This document shows, piece after piece, positions 1-64,000 of a DNA stretch of 64,000 bases. The position numbers were made by a program, and so were the translations under genes. The stretch is taken from the NCBI RefSeq assembly GCF_000507845.1, contig NZ_KI669455.1, positions 1 through 64,000 on the forward strand. The letters run 5' to 3'. Each line of letters starts with the position of its first letter. Position 1 is the first letter of the stretch. Below the pieces are notes generated by a model. The model saw only the letters and a list, made by a program, of their open reading frames with translations, was not told the DNA's origin and did no database searches. Source of the stretch: Helicobacter macacae MIT 99-5501 (GTDB lineage: Bacteria; Campylobacterota; Campylobacteria; Campylobacterales; Helicobacteraceae).

Positions 1-447
1 AAATCCACCAAGCAAAAACTAAGCGGGGATAACAAAGCCGTAACAAGTGATAAATTCAACGATTTATCAATGGATAAAGGCACAAAGCAAAATCTAGGTG
101 GCGATACAAAAGCAAAGACAAGTGGCAAGTATAATGAAGCACAGCTTGATGCACAAACAAAAGAGAATCTAAAAAACAAAACACAAGAAGAGCTTGACTA
201 TGACTACTACAAATACCAAAAAGTAGGCGACCCGGGATACAAAAAGCGCAAAGATTATGACTTAGATAAGTTCAACTCCACTTCGCAGCGATACATACAA
301 CAAGAGAGCAAAAAATCCAAAAAAGAAAAAGCCAAAGCCCAAAAAGAGGAGCAAAAAGAAGCCAAGAAAATCTCCAAAAAGTCCCAAAAAGAAGAAAAAA
401 AAGCACAAAAAGCGAGCAAAACAGATAAAAAATCCAAAAAATTCTAA
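1..447 (+). CDS. Lysine-rich repeat protein, 5' end cut off by window edge
   Basis: The reading frame is open from base 1, so the start lies outside the window; the first visible ATG (70) is internal to a repeat unit. Visible residues begin with degenerate copies of a unit of about 24 residues (pattern DK-x-x-K-x-x-L-x-GD-x-x-AK-x-x-x-KY-x-DL) and end in a Lys/Ser/Glu/Gln-rich tail of about 50 residues (KKSKK, KKISKKSQKEEKK). It is a paralogue of the gene at 714-1943: same unit, same type of basic tail. No enzyme motif or membrane segment is visible in this part. The basic tail could bind nucleic acid or an acidic surface, but that is only inference. I do not recognise a named family. Confidence 0.75.
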   Translation, partial: KSTKQKLSGDNKAVTSDKFNDLSMDKGTKQNLGGDTKAKTSGKYNEAQLDAQTKENLKNKTQEELDYDYYKYQKVGDPGYKKRKDYDLDKFNSTSQRYIQQESKKSKKEKAKAQKEEQKEAKKISKKSQKEEKKAQKASKTDKKSKKF

Positions 448-484
448 GAAAATAGCACAAAAGCAGCACAGACAGAGGCATATA

Positions 485-649
485 ATGGATTTTAGGGGTT
501 CTCTTAAAAGTTTGCAGTGTGGTATCTATGAAGCCAAAAATGATTTACTAGATTCTTATCCACACTTTTTCCTAGTGGCGCATTTTAAAACTTTTGCGCA
601 CAAGACAAAACTATATGACACTAAAAACGACAAAATCTACACCCCATAG
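485..649 (+). pseudogene. Decayed duplicate of the mtaB 5' end
   Basis: A 54-codon frame starts ATGGATTTTA like mtaB at 1980 and contains HFKTFAHKTKLYDTK, which aligns without gaps to YFKTFGCRTNLYDTQ near residue 31 of MtaB. The cluster-binding Cys (GCR in MtaB) is replaced (AHK), and the frame stops soon after, so this cannot be a working methylthiotransferase. The spacer before it also resembles the spacer before mtaB (taagaaaa, tagca, then ataATGGATTTTA). This remnant together with the repeat gene upstream therefore looks like a tandem duplication of the unit 'repeat gene plus mtaB start'. The rest, up to 713, holds no other gene that I can see. Confidence 0.6.
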
Positions 650-713
650 CTCCCAAAATAAGAAGTAAATGAGAAATAGCTTAAGCGGTAGAGAGGACTA
701 AGAGGATAAGAGT

Positions 714-1943
714 ATGTATGAATTTGGGCTTATTACGACATTTGCCAAATCAAACACCGCGATAGATATGGACTATCAAGAGTTCAAAACCGCGCTTATA
801 GAAAAGTATCCAAAAGCTGATTACTGCGACATACTTGAGAAAATCACTATTGAGTATGAGAGCAAAAAGATTACTTTCTCAAAAGGCTCTAAAGGGAAGT
901 TTAACTACGACCAAAAAATGTGCAAAAGCGGTGCTGCTAAAAAAGATAAAAACATAGGCGACACAAAAGCAAAAACTAGCAACAAATACAATGACTTGAC
1001 TATGGATAAAGACACAAAGCAAAATCTAGGTGGCGACACAAAAGCAAAAGTAAATGATAAATACGGCGACTTCGCACTAGATAAAAGCTACAAGCAAAAT
1101 GTGCGCGGGGATAATAACGCTAAAATGGCTAGCAAATATGATGATTTAGGCGTAGCTGACAAAACACATTTAGGTGGGGATAATCGCGCCAAAACTAGCG
1201 ATAAATACAACGATTTGACTATGGATAAAGACACAAAGCAAAATCTAGGTGGCGACACAAAAGCAAAAGTAAATGATAAATACGGCGACTTCGCACTAGA
1301 TAAAAGCTACAAGCAAAATGTGCGCGGGGATAATAACGCTAAAATGGCTAGCAAATATGATGATTTAGGCGTAGCTGACAAAACACATTTAGGTGGGGAT
1401 AATCGCGCCAAAACTAGCGATAAATACAACGATTTGACTATGGATAAAGACACAAAGAAAAAGCTAAAAAATATAAAGGCAAAGACTTCAGGGAAATATA
1501 CTGACTTAACCACTGCGGACAAAACTCATCTAGCAGGGGATAATCGCGCTAAAACTTCAGGGAAATACAACGACTTGACGATGGATAAAAAAACCAAAAA
1601 GAATCTAAAAAAAGCAAATGCCAAGACTGCGGATAAGTATAGTGATTTGACAATGGATAAAAACACAAAAAAAAGGCTAAGTGGCGATACAAAAGCAAAG
1701 ACAAGTGGCAAGTATAATCAAGGGCAACTTGATGAAAAAACCAAAAAGAACCTAAAAGGCAAAGGCACTACTCTCGCTAGTGCACAAAAAGTCCAAAAAG
1801 ACCAAAAACCAAGCAAAAAGCAAAAAAGTCAAAGCAAGCCACCCAAAAAGTCCAAAAAAGAAACCAAACCAAAAACACAAAAAACCAAAAACACCAAAAC
1901 CAAAAAAACCAAAGCTAGCAAAAGCAAATCTAAGAAAAAGTAG
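714..1943 (+). CDS. Lysine-rich tandem-repeat protein, function unknown
   Basis: A 409-residue protein. Residues 1 to about 75 form a non-repetitive head (starts MYEFGLITTFAKS) with no family I recognise. From about residue 80 to 345 it is built of units of 22-26 residues with the pattern GDxxAKxxxKYxDLxxDKxxKxxL. Two blocks of 73 residues (three units each) are identical at the DNA level. The last 60 residues are almost only Lys, Ser, Thr, Pro and Gln (KPSKKQKSQ, KSKSKKK). There is no signal peptide or membrane helix, so it is probably cytoplasmic. The ATG at 714 has only a weak upstream purine stretch (aggataag). It sits directly upstream of mtaB with a 36-bp gap and may be co-transcribed. 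A structural or nucleic-acid-binding role is possible but unproven. Confidence 0.8.
   Translation: MYEFGLITTFAKSNTAIDMDYQEFKTALIEKYPKADYCDILEKITIEYESKKITFSKGSKGKFNYDQKMCKSGAAKKDKNIGDTKAKTSNKYNDLTMDKDTKQNLGGDTKAKVNDKYGDFALDKSYKQNVRGDNNAKMASKYDDLGVADKTHLGGDNRAKTSDKYNDLTMDKDTKQNLGGDTKAKVNDKYGDFALDKSYKQNVRGDNNAKMASKYDDLGVADKTHLGGDNRAKTSDKYNDLTMDKDTKKKLKNIKAKTSGKYTDLTTADKTHLAGDNRAKTSGKYNDLTMDKKTKKNLKKANAKTADKYSDLTMDKNTKKRLSGDTKAKTSGKYNQGQLDEKTKKNLKGKGTTLASAQKVQKDQKPSKKQKSQSKPPKKSKKETKPKTQKTKNTKTKKTKASKSKSKKK
996..1433 (+). repeat. Perfect 219-bp tandem duplication inside the repeat gene
   Basis: Bases 996-1214 and 1215-1433 are identical when read side by side, and the first 24 bases of a third copy follow. 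219 is 73 codons, so copy number can change without breaking the frame. Each copy holds three of the shorter protein units. The lack of any base difference points to a recent duplication or ongoing homogenisation. Confidence 0.9.
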
Positions 1944-1979
1944 CAAGAGAGCAATACATAAAGACACGAAAGGTAAATA

Positions 1980-3350
1980 ATGGATTTTATAGATTCTAGC
2001 CCGCAAGATTTCCAAAGCCTAGATTTTTGCAAACAAGATTCGCACAAACAAGATTCTCGCCCAAAGGTGTATTTTAAAACCTTTGGTTGCAGGACAAACC
2101 TATATGACACTCAAGTGATGAGGCAAAATCTACACGACTTTGAAGCGACTTTGGAAGAGAGCGAGGCTAGCATTGTCGTTGTAAACTCCTGCACAGTAAC
2201 AAATGGTGCGGATAGTGGCGTGCGAAGCTATGTCCGCAAAATCCAATCTCAAGGCAAAAAGATTCTCTTCGCTGGCTGTGGCGTAGGCACGCAGGGCAAA
2301 GCACTCTTTAGCCAAAATCTCGTAAGCGGGATTTTGGGGCATAGCCACAAAGAGAATATCAACAGCGCACTAAAACAGCTTAGCCAAGAAAAGGAAGTTT
2401 TTTATGCTGATGAGCTAGACAAAAAGCACCTAGATTCTACAATGATAGCGGAGTTTGTCGGCAAATCTCGCGCGTTTATCAAAATCCAAGAGGGCTGTGA
2501 TTTTGCGTGTAGCTACTGCGTGATACCGCTTGTGCGCGGGGCGGCTAGGAGCTATGAGATAGATAGCGTGCGCTCCCAAGTGCAAGGGCTAATTGATTCT
2601 GGCATAAGCGAAGTGGTGCTTACAGGGACAAATGTAGGTAGCTATGGCAAAGACAAAGGCACAAATATTTCCACACTGCTAAAGGTGCTTTTTAAGCTAG
2701 ATGGGCTAAAGCGCGTGCGTATCGGCTCTCTAGAGCCTAGCCAAATAGATGAGGAGTTTTTGGAGATTTTGAGCGAAGAGAAATTTTGTAGGCATTTACA
2801 CATTGCCTTGCAGCACACCCACGATGAAATGCTAAGCATTATGAATCGTGTAAATCGCTTTGAGACAGATGCACGACTGCTAGAAAAAATCGCATCTTTA
2901 GGGTATGCTATCGGCACGGATTTTATAGTAGCTCACCCGGGCGAGAGTGAAGCGATATGGCAAGAAGCCCTAGCAAACGCCAAAAGCCTGCCACTTACGC
3001 ATATACACCCATTTATCTACTCATTGCGTGATGGGACACACTCTGCCAATCTCATCAAACAAGCCAAATACCCGCTTATCCGTGGCGATGTCGCCAAATC
3101 CCGCCTACACGAACTACAATCCACCATAAAAGCCAAAAACCGCCACTTTAGAGAATCAAAAAAAGCAAAAAATGCTTCTCTAAAGATTCTCATAGAAAAA
3201 CAGCTAGGAGGACATTATTATGGGCTTGATGAGTTTTTTAACAAAATCATTATACAATCCCACACACCACTAAAAAACTCATCACAATCACAATGGCTAG
3301 CAATCAGTGATTATGAGATAAAAGAGGAGCATAACTATGCCATTATCTAA
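1980..3350 (+). CDS. mtaB: tRNA t6A37 methylthiotransferase MtaB
   Basis: A radical-SAM methylthiotransferase that adds a methylthio group to C2 of N6-threonylcarbamoyladenosine-37 in ANN-decoding tRNAs. The UPF0004 domain carries FGCRTN (Cys37) and NSCTVTN (second Cys near 72). The radical-SAM CxxxCxxC cluster motif is CDFACSYC at 173-180. A C-terminal TRAM-like region follows. At 456 residues it is slightly longer than usual, because about 28 polar residues (Gln/Asp/Ser-rich) precede the conserved VYFKTFGCRTN start. ATG 1980 has an aaagg site upstream. The 3' end overlaps the next gene by 14 bases, which suggests translational coupling. An mtaB to ftsH-like order is also what I recall from H. 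pylori. Confidence 0.92.
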   Translation: MDFIDSSPQDFQSLDFCKQDSHKQDSRPKVYFKTFGCRTNLYDTQVMRQNLHDFEATLEESEASIVVVNSCTVTNGADSGVRSYVRKIQSQGKKILFAGCGVGTQGKALFSQNLVSGILGHSHKENINSALKQLSQEKEVFYADELDKKHLDSTMIAEFVGKSRAFIKIQEGCDFACSYCVIPLVRGAARSYEIDSVRSQVQGLIDSGISEVVLTGTNVGSYGKDKGTNISTLLKVLFKLDGLKRVRIGSLEPSQIDEEFLEILSEEKFCRHLHIALQHTHDEMLSIMNRVNRFETDARLLEKIASLGYAIGTDFIVAHPGESEAIWQEALANAKSLPLTHIHPFIYSLRDGTHSANLIKQAKYPLIRGDVAKSRLHELQSTIKAKNRHFRESKKAKNASLKILIEKQLGGHYYGLDEFFNKIIIQSHTPLKNSSQSQWLAISDYEIKEEHNYAII

Positions 3351-5631
3351 ACGATTTTATATCGCTGTGGTTGCGATATTTTTCGCGCTTATTTTTGTGC
3401 TGATTTTGAGCTTGCGTGATAATGCAGAGACGCTATCAGCAAACGCATTTGAGGGGGCTATGCAGCAAAATCAGTTTGAAAAGCTATGGGTAGAAGATGA
3501 TTATCTCTATGGCAAAACAAATAGTGGGCTATACAAAACACTTCTTATGCAGATACAACCTCAAGTGCTTACAACTATTGCTTTGCAAAAAGGGCAAGGC
3601 AAGGTGCTTTCTTGGATTGTTTTGGGCGTGATTTTTGTGTTTGTATTTGTGGTTAGCTTTATTATTTTTGGGCGAAGTATGTTTGGTAGCTTGCTTGGAG
3701 GGACATTTGGTGGCTTTTTTGGGGAGATTGGTGGAAACCGCCACAACTATTATGACAAAAAAAATATGAAAACCCTAAAAGGAGGTGGTTTGAGTGATAG
3801 CGATTCTAGGCTTGCAAAACCTAGCGGTGCAAACAATGCAGGCAATAACAGATTTTCAAATAGCTTTAGCCCAAAAAGTTTTAGTGATTCTAGCTCTTCT
3901 GGGGATTTGATAGAGCCACTACACTCACATATCAAGTTTAGCGATGTGGCAGGGATTAGCGAAGCAAAAGAGGAGCTATTAGAGATTTTGGATTTTCTAA
4001 AACACCCTGCCAAATACAGCGCACTAGGCATAAGCCTCCCAAAAGGCGTGCTTCTCTCTGGCGCACCGGGGGTGGGCAAAACCCTCATCGCAAAAGCCCT
4101 AGCAGGAGAATCTGGCGTGCCGTTTTTTTATCAAAGCGGGGCGAGCTTTGTAGAAATGTATGTAGGCGTGGGCGCAAAGCGAGTGCGTGAGTTATTTAGC
4201 GCGGCAAAGGCTAGTGCGCCCTGCATAGTGTTTATTGATGAGATAGATGCCATTGGCAAAAAGCGCACAAGCGATTCTCACAACTCCGAGCGAGAATCCA
4301 CCCTAAATCAGCTACTTGTAGAAATGGATGGATTCTCCGAAAGTAGCGGTGTCATCGTGCTTGGTGCGACAAACCACATTGAAGCACTTGATTCTGCCTT
4401 GCTTAGGAGCGGTAGATTTGATAGAAAGGTGTTTATTGAGTTGCCAAACTTTGCAGAGCGAACCGAAATCCTAAAAATGTATCTAAAATCCAAAAAATCC
4501 CACATAGACCCCGTCCAAATCGCAAAAAAGACTTCAAGTTTTAGTGGAGCTATGCTTGCTACCCTTGTCAATGAAGCTGCGCTAAACACCGCAAGGCGAG
4601 GCGGAACACAAATAGAGGAGCGCGACTTTGAAGCAGTTTATGGCAAGATAAGCAGTGGCAAAAGACGATTGCCATTTTTGGACGAAAAAGCGCAGAAAAT
4701 ATACGCACTCTATCAAGCAAGCAAGATAATTTTCGCGCTAAAAACTTCTCTGCCACTACAAAAAGCCACACTATTTGAGGTAAGCCTACTAGAGCTAAAT
4801 ACTCACACCATAGGCACAAATGAGCTACTACGCAGAATCTATTTTTCACTTATTGGTTCTGTGGCGTTGTGGGAGCATTGCGGAGAGGGATTTGGCGTGG
4901 GTGGAGAGGACTTTAAGAGGGCTTGTGAGTTGGTTGAGTTTGGTAGCAAAAACGGGCTTTTTGCTAGTCCATCTAAAAATCTAGGAGGACTTTTTGGGAC
5001 AAAAGAAGCAAATGAGGATTTTGAGATTTTGGAGCAAAAAAGCATTTATAGAGGGGATATTTCTAGCGCAGAGTTTGTGGCAGAAGCAGTGCAAAAACTG
5101 CTAAAAAGCAAAAATCTAAGCGAGTTTTTGCAAAAAAATATGACAGAGATTTTGCTAGCGGGTGGAGCTTTGCTAGCGTATGAGAGGCTTGATTGGCACG
5201 GAGTAGAGTCTATAAGCACAAGCAGTGGAGTAAGTGGGGCGACAAATGAAGCACAAGACACCGCAAACCCCACCAAAGAGGGAAGTAGCACAAACGGAGC
5301 AGAATTTGTCATCTCTGCATTTGCCCCCACAGTGCTTACACCATTTAACGCACTTAGCAAGGACTATTTCAACGAATCAAAAGACACGCCACCACAAACA
5401 CTCCCAACACAAAATGATGAAGCAAAAGAAGCAAATAATGAATCAAAAGAATTTAGCGATTCTAAAGCAACCCCACCAAACGAGCTAGAATCACAAAAAG
5501 AGCAAAATATCAACACACAAACTAGAGACACACAAGCCAAACTAGCAAAAGAATCTCGCCAAGAGCAAGAGCACTTCATCGTGCAAAACGCTGAAATTTT
5601 GGCAGATTTTATCGGCATAAAGTTCAAATAG
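3337..5631 (+). CDS. FtsH-like membrane AAA+ protein without protease motif
   Basis: 764 residues. There is a membrane segment at about 6-26, a short periplasmic part, and a second helix at about 90-112, as in FtsH. The AAA+ domain is complete: Walker A SGAPGVGKT (about 240-248), pore region FVEMYVGVG, Walker B CIVFIDEIDA (about 297), and second region of homology LLRSGRFDRK. Where FtsH has HEAGH, this protein has YQASK (about 458) in otherwise alignable sequence (DEKAQKIYALYQASKIIFAL), and no HExxH occurs elsewhere. It should therefore unfold or remodel membrane proteins rather than cut them. The last 150 residues are a low-complexity Ser/Thr/Glu/Asn region. It overlaps mtaB by 14 bases. The ATPase assignment is very secure; its clients are unknown. 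Confidence 0.88.
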   Translation: MPLSKRFYIAVVAIFFALIFVLILSLRDNAETLSANAFEGAMQQNQFEKLWVEDDYLYGKTNSGLYKTLLMQIQPQVLTTIALQKGQGKVLSWIVLGVIFVFVFVVSFIIFGRSMFGSLLGGTFGGFFGEIGGNRHNYYDKKNMKTLKGGGLSDSDSRLAKPSGANNAGNNRFSNSFSPKSFSDSSSSGDLIEPLHSHIKFSDVAGISEAKEELLEILDFLKHPAKYSALGISLPKGVLLSGAPGVGKTLIAKALAGESGVPFFYQSGASFVEMYVGVGAKRVRELFSAAKASAPCIVFIDEIDAIGKKRTSDSHNSERESTLNQLLVEMDGFSESSGVIVLGATNHIEALDSALLRSGRFDRKVFIELPNFAERTEILKMYLKSKKSHIDPVQIAKKTSSFSGAMLATLVNEAALNTARRGGTQIEERDFEAVYGKISSGKRRLPFLDEKAQKIYALYQASKIIFALKTSLPLQKATLFEVSLLELNTHTIGTNELLRRIYFSLIGSVALWEHCGEGFGVGGEDFKRACELVEFGSKNGLFASPSKNLGGLFGTKEANEDFEILEQKSIYRGDISSAEFVAEAVQKLLKSKNLSEFLQKNMTEILLAGGALLAYERLDWHGVESISTSSGVSGATNEAQDTANPTKEGSSTNGAEFVISAFAPTVLTPFNALSKDYFNESKDTPPQTLPTQNDEAKEANNESKEFSDSKATPPNELESQKEQNINTQTRDTQAKLAKESRQEQEHFIVQNAEILADFIGIKFK

Positions 5632-5679
5632 CGCAAAAACCCACAAACTACAAAATCCACAAACTAAAAGGTAGCCCAA

Positions 5680-5763
5680 ATGAGTGAAATCCACACCAAA
5701 TCCGCACAAAATTACCAAACACACTACCAAACCCAAAATCTAAGTTTAAGGACACCACAATGA
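5680..5763 (+). CDS. Possible 27-residue leader ORF coupled to rodA
   Basis: An ATG at 5680 preceded by aaaagg opens a 27-codon frame rich in Gln, Thr and Asn (starts MSEIHTKS). Its TGA stop (5761-5763) overlaps the rodA start codons at 5760/5763 (ATGATGA), the arrangement seen in translational coupling. It has no recognised homologue, and length and composition could occur by chance. It is listed because spacing and ribosome site both fit. Confidence 0.25.
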   Translation: MSEIHTKSAQNYQTHYQTQNLSLRTPQ

Positions 5764-6899
5764 TGATAGATAAGCGCATTATCACGCATTTTGATTTTTT
5801 GTTGCCATTTTTGTTGCTACCGCTGATTGTGATTTCTTATGTCCTTATTAGCGAGGTTAGCCCTAGTCAAAACATTCGCCAAACTATCTATGTGCTTTTT
5901 GGCATAGCAGCGTTTTGCTTTGTGTTTTTTCTACCATTTCGGCAAGCAAACAAAATGATAATCGTGTTTTATTGGGTTTGCATTTTGCTACTTATCCTTG
6001 TGCTTGTAGCAGGGACTAAGCAGCTAGGAGCGCAGAGGTGGCTTACTATCGGGGCATTTTCACTTCAGCCTAGCGAGCCTGTCAAAGTCGCTATTATCCT
6101 CCTGCTAGGGCTTCACATATCTACCAATCCCCCTCCACCAAACGGCTATGGGATTAAGCAGTTTTGTATTTTGAGCTTTTATATTTTGTTGCCATTTGTG
6201 TTGATTTTGCTTCAGCCAGATTTGGGAACGGCATTGGTGGTGCTATTTATGGGGTTTGGCACGCTGTTTTTGATAGGGGTAAATCCACGCATTTGGATAA
6301 CACTCATAATGTCCGTGCTTGTGGCTTCGCCTTTTATCTATGGCTCGCTAAAAGACTACCAAAAAAAGAGAATCCACGACTTCATTAGCGAAAAGCCAAG
6401 CTACCACGTCCAGCAATCAATCATCACCATAGGTTCAGGTGGCATTCTAGGAAAGAAAAAAGAAGAATCCACCCAAACACAGCTAAAGTTCCTCCCCATA
6501 GCCACGAGTGATTTTATATTTGCCTACTTTGTGGAGCGGTGGGGATTTTTGGGGGCGATTTTTCTTCTCGGGCTTTATGGCGTGATGATTTTGCATATTT
6601 TATCCTTTTGCTTTATGGGAGAAAAGGACTATCGCTTGCGCACCACCGCTGCGGCAGTGGCTATGCTGCTGTTTTTTTATGTATCTGTAAATATCGGTAT
6701 GACGATAGACTTTGCCCCTGTGGTTGGGATACCATTGCCACTTATGAGCTACGGAGGGAGTAGCTTTATTACCTTTATGGTGCTTTTTGGGATACTAGAA
6801 AATATGCTCGCATTTCGCTTTAGCTACACTAATAGCCAAAATCCCCTAAAAGTGCTCGTGCGCAAGAGAAAGTGGGGGGGGGGGGGCGATAAAAGATAG
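5760..6899 (+). CDS. rodA: Rod-shape SEDS peptidoglycan polymerase RodA
   Basis: A 379-residue integral membrane glycosyltransferase of the SEDS family that polymerises lipid II into glycan strands for cell elongation, normally with a class B PBP. About ten hydrophobic segments are visible. Family signatures include TKQLGAQRWL after the third segment, the LQPDLGTALV block, and the C-terminal PVVGIPLPLMSYGGSS block. ATG 5760 follows taaggacaccaca. The coding region ends with a basic tail encoded across a run of 13 G (W-GGGG-DKR), so tract-length changes would alter only the last residues. With 14 G the tail would end shortly after the glycines (CGA TAA); with 12 G it would read on to a TAA about seven codons later. 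Confidence 0.93.
   Translation: MMIDKRIITHFDFLLPFLLLPLIVISYVLISEVSPSQNIRQTIYVLFGIAAFCFVFFLPFRQANKMIIVFYWVCILLLILVLVAGTKQLGAQRWLTIGAFSLQPSEPVKVAIILLLGLHISTNPPPPNGYGIKQFCILSFYILLPFVLILLQPDLGTALVVLFMGFGTLFLIGVNPRIWITLIMSVLVASPFIYGSLKDYQKKRIHDFISEKPSYHVQQSIITIGSGGILGKKKEESTQTQLKFLPIATSDFIFAYFVERWGFLGAIFLLGLYGVMILHILSFCFMGEKDYRLRTTAAAVAMLLFFYVSVNIGMTIDFAPVVGIPLPLMSYGGSSFITFMVLFGILENMLAFRFSYTNSQNPLKVLVRKRKWGGGGDKR
6874..6886 (+). repeat. G13 homopolymer at the 3' end of rodA
   Basis: Thirteen consecutive G in coding sequence, 13 bases before the rodA stop codon. Tracts of this length slip during replication in Helicobacter. Here slippage would change only the C-terminal tail. Confidence 0.9.
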
Positions 6900-7139
6900 C
6901 TCGACATAAAATCCTAATGAAATCATAAAAAGTAAGCATAGCTATTTGATATAGAAGTGCTTGCTAGCTTGGATTTTATTTGGTTAGCCCTTTGATTAGC
7001 AAGTGAGATTTGAAGTGCTTATTAAAAGAGATTTTTGGTATTTTGTGGATTTTGTAGTAAATTTTTGGTAGAATCTTGCCTTGCACTTTCTTGCGTTATT
7101 TTACTCGCTTGCTTTTTTGCTTGCGTTTTGGTTTGAAAA

Positions 7140-7216
7140 GGACCTTTAGCTCAGCTGGTCAGAGCACTCGGCTCATAACCGATTGGTCGTAGGTTCAAGT
7201 CCTACAAGGTCCACCA
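7140..7216 (+). tRNA. tRNA-Met (anticodon CAT)
   Basis: A 77-nt gene with encoded CCA. Acceptor strands GGACCTT and AAGGTCC pair perfectly. The D stem is GCTC/GAGC, the anticodon loop CTCATAA puts CAT in position 34-36, and the T arm GTAGG-TTCAAGT-CCTAC is canonical. The first acceptor pair is a normal G-C, so an elongator methionine tRNA is more likely than initiator, although tRNA-Ile with a modified CAU anticodon cannot be strictly excluded. A TAGAAT hexamer at 7069-7074 is a possible -10 box. Confidence 0.93.
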
Positions 7217-7245
7217 TTACTTCTTATACCTCTTTTAACTACTTT

Positions 7246-8286
7246 TTAGCCATTTATCAAAACCTCATTCATACCAAGCAAGCATTTAAAGCCTTTTAGC
7301 GAATCAATGATTTTTTCTTTTGGCAAGTTGCGCGTGATAAAGACAAGATTTGAGCCAGCTTGCGCGTCCTTTTTGATATGCGTAGGCGGGTGGATAATGT
7401 GCATCGCACCATTTATGCTTACCAAAAAATCCTCGCCAATATCGATAATCCCCTTTACGCGCAGGACTTTCGTGCCGTATTTGTGAAGCAACAAACTTAG
7501 CCAAATCCCAAATCCACTCCACTCAATCGCTCCACTAAAGCTAATGCTAAGCGTATCAAAGCCCTGTGCGTGGGGTTTGTGCGAATCGTTGCTAAAATAT
7601 TTGCATAAATCTTGTGAATCTAGTGCTAGATTCGCGCGATTCGTAGCTTGATTCGCAGAGCGATTCGCGCTATTTTGTGTAAATAATCGCTCATAATTCG
7701 CCCCCAAAATCGCTTTATCAAAAATCTCCACACTTGGATTTAGCCCCAAAATCTCCGCTCTTAACGCACTCAAAGCCTCCTCATCGCTTTGCAAATCCGT
7801 CTTTGTCAGCAAAATACTATCGGCAAAGATGATTTGCTCCCGCGCCTCGTTATTTTCAAGGTGCAAAAATCCATTTAGTGCGTCAATACAGGCAATCACG
7901 CCCTGTGCCTCAAAATGCGCCCCCAAAAATGTATCGCTAAGAAGCGTCCATAAAATCGGCGCGGGATTTGCTAGCCCTGTGGTTTCGATGATTACGCGAT
8001 TTAGCACTTCGCCACGCGAATCATAGCCATTTAGCACATTTCTTAGCGATTCCACCAAATCAACTCTACGATTGCAGCACACGCACCCCGCGTTTAGATA
8101 TAGCATTTGCTCCTCGCTATAATCCACGCTCGAGCGCAAGACTCGCTGGTCTAGGGCGACTTGCCCGATTTCATTTATGATTACGGCTATGCCTTTGTCG
8201 TTGTTTGCGCCTAGATACTGCCCCAAAAAGCTAGTTTTGCCACTGCCTAGAAAGCCTGTGATAAGCGTGAGTGGAATCTTTGCCAT
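7246..8286 (-). CDS. CobW/COG0523 family G3E GTPase (metallochaperone-like)
   Basis: 346 residues. P-loop GFLGSGKTS at 11-19, the family metal-binding CxCC motif (GCVCC, Cys 68-71), and a C-terminal CobW_C-type region. Members of this family deliver or allocate metal ions, often zinc, using GTP. An Asn/Ala/Ser-rich insert (NRSANQATNRANLALDS) lies between the GTPase and C-terminal parts. Its ATG follows directly on the stop of the upstream CxxC gene (8287-8688), so the two are surely co-translated. The metal is not evident. 'CobW' is a family name here; no cobalamin genes are nearby. Confidence 0.85.
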   Translation of the reverse strand: MAKIPLTLITGFLGSGKTSFLGQYLGANNDKGIAVIINEIGQVALDQRVLRSSVDYSEEQMLYLNAGCVCCNRRVDLVESLRNVLNGYDSRGEVLNRVIIETTGLANPAPILWTLLSDTFLGAHFEAQGVIACIDALNGFLHLENNEAREQIIFADSILLTKTDLQSDEEALSALRAEILGLNPSVEIFDKAILGANYERLFTQNSANRSANQATNRANLALDSQDLCKYFSNDSHKPHAQGFDTLSISFSGAIEWSGFGIWLSLLLHKYGTKVLRVKGIIDIGEDFLVSINGAMHIIHPPTHIKKDAQAGSNLVFITRNLPKEKIIDSLKGFKCLLGMNEVLING

Positions 8287-8688
8287 TTAGTTTAAGTGCG
8301 TAGATTTGCGTTTCGCGCTAAAATTCGCGACAGATTCGCGATTCAAATTAGATTCTCCCAAAAATGCCAAAAGATTGCTATCTAGCGCGTCAATCTCTCT
8401 TTTTGCCAAATCCTTTGCCTTATCCCACAAATCGCCCAAATCATTGACAATCACACTTTGCCCCTTTTTATCGCACAGCACGAATTTACTGCCCTGCCAA
8501 TCATCGATTTTCAGCCCATAAAAGCGCAAAATCTCATTTAGCAATTTTACGCGCTTTAGTCGCGCTCTCTTGCGCGAAAAAGCGTTTTCATTCACGCTAG
8601 ATTTTTGCCCTGCTAGATTCATATCGCTCCCAAAGCTAATATCACTCCAATGGAACGAGCTAACCAACTCACCGCACAAAATACACAT
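8287..8688 (-). CDS. Small CxxC protein paired with the CobW-type GTPase
   Basis: 133 residues starting MCILCGELVSSFHW: a CxxC pair at residues 2-5 that could bind a metal or be a zinc ribbon half, followed by a basic segment (FSRKRARLKRVKLL) and a predicted soluble domain. The gene abuts the GTPase gene without a spacer. I recall similar short CxxC proteins next to COG0523 GTPases in other proteobacteria but cannot name a characterised one. It may be a partner or client of the GTPase. RBS aaggaaa lies before the ATG. Confidence 0.7.
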   Translation of the reverse strand: MCILCGELVSSFHWSDISFGSDMNLAGQKSSVNENAFSRKRARLKRVKLLNEILRFYGLKIDDWQGSKFVLCDKKGQSVIVNDLGDLWDKAKDLAKREIDALDSNLLAFLGESNLNRESVANFSAKRKSTHLN

Positions 8689-8877
8689 TTTATTTCCTTT
8701 TCAATTTGTGTCTTTGGTATGCAATTTCGCACTTGTAAGAATTTTTGGACTTCAACAGACTCTAAGTCTAGTTGAGAGCCCAAAAATTCTTACAAATACA
8801 AAAGCCACACCGCCATTACTTCGATTGCGATTCGTTTTGCGAATCGATTACAAATCAAACGCAAATCTATAATATTC

Positions 8878-9006
8878 CGTCATTGCGAGATTCTGCGCAA
8901 GCAGAATCGTGGCAATCCACCGTTAAAAAGAATGCAGAACCAAGAGTGGATTACCACGCAGATTTTGCGATTCGCAGAATCTATCACTTTTTATCATTGC
9001 GAGGAC
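8878..9006. repeat. CATTGCGAG-type palindromic repeats in the 8689-9055 gap
   Basis: The 367-base gap between pgdA and the CxxC gene contains no gene. It holds cgtCATTGCGAG followed by a perfect hairpin ATTCTGCGCAAGCAGAAT and GTGGCAATCCA (8878-8921), an inverted partner (tggattaccacg, about 8951), and a second CATTGCGAGG (about 8995). The same words recur at 21254, 25551-25660, 34646-34946 and 35288. Confidence 0.75.
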
Positions 9007-9055
9007 TTTGCCCGAAGCTATCCGCAAGTTCAAAAATAGACAAATTACTTTCGCG

Positions 9056-9937
9056 CTATTTCTTACGCGGACATCGCTTCAAAAAATCATCAGCGATTTG
9101 ATTGAAAGTTACCCACTTCACGCCATCGTGTTTGTTGATATGCTCGATTATGCGCTCGTGCATTAGTAGCACTTGGGGACGCCCGCTCACATCAGGGTGA
9201 ATCGTCATTCCAAACACCGCATAATCCATTTCCCTATAAACCCAATCAAATTGGTCAATCCACATTTGCCCTATATCGCGGGGGCTTACAAAGCCAAAGC
9301 TATTTGGCGACTTTTTGATAAACATCATCGGTGGCAAATCGTCTAAATACCAATTCGCAGGGATTTCCACCAAATCCGTTTCCTCCCCGCGCACCAAAGG
9401 CTTCATCCAATCTTTCGCCTCCCCACTATAATCAATCTTACTCCACTTATCGCCCACGCGCACATAGTATGGGGTAAAATCATTGTGCATAAGCGAGTGG
9501 TCATACTTTATGCCGTGCTTTAGCAAAAGCTCGTTTGTAATGTTTGAGAACTCCCACCACGGCGCGACATAGCCTGTGGGTGCTTTGCCCGTAAGCCCTT
9601 TGATTAGCTCAATGCTTTTTAGCAAGACATCTTCTTCTTGCTTCGCGCTCATTGCGATAGGATTTTCGTGCGAATAGCCGTGCGCACCGATTTCGTGCCC
9701 TGCATCGACTATCATTTTCATCTGCTCTGGGAATGTCTCAATCGAATGTCCCGGTGCAAACCAAGTCGCAGGCAAATTGTATCTTTGAAATAGCTTCAAA
9801 AGTCGTGGGATTCCCACTTCTCCTGCAAAAAGTCCTCGCGAAATATCATCGGGCGAATCTTCGCCACCATAGCTACCTAGCCACCCTGCCACCGCGTCAA
9901 TATCCACGCCATAAGCTACTAAAATCTCTTTTGCCAT
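9056..9937 (-). CDS. pgdA: Peptidoglycan deacetylase PgdA
   Basis: A 293-residue polysaccharide deacetylase (NodB fold). The start ([14 protein letters not shown]) is what I recall of H. pylori PgdA (HP0310) with the same length. Metal-site residues are Asp12/Asp14 in GVDID and the His pair in the GHSIE / HGYSHEN region. It de-N-acetylates N-acetylglucosamine of the cell wall and gives lysozyme resistance; the H. pylori enzyme lacks a signal peptide, as does this one. It lies 11 bases downstream of the nitrilase gene, probably one transcript. ATG 9937 is preceded by aaaggagtaac. Confidence 0.92.
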
Positions 9938-9948
9938 TTGTTACTCCT

Positions 9949-10809
9949 TTAAGTCAATTTGCCAAAACTCCTTTTAGTGAGTTTGGTATCAAAGTCTTTT
10001 AGGTAGGGAATCGCTTTGCGTTGTGAGTAAATCTCATCTAAGTTAATTTGTGCGATTATGGCTTCATTTAGTTTTGTGGCTTTTTTGATGATAGTGCCTT
10101 GTGGTGAGATAATTCTTGAATCCCCTGCAAATTCTGCGTCTTTTTGCGTGGAGAGCGCAGAATCTAGCGCGTTAGATTCAACACCGCTATGATTACACGC
10201 TAACACAAAACACCCATTTTCCACTGCCCTCGCCCCACTTAGCAAATCCCAATTATACGCCCTTGCCGCTCCAAACGCACTAGGATAGATTAAAATCTCC
10301 GCACCTTGCAAAGCCAAAATATTTGCGCCCACACCAAAGCCTATTTCATAGCAAATCTGCAAACCCACTTTCGCGCTGAAATCGCCAAAGTTTAGCTTAA
10401 AAACTTCGTATTTTTTGCCCTTGCTAAAACGCGACTTTTCATCACCCCACAGATAGATTTTGCGGTGTTTGCCTACGCATTTCCCGCTTGGTGCGATGAT
10501 ATAGGCGGTGTCATATAATTTTTTGCCCGATTTTTCTATGCCACACGCCACGATATGCACGGAGTTTTCTTTTGCAAACGCACTTAGTGTTTTGAAAGTC
10601 GCGTGTTTTTGTGGCTTTGCAAAATCCATCGCGAAATCTTTGTCGTGCGGAGCAACACAATATCCACTATCAAATAACTCGTGAAATACCACTAGATTCA
10701 CGCCTTTTTTAAGCGAATCTTTTGCTAGTTTTAGCGCAAGGGATAGATTTTCATCGCGCAAAAACGGCTTAGGACACATTTGGATAAGGGCGACATTTAG
10801 GATTCGCAT
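9949..10809 (-). CDS. Nitrilase-superfamily carbon-nitrogen hydrolase
   Basis: 286 residues with the Glu-Lys-Cys triad: Glu in VVFHELFDSGY, Lys in HRKIYLWGDE, Cys in LQICYEIGFG. The family cleaves carbon-nitrogen bonds in amides or carbamoyl compounds; beta-ureidopropionase and omega-amidase are relatives. It resembles the conserved H. pylori protein usually annotated as beta-alanine synthetase homologue. The gene directly precedes pgdA in the same operon, but no shared substrate is obvious. ATG 10809 has aaggaatc upstream. Confidence 0.85.
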   Translation of the reverse strand: MRILNVALIQMCPKPFLRDENLSLALKLAKDSLKKGVNLVVFHELFDSGYCVAPHDKDFAMDFAKPQKHATFKTLSAFAKENSVHIVACGIEKSGKKLYDTAYIIAPSGKCVGKHRKIYLWGDEKSRFSKGKKYEVFKLNFGDFSAKVGLQICYEIGFGVGANILALQGAEILIYPSAFGAARAYNWDLLSGARAVENGCFVLACNHSGVESNALDSALSTQKDAEFAGDSRIISPQGTIIKKATKLNEAIIAQINLDEIYSQRKAIPYLKDFDTKLTKRSFGKLT

Positions 10810-11082
10810 TTTGATTCCTTACACTTTTGCTTTTATTGTAGTCATATATTTATTAACGCTACTGCTACAAAATCTATATTTTTTCTTAAAATACACAAAA
10901 AGTAACATTATGCTAATGCTTCTATGTCTATGCTATTTATCCTTAGAGAACTGATTTGATTACAAAGATTTATGCCTATATTTTTGAAATAATGCCTAAG
11001 TATGTAACAAAGTTTTTGTATCATAATCAGCATAATAGTAAGAATGTTGTGAGTTTTTGCAAAAAACCTTAAAGGAGAGAAA
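10810..11082. promoter_or_regulatory. Divergent promoter region between nitrilase and lutA
   Basis: 273 bases separate two divergent genes and contain no ORF. The region is A+T-rich with several -10-like hexamers, for example TATCAT and CATAAT at about 11019-11033, before the lutA ribosome site (aaaggagag). No operator palindrome stood out. Confidence 0.35.
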
Positions 11083-11832
11083 ATGCCTCACAAAGAAAAT
11101 TCAGCAAATCGTGTGTATTTTTTCGCTACTTGTATCGGGGCGGCGGCGTATTCTAGCACTTGCGTAAATGCTATCAAACTCCTCCAAAACGCAGGCGCAC
11201 AAGTGGTTTTCAAAAAAGACCAAACTTGCTGCGGGCAGCCAAGCTTTAATTCTGGCTACTATGATGAGACGCGCAAAATCGCCTTGCACAATATGGAGCT
11301 TTTCGATGAAGAGATTCCTATTATCTTGCCTAGTGGCTCGTGCGCGGGAATGATGAGGGTGGATTATTTGGAGCTTTTTGAGGGGAGTGAGCACTATGAG
11401 AGGGCAAAGAGATTTTGCACTCGCATATATGAGCTAAGCGAGTATCTGCTTGCTCGTGGCGTGGCTTATGAGGACAAAGGGGCTAGCACAAATGTAACTT
11501 GGCATAGCAACTGCCACGCCCTGCGCACTGCTAAGTGCATAGAGCCAGCCAAAACCCTGCTAAGAGGACTAAAAAATGTCAATCTCATCGAGCTAGAGCG
11601 CGAGGAGGAGTGTTGCGGGTTTGGTGGGACATTTAGCGTAAAAGAGCCAGAGGTGAGCAACGCTATGGTTACGCGCAAAGTTGAAGACATACAAGCGCGA
11701 AATGTGGAGTATTTGCTATCAGCAGACGCAGGCTGTCTGCTAAATATCGCAGGGGCTATGGCAAAGCAAGGCGTGAGTGTGAAGCCTATGCACTTATATG
11801 ATTTCCTAGCCCAGCGCATAGGAATCGCCTAA
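11083..11832 (+). CDS. lutA: L-lactate utilisation protein LutA (Fe-S oxidoreductase)
   Basis: 249 residues with two CCG domains: CCGQPSFNSGY (Cys about 47-48) and CCGFGGTFSV (about 181-185), the cysteine-rich motifs of LutA/LldE and heterodisulphide-reductase-like subunits. With LutB and LutC it forms the electron-carrying complex that oxidises L-lactate to pyruvate in organisms without classical LldD. First gene of a lutABC operon; start ATG follows aaaggagag. The gap to lutB is 174 bases and holds no gene. Confidence 0.92.
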   Translation: MPHKENSANRVYFFATCIGAAAYSSTCVNAIKLLQNAGAQVVFKKDQTCCGQPSFNSGYYDETRKIALHNMELFDEEIPIILPSGSCAGMMRVDYLELFEGSEHYERAKRFCTRIYELSEYLLARGVAYEDKGASTNVTWHSNCHALRTAKCIEPAKTLLRGLKNVNLIELEREEECCGFGGTFSVKEPEVSNAMVTRKVEDIQARNVEYLLSADAGCLLNIAGAMAKQGVSVKPMHLYDFLAQRIGIA

Positions 11833-12006
11833 AAAGAGCGCAAAAATGCAAGTAAGAAAGGCGAAAAAGGCAATGCAAAAAGTAGCGGAAAAAGCGCGAG
11901 CAACAATCTAGATTCTAGAATCTAGAGACGTGCTTTTTACGCGTTTGATTTGCAAAGCACAAAAAGCACTAAAGCCAAGATAACAAACACAACAAGGGAG
12001 GCAAAA

Positions 12007-13572
12007 ATGAGTAGCACCACAAATCTAAGCACCAAAGAGCTAAAAGGCAAATACCACAGCGCGATAGAAAAAGGACTAAGCAATAAGCAACTCCAAGAAA
12101 ATCTATTGCGTGCGATGGATACTCTGCGGGGCAATCGCAAAAAACTCGTAACCACAAGGTTTATTGATTGGGAATCGCTTCGCGCTAAGGGCAAGGAGAT
12201 TAAGCAAAAAAACTTACGCAAACTTGATAAAAATCTCTTAGAGTTTGAGAAAAACGCCACAAAAAATGGTATGAAAGTGCATTGGGCTCGGGACGCAAAA
12301 GAGGCAAATGAGCTTATTTATGGGATTATGAAAGACAAAGGTGCACTCAAAGTCCTCAAAGGTAAGTCAATGGCAAGCGAGGAAATCGGCTTTAATCACT
12401 TCGTAGAATCTAAGGGATTAGAGGCGTTTGAGACGGATTTGGGCGAAGTGATTTTACAGCTTCTTGGCGAGCCGCCTGTGCATATTGTCGTCCCCGCTAT
12501 CCACAAAAACCGCTACGAAGTGGGTGAGCTATTTCACGCTAAGCTAAATGCCCCGCTAGAAAATGAAATCGAAAAGCTCAACGCCATAGCGCGAAACTAT
12601 ATGCGCAAGGAGTTTCAAACTTTCACTATGGGAATGAGTGGGGTGAATTTCGCCATAGCAAATGAGGGCGCGATATGGCTTATCGAAAACGAGGGCAATG
12701 GGCGAATGAGCACCACTGCGCCCGATGTGCATATCGCCATTTGTGGAATCGAAAAGGTGGTGGAGAGCTTTGAAGATGCTGCGATTTTGGACTCTATGCT
12801 CGCACCCTCTGCGGTGGGAAGCGTCATCACTTGTTATAACAACATAATCACTTCCCCGCGCAAAGAGGGCGAAAAAGACGGACCAAAAGAAGTGCATATC
12901 GTGCTGCTTGATAACAACCGCTCAAATATGCTAAAAGATAGCCACTACTACCGCTCGATGAGCTGTATCCGCTGTGGGAGCTGTCTAAATCACTGCCCCG
13001 TGTATGATAAAATCGGCGGGCACGCATACTTAAGCACATATCCCGGACCCATAGGTGAAGTGATTACCCCACAAATCTATGGGCTAAATTCTTGCTCGCC
13101 GATGCTTGATTTGTGCTCACTATGTGGGCGATGTAGCGAGGTGTGTCCTGTGGAGATTCCCCTAGCGGAGCTGATACGCGATTTGCGAAGTGAGCGCGTA
13201 GGGCAGGGCAGAAAGATAGTCAAAGCAAATGGCGAATATGGCGCAAGTGGCGTGGCTTCGAGTGGCGCAAGTGGTGCTTCAGGTGGTGCAGGTGTCGCAA
13301 GTGGTATTTCAAGCGGTGCGAATGCTCTAGATTCTGAACTGCATACGCAAAATCCTATCGAGCAAAGCGCGATGAGAGGATTTGCAAACCTCGCTACAAG
13401 CCCAGCTAAATGGCGATTTGTAATGAGTCTAACCCATCTAGCACCGCTTGCTAAGCCATTTGCTAGCTTTGTGCCATTGCTAAGTAAGTGGGTAAAATAC
13501 CGCGCCTTTCCAAAAGTTAGCGGGGGGCTACACCAAAAGGTAAAACAAATGCAAGGAGTGATTTATGAGTAA
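12007..13572 (+). CDS. lutB: L-lactate utilisation protein LutB (iron-sulphur)
   Basis: 521 residues. An N-terminal LUD-type domain is followed by two 4Fe-4S motifs, CIRCGSCLNHCP and CSLCGRCSEVCP, and a short C-terminal part. I chose ATG 12007 because aagggagg lies just upstream; an in-frame TTG at 11950 has no ribosome site. Between the clusters and the C-terminus is a Ser/Gly/Ala-rich insert of about 40 residues (GASGVASSGASGASGG) absent from typical LutB. The 3' end overlaps lutC by 8 bases. Confidence 0.93.
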   Translation: MSSTTNLSTKELKGKYHSAIEKGLSNKQLQENLLRAMDTLRGNRKKLVTTRFIDWESLRAKGKEIKQKNLRKLDKNLLEFEKNATKNGMKVHWARDAKEANELIYGIMKDKGALKVLKGKSMASEEIGFNHFVESKGLEAFETDLGEVILQLLGEPPVHIVVPAIHKNRYEVGELFHAKLNAPLENEIEKLNAIARNYMRKEFQTFTMGMSGVNFAIANEGAIWLIENEGNGRMSTTAPDVHIAICGIEKVVESFEDAAILDSMLAPSAVGSVITCYNNIITSPRKEGEKDGPKEVHIVLLDNNRSNMLKDSHYYRSMSCIRCGSCLNHCPVYDKIGGHAYLSTYPGPIGEVITPQIYGLNSCSPMLDLCSLCGRCSEVCPVEIPLAELIRDLRSERVGQGRKIVKANGEYGASGVASSGASGASGGAGVASGISSGANALDSELHTQNPIEQSAMRGFANLATSPAKWRFVMSLTHLAPLAKPFASFVPLLSKWVKYRAFPKVSGGLHQKVKQMQGVIYE

Positions 13573-14353
13573 TGCAAATACGCAAGGGACTTTAAGCCCA
13601 AAAGAAGAGATTTTAGCACGAGTGAGGGAATCTATCGCGTGTAATTCTCATATCCCAAGTATCAAGGAGGGCGAGCCACGCTTTAGCCAGCCACTGCACC
13701 TAAGCGGAGAGGGCAAAGAAGCGTTGTTGCAAGATTTTACGCTCAATCACACCAACAACAAATCCCTTATCATAGAATCTTCTAAGGGCGATTTGCCACG
13801 CACTATCGCTAAAATCCTCGCCGAAAATGATAGCGAAATCAGCGCGAGTGCTAGCAATGGTGGTGCTTCAAGTGGTGCTAGCGCGGGCGAAAATCTCTTT
13901 GAGATTTTGTGTAATTGTGATTTGGACTGCGAGCTAGAAGCCGTGCAAAACGCGCTAAAGCAAGCAAACTTGCAATCCTACGCGCTTTTGCCCTACACCC
14001 AAAGTGTAGATTCTATGCGTGATAGGCTTTTTGGCATAAGTGCTAGTATCGTGCAAGCTCGCTGTGGTATCGCGGATTTGGGTGTGATAGCACTTAGCTC
14101 CAATGAAAACGCCCCGCGCCTAAGCTCGCTCATCACAAACATTTGCATTTACCTGCTTGATAAAAATCATATCGTCCCAAATATGCTAGAGGGTATTAAA
14201 TTTGCCAAAGAGTATGAGAGGAAGCGCAGTGGGAGCGAGATTTTGCCAAGTAATATTATCCTTGTAGCAGGACCATCGCGCACCGCAGATATAGAGCTAC
14301 AAACCGTCTTTGGCGTGCACGGACCAAGAAAGACTTACACGGTGTTGTATTAA
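13565..14353 (+). CDS. lutC: L-lactate utilisation protein LutC (LUD domain)
   Basis: 262 residues, third component of the LutABC lactate oxidation complex. The conserved C-terminal half includes VQARCGIADLGVIALSS and VAGPSRTADIELQTVFGVHG, typical of LUD-domain proteins. There is a small Ser/Ala/Gly-rich insert (ASNGGASSGASAGE) near residue 100. Overlap with lutB shows coupling. No clear terminator hairpin was seen after the stop; T-runs occur at about 14377-14400. Confidence 0.9.
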   Translation: MSNANTQGTLSPKEEILARVRESIACNSHIPSIKEGEPRFSQPLHLSGEGKEALLQDFTLNHTNNKSLIIESSKGDLPRTIAKILAENDSEISASASNGGASSGASAGENLFEILCNCDLDCELEAVQNALKQANLQSYALLPYTQSVDSMRDRLFGISASIVQARCGIADLGVIALSSNENAPRLSSLITNICIYLLDKNHIVPNMLEGIKFAKEYERKRSGSEILPSNIILVAGPSRTADIELQTVFGVHGPRKTYTVLY

Positions 14354-14497
14354 GCACGCAAACTTATCGCTAGCTTTTTGCTTAGTTTTTTGGCTTTTTA
14401 ATAAAGTGTCCGATGACGCTATCACATACAAGCTAGCTAGCGATATTATCTACCTAAACTCCCAATAAAAACTACTAAAAACTTATGCGGATTTTGT

Positions 14498-15814
14498 CTA
14501 TGGATTTTTTAGTATTGCTACAGTTAGCCCATCTTCTTTGAAGTATTTTTTTGCCACAGAGGTTATGTCCTCCAAAGTCAGCTTAGAAAAACTTTCTTCA
14601 TACTCAAGCAGTGGTTTTATGTTGCCTTTTACCAAATATCGTCCAAAGATTCCTGCTACCGAGCTAGCCTTATTTAGCCCAAAAACAAAGCTAGCACGCA
14701 TATTTACTTTGACTTTGTCTAGCTCTTTTTGCGTGATTTTTCCTCTTTTTACTCTCTCTAGTATGGCTAAAATCTCTTTTTGCAGTTTCTTTGCTTCTAC
14801 ACCCGCATTACCCGCCGCCATAAACAAAAAAATCCCGCTATCTTTTAGCGACATAGCAGAAGCAGATACCTCGCTAGCTATGTTTTTTTTATCCACTAGC
14901 TCGGCATCAAGTAGGGCAGATTTACCCCCGCTTAGTATGTCAGCTAGCGCAGAGAGTGCTACTTGGTCTTTATCCTCAAAGTTTGGGATTTTATACCCCA
15001 TAAGTAGCCACTCTATCTCGCTTTCTTTGCGGACTATGACTTCGCGGTAGCCATCTTGGGCGGGCTCTGTGATTTTAGGGCGAGATATTTTGATTTTGTT
15101 AGCGATTTTACCAAAGTGTTTTTTCGCACTCTCAAATACCACATTTGGCTCTATATCACCTGCTACCACGACTATGGCGTTATTTGGCTGATAATACTGC
15201 TGATAAAAATTGCGTATATCATCTATATCCCAGCTCAAAATATCGCCCATAAAGCCAATAGGTGTCCAATGATACGAATGGTGCAAAAACGCGGTATTGA
15301 AAAAACGGAAGTAGAGATAGCCCACAGGAGAGTTATCAGTCCGCCATCTACGCTCCTCTGCTACGACTTGTCGCTCGGGCTGAAACTCCTTTTCACTCAA
15401 ACTTAGATTTTGCATAAGCTCGGCAAATAGCTCAAGCGACTTATCGACATTTGCCGCGCTTGATTTTATGTAGTATTGCGTGTAGTCAAAACTTGTCGCT
15501 GCGTTGTTTGTCCCACCAAAGCTCTTTACTATCTCATCAAACTGCCCAGCTTTCAGGTTTTTGGTGGATTTGAAGCTTAGGTGCTCTAGTATGTGTGCTA
15601 TGCCACTTTTGCCCATCACTTCATCTCTAGAGCCCACTTTGTAAAACACATTTGTCTGTATCACGCCACTTTTGTTATCAAGCGGGATTACCACTATTTC
15701 TAGCCCATTTTCTAGTCGTATCTGCTTAAAATCAGGCAACGCACTTTGTTTTGGATTTGCACCTGCTATACTCATAAACACTCCTATCGTCAAAATAAAA
15801 ACTAATGTCCTCAC
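14498..15814 (-). CDS. Secreted M16-family zinc peptidase (pitrilysin/PqqL type)
   Basis: 438 residues from the GTG at 15814, chosen because taaggag sits 7 bases upstream and the resulting N-terminus (VRTLVFILTIGVFMSIAGA) is a good signal peptide; the frame stays open further upstream without a ribosome site. The inverted zinc motif HILEH (about 73-77), with the distant Glu in the following helix (VVAEERRWR), is intact, so this is the catalytic subunit. It is similar to the H. pylori protease annotated pqqE. It is likely periplasmic and degrades peptides. Confidence 0.88.
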   Translation of the reverse strand: MRTLVFILTIGVFMSIAGANPKQSALPDFKQIRLENGLEIVVIPLDNKSGVIQTNVFYKVGSRDEVMGKSGIAHILEHLSFKSTKNLKAGQFDEIVKSFGGTNNAATSFDYTQYYIKSSAANVDKSLELFAELMQNLSLSEKEFQPERQVVAEERRWRTDNSPVGYLYFRFFNTAFLHHSYHWTPIGFMGDILSWDIDDIRNFYQQYYQPNNAIVVVAGDIEPNVVFESAKKHFGKIANKIKISRPKITEPAQDGYREVIVRKESEIEWLLMGYKIPNFEDKDQVALSALADILSGGKSALLDAELVDKKNIASEVSASAMSLKDSGIFLFMAAGNAGVEAKKLQKEILAILERVKRGKITQKELDKVKVNMRASFVFGLNKASSVAGIFGRYLVKGNIKPLLEYEESFSKLTLEDITSVAKKYFKEDGLTVAILKNP

Positions 15815-16172
15815 GGGAATTCTCCTTACAAAAAACCAAATCTCATAGATAAAAAACGCAATTCTAGCCAAAATGAGAAAACACACTAGAATCCTAACAA
15901 TACAAATGATAAAAAACACGCAAAAACGCAAGTTAAGTTGCAAGCCAAGTTAAATCAAGTAAGTTTGGTGAAAAAATCAAGAAACAAAAATCATTCAAGT
16001 GTAAGAAGCAAGCAATAAAAAAGGTTAAGTGCAATAATAAGGTAATGAAGCCACTAGGGAAATATCTAAACCTTGTAGCAATGGTTTTGGTAGGCACAAA
16101 ATCTACCAAAACCTAAACACCCCTCCACAAAGCCCAAAATCAAGCAAAATCAATATTTTTGCCACCCTTTTG
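15815..16172. other. Gene-free spacer with an 11-bp hairpin
   Basis: 358 bases without a supportable gene. A perfect inverted repeat GGTTTTGGTAG (16083-16093) / CTACCAAAACC (16103-16113) with a 9-base loop lies 60 bases past the stop of the minus-strand FAD gene. No T-run follows on either strand, so it is not a standard intrinsic terminator. Confidence 0.5.
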
Positions 16173-16772
16173 CTACTTCCTTGAAGTAGGAGTATCGTGG
16201 TGGTAGGCTACCTCGCCTGCTATGTCGCTGATGATAGCACACGCAGCTTCGCTAGCAGAGCCCATAGCTGTGGTTACCATAGAGGTTACCCCTGAAGCTA
16301 TACCTGCGACATACGCGCCCGCTTTTAGCTCCTGTCTACCACTCCACTCTAGGCGGACTTTGTTTGGGCGGGGGATAAGCGTGTGCGGACGCACAAATTC
16401 TCTAAACCCCTCTATCTCAAAGCTACTCGCTCCCGTAGCAAATATAACATACTCACTTTGTAGTGCTTCAAACCCCTCTCCACTTGTGATAAACGCGCCT
16501 TTTTGCCCGCTCACAGCAGTGGCTTTGCCCGTGATATAGCGCACTTCAAGCATAGAAGCGATTTGAGATTTTAGCTGTGAGTAAATCTCGGGAGCTTTTG
16601 CGCCTAGTGGGAAAAGAGGAGCATTATAAATCGCAGCGGCGTTCAAATCGCCCTTGCCCTCATCAATGATAGTTATCTCAAAATCTCTATCCGCGCTTTT
16701 TGCGCTAGCAAAAATAAGTGCAGAGGTAAGCCCTGCGATAGAGCCACCGATGATAGTAATGGAAGTTTTCAT
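16173..16772 (-). CDS. Small FAD/NAD(P)-binding oxidoreductase
   Basis: 199 residues from ATG 16772, chosen because aaaggata lies upstream. The N-terminal dinucleotide-binding GxGxxG-type motif is IIGGSIAGLTSALIF, there is an FAD-family VIFATGASS motif mid-protein, and a C-terminal AGAYVAGIASG segment matches the second FAD-binding motif (G-D position replaced). This suggests a minimal thioredoxin-reductase-like fold, but there is no CxxC redox pair, and it is much shorter than thioredoxin reductase (about 310). It is probably a stand-alone FAD domain protein; substrate unknown. Confidence 0.75.
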   Translation of the reverse strand: MKTSITIIGGSIAGLTSALIFASAKSADRDFEITIIDEGKGDLNAAAIYNAPLFPLGAKAPEIYSQLKSQIASMLEVRYITGKATAVSGQKGAFITSGEGFEALQSEYVIFATGASSFEIEGFREFVRPHTLIPRPNKVRLEWSGRQELKAGAYVAGIASGVTSMVTTAMGSASEAACAIISDIAGEVAYHHDTPTSRK

Positions 16773-17214
16773 TTTGTATCCTTTATGATAGATTTTGCGC
16801 CAAAACCTTTGCAAACCAAGTGAAATCTTAAGAGAGTAGAATCCAAGAGGCAGAATTCCAATAAGTAATTCTTAAAGAAGTCTAGCTAAATCTAGCTTTT
16901 GGATAATTACCCTAAAATCCACCAAAGATTTTGTTGCGCGTGAATTGTAGTATAAAAATGATAATGTTGTGCAAAATTTGCAAAAGCAAATGCCATAAAA
17001 CATTAAAGAAACAAACCTAAGAGATTCTATCTCAAAGCAAGTATTTAGCCAAAAGATTGCTTGCTTATATGACTACAAATTTTGCGTATTAAAAGATTTT
17101 GGCTACACTTAAATTTTTGGCTTTAAGACTTTGGATTTTGCTTCAAGCCAAATGAGCTAAAAATAAGCCAAATCCAAAACACAAGCCAAACACCAAAACC
17201 AAAAAGGAGCAACA
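16773..17214. promoter_or_regulatory. Divergent, A+T-rich promoter region upstream of fba
   Basis: 442 bases between divergent genes, no ORF of value. TATAAAAATGATAATG (about 16951-16966) resembles a -10 region and holds a GATAAT word. A short imperfect repeat (ttggctt and aagccaa) lies about 60-110 bases before fba. No known operator is recognised. Confidence 0.35.
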
Positions 17215-18138
17215 ATGCTAGTTACAGGAAATGAAATCCTCCAAAAGGCACACAAAGAGGGCTATGGCGTAGGCGCGTTTAATTTTGTTAATTTTGAAAT
17301 GCTCAATGCGATTTTCCTCGCGGCGGAGAGCAAAAAATCCCCGCTTATTATCCAAGCAAGCGAGGGCGCGATAAAATATCTTGGTATTGATATGGTGGTG
17401 GGGATTGCACGCACGATGTCAAGCCGATATAGCCATATCCCTGTGGCACTTCATCTTGACCACGGCACTTCTTTTGAATCTTGCAAAAAAGCCATTGACG
17501 CGGGATTTACATCTGTGATGATAGACGCTTCTCATCACGAGTTTGCGCAAAATCTAGCCCTCACCACGCAAGTGGTGGAGTATGCCCACAGCAAGGGTGT
17601 GAGCGTGGAGGCAGAGCTAGGGCGACTGCAAGGTATTGAGGATAATATCTCTGTGAGCGAAGCGGACGCCGTGCTAGTAAATCCCGCAGAGGCAGAGGAG
17701 TTTGTCGCCAAAAGCAAGGTGGATTTCCTAGCCCCAGCCATAGGCACTAGCCACGGAGCGTTTAAATTCAAAGGCGAGCCAAAGCTAGATTTTGCCCGCC
17801 TCCAAGAAGTAAAAAAACGCACCAATATCCCTCTCGTGCTTCACGGCGCAAGCGCGATACCACAATATGTGCGCGAGTCTTTCCTAGCCACAGGTGGCGA
17901 CCTAAAAGGCAGCAAGGGCGTGCCTTTTGACTTCTTGCAAGAAGCGGTAAAAGGCGGGATAAACAAAGTAAATACCGACACGGATTTGCGCATAGCCTTT
18001 ATGGCACAAGTGCGCAAAGTCGCAAATGAAGACCCCACGCAATTTGACTTGCGCAAGTTTTTTGCCCCTGCTATGGAAGCGATGAGCGCGGTAATAGCCG
18101 AGCGAATGGAAGTGCTAGGCTCTGCAAACAAAATTTAG
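17215..18138 (+). CDS. fba: Class II fructose-bisphosphate aldolase
   Basis: 307 residues, the usual length of the epsilonproteobacterial enzyme. Zinc-site and catalytic signatures: HLDHGTSFE (about 81-89), VEAELGRLQG, GTSHGAFKF and LHGASAIP. It interconverts fructose-1,6-bisphosphate with dihydroxyacetone phosphate and glyceraldehyde-3-phosphate; in Helicobacter it serves mainly gluconeogenesis. ATG follows aaaaaggagcaaca. In H. pylori fba is followed directly by efp; here a defence island of about 11.6 kb lies between them. Confidence 0.95.
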   Translation: MLVTGNEILQKAHKEGYGVGAFNFVNFEMLNAIFLAAESKKSPLIIQASEGAIKYLGIDMVVGIARTMSSRYSHIPVALHLDHGTSFESCKKAIDAGFTSVMIDASHHEFAQNLALTTQVVEYAHSKGVSVEAELGRLQGIEDNISVSEADAVLVNPAEAEEFVAKSKVDFLAPAIGTSHGAFKFKGEPKLDFARLQEVKKRTNIPLVLHGASAIPQYVRESFLATGGDLKGSKGVPFDFLQEAVKGGINKVNTDTDLRIAFMAQVRKVANEDPTQFDLRKFFAPAMEAMSAVIAERMEVLGSANKI

Positions 18139-18324
18139 TAAAATCTCTTAAAGAGATATATTTGGGAGGGGGGAATCTAGCAAACTAAAATGACTTAGGA
18201 GGGAAATGCGGGTGGTAAAGGTGTATTGATTGTAAGTATATCGCAGGTAAATCGTGGGGCAAATTGAGGGACAAATCGGGCAAATTTAGGGGGTAAATCG
18301 GGGATTGAACTGCAAGTTATTATT

Positions 18325-18513
18325 ATGAAAGACGAAGCAAAGACACGGATAGATATTGACACATTGTTGCAACATTGCGGGTTTGTCCTGCAAGATAAAG
18401 GCGAGTTTAATCGCTATGTGTCTATGACTTTAGTTTTTAGAAATACTATGATAGAATTAAAATTATCAAAAAGAGGAGCTAATTTATGGAAGCAAGACCG
18501 ACAGATATTTTAG
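18325..18513 (+). pseudogene. 5' remnant of type I restriction subunit hsdR
   Basis: The first 33 codons (MKDEAKTRIDIDTLLQHCGF, then QDKGEFNRYVS) match the conserved N-terminus of HsdR, where a similar 'xEAxTRxxID' start and 'QDxxxFN' segment precede the nuclease domain. After about 18423 the similarity ends and A+T-rich sequence holding the promoter and ribosome site of the next gene begins, so the frame (stop 18513) is a stub. The matching 3' part of hsdR lies at 20645-21247, beyond the GmrSD gene. Confidence 0.65.
18447..18452 (+). promoter_or_regulatory. Probable -10 box of the GmrSD gene
   Basis: TATGAT overlapping TAGAAT, 34 bases before the ATG at 18486, in sequence that starts exactly where hsdR similarity ends. 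The inserted gene therefore seems to have brought its own promoter. RBS aagaggag follows. Confidence 0.4.
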
Positions 18514-20579
18514 GATTTTTGGGAAAATCACAAAATTTTCAATTTGTAGTTCTTGTGTATCAGCGAATGTATAGTTGGGATATTGAGCATTGTGAGAAAT
18601 TATGGGACGATATTCTTAGAGTGGGTGCGAATGATAATGTCTCTATGCACTTTATTGGTTCGATTATGTATATCGGCGATAAGCATTCCCAAACTGCAAT
18701 AAATCAACTCTCTGTCATAGATGGACAACAACGACTAACTACCTTGACATTACTTTTAATTGCACTTAGTAATGCTATATGTGATGATGAAATTTTAGAG
18801 AAATTTTCAAAAACCAAAATCCGCAACAGATATTTAATAAACCCTGATGAAAAAAATGAAAAAAGATATAAGCTAATTTTGTCTCAAACAGACAAAGATA
18901 CGCTTATTTCTATCATAGATGACAAGCCACAACCACAAGAAATCTCCATAAAAATTAACCAAAATTTTGAATTTTTCAAAGAAAAAATCCAAGAAAATAA
19001 AGATAGCTTAGAAATTATTTGCAAGGGAATTAACAAACTTTCAATCATTGATATTTCCCTAGATAGAGAAAAAGACGAAGCACAGCTTATCTTTGAGAGT
19101 ATGAACTCCACAGGCAAAGATTTAACACAAACCGATTTAATGCGCAATTATATTTTAATGGACTTAGAGCCACAAAAACAAGCACATTTATATGAAACAT
19201 ATTGGCGGGAAATGGAGCGTGGCTTTGGACAGGAATATTATGGAGAAAAATTTGACCGCTTTATGCGCGATTATCTAACAATTAAAAACAATGGCAAAGT
19301 GCCAAATCTTAAAAAGATTTATGATTCATTTAAGCAGTATCATAGAGAAAATGATTTGCGGGTAGAAAACTTACTTAAAGAATTGCAAAAGTTTGCAAAA
19401 TACTATTGCAATATGGCACTTAAGCAAGAGGGTGACAAAGAGTTATTAAATGCTTTTGATGACTTATCAAAGCTAGAAGCAGATGTTGTGTATCCATTTT
19501 TGCTTAGACTTTATGATGACTATAAAAACTCACTATTTTCTAAAGATGACTTTATACAAATCATTAAATTAACAGAGAGCTATATCTTTAGACGCGCTGT
19601 ATGTGGTATCCCTACAAATGCACTCAACAAAGTTTTTGCTAACTTTGGGAATTCTATCAATGTTAGTAAATACACCGAAAGTGTGTTGGCTCGTTTTTGT
19701 ATTTTGACTTCAAATGCGTCATTCCCAAATGATGAATTATTTAAGGAAAATCTATCTAGCAAAGAACTTTATATGAAATTTAAAAAGACAAATTATTTGC
19801 TTTCTAAGTTAGAAAATTTTGGCAGAAAAGAACGAGTAGATATAAATGAATACACGATAGAACATATTATGCCACAAAATATCGATAATAGCACTGCTTG
19901 GCAAAAAGAGTTAGGACAAGATTATGAACAGATTCACGAAAAATATCTCCATTCTCTAGGCAATCTCACACTCACAGGTTATAACTCTGAATATTCAAAC
20001 AAATCATTTGTAGAAAAGCGAGATATGCAAGGTGGATTTAAAGAAAGCCCATTAAGATTAAACGACACTTTAAGGACTTTACAAACCTTTGGTGAAAATG
20101 AAATCAAATCAAGGGCTAATGAATTAGCAAACAAAGCCTTGCAAATTTGGCAATATCCAAAAATTGACAAAGAGATTTTGCAAAGCTATAAAAAAGAGAA
20201 AGACAAAAGATTGGAATCCTATACGCTTGATGACCATAAATTTTTGGCTAAAAATGGAAAAAGTAGAAAGTTATTTGATGAACTACGAAAGGGTATTTTG
20301 GCACTTGATGAGGGAGTGAGAGAAGAGGTTCTAAAACTTTGGATTGCCTATAAATTTGATACAAATTTTGTAGATATTATTCCACAAGCTGAACGGCTAA
20401 AACTTAGCATAAATATCTATAAACAAGATTTAAATGACCCTAGAGATTTGGCAGAAGATATTTCAAGCAACCCAAAAGGACAATGGGGTAGTGGCAAGGT
20501 GGTGGTTTTCTTGGATTCTATTGAAAAATTACCATATTGTTTGGGGCTTATACGACAGGCATTAGAGGAGCAACAATAG
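18486..20579 (+). CDS. GmrSD-type (DUF262 + DUF1524) modification-dependent nuclease
   Basis: 697 residues. The N-terminal DUF262 (ParB-like NTPase) domain has QRMYSWDIEH and the signature IDGQQRLTTL (about 77-86). The C-terminal DUF1524 HNH domain has YTIEHIMPQN (about 456-465), with LGNLTLTGYNSEYSNKSF (about 490-508) as the remaining HNH elements. Fused GmrS-GmrD proteins are type IV restriction enzymes that cut DNA with modified cytosines. All key motifs are intact. The gene is richer in A+T than the flanking hsdR pieces and sits exactly where the middle of hsdR should be, so it was probably acquired horizontally and replaced it. Confidence 0.88.
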   Translation: MEARPTDILGFLGKSQNFQFVVLVYQRMYSWDIEHCEKLWDDILRVGANDNVSMHFIGSIMYIGDKHSQTAINQLSVIDGQQRLTTLTLLLIALSNAICDDEILEKFSKTKIRNRYLINPDEKNEKRYKLILSQTDKDTLISIIDDKPQPQEISIKINQNFEFFKEKIQENKDSLEIICKGINKLSIIDISLDREKDEAQLIFESMNSTGKDLTQTDLMRNYILMDLEPQKQAHLYETYWREMERGFGQEYYGEKFDRFMRDYLTIKNNGKVPNLKKIYDSFKQYHRENDLRVENLLKELQKFAKYYCNMALKQEGDKELLNAFDDLSKLEADVVYPFLLRLYDDYKNSLFSKDDFIQIIKLTESYIFRRAVCGIPTNALNKVFANFGNSINVSKYTESVLARFCILTSNASFPNDELFKENLSSKELYMKFKKTNYLLSKLENFGRKERVDINEYTIEHIMPQNIDNSTAWQKELGQDYEQIHEKYLHSLGNLTLTGYNSEYSNKSFVEKRDMQGGFKESPLRLNDTLRTLQTFGENEIKSRANELANKALQIWQYPKIDKEILQSYKKEKDKRLESYTLDDHKFLAKNGKSRKLFDELRKGILALDEGVREEVLKLWIAYKFDTNFVDIIPQAERLKLSINIYKQDLNDPRDLAEDISSNPKGQWGSGKVVVFLDSIEKLPYCLGLIRQALEEQQ

Positions 20580-20644
20580 GGATATTTGCTTGCAATGATT
20601 ATCTGTAAAAGCATACATAGTCATAATAAAGTTATTATTAGTAA

Positions 20645-21247
20645 AAAAGCGCAGACCAAGCCCTTAAGCGCATTCAAGATTTTAAAGATTTTATTCAATC
20701 AAACAAAGATGAGATAGAGGCTTTGCATATCATCTACACGCAGAGCTACGCCACTTCGCGCCTTACGCGCACACTTATAAGCGAATTGCACGACAAGCTA
20801 CAACTATCTGCGCTTACTATCTCAAGTCTTTGGAGTGCTTACGCGCTTGTGCGCAACACCGCGCAAAACGAGTGCGTGAAGCCATTAAGGGGCGACTCCA
20901 CCACACAAAAGCTCACAAACCTTATCCAGCTCGTGCGATTTGAGCTAGGCTTTGACAAAGAATTGCGCGACTTTGGAGGTGTGGCAAACTCACGCTTTGA
21001 GCTGTGGAAAGGACGGCAAATCAAAAAGGGCATAGACTTTAGCCCAGAGCAGCTAGACTTCCTAACCCACATAAAAGACTATATCATCACAAACGCCTAT
21101 CTAGCGCACGATGACATTCAAGGGCTAAATGACGCCTATGGCGATACAAACGGAATCTTTGTAGCAAAAGCACTCTTTGGAGAGCGATTCGCCACGCTAC
21201 TAAATGAGCTAAACCTCGCACTCATCAGGGGAGTAAAGGCGAGTTAG
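20645..21247 (+). pseudogene. 3' remnant of type I restriction subunit hsdR
   Basis: The frame is open from 20645 (after an in-frame TAA) and reads ADQALKRIQDFKDFIQSNKD, then the conserved helical tail of HsdR: EIEALHIIYTQSYA, LVRFELGFDKELRDFGG, FSPEQLDFLTHIKDYI and LFGERFATLLNELN. No start codon with a ribosome site precedes it and all nuclease and helicase motor motifs are missing, so it is only the C-terminal assembly domain. The 5' stub at 18325 and this piece frame the GmrSD gene. Confidence 0.8.
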
Positions 21248-21249
21248 GG
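21107..21249 (+). repeat. Direct repeat copy 1 (hsdR 3' end)
   Basis: The last 143 bases of the hsdR remnant, from cacgatgacattcaagg to the stop plus gg, recur at 22137-22291 with a few substitutions. The two copies flank the mazEF segment. Confidence 0.85.
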
Positions 21250-21253
21250 TGTT

Positions 21254-21395
21254 CGTCATTGCGAGAATCGCAAAGCGATTCGTGGCAATCCACGCCCTTA
21301 TTATCAAAGGGCGAATCCACACCCATTGTCATTGCGAGACAGTGGCTTTAGCCACAACGAAGTAATCCGCAAAATCTAGCGCAAATTCTAGAATC
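21254..21395. repeat. CATTGCGAG-type palindromic repeats upstream of mazE
   Basis: GTCATTGCGAG, hairpin GAATCGCAAAGCGATTC, then GTGGCAATCCACGCCC (21255-21297). A second unit, TCATTGCGAGACAGTGGC with TTTAGCCAC, follows at about 21330-21360. Same family as at 8878. Downstream, TATACT hexamers at 21435 and 21447 are candidate -10 boxes for mazE. Confidence 0.7.
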
Positions 21396-21521
21396 CGCCT
21401 CTATCAAAACCTTGCCAAAAGCACTTCTTTTTGATATACTTTTGTTTATACTTTTGAAATATGTCGCAGAGCTAAATATATCGCAGAGCAAAAGCCATAA
21501 CAAAAAACCTAAGGAGACCAA

Positions 21522-21755
21522 ATGCAAACCCTCCAAACCAATGTAAAAAAATGGGGCAACTCCCTTGCTATCCGCATACCAAACGCTATCGTAGAAAATC
21601 TAAAACTCAATGACAACACCCCCCTAGACATAAAAGTCTCAAAAAACAAAATAATCCTAAGCAAAAAAGAAGAGCTCTCGCACTTGCTAGGCAAAATCAA
21701 CGATGACAACCTACACACCGATGATTTCTCTACCCCTCGTGGCAAAGAGTGGTAA
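21522..21755 (+). CDS. mazE: MazE-type antitoxin (AbrB/SpoVT fold)
   Basis: 77 residues. The N-terminal VKKWGNSLAIRIPNAIV with LDIKVSKNKIIL is the classic swapped-hairpin DNA-binding domain of MazE/PemI. The acidic C-terminal tail (INDDNLHTDDFS) would wrap the toxin. ATG follows aaggagacca. The toxin gene starts 3 bases after its stop. Such antitoxins normally repress their own operon. Confidence 0.88.
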   Translation: MQTLQTNVKKWGNSLAIRIPNAIVENLKLNDNTPLDIKVSKNKIILSKKEELSHLLGKINDDNLHTDDFSTPRGKEW

Positions 21756-21758
21756 GAG

Positions 21759-22118
21759 ATGCCATCACGCACACCAAAAGCCCCCACCAAGACATACACA
21801 CCAAAGAGGGGCGATATTATCTGGCTAGACTTTGACCCACGAAGCGGACACGAGCAAGGGGGAATGCGACCCGCCCTAGTGCTAAGCCCAGAGGAGTATA
21901 ACTCCAAAAGCGGACTTTGCCTAGCTATGCCTATCACAAGCAAAGTCAAAGGCTATCCCTTTGAAATCGCGCTAAAAAGCAAAAAGATTGATGGCGTAAT
22001 CCTAAGCGACCATATAAAAAGCCTAGATTTTAGAGCGAGAAACGCGCGATTTTGCGACAAGATAGATAGCGACACACTCCAATGCGCCTTGCATAAACTC
22101 TCACTTTTGCTATTCTAA
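21759..22118 (+). CDS. mazF: MazF/PemK-type mRNA interferase toxin
   Basis: 119 residues. RGDIIWLDFDPRSGHEQGG, RPALVLSPEEYN, PITSKVKGYPFE and LSDHIKSLDFRARN are the conserved blocks of PemK/MazF endoribonucleases (Arg in the first RGD and SxD/H around SDH). An N-terminal basic extension of about 12 residues precedes the fold. Intact and coupled to mazE. The pair lies between two copies of the hsdR 3' end. Confidence 0.9.
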   Translation: MPSRTPKAPTKTYTPKRGDIIWLDFDPRSGHEQGGMRPALVLSPEEYNSKSGLCLAMPITSKVKGYPFEIALKSKKIDGVILSDHIKSLDFRARNARFCDKIDSDTLQCALHKLSLLLF

Positions 22119-22136
22119 CCACATAGCGACAAGCCA

Positions 22137-22291
22137 CACGATGACATTCAAGGACTAAATGACGCCTATGGCGATACAAACGGAATCTTTGTGGCAAAGG
22201 CACTCTTTGGAGAGCGATTTGCCACGCTACTAAATGAGCTAAACACTACGCTAATATGGGCACTCATCGGGGGAGTAAAGGCGAGTTAGGG
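22137..22291 (+). repeat. Direct repeat copy 2 (hsdR 3' end)
   Basis: 155 bases nearly identical to 21107-21249, including the hsdR stop codon. It differs by scattered substitutions and a 12-base insertion before the last 30 bases (aacactacgctaatatggg versus aacctc). Still readable as the HsdR tail (GIFVAKALFGERFATLLNEL). Confidence 0.85.
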
Positions 22292-22314
22292 AAAATGCTT
22301 AATGGAAAGTTTGG

Positions 22315-22320
22315 TATAAT
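22315..22320 (+). promoter_or_regulatory. Probable extended -10 of the RloC-like gene
   Basis: TTGGTATAAT, 33 bases before the TTG start codon of the next gene. The consensus TATAAT with upstream TGG makes this the best-looking promoter in the island. Confidence 0.5.
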
Positions 22321-22352
22321 TTTGGCACAACACTTAAAAATTAGGAGAAAAA

Positions 22353-24740
22353 TTGATTAACAAATTTTCTAAAATAAATTACGGCTCTTATCAAAATTTT
22401 GAATGGAGCGATTCTTTACCAGAATTTAAAACATTAAATATCCTTTATGGGCGAAATTATGCAGGAAAAACAACACTATCAAGGATTTTAAGAAGTTTTG
22501 AAGCAAAAGAACCGCACCACAATTATCCTAACGCTACTTTTGAAATAAAATTTGAAAATAATAATACTTTAAATGAATCTAATATCAAAGATGAACATAA
22601 AGATTTGTGCATAAGGGTTTATAATAAAGATTTTGTTAGAGAAAATTTAAGTTTTCTCATCAATGATGACGCACAAGGCGCAAATATAAAAGCTTTTTCG
22701 TCTATTGTGGTAGGAAAAATCAATATAGATATTCAAACTGAAATAGAAAAATTAAAACAGCAATTAGGTAATCAAAAAGATGAGGAACAAAATATTGAAG
22801 CAAGTGGCTTTTATAAAGAATTGCAAGATTTAGAAAATAATAAAAAAGAAATAGAAAGGCAAATAAAAGATAAAAATCAAGATGAACAATTAAGAGAGAA
22901 AGCAAAAAGCATAAAAGCAAATCCAAATTTTATAAAGCAAGGCAGAAATTATGATATTACAATTATTAAAAAAGATATAAATGAAACAATTAAAGATGAA
23001 AATAATATAGCTCAACATATTATTTCACAGCAAAAGCAAGATGAATATAGAAATATCATTAAAGATGAACCGAAAAATCCTATAAATTTTAAAGTATTAT
23101 TTAATCAAAATAATTTTTCTCAAATCGTAAGTGGGGCAAAAATTCTCATAGAAAAGGAAATCATCGCAAAAGAGGTTATAGAAAATGATTTAAGAAAGTG
23201 GCTAGAAAAAGGTTTGGAATTACACCAGCACGATAGTGAAAAATGCAAATTTTGCGAAAGTCCGTTAAGCAAAGAAAGGATTAAATGGCTTATTGAACAT
23301 ATAAAAGATGATAGTAGCGATAAAATAGACCTTGAAAATAAGCTACAAGATTGGTTGAATAATTTTGAAAGCTATAAGGCATTAGATAGCAATGTCGTGC
23401 CCATTAAAGATGATGTGTTTTATGTCCAAAACAAAGACAAATTTAATAATTTAAAGGAAAATTTGGCTAACAATATAAAATGTTATAATGATGAGCTAGA
23501 TAAAATAAAAAAGTCAATCCTATCCAAACAAGACAATATCTTTGAAAATTTACAATTAGATACAAATTCAATCAAAGATTATTCACAAGAAATTCAAAAA
23601 GATTTGCAATCTATTCAAAGTCTATGCAATGAAAATGACGAAAAAACTAAAACACTTGGTGAGGAACAAAACAAAGCTAGAGAATGTTTGAGATTAAATG
23701 GGGTAGCAAATTTTATCAAAGATATAAAATATTTTGAAACGCAAGCTGAAATTGAAAAATTAAAGCAAAGTTTTAATAAATATGACGAGAATGAAAAAAT
23801 CGTTAAAAGCAATATACAAAAAACAAAAAATGAGATTGAGAAATTAGAAAATTCTTTAAGCGATGAAAAAGCAGGTGCAGACAAGGCAAATGAATATCTA
23901 AAAAATTTCTTTGGATATAATCAATTAGAATTCAAGTCTATACCCGATAGAAATGGTGAGTTTGAAATCCATAGAGCAGGGAAACCAGCTAAAAATTTGA
24001 GTGAGGGCGAGTGTAGCTTACTTGCTTTTTGTTATTTTGTGGCTAAATTGCAAGACAAAGACACAGAAGGTAAAAAACCTATAATTTGGATAGATGACCC
24101 TATTTCTAGCCTTGATAACAATCATATCTTTTTTGTTTTTTCTTTGATTGATAGTGAGATTGCTAAATCAAAAAATTACACACAGCTTTTTATCTCAACC
24201 CACAATTTAGAATTTTTGAAGTATTTAAAAAGTTTAACAGGTTTTGAATTGCGTGGCAGTGAGACACAATGGACACCAATGTTTTTAATAGAAAAACAAC
24301 ATTCAAGCGAAATTAAAAAAATGCCACTTCACATAAGAAAATATATCACGGAATATAACTATCTTTTTGAAAAAATTTTAGAATGTGCTAAATTTCAAAC
24401 GCCTAACGATATTACGGTAGATATTTATTATGGTGTTGCAAATCATATTAGAAAATTTTTAGACTATTATTTATTTTTCAAATATCCAAACAATGAAAGT
24501 TTGATGAGAAAATATGAATATTTTTTCGGCGATTATCAAAAGGCTAGTTTTGTTAATAGGATAATAAATGAATTGTCTCACTTGGAGGAAACTACCATTA
24601 GGGCTACGGTTCCACTAGATTTGCAAGAGATACAAAGAGTTGCTCAATGTGTTATCAAAACAATCAAAGCAAAAGATAAGGAGCAATTTAACGCATTGTT
24701 AGAAAGTATAGGCAAAAGTGGAGGTAAGGATAATGTATAG
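22353..24740 (+). CDS. RloC/COG4694-like zinc-hook ATPase, putative anticodon nuclease
   Basis: 795 residues from a TTG start with taggag 5-6 bases upstream. Walker A LYGRNYAGKTTLS (about 31-43), long coiled coil, a zinc-hook CKFC (about 298-301) midway, ABC signature NLSEGECSLLAF (about 547), Walker B IIWIDDPISSLD, then a C-terminal domain with HIRKFLDYYLFFKYP and NRIINELSH. This is the architecture of RloC, an SMC-like ATPase whose C-terminal PrrC-type domain cuts tRNA anticodons when type I restriction fails. The catalytic Arg-x3-Glu appears as R-KFL-D, so activity is uncertain. It lies directly before hsdS, the usual 'R-linked' position in Campylobacter. Markedly A+T-rich. Confidence 0.8.
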   Translation: MINKFSKINYGSYQNFEWSDSLPEFKTLNILYGRNYAGKTTLSRILRSFEAKEPHHNYPNATFEIKFENNNTLNESNIKDEHKDLCIRVYNKDFVRENLSFLINDDAQGANIKAFSSIVVGKINIDIQTEIEKLKQQLGNQKDEEQNIEASGFYKELQDLENNKKEIERQIKDKNQDEQLREKAKSIKANPNFIKQGRNYDITIIKKDINETIKDENNIAQHIISQQKQDEYRNIIKDEPKNPINFKVLFNQNNFSQIVSGAKILIEKEIIAKEVIENDLRKWLEKGLELHQHDSEKCKFCESPLSKERIKWLIEHIKDDSSDKIDLENKLQDWLNNFESYKALDSNVVPIKDDVFYVQNKDKFNNLKENLANNIKCYNDELDKIKKSILSKQDNIFENLQLDTNSIKDYSQEIQKDLQSIQSLCNENDEKTKTLGEEQNKARECLRLNGVANFIKDIKYFETQAEIEKLKQSFNKYDENEKIVKSNIQKTKNEIEKLENSLSDEKAGADKANEYLKNFFGYNQLEFKSIPDRNGEFEIHRAGKPAKNLSEGECSLLAFCYFVAKLQDKDTEGKKPIIWIDDPISSLDNNHIFFVFSLIDSEIAKSKNYTQLFISTHNLEFLKYLKSLTGFELRGSETQWTPMFLIEKQHSSEIKKMPLHIRKYITEYNYLFEKILECAKFQTPNDITVDIYYGVANHIRKFLDYYLFFKYPNNESLMRKYEYFFGDYQKASFVNRIINELSHLEETTIRATVPLDLQEIQRVAQCVIKTIKAKDKEQFNALLESIGKSGGKDNV

Positions 24741-26326
24741 TAACTTACCAACAAATTGGCAAGTTAAAACACTTGGCGAAATCGGCGAGATAGTTTCTGG
24801 TGGCACACCCACAACTTCACAAGCCGATAATTTCGGTGGCGATATTGCTTGGATTACCCCTGCAGATTTGTCAAATTACAATGACAAATTTATATCACAA
24901 GGCAAAAGAAACATTAGCGAAAAAGGCTTAAAAAATTCATCTGCAAGGCTAGTGCCAAAAGGCACGATACTTTTTTCATCAAGAGCACCGATAGGATATG
25001 TAGCCATAGCGTCAAATTCATTATGCACGAATCAAGGGTTTAAGAGCCTGATTCCAAACGAAAATGTTTTTAGCGAATTTGTATATTATTATTTGCTTAA
25101 TTCAAAAAGTTTAGCCGAGAGTTATGCAAGTGGCACGACATTTAAAGAAATTTCTGCTAAAAGTTTTTCTAAATTGCAAAATCCCCATTCCGCCATTAGA
25201 GATTCAAAGACGCATTGTCAAAAGGCTTGATGAGGCATTTTCTCGAATCGAGAGTGGCACAAAGCACCTAAAATCTGCCAAAAACAATCTCACCAAATAC
25301 AAGCAAAGTCTGCTAAAATCCGCATTTAATGGCACACTTACGCAGGATTGCCACCTATCGCTAGGCAAATCCACACACTTAACCCACCCCCTAGCCCCCT
25401 CCGCAGAGGGAGGGGGAATAAGAAAAGTGCAATCCGCAAGGGAGGGGGAAAGAGAGAATAGCCCACGCGCAATGGCTGGGGAACAAGAGAGTAGCCACGC
25501 GCTAAAAAGTCCCCTCCCGCAGCACGAGGGGCATTTAGGGGTGGGTAGCACTCGCAATGACGATAAAGTTTCCCCCTCCCTTGCGGAGGGGGCTAGGGGG
25601 TGGGTAAGTCCTCTCAATGATAATGCTTTGGATTGCCACGCCGACAAGTCGCCTCGCAATGATGATAAGGATTTGCTCAATGGTAAATCGGCGAATCTCC
25701 CGCAAGGCTGGACAATCAAAACACTTGGCGAAGTATTATCAAGCGACAAACACGCTATGAAAAAGGGACCCTTTGGAAGTTCCCTTAAAAAAGAATTTTT
25801 TGTAGATTCTGGAATCCGAGTATTTGAGCAATACAATCCTATAAATCAAGATTCAGATTGGAAACGCTATTTTATTACACAAGAAAAATTTAAAGAGTTA
25901 GAATCTTTTAAGGCTGGTGCTGGTGATTTGCTGATTAGTTGCTCTGGGACATTAGGCAAAATACTTGAATTGCCACAAAATGTTGAGATGGGCATCATAA
26001 ATCAAGCATTGCTAAAAATACGGCTTGACAATACGCAGATTTTAAATGGCTATTTCGTGCATTTGTTTAATTCGCCAAATATGCAAAGGATTATTTTAGA
26101 AAATACGATTGGTTCGGCTATCCAAAACATTGCAAGTGTAAAAGTGTTAAAACAAATCAAAATCCCCATTCCGCCATTAAAGATTCAAAAGCAAATCGTG
26201 GCGATTTTAGAAAAGCATTTCACTAGCGTGGATAAGGTAAGAGCGTATATCGACTCTTGCCTATCCAAAGCCAAACAACTAAAATCAAGCCTACTAAAAT
26301 CCGCCTTTGCGGGTGAATTGGTATAG
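24733..26326 (+). pseudogene. hsdS: Type I specificity subunit hsdS with one frameshift
   Basis: ATG 24733 follows ggaggtaagg and overlaps the previous gene by 8 bases. First target-recognition domain: LPTNWQVKTLGEIGEIVSGG. At about 25180 the frame changes: the first frame reads FSKLQNPHSAIRD, the next frame continues KIPIPPLEIQRRIVKRLDEA, which matches the second-half copy KIPIPPLKIQKQIVAILEKH. The run ttgcaaaatcc needs two more or one fewer base. The two recognition halves are joined by about 95 residues translated from repeat DNA (25369-25680) before LPQGWTIKTLGEV. HsdS reads the DNA sequence and bridges two HsdM subunits; as written it is broken. Confidence 0.8.
25369..25680. repeat. G+C-rich composite repeat inserted in frame in hsdS
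   Basis: The ends are near-perfect inverted copies: acccaccccctagccccc with ctccgcagaggg (25382-25418), and ccctcccttgcggaggg with ggctagggggtgggt (25570-25605). The interior contains a second palindrome (cccctcccgcagcacgagggg) and CATTGCGAG-type words in reverse (ctcgcaatgacg, ggattgccacg). The whole is translated without a stop in the hsdS frame. The same assembly, in opposite orientation, is present at about 34700-34900. Confidence 0.8.
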
Positions 26327-26333
26327 CGCAATT

Positions 26334-26831
26334 CTATTCTAATACAAACTTTGCTTTTTCATCGCGCAAAAATTTTACAACATCTATACATTCTATGCCT
26401 AGTCTCTCACATACATTTGGGATTTTTATTTGATTTTTTGCATTATTGCCACTTTTTGCTTCTTGCGTAACGATAATGTAATTTTCTTGCAATGCTAGGG
26501 CGATGAGAAAATAATCAGCGTGCCTTGAAAAATTTGCGATTGCTTGTTGCGCGTATTCCATATCTATTAGCGTTTTTGCAGCCTTACTATAAGATTCTGG
26601 CGTTATGTTTTCGACAGGTAAAAAGAAATGATTATCCTTTAGATTTTGCCTAAAATTCTTAAGTCTTTCATCATCAGGTGTAAATTCGTCATAAACTTGT
26701 ATTATAGATTTTACATTGTCTAGTTTTGAGACTTTGATTAGAAAGTGCCAAAATCCCGGGCAAATATCAATAGCATAATGTCTATTAGCAGATTCTATAA
26801 AAATGTTTGTATCAATTAAATATTTTTTCAC
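26334..26831 (-). CDS. PIN-domain (DUF4411-type) toxin-like nuclease
   Basis: 165 residues. KKYLIDTNIFIES at the N-terminus gives the first PIN acidic residue; later RHADYFLIALAL and IVTQEAKSG give the other conserved acidic and Ser/Thr positions. PIN proteins are Mg-dependent RNases. The GTG start overlaps the stop of the ImmA-type gene (tagtg), which marks a coupled two-gene module. I recall the combination of DUF4411 with an ImmA/IrrE protein as a recurring toxin-antitoxin-like pair in genomic islands. Confidence 0.8.
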   Translation of the reverse strand: MKKYLIDTNIFIESANRHYAIDICPGFWHFLIKVSKLDNVKSIIQVYDEFTPDDERLKNFRQNLKDNHFFLPVENITPESYSKAAKTLIDMEYAQQAIANFSRHADYFLIALALQENYIIVTQEAKSGNNAKNQIKIPNVCERLGIECIDVVKFLRDEKAKFVLE

Positions 26832-27955
26832 TAGCGAACTCCTAATTTTTCGGCTAATGTATTAAAAGATTTTATGTTTTTTATATCAAGCAAATCCATA
26901 GCGTCTTTGTAGGTTTCATAGCCATTTAGTGTATCTATAATCACGCTTTTGGCAAAGTTTTTGCTATTTGCAGCAGTTATATTTGAATAGTAATCACCAC
27001 CAGATTTTTTTTTGATTTTTGTGATACTTGTCAAAAATGTTTCTTTAAATTCTTGATATTCATAGTTATTGGTAAGTTTGGCAAGCAGTGCTTTTGTGGC
27101 TATCGCTAATGGACTTGCAGTATCATTGAAATATGCAGAAATGTTTTTTATGTTGTTTTCTAGGCTAATATTTTTATTCCATTGTTTTGTGAATTCATTT
27201 GTAGGCATAAGAATCTCACCTGCAATTTCATTGCATTGATATTCTTCATTTGCACGAAAATCATAGGAGCTTACACCGCTATGCTTAAGCACGATATGGG
27301 CTAGCTCGTGTAGCAAGGTAAAAATCTTGCCATTTACGCTTGAATCATTTGAGTTTATAAAGATAAGCGGTGCATATTCATCATAAATAGCATATCCTCT
27401 GCATTCTGTGATACTAATAGGTTTTTGTGTTTGATTTTGCGACATTCCGCTTTGTTGGACTATGATATTATTGGATTCTAGTGCCTGTTTTATGTGGGTA
27501 AATCTTTCGCTTTTTGATTTCTTTTTGGCATTATCAAAGTCGATTAGGATTTTGATTTCTCGTATAATATCAGCGTTAGAATTTATTTTTTTGTCCTTTA
27601 GGAATTTATCATAACCATTTCTTATGAGATAGTTTCTAAACCACTCTTGCTTCTTTTTACTTGTGCCTATACAGCTTTGCAAATTAGGCGAAAAATCCCT
27701 GCTATCTGCCCTAAAGTCAGGCAAAGCATTTTCTACCTTTGGCAACTCTGGCAAAAATAGATAAGCAAAGGGGATATTTCTGTAATTTGCAAGTTTTATG
27801 AGTTTATCAGTGGCAATCTCAATAGAATCTACGGAATTACTTATAAAGTCATTGAATTGCTTTATTTGCTTTGCACTTTTAAAAACTTTAACAATCTCAT
27901 CTTGTGAAAACGCTAGTTTTTGGATAGTAGCGATATGGTTGCTACGCAATATCAT
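26831..27955 (-). CDS. ImmA/IrrE-family metallopeptidase, antitoxin-like partner
   Basis: 374 residues from ATG 27955; gaaggga lies 6 bases upstream, whereas the ATG 15 bases earlier has no ribosome site. The zinc motif is TLLHELAHIVLKH (about 217-229) followed by ANEEYQCNEIAGEILMP, where the Glu of NEIAGEILMP is the third ligand. There is no obvious helix-turn-helix of the classical XRE type in the N-terminal 60 residues, though a helical region (AFSQDEIVKVFKSAK) is present. Such proteins cleave repressors or act as antitoxins for PIN partners. Confidence 0.8.
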   Translation of the reverse strand: MILRSNHIATIQKLAFSQDEIVKVFKSAKQIKQFNDFISNSVDSIEIATDKLIKLANYRNIPFAYLFLPELPKVENALPDFRADSRDFSPNLQSCIGTSKKKQEWFRNYLIRNGYDKFLKDKKINSNADIIREIKILIDFDNAKKKSKSERFTHIKQALESNNIIVQQSGMSQNQTQKPISITECRGYAIYDEYAPLIFINSNDSSVNGKIFTLLHELAHIVLKHSGVSSYDFRANEEYQCNEIAGEILMPTNEFTKQWNKNISLENNIKNISAYFNDTASPLAIATKALLAKLTNNYEYQEFKETFLTSITKIKKKSGGDYYSNITAANSKNFAKSVIIDTLNGYETYKDAMDLLDIKNIKSFNTLAEKLGVR

Positions 27956-28049
27956 TGCAATTCCCTTCATATAAGCTTATGCTTTGATTGTAGTGTTTTT
28001 TCGCTAAAATAACCATAAAATCATTTCATAAATTTACAAGGACAATAAA

Positions 28050-29690
28050 ATGAATCCACAAAATTTAATAGCCAAAGTCTGGGACTATGCAAATATCTTG
28101 CGCGATAGTGGCGTAAGCTACACCGACTATGTCGCACAGCTAAGTTACCTGCTATTCTTAAAAATGGAGAGCGAAATAGCGAGTGTAAATCCTAGCGCGG
28201 TGTCAATGATACCAAGCGAATACCGCTGGGAAGTGCTAAAAAGGTTAGACGGCTTAGAGTTAGAAAGTGTATATAGCAAGGCATTGGCGGAATTATCAAA
28301 ACAGGGCGGAATCGTAGGCACGATTTACCAAAAAGCCCAAAACAAAATCACCGAACCCGCCAAACTAAAACGGCTAATAAGCCTAGTAGATGGCGAGACT
28401 TGGCTGGGGCTAAGTGTCGATGTCAAAGGCGCGATATATGAGGGGCTTTTGGCAAAAAACGCCACAGAGACAAAGGCGGGTGCGGGGCAGTATTTCACCC
28501 CGCGCGTGCTGTGTGAAAGCATAGTGCGCCTTATGCGCCCCACGCCACAAATGAGCGTGTGCGACCCTGCGTGTGGCACGGGTGGCTTTCTGCTTGCGGC
28601 TTATGCCTATATGAAATCCCAAAGCAACGATAGCGAGGTGCTTCGTGCGTTGCGCGAGGATAAGCTCTATGGCAAGGACATAACGCCACTTGTGGTAAGC
28701 CTGTGTGCGATGAATCTCTTTCTGCACGGGCTTGGGGTGGGATTTGGCTCTAGCGGGGCAAACTCTGAATCAAGCACGACAAACTCCGAATCTGAATCAA
28801 GCACAAAAACGCACGAAGATTCACGAAATCCTAAGCAAAAGCCCCAAAGGGCGTTAGTAAGCGAGGGCGATTCGCTACTAGAGCTTGGCAGTGTGCGCTT
28901 TGATATGGTGCTGACAAATCCGCCCTTTGGCAAAAAGTCTAGCACAAAGATTATGGGCGAAGATGGTAGCGTGAAGCGGGAAAGCGAGACATACACGAGA
29001 GAGGATTTCATCGCTACGACAAGCAATAAGCAGCTAAACTTTTTGCAACACATTATGAGCCTACTAAAAGTGCGTGGCAAAGCCGCTGTGGTGCTACCTG
29101 ATAATGTGCTTTTTGAGGGCGGGGCGGGAGAAAAAATCCGCAAACGACTTTTGAGTGAATTTGACTTGCATACGATTTTGCGCTTGCCTACGGGGATATT
29201 TTACGCGCAAGGCGTTAAGGCAAATGTGCTGTTTTTTGACAAATATGAGGCGTTGGCACAGGGAATGCGCACAAGCAAGGTGTGGGTGTATGACTTGCGA
29301 ACAAATGTAAATCTAAGCCTTGTAAGCAATCCTTTGAGTGCGGAGCATTTGGCGGATTTTGAGAAGTGCTTTTGCGGTGGGGAAGTGCCAAAAGATTTGG
29401 GCGATTTGGCTAAAAATGCGGGGGAATCTAGCGCGTCTAATGGAGATAGCGCGGATTTTGCTATGCTTGATTTTGCCACTATGTTTGCTAGGCGCGTGGA
29501 GAGTGAGCGATTTCGCGCTTTTAGCGTAGAGGAGATTTTGGCGCGAGATAAGGCAAACTTAGACATATTTTGGCTAAAAGATGAGAGCTTGGGCGAAGTA
29601 GAGTCGCTACCCACCCCGCGCGAAATCGCCACAGTTATAAAAGAGGATTTGCAAAGCGCGATAAGGGAATTTGAGAGCGCGGGAGTCTAA
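28050..29690 (+). CDS. hsdM: Type I DNA methyltransferase subunit HsdM
   Basis: 546 residues. N-terminal helical domain (LIAKVWDYANILRDSGV), AdoMet motif I DPACGTGGFLLAAY (about 171-184) and catalytic NPPFG (about 290-294), all intact. A Ser/Glu/Thr/Asn-rich insert (NSESSTTNSESESSTKTHED) lies between them. HsdM methylates adenine with HsdS. Last gene of the defence island. Its partners hsdR and hsdS are broken in this sequence, so a complete type I system is not encoded here. ATG follows acaaggaca. Confidence 0.92.
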   Translation: MNPQNLIAKVWDYANILRDSGVSYTDYVAQLSYLLFLKMESEIASVNPSAVSMIPSEYRWEVLKRLDGLELESVYSKALAELSKQGGIVGTIYQKAQNKITEPAKLKRLISLVDGETWLGLSVDVKGAIYEGLLAKNATETKAGAGQYFTPRVLCESIVRLMRPTPQMSVCDPACGTGGFLLAAYAYMKSQSNDSEVLRALREDKLYGKDITPLVVSLCAMNLFLHGLGVGFGSSGANSESSTTNSESESSTKTHEDSRNPKQKPQRALVSEGDSLLELGSVRFDMVLTNPPFGKKSSTKIMGEDGSVKRESETYTREDFIATTSNKQLNFLQHIMSLLKVRGKAAVVLPDNVLFEGGAGEKIRKRLLSEFDLHTILRLPTGIFYAQGVKANVLFFDKYEALAQGMRTSKVWVYDLRTNVNLSLVSNPLSAEHLADFEKCFCGGEVPKDLGDLAKNAGESSASNGDSADFAMLDFATMFARRVESERFRAFSVEEILARDKANLDIFWLKDESLGEVESLPTPREIATVIKEDLQSAIREFESAGV

Positions 29691-29814
29691 AATCGCAGGC
29701 AGTTTTTAGGCGATGAGAATTTGATAAGCGCGGGATTTACGCACGCGCTTTTCACGCAAGGGTAGCCACACATTTGCGCTAGCCTTTAAACTTGCTATAT
29801 TGCAAAATCTTTGT

Positions 29815-29820
29815 TACAAT
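29815..29820 (+). promoter_or_regulatory. Probable -10 box of efp
   Basis: TACAAT 31 bases before the efp ATG, preceded by an A+T-rich stretch with cttgctatatt. It fits a sigma-70 promoter restoring independent expression downstream of the island. Confidence 0.4.
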
Positions 29821-29851
29821 CGCGCATTTATACCAAAACAAAGGAGCAACA

Positions 29852-30415
29852 ATGGCAATAGGAATGGGCGAGCTTAAAAAAGGCTTAAAAATCGAAATTG
29901 AGGGCGTGCCTTATCGCATCGTAGAGTATCAGCACGTAAAGCCGGGCAAGGGAGCGGCGTTTGTGCGCGCTAAAATCAAGTCATTTTTAGACGGCAAAGT
30001 GATTGAAAAAACATTTCACGCGGGCGATAAATGCGAAGAGCCAAACATAGTTGAAAAGCCTATGCAATACCTCTACCACGATGGCGATAGCTATCAGTTT
30101 ATGGATACAGAGAGCTATGAGCAAACCGCGCTAAGTGCCGACCAAGTGGGCGAAGCAGCCAAATGGCTACTTGACGGTATGGCTGTGAGCGTGCTACTAC
30201 ACAACGAAAAGGCGATAAGCGTAACCGTGCCTCAAATAGTCGAGCTAAAAATAATAGAAACCCCACCAAACTTCAAGGGAGACACCTCATCTGCTGGCAA
30301 AAAGCCCGCCACTCTAGAATCTGGAGCGGTGGTGCAGATACCATTCCACATACTAGAGGGCGAGACAATCCGCGTAAATACCGAAACAGGCGAATATGTG
30401 GAAAAAGTGAAATAG
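29852..30415 (+). CDS. efp: Translation elongation factor P
   Basis: 187 residues from ATG 29852 (caaaggagcaaca upstream); the frame extends 60 bases further 5' but without a ribosome site. KOW-like domain with [12 protein letters not shown], whose loop Lys enters the peptidyl-transferase centre to relieve polyproline stalling, then OB domains ending [16 protein letters not shown]. Full length and no oddities. In H. pylori this gene follows fba. Confidence 0.95.
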
Positions 30416-30539
30416 GCGCGCTAGGTGTGTGGTAGGGTATCAAAAATCGTGGCTTATAGCTATTGGGCTAGGTAATTGCGTAGTGTGTGGATAAATGCGC
30501 GAAGTTATGAAGTGTAGTGCGAGATTACAAGGGACTAAA

Positions 30540-31297
30540 ATGAATAATATTATCGCATCATTTGTAGCATTATTTTTGACTATGCCTTATGGTGCGAGCG
30601 CACAGCACGGTAGCCCTAGCACGCACTCATCTACTATCGCCCCCCCCCCCCTATAAAATCAATTCCCACAGCACAATCAACACCTAAAATCAATAAGCAA
30701 AGCCAAGATTTTGCAGAGCAGGAAGTGCAAAATCAAAATGTCAAAGCCAAACAACTAGACACAATAGCCCAAAATCTACCCAAACAAAACACCACCAAAA
30801 GCCCAAAACAAAATCCCGCGTTTAGCGAAAATCTAAACGCACTAAGGTTTGAAATAGGCTCTAGCGTGCGAGGAAATGGCTTTGAAAACCACCACAACGC
30901 ACAAATCATTTACTCACAGCCAAATCATATATTTCGCATACACGGACGGATAAATCTCGAGCTTGGTGGATTTTTGGGGTTTGGGAGTGTCGCGGGGGTA
31001 GATTTATCTAGTATGAATTTAGCATTTTTAGGCATTAGCGAGGAGGCTTTACTGCCACTTTTTATGAGTCAAAAATACGGCAATATCTATGCTGGAGTGG
31101 GGCTTGGGGCGTATATCAAAAGCAAAGGCGAAGTGCGCGTGATTTCAAACTTTACCTTTGGGGAGCGCGTGTTTGTGGGGTATTTGTGGAAAAAGTTTAG
31201 TAGCGAAATCTTTATCAAGCACTTCTCAAACGGCACTCTAAGCAAGCCAAATGCAGGACATAATTTCTTTGGATTTTGCTTTGGGTATGTGTTTTAG
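30540..31297 (+). pseudogene. pagL: Phase-variable lipid A 3-O-deacylase PagL, currently out of frame
   Basis: ATG 30540 opens a signal peptide (MNNIIASFVALFLTMPYGAS), then crosses a run of 12 C (30640-30651) and hits TAA at once. The rest, in the next frame from the tract to 31297, has no stop and encodes an outer membrane barrel ending HFSNGTLSKPNAGHNF and FGYVF. HxSN is the PagL active site (His, Ser), with Asn at +10 as in PagL; the third catalytic residue (Glu at +14) is Asn here. With 13 or 10 C the two parts join into a 252-residue precursor. PagL removes the 3-O acyl chain of lipid A. A GTG at 30725 would lack a signal peptide. Confidence 0.82.
30640..30651 (+). repeat. C12 switching tract in pagL
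   Basis: Twelve consecutive C directly after the signal-peptide region. The current length gives ATC-GCC-CCC... then CTA-TAA; one more C gives CCT-ATA-AAA and an open frame. Confidence 0.9.
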
Positions 31298-31386
31298 GTT
31301 TTTTTACAAAATGACTAAAATCAAATGCTATTTTGGCAACGCGGGCATAAAGTGATTTCATCAATCAAATCTAGCAAAAACTCTAG

Positions 31387-32841
31387 CTAGCAAAAGTCAT
31401 CAAAAGTATCTCCGCCACTCCATTTTAAGCCTTGCGCCAAAGTCCAATATTTATACGCACCCCGCTCCTTAAAAAAACTCCCACGATTGATATGCACAAA
31501 GAAGTTGTTTTCATAGATGATTTCCACAAGTGCAAAGTGCTTGACATTTCTTTCATCAAATTTACAAATCACAAATATAGCCTTACTAGATAGAGCAAAA
31601 TCTAAAACGCTTGCCGAGTTGTTTTTGTTTTGAGAAAATAGTGCTTCTTTTTGCAAATTTTTACAATAATCCTCTAAAGGCGTGTCGCTAGCCTCTTTTG
31701 GACATAGCAAAAATTCAGTAGGCGTTACCCAAGCGCGTTGCTTGGCAATACTTGGCAACAAAGCTTGTGTGTCATAGTCTGCTATATTAAAATTTAGCTC
31801 ATTTGCCACAATTTCTTGCTGTCTTGACCTTTCTTGCTCTTGATGATTTTTTAAAGATTCCTGCTTTTCCCTTTGTCTCTCTTCTAGTTCAGGTATCAGC
31901 TCTTTGTATGTTGCCTTTTGTGCTTCTGTGATATAGCCACAATTTATATGGACAAAGAAGTTGTTTTCATAGATGATTTTTAAAACCGCATAAGATTTTT
32001 TATCCTTCATTCTTGCTTGTGTTTTTATTTGAGAGATGACAAAAATCGCTTCTTTATTTTTACTCATCTCAAACTTTATAATACGCGATGAATTAAAATT
32101 GTTTTTTGTCAAAGTGGCGTTTCTTTTGAGATTTTTATGGTAGTCCTCTAAAGGCGTGTCGCTAATTTGCTTTGGACATAATATAAATTCCGTAGGCGTT
32201 GTCCAATATCTCTGCACTGCTACACTTGGAGATAGGGCTTTTATGTCATAGTGATTGATTGCTTGTGGATAAATCGGCTTATAAATCCACTCGCCCATTT
32301 TAGTTGTCGTTGTGGAATGTGGTTTATTTCTCTGTGATGATAAATGTTGCAAATTTTTTAGACAATTTTGCGCTTCCTCATCGCTAACTTCTCGCATCCA
32401 CTCTATGTTTTTATCACTACTTTCTAAAACCTTATTTCTTAAAATCTGTGGATTTTGCAAAAATGCCCTTATACTCCCGCAATAATACTCGATTTTGCTC
32501 CGCGTGATTGGATTTAGAATGGCATTTTCAAGTCTTGTTAAATATCGTAGATTTTGGGGGCGATTATTTTGGCGATTGGTGTCTATGTGGTCTGTTATAT
32601 GCTCTTTTGTGGGTGGTTCTCCGTGAAAAGCAAGTGCAACAATCCTATGAATCCTAGCACTGCCTATGTAGAGATAACCATTTTGTAAATTTACCTTACC
32701 AAAAGTCCAACAATTATCCAACTTTCGCGCTTTTTTCCCTGCTGGTGTGTGTCGCAAAACCGCTCCATTATCCCGCACGCAGTAGCACTCATTTTTATAC
32801 ACACATTCTTTGACTTCCACAAAATCATCTATAAGATTCAT
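31387..32841 (-). CDS. HNH nuclease-domain protein with duplicated C-terminal domain
   Basis: 484 residues. A NUMOD4-like N-terminus (YCVRDNGAVLRHT) leads to an HNH_3 domain: IHRIVALAFHGEPP, HITDHIDTNRQNNRP, NLRYLTRLEN. Two copies of an unrecognised domain follow: TTPTEFILCPKQISDTPLED (about 217) with IIYENNFFVHINCG, and VTPTEFLLCPKEASDTPLED (about 370) with IIYENNFFVHINRG, separated by a Glu/Gln-rich helix. The HNH part is like those of homing or mobile nucleases; the duplicated part may bind a partner or nucleic acid. There is no signal peptide. Isolated on the minus strand between pagL and the DJ-1 gene. Function otherwise unknown. Confidence 0.7.
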   Translation of the reverse strand: MNLIDDFVEVKECVYKNECYCVRDNGAVLRHTPAGKKARKLDNCWTFGKVNLQNGYLYIGSARIHRIVALAFHGEPPTKEHITDHIDTNRQNNRPQNLRYLTRLENAILNPITRSKIEYYCGSIRAFLQNPQILRNKVLESSDKNIEWMREVSDEEAQNCLKNLQHLSSQRNKPHSTTTTKMGEWIYKPIYPQAINHYDIKALSPSVAVQRYWTTPTEFILCPKQISDTPLEDYHKNLKRNATLTKNNFNSSRIIKFEMSKNKEAIFVISQIKTQARMKDKKSYAVLKIIYENNFFVHINCGYITEAQKATYKELIPELEERQREKQESLKNHQEQERSRQQEIVANELNFNIADYDTQALLPSIAKQRAWVTPTEFLLCPKEASDTPLEDYCKNLQKEALFSQNKNNSASVLDFALSSKAIFVICKFDERNVKHFALVEIIYENNFFVHINRGSFFKERGAYKYWTLAQGLKWSGGDTFDDFC

Positions 32842-32982
32842 ACCTGCCCCCTAGCGTGATTTTTGTAAGATTTGCTAAATTTGTATCCTTAAGTATTATA
32901 TAATCAATGCGTATTTTTGTGTAGCTAAAATTTTAGTAAATTTGGACGCGTCAGAATTTAAATTTTAAAAAGGAGAGTAAAA

Positions 32983-33903
32983 ATGAGCAAAAAAGTGTTA
33001 GTGCCTTTGGCAAATGGGTTTGAGGAAATCGAGTTTGTAAGCATAGTGGATACTTTGCGTAGGGCGCAGATAGAAGTGCTCATCGCAGGTGTGGGCGATG
33101 AAGAGAGCGCAAGCGGGGCGAGTGATGAGGGTAGCGCGGACGGTGCTAAATCTAGCGAGGCAAGTGCGGGCGGTGCAAGTGGTTTGAAAACAAATAGTGC
33201 GGGCGAGTGTGGTGCGAGTGCAAAAGATAGTGCGAACGGCACGGGCAGAAGCTACATAGGGGCGCACGGCATAGCCATAAGCGCGGACGCGACACTAGAT
33301 AGCCTAGATTCTAGCGCGTTGGCGGGGTTTGACGGGGTAGCTTTGGCTGGTGGCTGGCAGGGAATGCTAAACCTCAAAGCAAGCCAAAAACTGCGCGAGA
33401 TTTTACGCGAGTTTAAGGCAGAGGGCAAGCTAGTAAGCGCGATATGCGCATCGCCTATCGTGCTAGATGCTGCGGGCGTGCTAGAGGGGAAATTCGCGTG
33501 CTATCCTAGCTGTGAGAAATTCGCTTATGAGGACACTAGCGCGGATTCTAGCGCGGGCTCGGATTCTGATTCTAGCGAGAGTGCGGGGGTGAATGCGGGC
33601 TCGGATTCTAGCGCGGGCGTAAATGCAGGTGCAAGAAAAGGTGCAAAAAGCACAAATATCGGGGTGGGAAATAGTGTGAGCGACACGGGCAAAAACACAG
33701 AGAAGCCCCTAAAGGGCGCATATCAGCCAAAGGCTAGCGTGGTGCGCGATGGCAATCTCATAACCGCCGCAGGTCCCGCCACAGGAGTGCTTTTCGCACT
33801 TGAAATCATAGCCTACCTGCTAGGGCAGGCACAATCCCAAAGCATAGCAGAGCAAATGCTTATCCCCTACCTCAACCACAGCGCAGAGATTTTGCGAAGC
33901 TAG
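32983..33903 (+). CDS. DJ-1/PfpI family protein with two low-complexity insertions
   Basis: 306 residues where the family usually has about 185. Core: KVLVPLANGFEEIEFVSIVD, then SALAGFDGVALAGG, nucleophile-elbow Cys in VSAICASPIVLDAAG, and the C-terminal LITAAGPATGVLFALEII. Two inserts rich in Ser, Ala, Gly, Asp and Asn interrupt it at about residues 39-88 and 185-233; both are made of imperfect repeats. The fold-critical pieces are all present, so the protein may still act as a deglycase or chaperone-like DJ-1 homologue. ATG follows aaaaggagagtaaaa. Confidence 0.85.
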   Translation: MSKKVLVPLANGFEEIEFVSIVDTLRRAQIEVLIAGVGDEESASGASDEGSADGAKSSEASAGGASGLKTNSAGECGASAKDSANGTGRSYIGAHGIAISADATLDSLDSSALAGFDGVALAGGWQGMLNLKASQKLREILREFKAEGKLVSAICASPIVLDAAGVLEGKFACYPSCEKFAYEDTSADSSAGSDSDSSESAGVNAGSDSSAGVNAGARKGAKSTNIGVGNSVSDTGKNTEKPLKGAYQPKASVVRDGNLITAAGPATGVLFALEIIAYLLGQAQSQSIAEQMLIPYLNHSAEILRS

Positions 33904-33995
33904 AAGCGCGTTTTGCCCTCGCAAAAGGTTTTGTGCAAATATCCCAAAACCAAAACCCCTGCAAAAATTTTGCAACGATTCTAAAGACACCAAAT

Positions 33996-34628
33996 ATGGA
34001 AAATAACCACATAAATTCACCAAACTACATAAATATCCCAAACAACTCGCAAAAATCCATACTCATCGTGTATAAAAGCAAGTATGGAGCGACAAAGGAC
34101 TATGTCAAATGGCTAGAAAAAGCCCTAGCCGATAGGCAAATCGCCTGCGATATATGCCAAGTGGATAAAACCCCTACTCAAGACTTTTGTGGCTATGGTG
34201 CGGTGGTGTTTGCAGGCGGGATATATGGCGGGGAGCTAAGCATAGCCAAATCCCTAAAAGACTTCGCTAGACACCTCACAGAGGGGCAAAAAGCCACCCC
34301 CATACCAAACAAACTAGCCACGCCCAAACTACACTGCATACTTATCGGGCTTAGCAGTCCGCTAGCACCTCATCAAAGCACTTTAGATAAAAACTTCACG
34401 CCAAGCGAGCAAGAGAGCATAGAGTTTCACTTTTTGCAAGGCAGGCTTGACTTTGGTAAGCTAGATAGTGTCGATAGGGAGCGAATGAACGCGTATAGGG
34501 AAATGCTACGCGCTAGGGCTAGTAGGACAAGCGAGCAAGAAGCACTGCTAGAAAATGATGCAGTGGATTTCGCTAGTAAGGATTCTCTAAAATGCGTTAT
34601 TGATTCTTTGGTGGCTAAAGGCGAGTGA
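33996..34628 (+). CDS. Flavodoxin-domain protein (HemG-like)
   Basis: 210 residues if started at ATG 33996; an in-frame GTG at 33933 would add 21 residues, and neither has a strong ribosome site. The FMN phosphate-binding loop is IVYKSKYGATKDYVKWL; the second flavodoxin strand is VVFAGGIYGGELS. The C-terminal half (FHFLQGRLDFGKLD and the following helices) resembles protoporphyrinogen-oxidase-like flavodoxins (COG4635). Probably an electron carrier or haem-pathway oxidase; specific role unproven. Confidence 0.75.
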   Translation: MENNHINSPNYINIPNNSQKSILIVYKSKYGATKDYVKWLEKALADRQIACDICQVDKTPTQDFCGYGAVVFAGGIYGGELSIAKSLKDFARHLTEGQKATPIPNKLATPKLHCILIGLSSPLAPHQSTLDKNFTPSEQESIEFHFLQGRLDFGKLDSVDRERMNAYREMLRARASRTSEQEALLENDAVDFASKDSLKCVIDSLVAKGE

Positions 34629-34639
34629 TTCTAGCTTGA

Positions 34640-34960
34640 CTTTGTCATTCGTCATTGCGAGCAAATGGGCATAGCGAATTTTTGTTGCAAGCCAAAAACA
34701 TTATTAGCGTGAGGTGCTACCCGCTCCTAAATCCCCTCGTGCTGCGGGAGGGGACTTTCTAACGCGTGGCAATTCTCTTGTTCTCCCTCCCTTGCGGAGG
34801 GGGCTAGGGGGTGGGTTAAGTGTGTGGATTTGCCTTGCGATGAGTGTGTGGATTGCCACGATTCCACGCTTTCGTGCGGAATCCCGCAATGACGATTAGG
34901 TTTTTGGATTGCCACGCAAGTTTCGCGTAGCAAAATCGTGGCAATCCAAAAAAATCACAA
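34640..34960. repeat. Composite G+C-rich repeat, reverse copy of the hsdS insert
   Basis: In order: GTCATTGCGAG word (34650), cccctcgtgctgcgggagggg palindrome (34733-34753), ccctcccttgcggagggg-gctagggggtgggt (34785-34815), aagtgtgtggattt, then ggattgccacg units (34849 and 34906) around a ttccacgctttcgtgcggaa hairpin. Read on the minus strand it matches 25360-25560 in hsdS over most of its length, including cacacacttaaccc and cacgcg words. Covers the gene-free stretch after the flavodoxin gene. Confidence 0.8.
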
Positions 34961-34969
34961 AGGAACATA

Positions 34970-35255
34970 ATGCAAAGTTTTGTATATATTTTTGTTTAGC
35001 AAACCAAACTGAACGCTTTATGTAGGCGTTACAAGCGATTTAATCAAGCGAATATATAAGCACAAAAGCAAAGCCACAAAAGGCTTTACACAAAAATACG
35101 GCATTGATAAGCTAGGATATTATGAAGTCTATGAAAGGATAGAGTCCGCAATAGCGCGAGAGAAGCAACTAAAAGCTGGAAAAAGACAGACTAAGATTGA
35201 TTTGATAAAATCACAAAATCCAAAATGGGAGGATTTGTATGAAACACTCCAATAA
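34970..35255 (+). pseudogene. GIY-YIG nuclease-domain gene with frameshift and nonsense mutation
   Basis: ATG 34970 (aaaggaacata upstream) starts MQSFVYIF, then a T5 run shifts the frame: the neighbouring frame continues LFSKPN, stops at TGA, and resumes TLYVGVTSDLIKRIYKHKSK, FTQKYGIDKLGYYEVYERIE, AIAREKQLKAGKR and NPKWEDLYETL to a TAA at 35253. This is the small UPF0213-type GIY-YIG family (VYIL...LYVGVT, KLVYYE, REKQLK). One extra T and one G-to-T/A change to TGA kill it. It sits inside the repeat-rich region, and such small proteins are often mobile. Confidence 0.75.
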
Positions 35256-35904
35256 AATCACCGCGCCACTATCGCAAGGTGAAGTTTTGTCATTGCGAGA
35301 GAATCCGCAAGGTTTCTCGTGGTAATCCACGCTTTTGTCCGTTGTCATATTGAGGACAAGCGAAATATCTCTTTTTGTCTTGCGTTGTTTGCAGAATCTT
35401 TTGAGATATTCCTTGAGATACTTCGGGCTATGCCCTCAGTATGACAAAGAGTTTTATTTACAGGGAAACTTCTTGAAACCCCCTCCCTTAGAGTAACCGC
35501 GTTCGACTCTCTTAAAGCCCCCTCCCTTTGCGGAGGGGGTTTGGGGGTGGGTATCTTTTGCATTGGCAAAAGCGTGGAAAGATTCGTCATTACTAAAGAA
35601 ACTACGGTTTCGCCTTGTTTTCTAAAGAAACTTCACTTCGTTCGTTTTGTCACGCAAGTCTTGCGACTTGCTCGCAATGAGGGAAAAGAACCCACCCCCT
35701 TTATCCCCCTCCGCAGAGGGAGGGGAGATAGTTTGATTGCCTCTCCACTTGCAAGGGAGGGGGGAAAAGAGAGCGACAACTCCGCAGAGGGAGGGGAAAC
35801 CCCCACCACAAAAACACCTCACAAATAAACCCAAACAAACCCAAAAAAAAACACCCCAAAAAACCCCAAACCCCCCAAACCCCCCAACCCCTCCAAATTC
35901 TCCC
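35256..35904. repeat. Repeat-rich, gene-free region next to the autotransporter
   Basis: 649 bases with no credible gene. Contents: GTCATTGCGAGAGAATCCGC hairpin unit (35288), a palindrome with gagatattccttgagatac, then several G+C-rich units: ccccctcccttagagtaacc (35479), ccctttgcggagggggttt and gggggtgggt (35521-35551), acccaccccctttatccccc (35693), gcaagggagggggg (35754), tccgcagagggagggg (35783). The last 90 bases are almost pure A and C. Confidence 0.75.
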
Positions 35905-38661
35905 CTACCAATCCCCGCCAAACCACAGCGCGTATTTGATATTTAGCGCGTTACTCATTCCGTTAAATTTATTGGCAGCTCGCCCATCATCGCCATTTAC
36001 GAAGTTAAAGTTTGAGAAAAAGATTCCATTATAGCCAAAACTTAGCTCGTGATTGCGCTTGACTATCCACACAAAATCCATATCAAGATTGCCATATAGT
36101 GCGGGCAAGTAGATTTTGCCCTCGCCCGGCAAGCCACCGATGCGGAAGCTCCCTGTGGGCGTGTTTAGGATATTGTATCGCAAGCCACCCAAAAAGCTCG
36201 TTTTAAATCGTTCTCCCCACACTTTGTAGTATTTCACGCTAGCACCTAGCTGGGGCAAATGCCAATACTGCTCGGGATAGTATTCATTCCCGCCTAAGCC
36301 GTATTTTGCCTTTGCGAGTTTCATCGCTAGTGGAGCTAGCACATCATAGCTTATGCCAAACTCTGGGCTTATATACCCGCCACTTTTGTATTGATAAAAT
36401 GTCCACCCACCGCGAAGCTCCCCGCCGATACTCCACATAAGAGGAAATGTAGAGCCACTTGAGTTGGATTCTAGCTCAAATTGTATATGAGGCAGTGGGG
36501 ATTGTGCTTTTAGCATAGGTATATCCACGCCACCGCGCAAGTTTGCCTTTAGATACCCCTCACGCACTTGCCTTTTTTTGGTTTGTATAGGGATAAGTTT
36601 GAAATATGTCGCGCCTGTTTGCAGGGCATTTGTCTGTGCGATAGAAGTCGCCCCTAGCATTTGGGTAGTGATGTGAGCGTATTCATAGGCGGCATATACC
36701 CCTACGATTCCTTTTGCTTTTAAGTCCTTTTGCACGCCCATAAGGATTCCCCCTGCCCACTCCGTAGCGTTTGTTATCCCCATATCTGCTAGAGAATTCA
36801 CCGCATAAGGCACAAAAAACGCGATATGAGTTTTTTTGCTATCATAGGGGAGAAATTTCTCTTCTACTTTTGTTTGCCTTTTGCGATACCTGCTTGTGCC
36901 TCCTAGCTTGCGCATAGAGGGTGCGTATCGCACTTGCCCTGTAAATTTATTTGTCTCAAACATCTCTCCACGCGCTTTAGCTGAAGTTTTGTCATAGCTT
37001 GAGGAGCGGAAGTTTTTCTTTAGCAAAGAGTCCATTATGTTTTGAAGCATTATAGACCGTCTAACATAGCTCAAAGTCAGTGTCCTCCACATAGACGAGC
37101 CATAGCTAGTGCTGACATCAGCACTTACCGTAAAGCCATCATTTCCAGCCCTATGTAGCTTCGTGCCTAGCCCTGCTCGCAAGGACTCAAAGGTTACTTT
37201 CCCACTCCCTTTTCCACCAGATTTATCTAGGATTATGTTTTTATACTCATATTTCTCGCTACTGCTAGTTACCCCCTCGCCTATGTTGATTCTTATCGCG
37301 CCCTCTCCTACCGTGCCTAGAGTAGTGATAGTCCCCTCTACTGCGATATGCTCATCAGTCCTGCCTGTGCCTCCCTTTTTTATTCCCGTGCCTGTGTTTC
37401 CATTTATCGTGTGCTTGCTCCATTCATTGCCATTGCTATCAAGCGTGAGGGTGGACTGATACACATTTAGCGTGCTTATCGTGCCGTTACTACCACCTAT
37501 GAAGTAGTTTCCTAGCAAGCTAGCATAGTCCCCGCTAAATTTATAATACCCCAAATTTAGCGTTTGTATAGAGCCGTTATTGGTTATTTGGCTGACAAAT
37601 GTCGAGCGAGTGCCTCCGTCATATCCACCATAGATAGCCATAGCAGCTGAAGTGATACTTGCTCCACTATTTATGGTAATCCCACCGATGATAGTGCCAT
37701 CTGCCTCTCTGCGCCCTATCTGTGTCCCTGCGTGGACATCAAAAGCGATTTTCACACCAGCTCCATACACCGCATCAGAGCCCCAGCTTTGGTTATTTAT
37801 CGTGCCGCTCACAGTTAGACTTCGTATCGTAGAAGCGTTTGCAGTGTGATTTCCTAGAGTGTAGGGGAGTAGTAGTCCAGCACTTGAATTGCCTGTGATA
37901 TTAAAATCCGTGTTTGGCGCAGATACAGAGCGAAACACGAGGTTATTACCTATGGTAGCAGTTACAGTGCCAGCACTCACGCTAAGGGGGTTATTCTCCC
38001 CCCTGCCAAGATTGATAAGCATATTTTTACTATTGATAGCTGTTTGTAAATCCTGTGGGGCGAAGTCCCCTGTGCAGTCTAGATAGGGTTGATTTCCATC
38101 GTTCTTTTGTGTGCAAGTGCCTGCTATGGCTAGCTCTAGGCTAGCACTTGCTAGTGCACTTGCTGTGAGGAGGGATAGGGCTAGCTTGCGGGAGGTTGGG
38201 GTGGTTTGTTGATTTGCGACTTTAAAAGCCCCCTCCCTTAGAATAACCTTGTTTGGCACTCTTAAAGCCCCCTCCCTTGCGGAGGGGGTTTGGGGGTGGG
38301 TGTTTTTTGCAGATTTTGCACTTAGCTCAGAATCTAGCTTTGAGATATTTGCTTTTGAAATACTTGTGGAATTTGTATTTGCTTGGTTAGCAGTTGCGTT
38401 TTTGTCGTTTGCAGTTGCTGACTTTGCTTGAGAAGCGGAGGTAGGATTTACCCACCCCCTAGCCCCCTCCGCAAGGGAGGGGGAATAAGTGGAATCGCCA
38501 CCTACAAATGAGGGGGAAATTACAGATTGCCCCTCGTAAGTGGAGGGGGAACTGATTGGATTGCTTGCGCTCTCAAAGGAGGGGGAACTAAGCGACTTTC
38601 CATTGCTAGCCACTTTTTGCCACGACTTCATTGCTGTGGCTTCCTTGTTTGCGGTTTTCAT
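35905..38661 (-). CDS. Autotransporter (type V secreted) with repeat-derived leader
   Basis: 918 residues; ATG 38661 has aaaaaggacata upstream. A hydrophobic signal segment lies unusually deep at about 159-180 (LALSLLTASALASASL, then AIAG). The preceding 158 residues are Ser/Ala/Asn-rich and contain at least five translated repeat units (SPSLAEGARGWV, SPSFVGGDS, SSPSTYEGQ, TPSAREGALR). The passenger (about 185-560) is rich in Gly/Thr/Asn/Ser beta-helix motifs. The C-terminal third forms an outer membrane barrel with alternating strands and a terminal aromatic (KYALWFGGDW). Likely a surface adhesin or VacA-like protein; no toxin motif is visible. Confidence 0.8.
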   Translation of the reverse strand: MKTANKEATAMKSWQKVASNGKSLSSPSFESASNPISSPSTYEGQSVISPSFVGGDSTYSPSLAEGARGWVNPTSASQAKSATANDKNATANQANTNSTSISKANISKLDSELSAKSAKNTHPQTPSAREGALRVPNKVILREGAFKVANQQTTPTSRKLALSLLTASALASASLELAIAGTCTQKNDGNQPYLDCTGDFAPQDLQTAINSKNMLINLGRGENNPLSVSAGTVTATIGNNLVFRSVSAPNTDFNITGNSSAGLLLPYTLGNHTANASTIRSLTVSGTINNQSWGSDAVYGAGVKIAFDVHAGTQIGRREADGTIIGGITINSGASITSAAMAIYGGYDGGTRSTFVSQITNNGSIQTLNLGYYKFSGDYASLLGNYFIGGSNGTISTLNVYQSTLTLDSNGNEWSKHTINGNTGTGIKKGGTGRTDEHIAVEGTITTLGTVGEGAIRINIGEGVTSSSEKYEYKNIILDKSGGKGSGKVTFESLRAGLGTKLHRAGNDGFTVSADVSTSYGSSMWRTLTLSYVRRSIMLQNIMDSLLKKNFRSSSYDKTSAKARGEMFETNKFTGQVRYAPSMRKLGGTSRYRKRQTKVEEKFLPYDSKKTHIAFFVPYAVNSLADMGITNATEWAGGILMGVQKDLKAKGIVGVYAAYEYAHITTQMLGATSIAQTNALQTGATYFKLIPIQTKKRQVREGYLKANLRGGVDIPMLKAQSPLPHIQFELESNSSGSTFPLMWSIGGELRGGWTFYQYKSGGYISPEFGISYDVLAPLAMKLAKAKYGLGGNEYYPEQYWHLPQLGASVKYYKVWGERFKTSFLGGLRYNILNTPTGSFRIGGLPGEGKIYLPALYGNLDMDFVWIVKRNHELSFGYNGIFFSNFNFVNGDDGRAANKFNGMSNALNIKYALWFGGDW
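38222..38600. repeat. G+C-rich repeats within the autotransporter leader
   Basis: Units at 38228-38300 (ccccctcccttagaataacc; ccccctcccttgcggaggg; gggggtgggt) and 38448-38590 (acccaccccctagccccc; gcaagggaggggg; then three degenerate aggggga units about 40 bases apart). All are read through on the minus strand without a stop. The 38228 unit matches the one at 35479-35551 downstream of the same gene. Confidence 0.8.
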
Positions 38662-39131
38662 TTATGTCCTTTTTTGCTATTGGGTTGGATAAAACATACA
38701 AGGTAAATTAAAGTAAATAAATGATAAATCAATATCCCTTAAGTCAAGCTGAATTATAAACAAAAAAAAAAAAACGCGAAATTTTTACTTATTTTTCCTA
38801 TTTAGCGCGGGTATTGTGGCATTATTTTGTGTGATTTGTGTATATATTTATGTGAGTTTTTGTTGATTTTTTCAATTTTTTGATTTGCTTTTCGCGCTTA
38901 TGCGTTAAATTTTTATTTATTTTTTTTTTTCGCTAATTTTGGCTAGATTTTTGAAAGCTAGAATCCTTTGGTAAGTCAATCCAAATCTTGTAAATAAAAT
39001 CCAAATCCAAAACAAAATAAAATCTAAATCATAGTAAAATTATGCGAAAAATATGCGGGATTATGCAAAATCAAGCCAAGCGACAAAATAGCGACAAATA
39101 CATTTATGACATTTGCATTAGGACATTTGAT
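38662..39131. promoter_or_regulatory. Divergent intergenic region with A13 and T11 tracts
   Basis: 470 A+T-rich bases between the divergent autotransporter and yejE genes. It holds a run of 13 A at 38762-38774 (T13 as seen from the autotransporter, about 100 bases before its ATG) and 11 T at 38930-38940. Homopolymer length in promoters tunes some Helicobacter outer membrane genes, so these could modulate expression. No ORF is supported. Confidence 0.5.
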
Positions 39132-40301
39132 ATGAAAAACACAAGCGATACAAAATCTCTAGCCACGCTACGCACTAATTCACGCAATAGCACTTGCTTG
39201 AGTGATGATAATCCCACGCCACGCACCCACGCCACACCATTTGCAAAAACCACACCAATCACACCCACACTAGATTCTACCAAGCGAAATCTAGCCCGCC
39301 AAAAATGGCAGATTTTTAAGCGCAATAAGCGTGCGCTTATCTCGCTATATATTTTTGGCTTTCTTTGCTTTGTGTCTATATTTGCCCCCCTCATAGCCAA
39401 TCACAAGCCAATCCTTATCTACCATAATCACTCATTTTATTTCCCGCTTTTTGCTTTCTACCCAGAGAGTGCGTTTGGAGGGGACTTTGAGAGTGAGCCA
39501 GACTACAATGACCCCTTTGTCAAAGAGCTACTAAAAGATAGCTTTGTGCTAAAGCCTCTTATCCCTTATTCTTATGATACGATTATTTTGGATTTGGATA
39601 CCAACTCGCCTACGCCACCTGACTCTAAGCATCTGCTAGGGAGTGATGATCAAGCTAGAGATGTCGCTTCTAGGCTGATTTATGGGCTTGCTATCTCCAT
39701 AGCATTTGGGCTAGTGCTAAGCGTGTTTTGCGTCATCATCGGCGTGAGTGTGGGCGGGGCTTGCGGGTATTATGGTGGGCTTGTGGATTTGCTAGGGCAG
39801 AGGGGTATAGAGATATACTCTAGCGTGCCGATTCTGTTTTTGCTAATCATTTTATCTAGCTTTATCGTGCCTAGCTTTTGGTGGATTTTGGCTATCGTGC
39901 TTGCATTTAGCTGGATAAGCCTCGTGGGCGTGGTTCGCGCGGAGTTTTTAAAGGCTAGAAATATGGAGTATGTCAAAGCTGCTAGGGCTTTGGGGCTAAG
40001 CAATGTAAGGATTATATTTCGCCACCTGCTACCAAACGCTATGGTAGCTACGATAACCTACATTCCTTTTATTATGGCGGGGAGTATCAGCACTTTGGTT
40101 ACGCTTGATTTTTTGGGGTTTGGTATGCCTGTGGGAAGCCCATCTCTAGGCGAAATCATCGAGCAAGCCAAAAACAACCTCACTTCCCCACACCTCGCTA
40201 TAAGCGGGTTTGTCGGTGTGGGAGTGCTGCTATGTGTGCTTGTATTTATAGGCGAGGGCGTGCGAGATGCATTCGACCCGAGAATCAAAGAGAAATCATA
40301 A
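39132..40301 (+). CDS. yejE: Peptide ABC transporter permease, YejE/OppC type
   Basis: 389 residues from ATG 39132 (ttaggacatttgat upstream); earlier in-frame ATGs have no ribosome site. After a polar leader comes a first membrane helix (ALISLYIFGFLCFVSIFAPL), a long periplasmic loop, and five more helices. The permease EAA motif is EYVKAARALGLSNVRIIFRH, with LLPNAMVATITYIPF following, and the family end DAFDPRI. The periplasmic loop with SDDQARDVASRLIYG marks the YejE/OppC branch, which imports oligopeptides or microcin-C-like compounds. Its ATPase, yejF, is 4.2 kb downstream, separated by four opposite-strand genes. Confidence 0.88.
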   Translation: MKNTSDTKSLATLRTNSRNSTCLSDDNPTPRTHATPFAKTTPITPTLDSTKRNLARQKWQIFKRNKRALISLYIFGFLCFVSIFAPLIANHKPILIYHNHSFYFPLFAFYPESAFGGDFESEPDYNDPFVKELLKDSFVLKPLIPYSYDTIILDLDTNSPTPPDSKHLLGSDDQARDVASRLIYGLAISIAFGLVLSVFCVIIGVSVGGACGYYGGLVDLLGQRGIEIYSSVPILFLLIILSSFIVPSFWWILAIVLAFSWISLVGVVRAEFLKARNMEYVKAARALGLSNVRIIFRHLLPNAMVATITYIPFIMAGSISTLVTLDFLGFGMPVGSPSLGEIIEQAKNNLTSPHLAISGFVGVGVLLCVLVFIGEGVRDAFDPRIKEKS

Positions 40302-40506
40302 AAGTTAGCTAAAATCTCCCGAAAATCTTTAAACACGCTAACTTTAAAGAACCATAAAAATTCCCTCAAAAATTCCCCACAACCCCGCATAAATACTTAA
40401 TCCTTAAAAATTCTCAATCCCTCACAACTCTTTATAAGTTTTCTCAAGGGAGAGTGCAAGGGTTTTTCGCATTTGGCAAATCTTTGCTCAAAAAAAATCA
40501 TCGATT

Positions 40507-40570
40507 TTGATAAAAACCTGCGGTGCTGACTTGGCTAGCTTGCGCAAAAACTTGGCAGGATTTTTATCAA
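40507..40570 (-). terminator. Hairpin downstream of the minus-strand cassette
   Basis: TTGATAAAAACCTGC (40507-40521) pairs with GCAGGATTTTTATCAA (40555-40570), one bulge, loop of 33 bases. It begins 9 bases past the stop of the gene at 40579. On the minus strand it is followed about 12 bases later by a T8 run (the A8 at about 40492). Large loop, so only a moderate call. Confidence 0.4.
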
Positions 40571-40578
40571 TAACTACC

Positions 40579-40923
40579 TTAGAACTCATCGCCATAATCT
40601 GCGCTGATTTCGCTTTTTAGCTCCTCTCTTAGCCGCGCTAGCTCCTTGGGCGTGAACTGCTTTTTTACCTTTTTTGCTAGCTCTGGCAAGCCAGACTTAT
40701 CATAAGGCACAAAATCATATTTTGGCTTTTTTAGGCTATCTCTTATTTTGTCGGTTAGAAAATCAATAAGTGCATTTGTATTGTTTGTTTGGGTTTGGAA
40801 TTTTACGCGCTTTTTTTTGGCGGATTCTAGGGAGTTTAGTAGCTGACTTGTCGTCATATTGCTGTATTTGTCATAATCAATACCCGCGCTAGCTATGGTG
40901 GTGGCTTGCTTAGCCTTTGTCAT
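40579..40923 (-). CDS. Small basic protein, function unknown
   Basis: 114 residues from ATG 40923 (aaaggagcaagt upstream; the frame extends 63 bases further without a site). Sequence MTKAKQATTIASAGIDYDKY is followed by a helical, Lys-rich middle (NSLESAKKKRVKFQTQ) and a C-terminal helix FTPKELARLREELKSE. No Cys motif, signal peptide or membrane helix. It is the last gene of the four-gene minus-strand cassette, 297 bases after the preceding gene; that gap shows nothing but A+T-rich sequence. Could be a regulator or immunity-type protein, but there is no direct evidence. Confidence 0.6.
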   Translation of the reverse strand: MTKAKQATTIASAGIDYDKYSNMTTSQLLNSLESAKKKRVKFQTQTNNTNALIDFLTDKIRDSLKKPKYDFVPYDKSGLPELAKKVKKQFTPKELARLREELKSEISADYGDEF

Positions 40924-41220
40924 ACTTGCTCCTTTTGGATTGGGGGTTGGAGTAGACTTTGGGAGCAATCGTAGCACAAAAAACAAAATCCCTTATCTTG
41001 CTTTGGGCTATCTATCGCTCTACAATGCAAGGCTACATAATTCTACACAAATGCTACAAATCTCATTGTAGTGTATCTGTGGCAAAATCTTAAGTGGAAA
41101 TCTTTATTAAGTATTTTATACACCACTCCAAGCAAGCCAAAGCATAATTTGATTCTGCTTTGTGTTTTAGATTTTGCTAGCCACAAACTCTTTATATTTA
41201 CTTACTTAATTCTTACCAAT

Positions 41221-42897
41221 TTATTCATCACTCCATTTTAGCACTCCACTGCCTCGTTGCACGATTTTTCTTGCGTCATATAGCGTTTTACATTGCAGTT
41301 TGCCACCATAGAGTTTGCAGATTTCATTAAGGTATTCAAAACTTTTTTCATTATCTTTGCTTTGCAGTGCCTCTTTGTAGCCATTAAAGGACATATCAAA
41401 TCTTAGCACTCGCTCATAGTGCGTTTGCTTGATTTTATCCTCTAAGAGTTGTCTATCTGCTATGATTTGCGGTAGCATTTTTTGACAAAGTGCCTCTATT
41501 TCCTCATATCGCTTTTTGCTTATCTCTGCTTGGGCAAAAACGCCAAATAGCGTATCAAGCCCAAAATCTATACTCCTACACATTGCCACCACAGCGATAG
41601 AGCCGATGATGATACTTAGCGCAGGTGCTAAAAAAGAAGCTATAAATGGCGTGATAATCGCGCTTAATTCCGCCTCAAGTTTTGTCTCAAGTCCTACTAC
41701 ACTTACGACAACGGCAGCAGAAAATAAGCCCTTTAGTATTACCTTTAGGCATTCTTGGAAATTAGCGGTTTTGCCTGTGATATAATCATATATGGCGTTA
41801 TATATGGATTTTGCGGCGTTGCGTAGATTTGTCCAAATTAGCTTTAGCTTTCCAGCAATCGATTTAAAGATTTGTCCCAAAATCCACACGATTGCATCGA
41901 TTGCTCCAAAGCCACCACCACGCACAAACGCGCCTTTTATCTTTTGTATCACGGCATTTATTAGCCTTTTTATTCGCGTCTCTATGCTTACGCTAGTGTC
42001 GCCACTAAAAGCATCTTTGATTTCATATATCGCGCCATTTGCTAGTGTGCTAAGTGCCATTACTACCGCTTCTGATAATCCAGCTTGAGCGATATGCCCT
42101 CCAGCTACTGCACCTTGAGCGATAAAAGCAGCTGTGCGTGGATTTTCACATATTAGGCGATTTGCTAGATTATTTGCTTCTAGCATTTCTAGTGCTTTTT
42201 GTGCTTTTGCTTTTTGTTGCTCATCTTTTGGATTTTCTATCATCTTTTTTAAATTTTCTTTATGCTTTTTGTAGTCATCAATGGGGCATTTTAGCGAATC
42301 ATTATTTTCTAAATACCTATCTTGCAATAAATCCTTTGTATTTTGAATCACCTTTAATTGTTCTTTTTTGATGATATTGCCTTTGCTATCAATGGTTACG
42401 GTGTCGGTATTTGTGTGGTTTTTAAGCGATTTGACTTTGCCCTCTCGCGTGTCGCTTTGGATAAGTGCTTGTATAGATGGCGAATTAAAGTCCATATTTT
42501 TGACTTCATCGCCATAATTTGCCATTATAAAGTCAAATTTTGCCCTATCTTTTGGGTTTAGATTTTCGATTTTTTTACTACTTTTTTGTAGATTTTGCAC
42601 TTTTTGAATCTCAAAAAGCGTATCGGTAGTATAGGTTTTCTCTCCATTATTAAAAAGCTCACTTTTTATATTTGACACACCAATATCTAGTTCCTCAAAA
42701 TACTGCCCAAAGGCTTGTGGATTGTTTTTATGCTGATTATACACACGCATAGATTCATTGCTCGTTTTTACACTCGCACCATAAGCATCATAAGTATTTA
42801 GACTAAAGATATTTAGCCCAAATCGCGCCAAAGTTTGCGTCCCTATCTCATCGGTAATCTCTTTTATGATTCCCTCATATTGTAATGTTGCTGACAT
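41221..42897 (-). CDS. Large protein with hydrophobic core, function unknown
   Basis: 558 residues from ATG 42897 (ggaggagaggaaaa upstream). The N-terminal 250 residues are polar and helical (starts MSATLQYEGIIKEITDEIG). Residues about 260-300 hold a small-residue hydrophobic stretch (AAFIAQGAVAGGHIAQAGLS). Residues about 390-460 have two strong membrane-type segments (GLFSAAVVVSVVGL; IITPFIASFLAPALSIIIG). A charged C-terminal domain ends SGVLKWSDE. No signal peptide; layout recalls pore-forming or membrane-inserting toxins and effectors, but no family is recognised. The next gene in the operon is also hydrophobic and glycine-rich, so the two probably act together. Confidence 0.65.
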   Translation of the reverse strand: MSATLQYEGIIKEITDEIGTQTLARFGLNIFSLNTYDAYGASVKTSNESMRVYNQHKNNPQAFGQYFEELDIGVSNIKSELFNNGEKTYTTDTLFEIQKVQNLQKSSKKIENLNPKDRAKFDFIMANYGDEVKNMDFNSPSIQALIQSDTREGKVKSLKNHTNTDTVTIDSKGNIIKKEQLKVIQNTKDLLQDRYLENNDSLKCPIDDYKKHKENLKKMIENPKDEQQKAKAQKALEMLEANNLANRLICENPRTAAFIAQGAVAGGHIAQAGLSEAVVMALSTLANGAIYEIKDAFSGDTSVSIETRIKRLINAVIQKIKGAFVRGGGFGAIDAIVWILGQIFKSIAGKLKLIWTNLRNAAKSIYNAIYDYITGKTANFQECLKVILKGLFSAAVVVSVVGLETKLEAELSAIITPFIASFLAPALSIIIGSIAVVAMCRSIDFGLDTLFGVFAQAEISKKRYEEIEALCQKMLPQIIADRQLLEDKIKQTHYERVLRFDMSFNGYKEALQSKDNEKSFEYLNEICKLYGGKLQCKTLYDARKIVQRGSGVLKWSDE

Positions 42898-42962
42898 TTT
42901 TCCTCTCCTCCTTGTTTTTGCTTGAATCAAGGGCGTTTTTATGCCCTTGATTTTTGATTTAG

Positions 42963-43982
42963 CTATTTTTCGCCAAATTGCGCTTGTAATTCGTCCATTA
43001 GCTCTTTGGTTTTCTTTTGGTGTTTGATAATATCTTTGGTTATCGGGTCATCATCAAACAAAATAGGCGCGTTTATGATAGTTTGCGTTGCTTCTGCAAG
43101 CTGAATCATATCTTTGACGCTTTCTTGCTCATCCTTACTCCATTTTGCTACATCATCGCCCTTGCTTTTGTAGATATTTTCCACCAAATACATTGCTTCG
43201 CCAAAAGATTTATCAATTTTGCTCAATGCGACCTTGCTTTCATTTGCCCTATTATCGATTTGCACCCAAAGCATTTTTTCAGCATTTATACATTCACAAA
43301 TTGCTTCAACCGCGCTATGGTAGCTCATTGCATCATATTTGTTGCTCTCCGCACATTTTGCCCACACTAGCGTGGCTACTGCGATGACAGGTGCAGCCAC
43401 TATACCGCCAAGCACTGCCCTCCCACCAGCTACACCTAGCCCACCAGCAGCCAAAGAGCCACCACCTAGCCAAGCTAAAGTCGCATTTGTCGCAGCCACT
43501 CCGCCAAGTGCGCTTATCGCTGTGCCTGTAGAAGCTGTGGCTAATAAGCCCACCGCACCATACGCACCAAATCCAGCCATAGCCCCAGCCACTCCACCTC
43601 CTACGATTCCACCTAGCGTAGCTTCTAAATCTGTGATTTTTTGTCTAGATTCTTGCAAGGCTTTCAAGTCCAATCCTTGAAATACCTCACCCAAATCATT
43701 TTGCTTGCTAAGATTTAGTTTGTCTAAAAGCCTAAAATATCGTGGGAAAGTTTCCTCAATCACAGATTTTTTAAGCCTTCCAAACTCGGCAAAAACTTCC
43801 TCTGCCATTCCTTTGCACCTCTTATATGTGCGCTCGCTTGATTCGTATTCCTCTTTGGCTACCTCGTGCCAATACTTTGCATCTTGTGTATCTTGATATG
43901 CGTCATATCCCTTTTTCGCTCCAAATGCAGCACTGCCAGCTGCAGCAAGTCCTACTAATACAGGTATAAATGGTATTGCCAT
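42963..43982 (-). CDS. Glycine-rich hydrophobic-hairpin protein, function unknown
   Basis: 339 residues; ATG 43982 follows aaaaaggagtaaaaa. A short hydrophobic N-terminus (IPVLVGLAAAGSAAFGAKKG), a coiled-coil part (about 30-125), then a large Gly/Ala-rich hydrophobic block at about 125-215 (GGGVAGAMAGFGAYGAVGLL; NATLAWLGGGSLAAGG; GGIVAAPVIAVATLVWA), then a second helical part. I have seen the 'TLAWLGGGSLAAGGxGxAGG' block in scattered, uncharacterised bacterial proteins, often in accessory regions. It looks able to insert in a membrane as an amphipathic bundle. 65 bases upstream of the 41221-42897 gene, same operon. Confidence 0.65.
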   Translation of the reverse strand: MAIPFIPVLVGLAAAGSAAFGAKKGYDAYQDTQDAKYWHEVAKEEYESSERTYKRCKGMAEEVFAEFGRLKKSVIEETFPRYFRLLDKLNLSKQNDLGEVFQGLDLKALQESRQKITDLEATLGGIVGGGVAGAMAGFGAYGAVGLLATASTGTAISALGGVAATNATLAWLGGGSLAAGGLGVAGGRAVLGGIVAAPVIAVATLVWAKCAESNKYDAMSYHSAVEAICECINAEKMLWVQIDNRANESKVALSKIDKSFGEAMYLVENIYKSKGDDVAKWSKDEQESVKDMIQLAEATQTIINAPILFDDDPITKDIIKHQKKTKELMDELQAQFGEK

Positions 43983-43995
43983 TTTTTACTCCTTT

Positions 43996-44307
43996 TTAAA
44001 TTTTCATTCTAAAATTCTCATCAATGCCTAATTTTTCTTGCAACATATTGCAACATTTAGCATTTAGCCTATAAAACGCGCCCTTAGAATAAATGCTTGA
44101 AAAATACTTCTCAAACATTTCATCTACCCTACATATTGTGGGGCGATTCGCATAGATTTTGCACTCTTTTGTGTCTAAATCCAAATGCTTACACACCCCA
44201 TTGCCTTTATCGCAATCTCTCAATTCCGCAATATGCGCGATATTTTGACAACACGCGCCACATTTCGTGCAATTAAAAGATTCGCCTAAATCATTTTGTT
44301 TATCCAC
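43996..44307 (-). CDS. YkgJ-family cysteine-cluster protein
   Basis: 103 residues if started at the GTG at 44307, which has gggagg just upstream; a TTG 18 bases earlier is the alternative. FNCTKCGACCQN (CxxCxxCC) near residue 12-20, further Cys in GVCKHLDLDTKECKIY and RPTICR, then KCCNML: the eight-cysteine pattern of the YkgJ/UPF0153 family, predicted to bind zinc or an Fe-S cluster. The family is often linked to protein modification or metal handling. First gene of the minus-strand cassette, 13 bases before the glycine-rich gene. Confidence 0.78.
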   Translation of the reverse strand: MDKQNDLGESFNCTKCGACCQNIAHIAELRDCDKGNGVCKHLDLDTKECKIYANRPTICRVDEMFEKYFSSIYSKGAFYRLNAKCCNMLQEKLGIDENFRMKI

Positions 44308-44409
44308 CGCACCTCCCAAATCCAAAATCTCAAATCCAAAATCCTAAATCAATGTATTTCCCAAACACAATATTTTTCATTGATAAGGCATTTGGATTTC
44401 TTATCCTAT

Positions 44410-44420
44410 CCCCCCCCCCC
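44410..44420 (+). repeat. C11 tract in the yejF/cassette divergent region
   Basis: Eleven C between the divergent YkgJ-type gene and yejF. It lies outside any gene I can support. As a G11 on the minus strand it is about 100 bases before the cassette start, so it could vary promoter spacing. Confidence 0.6.
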
Positions 44421-44533
44421 TGAATAAATAGTAAATAGATTTTCTTTTGAGTGCTAGTTCTGTGCTAAGATACAAGATTTATCTAAGAGATAAAACTACA
44501 CTCCCCCAAAATCTCCAAAAACACAGGACGCAA

Positions 44534-46444
44534 ATGCTACAAGTAAAAAATCTAAACGCTTCTTTTGGCGAGTTTGCGCTAAAAGATATTAGCTTTTCTC
44601 TAGCACATAGAGAGCGACTAGGGATACTCGGCGAGTCAGGCAGTGGCAAAAGCCTGCTATCTCAAGTCATACTAGGGCTAGCCACTCCTAGCAGGCTAAG
44701 CGGGGAAATCCTCTTTGAAAATCGCGTGATTTTAGGGGATTTGCGCGGGACAAATGTGGCTAGCACCGCAACAAATATTACAGCCAACACTGCAAATAAT
44801 CTTGCTACAAATATTGCCACCAATCCCGCGCAATCAAGCTATGCCAAAGACTTGCCACACCTGCGAGGGCGACACATAGCCTATATCCCACAATCCCCCC
44901 TAAACGCGCTAAATCCACTGCATACGATACAAAAGCAGATTGGCGAAATGTTTGCCATACACAAAGAGTATGCCAAATCCGCAAAAGAGCGCGAGACTCT
45001 CATAGATGAAGCACTGCACAAAGTAGGGCTACCAAAGCAGCTAAAGTCTCGCTTCCCACACGAGCTAAGCGGGGGGCAAAGACAGCGCGCACTAATCGCT
45101 ATGATGAGCGTGCTACGACCAAAGGTGCTTATCTGCGATGAGCCTACCACCGCGCTAGATGCGAGCTTGCAGAGGCAGATTTTGGACTTGCTTTTGGGAT
45201 TTAGTGAGGTGGGGCTAGTGATGATTAGCCACGATTGGGGTGTGATGAGGCATTGTGTAGAGAATCTAATCGTAATGAAAGATGGACAAATCGTGCAAAA
45301 AGGCAAAATCAATGAGATAATGAAAAATGGAGCTAGCCAAAATCTGCGACAAAATCTAGCGACTAATCAAAATCTAGCTAACCAAAATCCAAACCCGCAC
45401 CAAAATCACGCCTACACCGAACTACTACTAGAATCCCTGCATTTGCCTAGAAATACGCACACACCAAGCACAGAGGAGATACTCACACTGCGAGGGGTAG
45501 GCATAAGCTATGAAAAAAAGTCGTTTTTTTCGCACAAAAGCTCTACGCAGGCTTTGCGCGGAGTGGATTTGGTGCTGCATAGTGGCGAGTGCTTGGGCGT
45601 GATAGGGGAGAGTGGAAGCGGGAAATCTAGCCTTGCGCTAGGGATTTTGGGACTGATAGAGCATAGTGGCGAAATCGCACTAAAATCATCGCTTGGTAAA
45701 TCTAGCGCGACAAACGAGACAAGCACGGCGAATTTGCCAAGCACGACAAGCGCGTTAAATATTGCAAATGTCAGCGCACAGATTTTGCCTCCCAAAAAGC
45801 GAGATAAGCACTTCACGCAATGCGTCCAAATCGTTTTCCAAGACGCCCTAAGTGCGCTAAATCCTAGATTTTGCGTGTTTGAGATTTTGCTAGAGGCACT
45901 AGAGGATTTGCCAAAAAGTGTTGGCAAAGGAAATGCTAGCAAAGCAAGCCCACGCAAAGATTGTGTGAACAAAGAGCAAGCCAAAAGCGCAAAGCTAGCA
46001 AAAATCACAGAGCTACTAAAAAGCGTGGGACTTAGCCCTAGCTTTCTTTATCGCTATCCAGAGAGCCTTAGCGGGGGGCAAGCACAGCGCGTATGTATCG
46101 CCCGCGCACTTGCAAAAAATCCAAAGATTTTGCTGCTAGATGAGCCTACAAGTGCGCTTGATAAAAGTGCGCAAAAAGAGATTTTGGAGCTACTTTTGGA
46201 GCTACAAAAAACTCTAGGACTTAGCTATATATTTATAAGCCACGATTTGGCTGTGATAGAGGCTATGTGCCATAGTGTCATCGTGCTAGCTGACTTAAAC
46301 AAAGTGCTAGAATCTAACCAAGCAAATGTAGCTAAAAGTAGCGTGGCTATGGGCGGAGTAGTCATAGAGAGTGGGAGAGTAGATGAGGTGTTTGCTAGCC
46401 CAAAGCACACATACACAAAGTCCCTTTTGCAAGCACAGCTGTGA
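44534..46444 (+). CDS. yejF: Peptide ABC transporter dual ATPase, YejF/OppDF type
   Basis: 636 residues from ATG 44534 (acaggacgcaa upstream); an in-frame TTG at 44447 lacks a ribosome site. Two ABC domains: Walker [12 protein letters not shown] and [11 protein letters not shown]; signatures [12 protein letters not shown] and [12 protein letters not shown]; Walker [13 protein letters not shown] and [12 protein letters not shown]. Each first half carries an Ala/Asn/Thr-rich insertion ([36 protein letters not shown]). It drives peptide import with the permease YejE at 39132. Ends 490 bases before the TonB receptor gene. Confidence 0.9.
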
Positions 46445-46933
46445 AATCCACTATCAAATCTCGCCACGAAATCCGCGACATAAAAATCTAAAAATTTGCT
46501 CTCAAACCTGCGCTATAAAAAACTTGCTACAAAATCTATTATTGAGATTTGTCCTTAAAATCTGTCATTTGAATTTTGCTGTGAAAAATTGCTATGAAAT
46601 CCGCTTATGCAAAAAGCATTATAAGGGTTTTTGATTTTAAGCAGATTTTTTCATAGCGATATTAGAGTTTCCTAGCCCAAAAGTAAATCAACCACAAACA
46701 AAACAAGCCAAAACTGCCCACCAAAAGCGACAAAAATCAATGCAAATTTTGCCAAAAATCACAAAAATAAAAATCCACACATTCTGCAAATATCCTTATC
46801 TATGCTTGTTTGAGTAATTCTCATTATATGAAATATTTTAAGAATGATAACATTCTTAAATTTGTGCGATATTTTTGTGAAAAATGGAGTATTATTTCGG
46901 TTGTGCTTCTCACAATAAAAACTAGGAGTTTGT
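46445..46933. promoter_or_regulatory. Gene-free spacer upstream of the first TonB receptor
   Basis: 489 A+T-rich bases without a supportable gene. The main features are a perfect 10-bp inverted repeat at 46837-46860 and the ribosome site taggag at about 46926 for the receptor. Confidence 0.5.
46837..46860. promoter_or_regulatory. 24-base palindrome, Fur-box candidate
   Basis: TTTAAGAATG-ATAA-CATTCTTAAA: two perfect 10-base arms around ATAA, 74 bases before the receptor ATG. Size, A+T content and the GATAA/CATT core fit a Fur-type operator, and the downstream gene is an iron-type receptor. A different regulator is possible. Confidence 0.45.
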
Positions 46934-49815
46934 ATGATGAAACCGCCAGAACCTTTACAAAATACTTCCAAAAACTGCCCACAAAATCTTTTGCAAAACA
47001 TATCACACTTTTTCACAAATCCTCTTGCAAAACACCTTGCAAAACCTCTCACAAAATCCCTCACAAAAGATTGCAAAGCCCCTACAAAACCACTCCAAAA
47101 TCATAAAAATCAAATATATTTTCGCAAAATTTTTAGTGTCAAAATTTTTAGCATAAAGCTATTTAGTGCTATCGTTTTTAGCGTGATTTTTAGCACCTCA
47201 TTTGCTACCACCATTTCAGCTACCACTCCCGATGCAGATTCTCTCAATGCAGATTCTTTTATCCCCCCCCCCCCACAGATACAACCCCTACTAGCCCCAC
47301 TCCCACCACTCACATAGAAGAAAAAGTGCTAGATAAAGTCATAGCACACGGCTACAAAGATAGAGAATACAGCTCAAGTGCGGGCAAAGTCGATAGGAGA
47401 ATGCTAGAGTCTGCCCCTAGTGGGAATGGCGACATAGTCTCCGCGCTAAAAGTCCTGCCAAATGTCCAAAGCAATAGTGCTTCTAGCACTTCAAAAACTC
47501 CCGGTGAGATTAGCCCTGCAAATCTTTCTATAAGTGGTGGACTGCCTTATCAAAACAATTTTTTGCTAGACGGATTTGAGATAAATAATGACATAGACCC
47601 CGCAGGCTCAAGCTCCAATACACAGCCTAGACAAAGAAGCGCACTCTCTCAAGGGCTAAATGTCGATACAAGCCTACTAGAATCTATCCAAGTTCTAGAT
47701 AGCAATGTAAGTGCTGCTTATGGTAGGTTTAGCGGTGGGGTGGTGGAGGCAAATATCCGCAAACCTCGCACAGACAAAGGAATCACAAAGGGTTGGCACG
47801 CAAATCTATCTTGGGCTTACACTTCAAGCGCTATGACAAAATACTATGAGCTAGAATCTAGCGCGTTAGCCGAGCTTTCAAACTCAAGCAACGAAAACTA
47901 TCAACCAAATTTTTACAAACACCTTGTGAGAGCAAGTTTGGAGGGATATATAACCAAAAATCTAGGACTAATCGCTAGCTACTCTACCGTGCGCTCGATT
48001 ATCCCACTTCAAAGTTATAGCAACGGCACAAGCGAGCAAAAACAAGACCAAAAACGCATAAGTGATAACTACTACTTCAAGCTAAACTACAACCCCACAC
48101 AAAATCTAACACTAGAATACAACTTTGGCTTTATGCCACAGGATAATACCTACTTCACACCAAATTTTAAAAATTCTCGCTACACAATGAGGCAGGGCGG
48201 AATCCAGACAGGACTAAAAGCCTTGTATCAAACAAGTATCGGGTTATCAAGCAACACGCTTAGCTACTCTAGGCTAGAAAATTCTAGGCTTAGTGATGCA
48301 AACTACTACACGATGATAAATGGCAGTGAGGGGCAATACGGCTCGGTAAATCAAACACAAAACAATATCAATCTAAAAACAGATTTTCTTTTTTCTCCAC
48401 TTACGCTAAAAATCTTTACTCAAAATTTTCGCACAGGATTAGAGCTAATCTACCAAGACGCCACAAGAAATAGAATAGAGGATTCTTATATGTATATTTA
48501 TGGAGGCACACCACAAGCTATTCCCACAGGCTCTTCGTGGAATGGCTTGCCTGATAGCTTTGGCTTTATCTCGGCAAATGCTACGCAGTTTTATCACACG
48601 ATGGGGATTATCAAAGCAGGCAAAACCAGCTTTGATACTTTCACTTATGGAATCTATGCAGAAGATGATATGAGCTTTGATTTGGGTAGAGGAGGAGAGA
48701 TAAAGATGAGATTTGGCTTAAGGCTTGATGGGGACAACTATATGAGCAAGCACAAACTAGCACCTAGATTTTCGCTTAGCTACATTGCACCCACACCAAA
48801 GGAGTGGCAAAACACCCTCACATTTGGGGCTAATCGCTACTATTCGCGCAATTTACTTGCGTATAGATTTTATTCAGACGCGCTAAACAATCGCAGAGCA
48901 TATTATCGTTGCGCTGTGAATGACGCTTGGATAGAGCTAGGCTCTAGCACACCAAATTGTAACAACAGCTTAAATTATGGCAGCATTAGCAATGGAGTTG
49001 TAAAAACGGGCAATAGATTGCGTGATTTGGAAGTGCCTTATGATGATGAGCTAATGGGTGGCATAAGCCAAAACCTAGGAATCTTTAGTGTAGGGTTTAA
49101 ATACATTCACAGAGAGGGCAAAAACCAAATCACCACCTCTTCGCTTGCTAGCACGAGTGAGTATTGGGGAAGCACTTATATGTGGGGAAATGACGGGCAA
49201 AGCAAAAGCGATATTATCAGCTTTATATTGCAAAATACTACGCCTTTACCCACTTGGAGAGTAAAGCATTTTTATCTTTTTGCACTTGATTGGAACAAAC
49301 TTAAGCGCAATTTCAACACCCATAGCGCGGACTATGATTTGGGTGATAATATCGTATATAACGGCGTTTTTACCACTTATGAGAATATGCCTGCCCAAAA
49401 ATACAATCAACCAATAACGCTAAAACTTAGCACCACGCATACGCTTAAGCTATCTCGCACAAAATGGCTGTGGAATAACTTTTTTAGCTGGCGCGGGAAA
49501 TATCAAAGAATTGTGCTAGATAGATTAAGCACAGGCACTTGCAGTGCTACTAATACAAGTGGTTGCTACCAATTTAGTGATAAAACACTCGGAAATATAT
49601 TTAATTGGGATATGCGGCTAGGGCTTGAAGTGGATTTATACAAAGGACAGACACTATATGTGAATTTTGATATTTACAATGTGCTAGATAGTAAAAATCT
49701 AGTAACGCTAAGTGGTGAAGATGGCGTGCTACTCTATGGCGTGCCTAGCAATGCAGCTGTGCTAGGATACTCTCTTGGCAGGCAGTTTTGGACACAAGTG
49801 GGGTATAAGTTTTAG
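46934..49815 (+). pseudogene. Phase-variable TonB-dependent receptor, currently out of frame
   Basis: ATG 46934 (taggagtttgt upstream) encodes a polar leader and a signal-type stretch (LFSAIVFSVIFSTSFA), then a run of 12 C and stops at 47315. The next frame is open from the tract to 49815: PTDTTPTSPTPTTHIEEK leads into the plug domain (YKDREYSSSAGKVDRR, GGLPYQNNFLLDGFEINN, YGRFSGGVVEANIRKP) and a 22-strand-type barrel ending GRQFWTQVGYKF. With 13 or 10 C both parts join in a 960-residue receptor. It should import an iron or other metal complex, vitamin or similar ligand across the outer membrane using TonB energy. A GTG start at 47326 would give no signal peptide. Confidence 0.82.
47263..47274 (+). 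repeat. C12 switching tract in the TonB receptor
   Basis: Twelve C directly after the signal-peptide region. Current frame reads ATC-CCC-CCC-CCC-CCA-CAG; one more C would give ...CCC-ACA-GAT and connect to the receptor frame. Confidence 0.9.
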
Positions 49816-49879
49816 CTACTTAGAATCCAAGCCAACGCCACAAAATCACAGCAACAAAACACAACAAAAAGGAGAACAA

Positions 49880-51529
49880 ATGAAAAAGCCTACACTAAAG
49901 TTTCTAAGCAAACTCACACAAAAACTAACACAAAGCTACGCAAAGAAAAAATTTGCACGACAAAATCTTATGCAAAATATTGCCCAAAATCTCGCACAAA
50001 GAATTAGACACAGCGCACTAGCCAAACTATCCTGCATAGCACTTGGGCTAGGTGCGCTTGCCCTCACTATGCAAGGCAATGCTAAAGGAAATCTAGCCAA
50101 ATATCGCCTAGCTTATGCAAAGCCTATCAGTCAATGGAGCAAGCCCACACTAGATAAAAGTGTGCTAGATGAGTGGGAGGAGTTTGCCCCCCTGCCACTT
50201 CACGCGCCATTTCCTGCGGACAATCCCTACTCCCACGCCAAAAAAAATCTAGGCGAAAAGCTATTTAACGACACAAGATTATCAAAAAGCGGGCAGTTCT
50301 CTTGCGCTAGCTGTCATCACAAAGAGCTAGGCTTTGGCGATGGACTTCCTTACTCTTATGGGCACGATGGGCAAATAGGACGCAGAAATGCACCAAACAT
50401 ACAAATGAGCGGGTTTTTCCCACTGCTGTTTTGGGACGGCAGAGCGCAAGGGCTAGAAGCCCAAGCCATATTTCCATTAAGCGACCCTGTGGAAATGGCA
50501 AACACCACACAAAACGCCACAAAATCCATACAAAAAGCACAAGAATACTACGCGCTATTTGTAGCTGCATTTGGTGATGAGGAGAGCAAAAAGCTATGGG
50601 CAAAGCACTATCCGCAAGTCTTTAGGCAAGCTATGGGCGATGAGTATGAAAGGTTTGTAAGGGAGCATTTGCAAGAGGATTTTGGCAAAGACGGATTTGA
50701 TAGTCTAGACTCTAGTGTGCCTAGCACACTTCAAAAAGACTCCACCCAAGCAATGCCAAAGACGACAAAACAAGGCAAGCAAATGCCAAAAAGCACAGAT
50801 GACACACATAGCAAGCTATCTTCCCTCCCACCGCTTAAGCGCGAGGAAGTCAAATCCCAAGCAAGCGCGGTTTTTGGCAACAAAGCATTTCACACACTGC
50901 TAAAAGATACGCTACCAAAAGGCACGCAAGCAAAGCAAGCCCTTGCCACCAAAAACCCCCTGCCAAAAAGTGAGATAGCCAAAGCAAAAAAGCTAATTAC
51001 CATAGAAAATATCACAAAAGCTATCGCTACTTATGAGCGCACGCTAGTCCCGCAAAACACGCGGTTTAATCGCTTCCTAAAAGGCGAGTATAGTGCATTA
51101 AGCGATAAAGAGATTTTCGGGCTAGATGTGTTTCGCAACAAGGGCGAATGTATGAACTGCCACTACGGCGCAACCCTAAGTGATAAAAAGTTTCACAATA
51201 TCGGTGTGGCGTTTTATGGACGAGGTTTGCAGGATTTGGGGCGATATGAGGTAAGCAAAAATCCTAGCGATTCTGGGAAGTTTCGCACGCCAAGCCTTAT
51301 CAATGTCGGCAAAAGCGCACCCTATCTACATAATGGAATCTCGCCAAATCTAGTCGGGCTTATCCACCTCTATGACGCAGCATTTCCTTTTGCTGATACA
51401 AAGCGATTTTCTATCGGCTATGATACAAGCACAGACACACTCGCACCCAAGCTAGACCCACTTATACGCGAGCTAAATTTAAGTGTGGAGGAGATAGAAG
51501 CACTAGAAGCGTTTTTGCTAACACTTTGA
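49880..51529 (+). CDS. Di-haem cytochrome c peroxidase / MauG-family protein
   Basis: 549 residues from ATG 49880 (aaaaaggagaacaa upstream). A basic leader with a signal segment (IALGLGALALTMQGNA) is followed by two c-type haem sites: CASCHH (about 142-147) and CMNCHY (about 424-429), plus the conserved RNAPNIQMSGFFPLLFWDGR. Between the haems lies a Lys/Ser/Thr/Gln-rich insert of about 90 residues, which makes it longer than usual (about 350-450). Periplasmic. It may reduce peroxide or oxidise a protein or metal-binding partner. It starts 64 bases after the TonB receptor and is likely co-transcribed with it. Confidence 0.88.
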   Translation: MKKPTLKFLSKLTQKLTQSYAKKKFARQNLMQNIAQNLAQRIRHSALAKLSCIALGLGALALTMQGNAKGNLAKYRLAYAKPISQWSKPTLDKSVLDEWEEFAPLPLHAPFPADNPYSHAKKNLGEKLFNDTRLSKSGQFSCASCHHKELGFGDGLPYSYGHDGQIGRRNAPNIQMSGFFPLLFWDGRAQGLEAQAIFPLSDPVEMANTTQNATKSIQKAQEYYALFVAAFGDEESKKLWAKHYPQVFRQAMGDEYERFVREHLQEDFGKDGFDSLDSSVPSTLQKDSTQAMPKTTKQGKQMPKSTDDTHSKLSSLPPLKREEVKSQASAVFGNKAFHTLLKDTLPKGTQAKQALATKNPLPKSEIAKAKKLITIENITKAIATYERTLVPQNTRFNRFLKGEYSALSDKEIFGLDVFRNKGECMNCHYGATLSDKKFHNIGVAFYGRGLQDLGRYEVSKNPSDSGKFRTPSLINVGKSAPYLHNGISPNLVGLIHLYDAAFPFADTKRFSIGYDTSTDTLAPKLDPLIRELNLSVEEIEALEAFLLTL

Positions 51530-51789
51530 TAAAAAGTCGCCCAAAGCAAGCATAAACAAAAAATAGAAAATATCGCAACACAAAGTGGAGGGTGCAAAAT
51601 TTAGATTTTGGATAAATCTAATGATTCAAGTAAAAAGCATAAAAATAAGTAAATTTTGCTACTTATGGTGCTAAAATATTGCCAAATCTGCTAAATCTTT
51701 GGGGCAAATCCAAAAAAGCAAATCCCAAAAATCAAAAAGCAACTTTAAAAAGCTAAAGAAAAAGCTCAAGGGGAAAGGCAATAAAGGCA

Positions 51790-52715
51790 ATGACAGCAGA
51801 GATAGCAAAGTCTTTTTGCAAAATATGCACTATCACTTTAGTATTTGCCACTCTAGCTGGCACAGAGCTACTAGCCAAAAGGCAATCCCCCACCCCTGCA
51901 AAAAAATCTAGCAAAGATTCAAAAGCAAGTGTCCCTGCAAATAGAGCCACAAGAGCCCCACGAGTAGACAGCCCCACGCGCACTAGCCAAGCACAAAGCA
52001 CAAAGCCCACACAAGCCCTAAAGCCACACGCAGGATTTGTTGGTGTCGAGCTAGGGGTGAGCGCGTATAGGCAAGATAACAAAATCACGCTAACAAGCTC
52101 TGATAGTAGCGTAAACTTCGAGGACTACCGATATAGTCGCAACACACTGGGCACAAATGTCGGCATACTAAGCGGATATAGAGGGTTTTTTGCTTCGTGG
52201 TTTGGACTAAGGGCTTATGCAAATCTCAACTACACACAAACAATGGATAGCAACTCTTTTTATATCATAAACTACCGAACCAATCCTCCCACTATCACAA
52301 ATCTAAGCTATGACTACTCGCTATCGGTGCTAAACTATGGTGCAAATTTGGACTTACTTTTCAATGTCCTAACAATCAAAGAATCTAAGCTAGGGATTTT
52401 CGCAGGTGGTGGCATAGGGGGCAATACTATCTTTACCAACAAAGCCATAGTTTCCGCAAAGAAAAATATGGGCATAGACAAAGATGCGCTATATGATGAG
52501 ATAAAAGACGGGGCTTTCACAGGACTTGATGCGTGGGTAAATTGCGGTTTTATGGAATATTTCTAAAAAGTCATAGCATAGAAGTGCTTGCAAAAATACC
52601 TTTTATCCCACTGCAAGCACACAGCTCCACAAGGACAACGCCCGGAATCCAAAACAGAACCATACACTTCACAAACACTTGGAATGTCAATGTCCGCTAT
52701 GTATTTGCATTTTGA
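51790..52715 (+). pseudogene. Outer membrane beta-barrel protein with one frameshift
   Basis: ATG 51790 opens a signal peptide (FCKICTITLVFATLAGTEL), a Lys/Ala/Pro/Thr linker, then strands typical of Helicobacter outer membrane proteins (GFVGVELGVSAYRQDNK; GTNVGILSGYRGFF; LGIFAGGGIGGNTI). The frame stops at 52564 (GFMEYF). One base back, another frame continues FLKSHSIEVLAKIPFIPL and ends WNVNVRYVFAF at 52715, the standard C-terminal strand with terminal Phe. One frameshift near 52560 therefore separates the barrel from its insertion signal. It would be about 308 residues when repaired. Confidence 0.72.
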
Positions 52716-53185
52716 TTTTTTGCCTTGCTTGTCATTTGTGTTGTATGCTTTGTGGATTTAGACAAGGCATAAAAGAGCTTATTTTGCTTTCATTTTTGCC
52801 AAACTTTCCCCTAAAATTCCCGCCCAATTTTGCCAAATTTTTTCAAATTTCTCAAAATTTTTCATTTTCACTTCACAAATTTCATTTACCAAAGTAAAAA
52901 TTATCGATATGTTCCGCAAACTTGGGAATCTAAGGGCGATATTTCTATCTTTATGAAGCACAAAAATCGTGCAAAATATTCTCCAAACAAAACTTACAAA
53001 AATCTAACTTTTTGCAAAATCACACCTACGCATTCCCATAAAAGCGAATCTCTCTCATTATGATATTCATTTTGGGAGTGTAGTGAGAATTAAGCGCAGT
53101 TTTATTTTAAATGATTATAATGCGCGAGTTTTATCTAGCACTAGCAAATAAAACTTAAAAAATTTATTTAAGATAAGGAGCATTT
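52716..53185. promoter_or_regulatory. A+T-rich spacer upstream of the second TonB receptor
   Basis: 470 bases, no supportable gene. TATAAT at 53116-53121 is a good -10 candidate; ATTATGATATTCATTTT (about 53057) and AAATGATTATAATG (about 53109) are partial Fur-like words around it. RBS taaggag precedes ATG 53186. Confidence 0.4.
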
Positions 53186-55669
53186 ATGAACGAAGTAACA
53201 TTACCAATCCAAAATCCTAGCAAGACTAGAGGAAAGTCTAGAGAAAAGAGAATCTCTAGCAAAGCATTTGCATTCACACTAAGCCTTAGCCTAGCTACTT
53301 CCCTCGCTCTAGCTGATAACGAGAGAGAGAGAGAGAGAGTAACTCCCGCGCAACAAACTGCTAAAGATTCTGCTTTAAATTCTACCCACCCCCTAGCCCC
53401 CTCCGCACAGGGAGGGGGGACAAAGATAGATTCCTCCGCACAGGGAGGGGGGACAGAATCTAGCACAGATTCAAATTCTAGCAAAGAATCCAACTCAAAT
53501 TCTAGCCTAGATTCTACTCAAAATCCTGCCAACTCAACCTCACAACATAGTAGCCTAACAGCACAAGACAAACAATACGACACTCTAGAAGCAAAGCAGT
53601 TGCAAAAAGTATCTGTAACCGTCTCTACCGCTTCAGGAAGTGAAAAAAATATCGTAACCGCGCCAGCTAGCGTAACGGTCATCACCAAAGAGGAGCTAGA
53701 GCAAAAGCCCTATCGCGATTTGGGTGAAGCACTAAAAGAAGTGCCCGGCGTAAGTCTAGAATCCACCAGCAACAAGCTCGGCGCAAGCGCGATTAGCATT
53801 CGTGGTATGCCTGCAGGATACACACTTTATCTACTTGATGATTTGCGACAAAATCCAAGCGGTGATGTCGCCACAGCAAATCTAGGCACAGGCGTGTATA
53901 ACACATTTATGCCACCTACTAGCGCGATTGAGCGCATCGAAGTTATCCGCGGTCCTATGAGCACGCTTTATGGCTCTGATGCACTAGGAGGGGTGGTAAA
54001 TGTCATCACAAAGCCTATCACGCACAAATGGAGTGGCTCGCTTCAATCAACCGCGATAATCCCAGAATCTAGCACCTTTGGCAACACTTATCAAAACTCC
54101 CTATACCTCACAGGTCCTCTAAGCAACAAATGGGGGCTTACCCTGCGGGCTAGGCAGCTCACACGAGAAGCAAGCAAAAAGCCAAAAGATGACAGAGGCA
54201 ATGTGGTAAATACATTTTTTGGCACGCAATATGTGATGTTTAATGTCGGTGGGAGGGTAAGCTATGTGCCAAGTGATAAAAACACATTTTTTGTAGATTT
54301 GGACTACTCAAAATCCACTTATGACAATCAAAAAGCACAAATCGGCACACTAGGTGCAAATGGCCCCACAAACGGCAACTACACAGGTGGCTATGAGGAA
54401 TGGCTAGGAGTAAATAAACTTGGTGCTTCTTTTGCCCACAAGGGCAACTACTCTTATGGCTCGTGGAAAAACTCTATCCAATTTATCCGCACAAACAATA
54501 CAGGACGCCTTGTCGTAGGCTCTAGCTCAAATCCAAATGTAACCAAAAATCGCGGAATCGCAAGTAATGATGTCATAGTAGACTCTAGGCTTTTAGCACC
54601 GCTTTTTGAAAACACTTTACTAGGCTCAAACTATCTCAATGTCGGAGCAGAATACCGCTTTGAAAACTACCACGATTTAGCCGCTACCCCTGCAAGCCAT
54701 AATCGCAATACTTTCGCACTATTTGCCGAAGATGAGTGGAATATATGGCGCGGACTTACCCTAACTCTTGGCGCACGCTACAACTTCAACGATAAATTTG
54801 GACACAATGTAAGCCCTAGAGGCTATATCGTCTATGAGATTCTCAAAGGCTGGGCGATAAAAGGCGGTGTAGCCACAGGCTATAAAGCCCCTTATGCAAA
54901 TCAAACTATCGATGCAGTTTATGGCTATGGTAGGCAGGGTGCATTGCCCTTTATCGGCAACCCTAATCTAAAAGAAGAAACTTCGATAAACTACGAGATA
55001 GGCACTGTGTTTGACAACAAATATGCTAATTTCTCGGTAATGTATTTTTACTCAAATTTCCGCGATAAGATAGAATCTCAAAGTGTAACTAGCACAAACT
55101 CGAGCGCGTGTGCTGCCTCTGGGGCGACAAACGGTTGTAGCAGGGCATACAATGCCGATAGTGCATACTCACAGGGCGTAGAGCTAAGCGCAAGCCTAAA
55201 GCCACTCTATGGATTTAGCGCGGATATAAGCTACACTTATATTGATTCACAGATTACTTCAGGTAGCAACAAGGGCAATCCGCTTAGCACTACTGCTAGA
55301 AACAATCTCTTAGGCAAAATCGCTTATCAATACGCTAGATTCAACGCCTTTTTGCAAGCGCATTTCCGTGAGGGCATAGTAAATACAACTGCGCTAGGCA
55401 ATGGCACACAAGAAATCGCACTTAGAGGGTTACTTGGTGGAATCTACTACAAACCATCTGTGGTGCTTAATCTAGGACTTGGCTACAAAATCACCGATAA
55501 CATTCGCATAAACGCAGGCGTGTATAATCTACTAAATACAAATTTCGCAGACTTTAGAAGCTATACTTACAATGGCACAAACGGAAGCGTAAATGCCAAT
55601 GTAAACTACTATGGTCCCGTAATCCAAGAGGGCAGAAGATATTTTGTAACTTTGGCTTTGGATTTTTAA
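53186..55669 (+). CDS. TonB-dependent receptor, in frame, with (GA)9 and repeat-derived linker
   Basis: 827 residues. The signal peptide ends near LATSLALA-D (about 43). Directly after it a (GA)9 tract encodes NERERERV. Then comes a linker of about 85 residues that includes translated G+C-rich repeats (THPLAPSAQGGG, SSAQGGGTES) and Ser/Asn-rich sequence. Plug domain: ITKEELEQKPYRDLGEALKE, GVSLESTSNK, ISIRGMPAGYTLYLLDD, IERIEVIRGPMSTLYGSDAL, GGVVNVITKP. The barrel ends RRYFVTLALDF. The plug is of the CirA/FepA siderophore class. Currently readable from start to stop. Confidence 0.9.
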   Translation: MNEVTLPIQNPSKTRGKSREKRISSKAFAFTLSLSLATSLALADNERERERVTPAQQTAKDSALNSTHPLAPSAQGGGTKIDSSAQGGGTESSTDSNSSKESNSNSSLDSTQNPANSTSQHSSLTAQDKQYDTLEAKQLQKVSVTVSTASGSEKNIVTAPASVTVITKEELEQKPYRDLGEALKEVPGVSLESTSNKLGASAISIRGMPAGYTLYLLDDLRQNPSGDVATANLGTGVYNTFMPPTSAIERIEVIRGPMSTLYGSDALGGVVNVITKPITHKWSGSLQSTAIIPESSTFGNTYQNSLYLTGPLSNKWGLTLRARQLTREASKKPKDDRGNVVNTFFGTQYVMFNVGGRVSYVPSDKNTFFVDLDYSKSTYDNQKAQIGTLGANGPTNGNYTGGYEEWLGVNKLGASFAHKGNYSYGSWKNSIQFIRTNNTGRLVVGSSSNPNVTKNRGIASNDVIVDSRLLAPLFENTLLGSNYLNVGAEYRFENYHDLAATPASHNRNTFALFAEDEWNIWRGLTLTLGARYNFNDKFGHNVSPRGYIVYEILKGWAIKGGVATGYKAPYANQTIDAVYGYGRQGALPFIGNPNLKEETSINYEIGTVFDNKYANFSVMYFYSNFRDKIESQSVTSTNSSACAASGATNGCSRAYNADSAYSQGVELSASLKPLYGFSADISYTYIDSQITSGSNKGNPLSTTARNNLLGKIAYQYARFNAFLQAHFREGIVNTTALGNGTQEIALRGLLGGIYYKPSVVLNLGLGYKITDNIRINAGVYNLLNTNFADFRSYTYNGTNGSVNANVNYYGPVIQEGRRYFVTLALDF
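53321..53338 (+). repeat. (GA)9 dinucleotide tract in the second TonB receptor
   Basis: Nine GA units right after the signal-peptide codons, coding alternating Glu and Arg. Gain or loss of one unit shifts the frame; gain or loss of three keeps it. Confidence 0.9.
53378..53460. repeat. G+C-rich repeats within the TonB receptor linker
   Basis: acccaccccctagccccc followed by two tandem copies of tccgcacagggaggggg-gacaaaga / gacagaat. Same consensus as the repeats in hsdS and the autotransporter, here read as THPLAPSAQGGG and SSAQGGGT. Confidence 0.85.
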
Positions 55670-55742
55670 GAATTTATGTTTTTTAAGTGCTTATAAAGAT
55701 AAGTGGTGGAGTTGTCTTTCCCCTCTTATCTCTCATATTTTT

Positions 55743-58385
55743 TTATTTTCTCATCGAGTTTGCTACTACTAGAAGAGATGAGAGGCTCATACTTAGTGCT
55801 GCTACAAGTGGGATAACAAACCCACAAAGTGCAAGCGGAATCAACAAGGCATTATACACGAGGCTTATTACTAGATTTTGCTTTATGCGAGAGTATGTGC
55901 GCGTAGCTATGCTAAATGCCCTGCCTACTCCCTCTAGGCTATCATCTAGCACGACTACATCGCCCTGTGCGATAGCCATAGCAGAGCCAGCTCCCATAGC
56001 TATGCCTACTTCCGCGCTTTGCAGTGCCAAAATATCATTTAGCCCATCGCCTATCATCACAGCATTTTTGTGCGAGCGGATAATCTCTAGCTTATCTTTA
56101 GGTAGCAATGCACCTTTGTAGCTCTCTATCCCTAGCTCTTTTGCGATAGATTCTACCACACACTGCCTATCCCCGCTTATGAGTAGGACTTCTTTGCCCG
56201 CTTTTTTTAGACTTGCTACAAGCTCTTTTGCGCCATTTTTTAGGCTATCTTGGAGAAGGTAGAGAGAGTGGAATTGTGGTAGCGTTTTTGTAGATTTTGC
56301 TTCATTGATATGCTCATTAGATTTTGCCTCATTGCTTGACTTGTCTTTTTGGTGGGTTTCTATGGCTTCTACTTCGTTCGTGATTTTCACAATTTCTATT
56401 GCGTAGGCAAAGATACTCATTTGTGGGTAGTTTTGTGCGATTTTGCTAGCTTCATTTGTATCTACACCTTGAGATTGTAGGTATTCTAGACTGCCACCTA
56501 GCAAGCGCACTTTGCCTTGCTTGTCCTCATAGATTCCATAGATTCCGCGCTGTGAGGTTTGCTTGGCTTCTTTTAGATTTTTGCTAATCTCGTTTTTGCG
56601 CAGGTTTTTTAGCTCTAGAAAGTCTTTGAGTGCCAAAGCGATAGGGTGAGTAAAATGACTTAGAAAATCTACTAGCAGATTTTTGCTAAAATCCTCTCTA
56701 GTGTCAAAATCAAACACCTTTTTCACAGATAGCTTGCCTTGAGTGAGCGTGCCTGTTTTGTCAAATAGCACCACCTCACACTTTGCCAATGTCTCTAAAA
56801 ATCTCGCTTGCTTAAATAGCACTCCCTCTCTAAACCCGCGTGAAATCCCCACCACACTAGCGATAGGCGTAGCCAAAGCCAAAGCACAAGGACAAGAAAT
56901 CACTATGACAGAAATGGCGATGATTAGGGCTTTTTGCGCGTCTGCATATTCCCACCAAAACAAAAACCCGCACAGCGCGATAAATAGCACCACGCGTGAG
57001 AAATGCTTAGATAGCGCGTTTGCTAGATTTTGAATCTTTGGCTTTGATTCTAGGCTTTCTTCAAGTAGCTTTATGATATTGCTCATCGTAGAATCCGCAT
57101 AAGTCTTTTGCACCGCATAGCAAAAGCTCTCACACGCAATCGAGCCAGATAGCACCTCATCTCCACGCACTTTTTGCACAGGCTCACTCTCCCCACTTAG
57201 TGAGCGCGTATCAATGCTTCCTTGAGTTAGCACTACTCCATCGCAAGGTAGCATTTCCCCCTCACGAATATGGACAATATCATCTTTTGCTAGCTCTTTG
57301 CTATCCTTTGGGAGGAGTAAAATCTCGCCATTTTCGCCATTTGACTCCACTAGCACGGCAGAGGGCAATATATGCTGAAGTTTATCTAGGCTATCGCCTG
57401 CCAAAGCCCTAGCACGAATCTCCAAAAACTTCCCACTAAAGACAAAAAGCACAATCATCGCCACACTTTCAAAATAAGGCTCTCCCACTCCAGCAAAGCT
57501 CGCATACACCGAGTAAGCAAAGGTAAGGCTAGCCCCAAACGCCACCAAAAAATCCATACCCACATAGCCCTGCTTCACTCCATAGTAAGCCCCCACAAAA
57601 AACACCCTCCCTGTGAAAAATAGCACAGGTGTAGCAAGCAAGCAAGAGATGAGGTTTAGCACGGATTTCATATCCGCGCTCATTCCTTTGAAATACCCTG
57701 CGTATTGGGCTATTGCCACCATCATTATACTCATCGTGCAAAACACACCCACCACGAAGCTAGTGAAGTAGGATTTGCTCTCTTTTGTGAGGAGGTTTTC
57801 TTGCGTGCTTGGGTCATAGATATGCGCTTCATAGCCGATAGAGGAGATGAGAGAAAAGATAGCTGATAGCTTTATAGCTCGCGGGTCAAATACGATTTTG
57901 GCTTTGTTGTTTGTGTAGTTGATATTTGCGCTTATGATTCCTTGCTGCTTTTGTAGTGCGGCTTCGTTTAGCCACACGCACGCTGCGCAGTGGATTCCCT
58001 CAATGATTAGGTTGGCTTCTAGCAGGGGGGAATCGCGCTGATTATTTACTTGTCGATTGTGTGCTTGATTGCTTTTTTGCTTTGGTGCATTTTTGATTTT
58101 TGTGGTGTGCTTTTCTAAAAACCCATCATCATCTAAGTAGCTAAATCTTGAGGTTGTAGAGATTATGGAGTTTGCTTGCTTTGCGCTAGATTTTTCCACA
58201 GGAGAGAGAGTATTGCCCCCAAGCCTGTCATAAAACCCCCCCAAGCCACTTTGCTTCAAAAGCATATACACAGCCTCACAGCCATTACAGCAAAAATACA
58301 GCTCACTAGAATCCTCTATGACTTTTTTTAGCTGTGCTTTGTCATATTCTAGCTGGCAATGCGAGCATTTGGCTTTTTGGCTCAT
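55743..58385 (-). CDS. ccoI: Copper-type P1B-ATPase CcoI/FixI
   Basis: 880 residues. The N-terminal cysteine motif (CSHCQLEY; YFCCNGCEAVY) typical of FixI/CcoI is followed by a heavy-metal domain with IEGIHCAACVW, about eight membrane helices, the CPCALALATP ion channel motif, phosphorylation site DKTGTLTQGK, and the hinge GDGLNDILALQSAEVG. CcoI exports copper into the periplasm for assembly of cbb3 cytochrome oxidase. A Lys/Ser/Glu/Asn-rich stretch (HQKDKSSNEAKSNEHIN) interrupts the nucleotide-binding part. Stop lies 73 bases from the stop of the convergent TonB receptor gene. Confidence 0.88.
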   Translation of the reverse strand: MSQKAKCSHCQLEYDKAQLKKVIEDSSELYFCCNGCEAVYMLLKQSGLGGFYDRLGGNTLSPVEKSSAKQANSIISTTSRFSYLDDDGFLEKHTTKIKNAPKQKSNQAHNRQVNNQRDSPLLEANLIIEGIHCAACVWLNEAALQKQQGIISANINYTNNKAKIVFDPRAIKLSAIFSLISSIGYEAHIYDPSTQENLLTKESKSYFTSFVVGVFCTMSIMMVAIAQYAGYFKGMSADMKSVLNLISCLLATPVLFFTGRVFFVGAYYGVKQGYVGMDFLVAFGASLTFAYSVYASFAGVGEPYFESVAMIVLFVFSGKFLEIRARALAGDSLDKLQHILPSAVLVESNGENGEILLLPKDSKELAKDDIVHIREGEMLPCDGVVLTQGSIDTRSLSGESEPVQKVRGDEVLSGSIACESFCYAVQKTYADSTMSNIIKLLEESLESKPKIQNLANALSKHFSRVVLFIALCGFLFWWEYADAQKALIIAISVIVISCPCALALATPIASVVGISRGFREGVLFKQARFLETLAKCEVVLFDKTGTLTQGKLSVKKVFDFDTREDFSKNLLVDFLSHFTHPIALALKDFLELKNLRKNEISKNLKEAKQTSQRGIYGIYEDKQGKVRLLGGSLEYLQSQGVDTNEASKIAQNYPQMSIFAYAIEIVKITNEVEAIETHQKDKSSNEAKSNEHINEAKSTKTLPQFHSLYLLQDSLKNGAKELVASLKKAGKEVLLISGDRQCVVESIAKELGIESYKGALLPKDKLEIIRSHKNAVMIGDGLNDILALQSAEVGIAMGAGSAMAIAQGDVVVLDDSLEGVGRAFSIATRTYSRIKQNLVISLVYNALLIPLALCGFVIPLVAALSMSLSSLLVVANSMRK

Positions 58386-58424
58386 TTGGTTGATTCTTTG
58401 TGGCGTTTATACGCAAGGTAAGAT

Positions 58425-59309
58425 TTACAAAAGCACTAGCACTAGCAAGCTATAAAGTGTCTTGTTTTTGTAAGTAGGCAGTATGTTCGGTGTGCTTACC
58501 CTCCTAAATGGTGAAGCGCAAAAAAAACTAAGCAAAAATCCCAAAATCCCCCCGCATATCACTTGCAAAATCGTATGCTTCTCTAGCAATATACGCGACT
58601 CGCCCACCGCAGCAGCTAGGACAAAAGCAGGAATCCCTAGCTTTGCCCCATATCGCTTGGCTACAAACCCTACCGCTGCAAACGCACTAGCAGTATGCCC
58701 ACTAGGGAATGCTTCATAAGATTCGCTTGTGGGGCGTTTGGCAAAGGATAATGTGTCTTTGGCATAGGGAGAGGCAAAGTATAGAGAGTATTTCACTGCA
58801 TAGGTAGCCCCCACCACCGCTATGTAGCCAAGTGCTTGCTGTCTAAGCCCTATGAAGTCTTTGATGATGAGCGTGTAGCCCAAAGTAAGTGCTGGGAAAA
58901 AATGCGCAGAATTTGAAAAAAGGCTCATATATTCTCTAGGGATATAGCCAAAAAAGCGAGTGTCTTTTTTGTCGCTCTTTGCTTCACTTGCTTCATTTTC
59001 TTGTTTTTGGAGTTGTGTTTGTGCTTGAGCGAAATTCTCTTGCAAAGAATCTTTTTGTAGAAAATCTTTTTGTGCATCGGTTTTTAAGGATTCTTGCGAG
59101 ATTAAGCTAGACTGCGCGGGAGATTTTGGGTGCGGATTTTGCATAGATTGACTTTGCTGATTTGCTTGCAGGTTTGCATAAGAGGGCTGATAAATCGCAC
59201 ACATTAGAGCTACAAATAGGGCTACAAAAACTAGCGATATTGCCTTTTTGGATTTTGTGGTGTTTTTGGTTTTTTGTGCCTTAGCTGTGCTAGATTGTGC
59301 GTGTCGCAT
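58425..59309 (-). CDS. PAP2-superfamily membrane phosphatase (LpxE/PgpB-like)
   Basis: 294 residues. An N-terminal helix (ISLVFVALFVALMCAIY) and a Gln/Ser/Lys-rich linker precede a PAP2 core: motif 1 SFAKRP, motif 2 AFPSGHTASAF, motif 3 SRILLEKHTILQVICGG. The catalytic His residues are present, but the Asp that normally follows H-x3 in motif 3 is Gln here. Family members dephosphorylate lipid A, undecaprenyl diphosphate or phosphatidylglycerol phosphate. In Helicobacter two such enzymes modify lipid A, so an envelope role fits, but the substrate cannot be decided. 39 bases upstream of ccoI, same strand. Confidence 0.8.
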   Translation of the reverse strand: MRHAQSSTAKAQKTKNTTKSKKAISLVFVALFVALMCAIYQPSYANLQANQQSQSMQNPHPKSPAQSSLISQESLKTDAQKDFLQKDSLQENFAQAQTQLQKQENEASEAKSDKKDTRFFGYIPREYMSLFSNSAHFFPALTLGYTLIIKDFIGLRQQALGYIAVVGATYAVKYSLYFASPYAKDTLSFAKRPTSESYEAFPSGHTASAFAAVGFVAKRYGAKLGIPAFVLAAAVGESRILLEKHTILQVICGGILGFLLSFFCASPFRRVSTPNILPTYKNKTLYSLLVLVLL

Positions 59310-59750
59310 TTATTTGCCCCTTTATTTGATTTGTCGCAAAGCCAAAATAGCAAAATCGCTTTTTACTTGCTTTTTGCGGATTTTACTCTCTCAAAAAATA
59401 AACGCGTAATTATACAAAATCAAAATATATAATCAATACAAGCCTAGCCACAAAATAGCGCAAAAATAAAAATAGTTGTATATGCAACTATTTTTGAATC
59501 TAGTTTGCATATTTTTGTTATAATCCCACGCGTTTGTTTCTGCGCGTTTATTTCTGCGTTTTTGCCTTGCAAAGTTTGTTTGCCAAAGCCTAGTTTGCAA
59601 AAATTCATTTTACAAAGGTTTTTGCGGTTTTGTTCGCGCACTTGCAAATTCTTTGCTTGACAAAAACCATTTGTGAAATTGTCTGTGAAGTTGTCCGCGC
59701 TTCTTAAGGTGCGGATATAGTTTTAAGTTCTTAATTTTTAAGGAGAATCT
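59310..59750. promoter_or_regulatory. Divergent spacer between PAP2 gene and efflux operon
   Basis: 441 bases, no supportable gene. It contains the hairpin at 59468-59495 and an A+T-rich stretch (about 59400-59440). The efflux gene has taaggagaatct before its ATG. Confidence 0.4.
59468..59495. terminator. Perfect A+T-rich hairpin with T-run
   Basis: AAAAATAGTTG-TATATG-CAACTATTTTT: 11-bp stem, 6-base loop, U-rich on either strand. No gene ends close by on either side (both neighbours point away), so it could also be an operator or a relic terminator. Confidence 0.4.
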
Positions 59751-60983
59751 ATGCCTTTATACAACCATACATACGGACACATATACAATCCTGCAAAATC
59801 CCTAAAACCCACTTTTTTGCGCTTGTTGCGCACATTATCGGGTGTGTTTATCATTTTTGCTTTGGCAGTGTTTTTTGCTAGCTGTGGCGATAGTGGCAAA
59901 AACGCCCAAAGAGGCGCACTTCCTGTCAGCACCATAGAGATAGCCCAAGCAAATATCCCACTAGAGTTTGAATACCCAGCAAGGCTAAAAAGCGTGCAAA
60001 GTGCCGATGTCTATGCGCGAGTAGAGGGAATCTTGCTTAGCCAGAATTTCAAAGAGGGAGACATAGTCCTAGAGGGACAGCCACTTTTCCAAATCGACCC
60101 CAAACGCTATCAAGCACGCGTAACAATGGCAAGGGCGCAGTATGATTCTGCCAAAGCAAATCTAGACAAAGCAAAGCGTGATTGGGAGCGCACAGAAGCC
60201 CTCTATAAGCAGGGCGCACTTACCATAGATACTTATGACAATGCCCTTTATAACTACCAATCAGCCAAAGCAAATGTGGATAATACCAAAGCAAGCCTAG
60301 ATGACGCACTAATAGACTTAGGCTACACAAAGGTAGTAGCTAGCTTCACAGGTAGAATCGGTATGCGCAGGCACGACATAGGCGCACTTGTAGGCGCACA
60401 AGGTAGCAATGTCTTATCCACCCTCACACAGCTAACGCCCATTTATGCGGAGTTTTCAATCCCTAGCAACGATTTTTACTACATACGCGATTTGGAAAAA
60501 ACCAACATAATCGCTCAAGTGATTTTGGGCAATGATAAACTTTATGATACGCTTGGCTCGCTAAATTTTGTTGATTCTGTGATAGACCAAAATACTTCAT
60601 CAGTCAAGGCTAGAGCGATTTTTGAAAACGAGAAATACACGCTTGTGCCAAATGAATTTGTGCGCGTAAAGCTAGAGGGCTTTGAAGCAAAAAATGCCAT
60701 AGCGATACCACAAAACGCGCTACTTCAAGACTCGCAAGGAAGCTATGTCTATGTGATAAAAGAGGGCAAAGCCCAAATTGAGCGAGTAACTCTTGGCAAA
60801 ATGCTAAAAAATGGCTTGGTGCTTATCATCAATGGACTAAAATCAAAAGACATAGTTGTTACAAGTGATTTGACAAAAATAAGTCAGGGAATGCCCCTAA
60901 CCTCAAAAGGTAGCGCAAATCCACCACCAAAAACCACTCCAAAAGGGCAAAATCCAGCCACACCAAGCACCACCCAAAAATAA
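59751..60983 (+). CDS. RND efflux periplasmic adaptor lipoprotein (CmeA/AcrA type)
   Basis: 410 residues. A hydrophobic segment ends in a lipobox (FFASCGD, Cys about 46), so it is an inner-membrane-anchored lipoprotein. Barrel-sandwich and helical hairpin follow (VEGILLSQNFKEGDIVLEGQ; ARAQYDSAKANLDKAKRDWE; LYKQGALTIDTYDNAL), then AFTGRIGMRR-like VVASFTGRIGMR and the membrane-proximal domain (IAIPQNALLQDSQGSYVYVI). The Pro/Thr-rich end is typical of the family. It connects the RND pump downstream to an outer membrane channel. The 164-base gap to the pump gene is gene-free. Confidence 0.92.
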   Translation: MPLYNHTYGHIYNPAKSLKPTFLRLLRTLSGVFIIFALAVFFASCGDSGKNAQRGALPVSTIEIAQANIPLEFEYPARLKSVQSADVYARVEGILLSQNFKEGDIVLEGQPLFQIDPKRYQARVTMARAQYDSAKANLDKAKRDWERTEALYKQGALTIDTYDNALYNYQSAKANVDNTKASLDDALIDLGYTKVVASFTGRIGMRRHDIGALVGAQGSNVLSTLTQLTPIYAEFSIPSNDFYYIRDLEKTNIIAQVILGNDKLYDTLGSLNFVDSVIDQNTSSVKARAIFENEKYTLVPNEFVRVKLEGFEAKNAIAIPQNALLQDSQGSYVYVIKEGKAQIERVTLGKMLKNGLVLIINGLKSKDIVVTSDLTKISQGMPLTSKGSANPPPKTTPKGQNPATPSTTQK

Positions 60984-61147
60984 AGCAATAAATGCAAAAA
61001 GCGTAGCATAAGGCAAAATCTTTAGCTAGATTTACAATCTAGCTAAAGCAAAATCCAAAATGCCACAAAAGAAGTCAAAAATCCAAAATGTGCTTAAAAC
61101 CCAAAAAACCAAAAAAATAAACCCAAAAATAACCTAAGGACGCCAAG

Positions 61148-64000
61148 ATGTTTTCCAAATTTTTCATAAATCGTCCCGTGCTTGCTATGGTGATTTCTAT
61201 CATCATCACGCTTGTGGGGATTGTGAGTATTTTTCGGCTAGGTGTGGAGGAGTATCCCCAGATTACGCCTGTGGAGGTGGTGGTATCAGCTACTTATAGC
61301 GGTGCTAGCGCGGAAGTGATAGCAAGCACGGTTGCAAGCGTGCTAGAAAACTCCATAAACGGCGTGGAGGGAATGCTCTATATGCGCTCCTCCTCGACTT
61401 CAAGCGGGACATTCTCTATCAATGTATCCTTTTCTAACGACACCGACCCCGATATGGCGACTATCAATGTCAATAACCGCGTCCAAGCAGTCCTAAGCCA
61501 GCTCCCCGAAGAAGTGCAACGACTAGGCGTAAATGTCCGCAAGCGCAGCTCTACCATACTTGCTGTATATACCGTGTATTCGGACAATCCCGCGCACGAC
61601 CAGCTCTTTATCTACAACTACTCTGCGATAAACATTGTCGATGAGCTAAAGCGCGTAAGCGGTGTGGGCGATGCAAGCACATTTGGGGAGTCTGCTTATT
61701 CGATGAGGATTTGGCTTGATTTAGACAAACTCTCTCAAAACAACCTTACCCCCGCAGAAGTCGCCCAAGTCATAAGAGAGCAAAACGCCCAATTTGCCGT
61801 AGGGCAGTTTGGCGCAGAGCCGATGAAAAACAAAGTGGCTTTTACCTACTCTATCAACACGCAAGGGCGATTCCTAACCCCACAAGAATTTGGCAATATC
61901 ATTATCCGCTCAAATTCTGATGGCTCTGCCCTGCGCGTGCGAGATGTAGCCACTATCGAGCTAGGGGCGAAATACTACGATGTCGATGCCAAGCTAAATG
62001 GCAAGACAGGCGAATCCTTTGGTGTGTTTTTACAGCCCGGGGCAAACGCGCTTGCTACTGCTGAAGCGGTAGAAAAAAAGCTCCAAGAGCTCTCCAAAAA
62101 CTTCCCCGATGGCTTGCACTATGCCACAAGCTATGACACTACGAAGTTTGTCTCTATCTCTATCAAAGAGGTGGCAAAGACTTTCATAGAGGCTATCGCG
62201 CTTGTCATCATCATAATGTATTTTTTCTTGCAAAATTTCCGCGCGACTATTATCCCTGTGATTGCTATCCCTGTATCGATTATCGGGGCGTTTGGTGGGC
62301 TTTATGCACTTGGATTTTCGATAAATCTCCTCACTCTTTTTGGGCTGATTTTGGCAATCGGCATTGTCGTAGATGACGCTATCATCGTTATCGAGAATGT
62401 AGAGCGAATCTTGCACGACAAAAGCGAAAACTTGACTGTAAAAGAAGCCACGATAAAGGCTATGGGGGAAATGCAAAGCCCTGTGATTGCTATCGTGCTT
62501 GTGCTTTGCGCGGTGTTTATTCCTGTGGCGTTTATCGGCGGCTTTAGCGGGGAGATTTACAAGCAGTTTGCTATCACGATTGCCGTATCTGTCGTTATCT
62601 CTGGCTTTGTCGCACTCACGCTTACTCCCGCTCTTTGTGTCTCTATCCTAAAGAAAAAAGAGCCAACCCCTTTCCTTGCCGTGCGCAAATTTAACGAAGT
62701 CTTTGATAGGCTAACGCACAAGTTTGGGCAGACTATCGCATTTACTATGCGCCGCGCGGCTATGATGATAGCGATATTTGTGGCGATTTTGATAGCGACT
62801 TTTGGGCTTTTTAAGTCGCTTTCCACAGGACTTGTGCCAAGTGAAGACAAAGGCGATGTCATCTCCTCTGTGATGCTCCCACCCGCAAGCGCACTATGGC
62901 GCACAAACCAAGTGGCGCAAAAAGAGCTAGAGATTTTGCAAAACAATCCAAATGTGAATTCTGTGATGATGCTAGTGGGCTATGATATGCTCTCTTCAGC
63001 CGTGCGTAGCAATGTGATTACGACATTTATCAGCCTAAAGCCTTGGAGTGAGCGCAAAGGCAAGGGGCAGGATTCTTTTAGCGTGGCAGGTGCGCTTACA
63101 GGCGAGTTTAACTCCAAACTCGAAGCAAGTGGCTTTGTGATAAATCCGCCCGCAATAATGGGTATGGGGCTATCAGGGGGCTTTGAAGTCTATCTGCAAA
63201 ATCGTGGAAACGGCGACATAAAAGAGCTACAAAGAAACGCTGATATACTTGTCGCTGAAGCACGCAAACGCCCCGAGCTAAACCCAATGTCTGTGCGAAG
63301 CTACCTAAACGCGAGCATTCCGCAATATTTCATAACCCTTGATAGAGAGAAAGCAAAAGCCTTTAATGTCAATATTAACGATGTTTTTACCACCTTGCAA
63401 AGCACATTTGGGAGCTACTATGTCAATGACTTTAACCTCTATGGACGCACCTACCAAGTCAAGCTCCAAGCCCAAAGCGAATTCCGCGAAAGCCCTGAAG
63501 ACTTTAACCGCGTCTTTGTCAAATCAAGCGATGGCAATCTCGTGCCAATAAGTGCGCTCGTGGATTTTGAGCGAATCGTAAATACTGATATTATCGAGCG
63601 GTTTAATCTATTTCCCGCAGCAAAACTCACAGGAAGCCCAAATGAGGGCTACTCTAGCGGGGACGCGCTAAATGCCATAGAGGAAGTCGCAAGAGAAGTG
63701 CTATCTAGCGAATACACGATTGCACATTCTGGAATGAGCTACCAAGAGAAGGCAAACAGCGGGAGCTCTTATGTCGCATTTGGGCTAGGGCTTGTGTTTG
63801 TGTTTTTGATTCTTTGCGCACAATATGAGCGGTGGCTTATGCCACTAGCCGTGCTTACAGCTGTGCCTTTTGCGGTGTTTGGCGCGAGTGCGGCGGTGTT
63901 TGTGCGCGGGCTAGAAAACGACATTTACTTCCAAGTGGGGTTGGTTACACTCATCGCACTTAGTGCCAAAAACGCGATTCTTATCGTGGAGTTTGCCCAG
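61148..64000 (+). CDS. RND efflux pump, AcrB/CmeB type, 3' end beyond window
   Basis: 951 codons are visible from ATG 61148 (aaggacgccaag upstream) and the frame is still open at the window edge; family members have about 1040. N-terminal FFINRPVLAMVISIIITLVG, the porter domain (VEEYPQITPVEVVVSATYSG), then the membrane block with GLILAIGIVVDDAIIVIENV, which holds the proton-relay Asp pair, and ALTLTPALC. A second half repeats the layout up to SAKNAILIVEFAQ. Drug or bile efflux by proton antiport is likely. Operon with the adaptor upstream. Confidence 0.93.
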   Translation, partial: MFSKFFINRPVLAMVISIIITLVGIVSIFRLGVEEYPQITPVEVVVSATYSGASAEVIASTVASVLENSINGVEGMLYMRSSSTSSGTFSINVSFSNDTDPDMATINVNNRVQAVLSQLPEEVQRLGVNVRKRSSTILAVYTVYSDNPAHDQLFIYNYSAINIVDELKRVSGVGDASTFGESAYSMRIWLDLDKLSQNNLTPAEVAQVIREQNAQFAVGQFGAEPMKNKVAFTYSINTQGRFLTPQEFGNIIIRSNSDGSALRVRDVATIELGAKYYDVDAKLNGKTGESFGVFLQPGANALATAEAVEKKLQELSKNFPDGLHYATSYDTTKFVSISIKEVAKTFIEAIALVIIIMYFFLQNFRATIIPVIAIPVSIIGAFGGLYALGFSINLLTLFGLILAIGIVVDDAIIVIENVERILHDKSENLTVKEATIKAMGEMQSPVIAIVLVLCAVFIPVAFIGGFSGEIYKQFAITIAVSVVISGFVALTLTPALCVSILKKKEPTPFLAVRKFNEVFDRLTHKFGQTIAFTMRRAAMMIAIFVAILIATFGLFKSLSTGLVPSEDKGDVISSVMLPPASALWRTNQVAQKELEILQNNPNVNSVMMLVGYDMLSSAVRSNVITTFISLKPWSERKGKGQDSFSVAGALTGEFNSKLEASGFVINPPAIMGMGLSGGFEVYLQNRGNGDIKELQRNADILVAEARKRPELNPMSVRSYLNASIPQYFITLDREKAKAFNVNINDVFTTLQSTFGSYYVNDFNLYGRTYQVKLQAQSEFRESPEDFNRVFVKSSDGNLVPISALVDFERIVNTDIIERFNLFPAAKLTGSPNEGYSSGDALNAIEEVAREVLSSEYTIAHSGMSYQEKANSGSSYVAFGLGLVFVFLILCAQYERWLMPLAVLTAVPFAVFGASAAVFVRGLENDIYFQVGLVTLIALSAKNAILIVEFAQ

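Follow-up and report, generated by a model that had tools for sequence, protein, structure and literature searches.

The window analyzed in this study, the first 64,000 nucleotides of contig NZ_KI669455.1 of Helicobacter macacae MIT 99-5501, has a G+C content of 42% and carries copies of a short G+C-rich palindromic repeat, both between genes and inside three open reading frames (ORFs). Allowing up to three mismatches, the core CCCCCTCCGCANNGGGAGGGG matched the window 10 times, against a chance expectation of nil (100 dinucleotide-preserving shuffles gave a mean of 0.00 and a maximum of 0). Three of these matches sit at the three-mismatch limit, two of the three being partial units; seven sites pass a limit of two mismatches, of which five lie in ORFs of at least 250 aa. 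The intergenic copies are found at 34781..34816 (minus strand, with one mismatch in the stem), 35517..35552 (minus) and 35690..35725 (plus), with a partial copy at 35776..35796 (plus).

The first host gene, hsdS, is split over two frames. Its first half (24718..25230, plus strand, Methylase_S) ends in a frameshift upstream of the repeat-bearing half, and the second-half ORF of 400 aa (25124..26326, plus) holds the end of the first half's conserved region, a linker and the second Methylase_S domain, both halves being otherwise recognizable. The linker, of ∼117 aa and ahead of the second Methylase_S domain, contains one copy at 25382..25418 (plus; ACCCACCCCCTAG and the hairpin, reading THPLAPSAEGGG) and another in the opposite orientation at 25569..25605 (minus; reading SPSLAEGARGWV), together with a partial copy at 25433..25451 (plus) that is a perfect inverted match to 25569–25587. 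Because of the split, translation of these copies within a whole HsdS is not established. An autotransporter-like protein of 918 aa (35905..38661, minus) has two copies in its leader, past the N-terminal segment MKSWQK and ahead of the hydrophobic core, at 38268..38301 (minus; reading THPQTPSAREGAL) and, opposite to the gene, at 38450..38483 (plus; reading SPSLAEGARGWV). In the third host, a TonB-dependent receptor of 827 aa (53186..55669, plus), the copy at 53384..53417 (plus; reading THPLAPSAQGGG) lies in the linker from the signal peptide to the plug domain, and is followed 33 nt downstream by a partial second unit (53430..53450, plus; reading SSAQGGGT).

These places, and the peptides quoted for them, are those given by the initial annotation of this DNA, whose statement that no insertion adds a stop also holds, as all five full intragenic window copies are stop-free in the frame of their host. 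The span 25369–25680 that it had marked does cover the hsdS linker, but the units inside are shorter than that span, and its three coding regions correspond to five copies in three ORFs, with the frame-split hsdS not being an intact host. Both strands are indeed used, as it had claimed, but not different frames: codon phase 1 is shared by all five intragenic copies, both those running with the gene and those running against it, which amounts to one frame per strand.

Alignment of the copies defines a repeat unit of 37–39 nt with sharp edges, conservation being ∼2 bits per base inside the unit and 0.1–0.6 outside it (two main variants). The unit has ACCCACC at its edge, then a short C run with an internal TAG or TAA, or with AA or AG, and then an 8-bp stem (CCCCCTCC/GGAGGGGG) with a loop of 5–6 nt. 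The stem lies on one side of the unit, past the ACCCACC segment, and the terminal inverted repeats of a MITE are therefore absent. When five isolated window copies were folded as DNA, all formed hairpins, with z-scores of −1.3 to −2.3; three of the five had z < −2, and the other two were unremarkable, with 21 and 25 of 200 shuffles being equally stable. A 6–8-bp version of the stem was present in four of the five, the first copy favoring an alternative pairing. Two or three frames per strand of the unit are without stops, and the peptide that it would encode is short and Pro/Gly/Ser-rich, predicted examples being PTPLTPLRKGGG, SPSLAEGAGGW, SPSLAEGA and TPLRKGGG.

The exact pattern ACCCACCCCCNARCCCCCTCCGCA was scanned in genome contigs of 84,980 species (one genome per species) and was found in 38 stretches of nine genomes, belonging only to Helicobacter and 'Campylobacter troglodytis'. 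The search of relatives that the initial annotation had called for therefore shows that the copies form a family and, for the exact pattern, one confined to these organisms. At up to two mismatches, H. saguini has 53 core copies, C. troglodytis 51, H. aurati 15, H. mesocricetorum three, H. marmotae two and H. cinaedi one, with 17, 11 and six in the remaining three genomes; a reversed control pattern had no match in these nine. In a sample of 119 genomes of the family the repeat occurs in 11 (the reversed control matched once, in G012), and a looser, related 22-base pattern occurs in 11 of 397 Campylobacterota genomes, among them G203, whose match with two mismatches looks like chance; the reversed control in that scan gave one match each in G333 and G373. 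Phages or plasmids as carriers of the repeat were considered and rejected, since the full pattern has no match in IMG/VR and window positions 24000–38700 have none in PLSDB (megablast). A looser hairpin pattern matches three viral contigs.

How far the repeat lies within genes was assessed at 138 sites in fetched stretches of ten genomes, plus the seven window sites; coverage was partial for G002 (43 of 51 copies), G006 (four of 17) and G007 (four of 11), and G003 and G037 were left out. In H. saguini, 51 of 53 sites are in ORFs of at least 250 aa, which these copies leave open. As random positions in the H. saguini loci already give a share of 0.77, this intragenic excess is only moderate. 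The shares in C. troglodytis (13/43), H. aurati (8/15) and G039 (3/11) are all below those of random positions (0.51, 0.72, and 0.60, respectively), and the smaller sets gave 3/3 (G008), 2/2 (G052), 2/2 (G005), 1/1 (G009), 2/4 (G006) and 1/4 (G007). Given the shares of these three genomes, with most of the examined copies in C. troglodytis and G039 outside long ORFs, the family cannot be said to insert into proteins as a rule. A stronger point than the ORF share is that the frame is preserved in recognizable genes. There are 38 host ORFs in H. saguini, some of them copies of one gene (L112, L117), and a Pfam family was found in 30 of the 34 that were scanned.

The H. saguini copies fall mostly into three variants, of 39, 38, and 37 nt, and of the 47 in-ORF copies of these variants, a count that leaves out six of the 53, 45 keep to a single frame for their variant and strand. 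The classes are 12/12, 7/8, 11/12, 8/8 and 7/7, though two or three frames are open. Because of duplicated genes (L112/L117) and shared flanks, the figure overstates the regularity, most clearly in variant 3, and P is too small for every class but that of variant 1 on the opposite strand (7/8), which is not significant alone (P 0.07). A fixed frame per variant is still not what free insertion followed by stop avoidance would predict, and this weighs against the explanation that a REP- or MITE-like element is moved precisely by a trans-acting transposase, with purifying selection leaving the in-frame copies. Such movement would agree with a hairpin that has sharp edges, with the dozens of near-identical copies in several genomes, and with the arrangement of neighboring H. 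saguini pairs less than 300 nt apart (n = 13), which is REP-dimer-like: seven face inward (99–164 nt apart), one faces outward and five are tandem. Neither a fitting RAYT partner nor a target-site trace was, however, found. Y1_Tnp (PF01797), the one domain searched for a RAYT, is present in one of the nine repeat genomes, which is not one of the two richest; of the 119 genomes in the family sample 27 have it, but among the 11 with the repeat only G007 and G037. RAYT mobilization as a simple answer was rejected, Y1_Tnp being missing where the repeat is common. Target-site duplication was rejected as well, as the edges of 51 H. saguini copies show no direct repeat of 2–8 nt above the largest of 300 shuffles, and in this respect too the unit differs from a MITE. 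Pairwise extension of the flanks with permissive BLAST gave long, uninterpretable A+T-rich linker matches and was set aside. Taken with both sides of this evidence, transposition in trans is a real possibility, if a somewhat doubtful one.

Of the 22 host ORFs that lie in neither H. saguini nor the window, 19 were scanned with Pfam, and 15 of the 19 have a restriction-modification or DNA-methyltransferase domain (Type ISP, Eco57I, TaqI_C, N6_Mtase, N6_N4_Mtase, Methylase_S, and type III), L178 and L182 being less clear members of the 15. The remaining four are a DUF559 protein, a glycosyltransferase, a saccharopine dehydrogenase and a PBECR protein. The window hsdS fits the pattern, with its copies occupying the spacer that separates the two specificity halves; the window autotransporter and TonB receptor do not. 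Both the pattern and the spacer position would suit repeats that serve the cell, be it as RNA hairpins, as intergenic terminators, or as spacers altering restriction specificity subunits and leaders. Restriction-modification genes are long and often exchanged, so that their bias may be due to target size and transfer and not to any preference, and a role of this kind is rendered unlikely by the many H. saguini hosts that are unrelated housekeeping enzymes and by relatives that manage without the inserts. Two further observations concern these hosts. At L172, L178 and L182 the unit lies within very long ORFs having PBECR nuclease-like domains, and in C. troglodytis (L150:1125–5129) one ORF of 1335 aa combines two DUF559 stretches with six copies of the unit.

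Homology is found on both sides of the unit in 11 H. saguini ORFs, encoding MetRS, PolA, PheT, a histidine kinase, SerA, CopA, LysA, UvrD, a ResB/CcsA-type protein, MurD and a second UvrD-type helicase; the weakest of these are SerA, whose left side is a second Pfam stretch with its place not printed, and MurD, whose right side scores 19.9 bits. In LysA, UvrD, CopA, PolA and MetRS the unit crosses mid-enzyme with the frame intact, and alignments put other H. saguini inserts between aligned blocks. Were the ORFs mostly not translated through the repeats, owing to wrong starts, pseudogenes, or assembly errors, such crossings would not be expected. The split hsdS would fit this explanation, as would the several hosts with copies near the N-terminus (TonB receptors, autotransporter, PBP, M23 peptidase), but between the second repeat and the hydrophobic core the autotransporter ORF offers a GTG, codon 135, as its sole ATG/GTG/TTG, and general non-translation seems quite improbable.

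Relatives both with and without the unit exist, as the initial annotation had asked of an inserted segment, and both flanks are clear in the autotransporter relative P0126 and in LysA. Eight near relatives of the window autotransporter (P0122–P0129, from a protein search; several of the compared proteins are metagenome-derived) have bodies 88–96% identical to it. The peptide SLAEGARGW is in the leaders of P0122–P0125 (bodies 90–96% identical) and absent from P0126–P0129 (88–90%). P0126 is the only insert-free relative with the same start (MKSWQK), and in it a short unrelated segment replaces the insert; P0127 and P0129 begin with a different N-terminus, and in P0128 there is a diverged THPQTPLVLREGAY along with other repeat-like peptides. 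Within the 119 family genomes the autotransporter homologues are too distant for comparison. As the leaders of relatives contain more repeat-like peptides (CHTERSEVS, DISVSTKPQYDN), the autotransporter leader appears to be a hot spot shared by several families of repeats. A third repeat-like peptide (CHTERSEVS ... DISVSTKPQYDN) occurs in leaders of P0122–P0137, and an intergenic stretch of the window at 35344–35371, GTCATATTGAGGACAAGCGAAATATCTC, may be a non-coding relative of it.

For the TonB receptor, the unit is absent from ten orthologues (63–69% identical), whose linker is much shorter. The linkers of closer relatives (73–91% identical, some N-terminally incomplete) are variable: a related unit is present in P0152, P0154 and P0160, and P0161 and P0162 (80% identical) are without it. 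No precise empty site could be defined in HsdS homologues, which are too distant. In H. saguini LysA, residues 13–135 and 172–460 match adjoining chain residues of H. pylori DapDC (2qgh), with nine overlapping, and residues 136–171 are unaligned to it. The LysA of H. aurati and H. muridarum has nearly no extension at this loop; a sister LysA (80–81% identical) has a Ser/Lys/Asp-rich loop at least as long as that of H. saguini and without the repeat peptide, so that the unit sits in a loop that was already variable. An AlphaFold model of H. saguini LysA (42 sequences; mean pLDDT 83.4, pTM 0.84) places the repeat peptide at residues 145–157, with pLDDT < 50 over residues 149–171, a low-confidence stretch between helices at 123–142 and 173–181. 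On the expectation that inserts favor disordered linkers, the one insert modeled in full thus provides a single case in a low-confidence loop, whose low pLDDT may partly reflect the few sequences aligned there. That the linkers are ancestral and became repeat-like by convergence, as the variable LysA loop and the low-complexity linkers of H. saguini hosts might suggest, is very improbable, being contradicted by presence and absence among relatives with 88–96% identical bodies, by orthologues without the unit, and by a nucleotide sequence that is near-invariant regardless of the strand read.

Linkers of low complexity, rich in Asp, Ser and Lys, occur commonly in the host proteins of H. saguini. 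Separately, the heptamer GATTCTA/TAGAATC is strongly over-represented, mostly read in one frame, as Asp-Ser or Glu-Ser. It occurs 1311 times against 51 expected in the H. saguini palindrome loci (L103–L134), 45 against 9 in the window, ∼5–15-fold above expectation in other sampled Helicobacter loci, and 15 against 8 in C. troglodytis, these counts being from selected loci rather than whole genomes. The heptamer may represent another dispersed coding motif, or else a site related to uptake or methylation.

Overall, the evidence makes it probable that this is a family of short G+C-rich Helicobacter hairpin repeats behaving as DNA that is tolerated inside proteins. A copy landing in a linker or loop would do little harm and be kept, other insertions would be lost, and no function for the host cell would be required. 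With less certainty, at least part of the spread between genes may be due to recombination or gene conversion in which a segment already in frame is moved along with its linker; this would account for the fixed frame per variant and for near-identical element-bearing leaders on divergent paralogues. The window TonB receptor matches P0186, another receptor of H. macacae, without any difference over its first 89 residues, among which the element lies, the whole proteins being 40% identical, and residues 43–149 of the autotransporter are 92% identical to its paralogue P0130, with the body 72% identical. Together with the one frame per variant (45/47), such shared segments favor a partial spread by recombination of in-frame modules, though the leader sharing consists of two cases in one species and could also arise by common descent with faster-evolving bodies. 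A bolder version, that the repeat is a frame-carrying protein module that moves through shared in-frame linkers by recombination, without any transposase, and remodels enzyme loops proteome-wide, the linkers being stretches of Asp-Ser or Glu-Ser coded by GATTCTA/TAGAATC and other translated repeats, is speculative and as a whole rather unlikely.

Protein-coding palindromes have been described mainly from Rickettsia and Wolbachia. Like those elements, the Helicobacter unit is palindromic and occurs both between genes and in frame within unrelated conserved genes. It differs from the Rickettsia palindromic elements in length (37–39 nt, where those are ∼100–150 nt), in being G+C-rich in a window of 42% G+C and in another phylum, and in hosts that outside H. 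saguini are mainly restriction-modification genes. Compared in this way, by description, the unit behaves like a Rickettsia palindromic element without being shown to be one. The proposal of the initial annotation that a separate protein-inserting family of Helicobacter resembles the Rickettsia elements is therefore supported, by the family pattern, the open ORFs and the insert-free relatives.

The GTAG- and CGTC-tagged REPs, as presented in the available text of Di Nocera 2013 (PMC3733652), share with the unit short hairpins, frequent inverted dimers and some intragenic copies, and CGTC REPs are reported there to be without a dedicated transposase. Their tag is a terminal unpaired tetranucleotide, whereas the edge of the Helicobacter unit has neither GTAG nor CGTC; its reverse strand ends in GTGGGT, which was not counted as the GTGG variant of the tag that the same text gives for one species. 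In contrast to GTAG REPs with their RAYT (Y1_Tnp) partner, the domain accompanies the unit in 1/9 and 2/11 repeat genomes only. The tagged REPs are mostly intergenic according to that text; the unit is not so in H. saguini (51/53 sites in long ORFs) but is so in C. troglodytis (13/43) and G039 (3/11). Judged by the published tags, the unit does not belong to the tagged REPs, nor does it qualify as a MITE when judged by duplication. PARCEL repeats, in the portion of their description consulted (PMC2996958), are likewise palindromic, protein-coding and patchy over taxa, with one Helicobacter included (H. hepaticus HH0050), but they form tandem arrays of an amphipathic motif and are unlike the unit in sequence and organization. 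The word Helicobacter was not found in the text examined of Di Nocera 2013 (PMC3733652), nor was anything on the Helicobacter element in the accessible parts of PMC12306157, PMC7096620 and PMC2635572; among the results listed by the literature search, with most subscription papers outside its reach, there was no description of it.

A second repeat, (CG)TCATTGCGAG ... GTGGCAATCCA, is present in the window at 8878–8921, 21254–21294, 34652–34661 and 35287–35331, and does fit features that have been published for CGTC-tagged REPs. Within a gene of H. saguini (L116), a stretch similar to this second repeat adjoins the G+C-rich unit (WVIASDSEAIH).

By these comparisons the Helicobacter repeat appears to be a new equivalent of the palindromes that insert into Rickettsia genes. 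A second such family, in gut Helicobacter, mostly intragenic in one species and present or absent among close relatives, would open the questions of how the repeat moves, why it is in frame, and what effect it has on the enzymes that carry it. For annotation it would also serve as a warning that the Pro/Gly-rich loops of some Helicobacter proteins are inserted DNA repeats.
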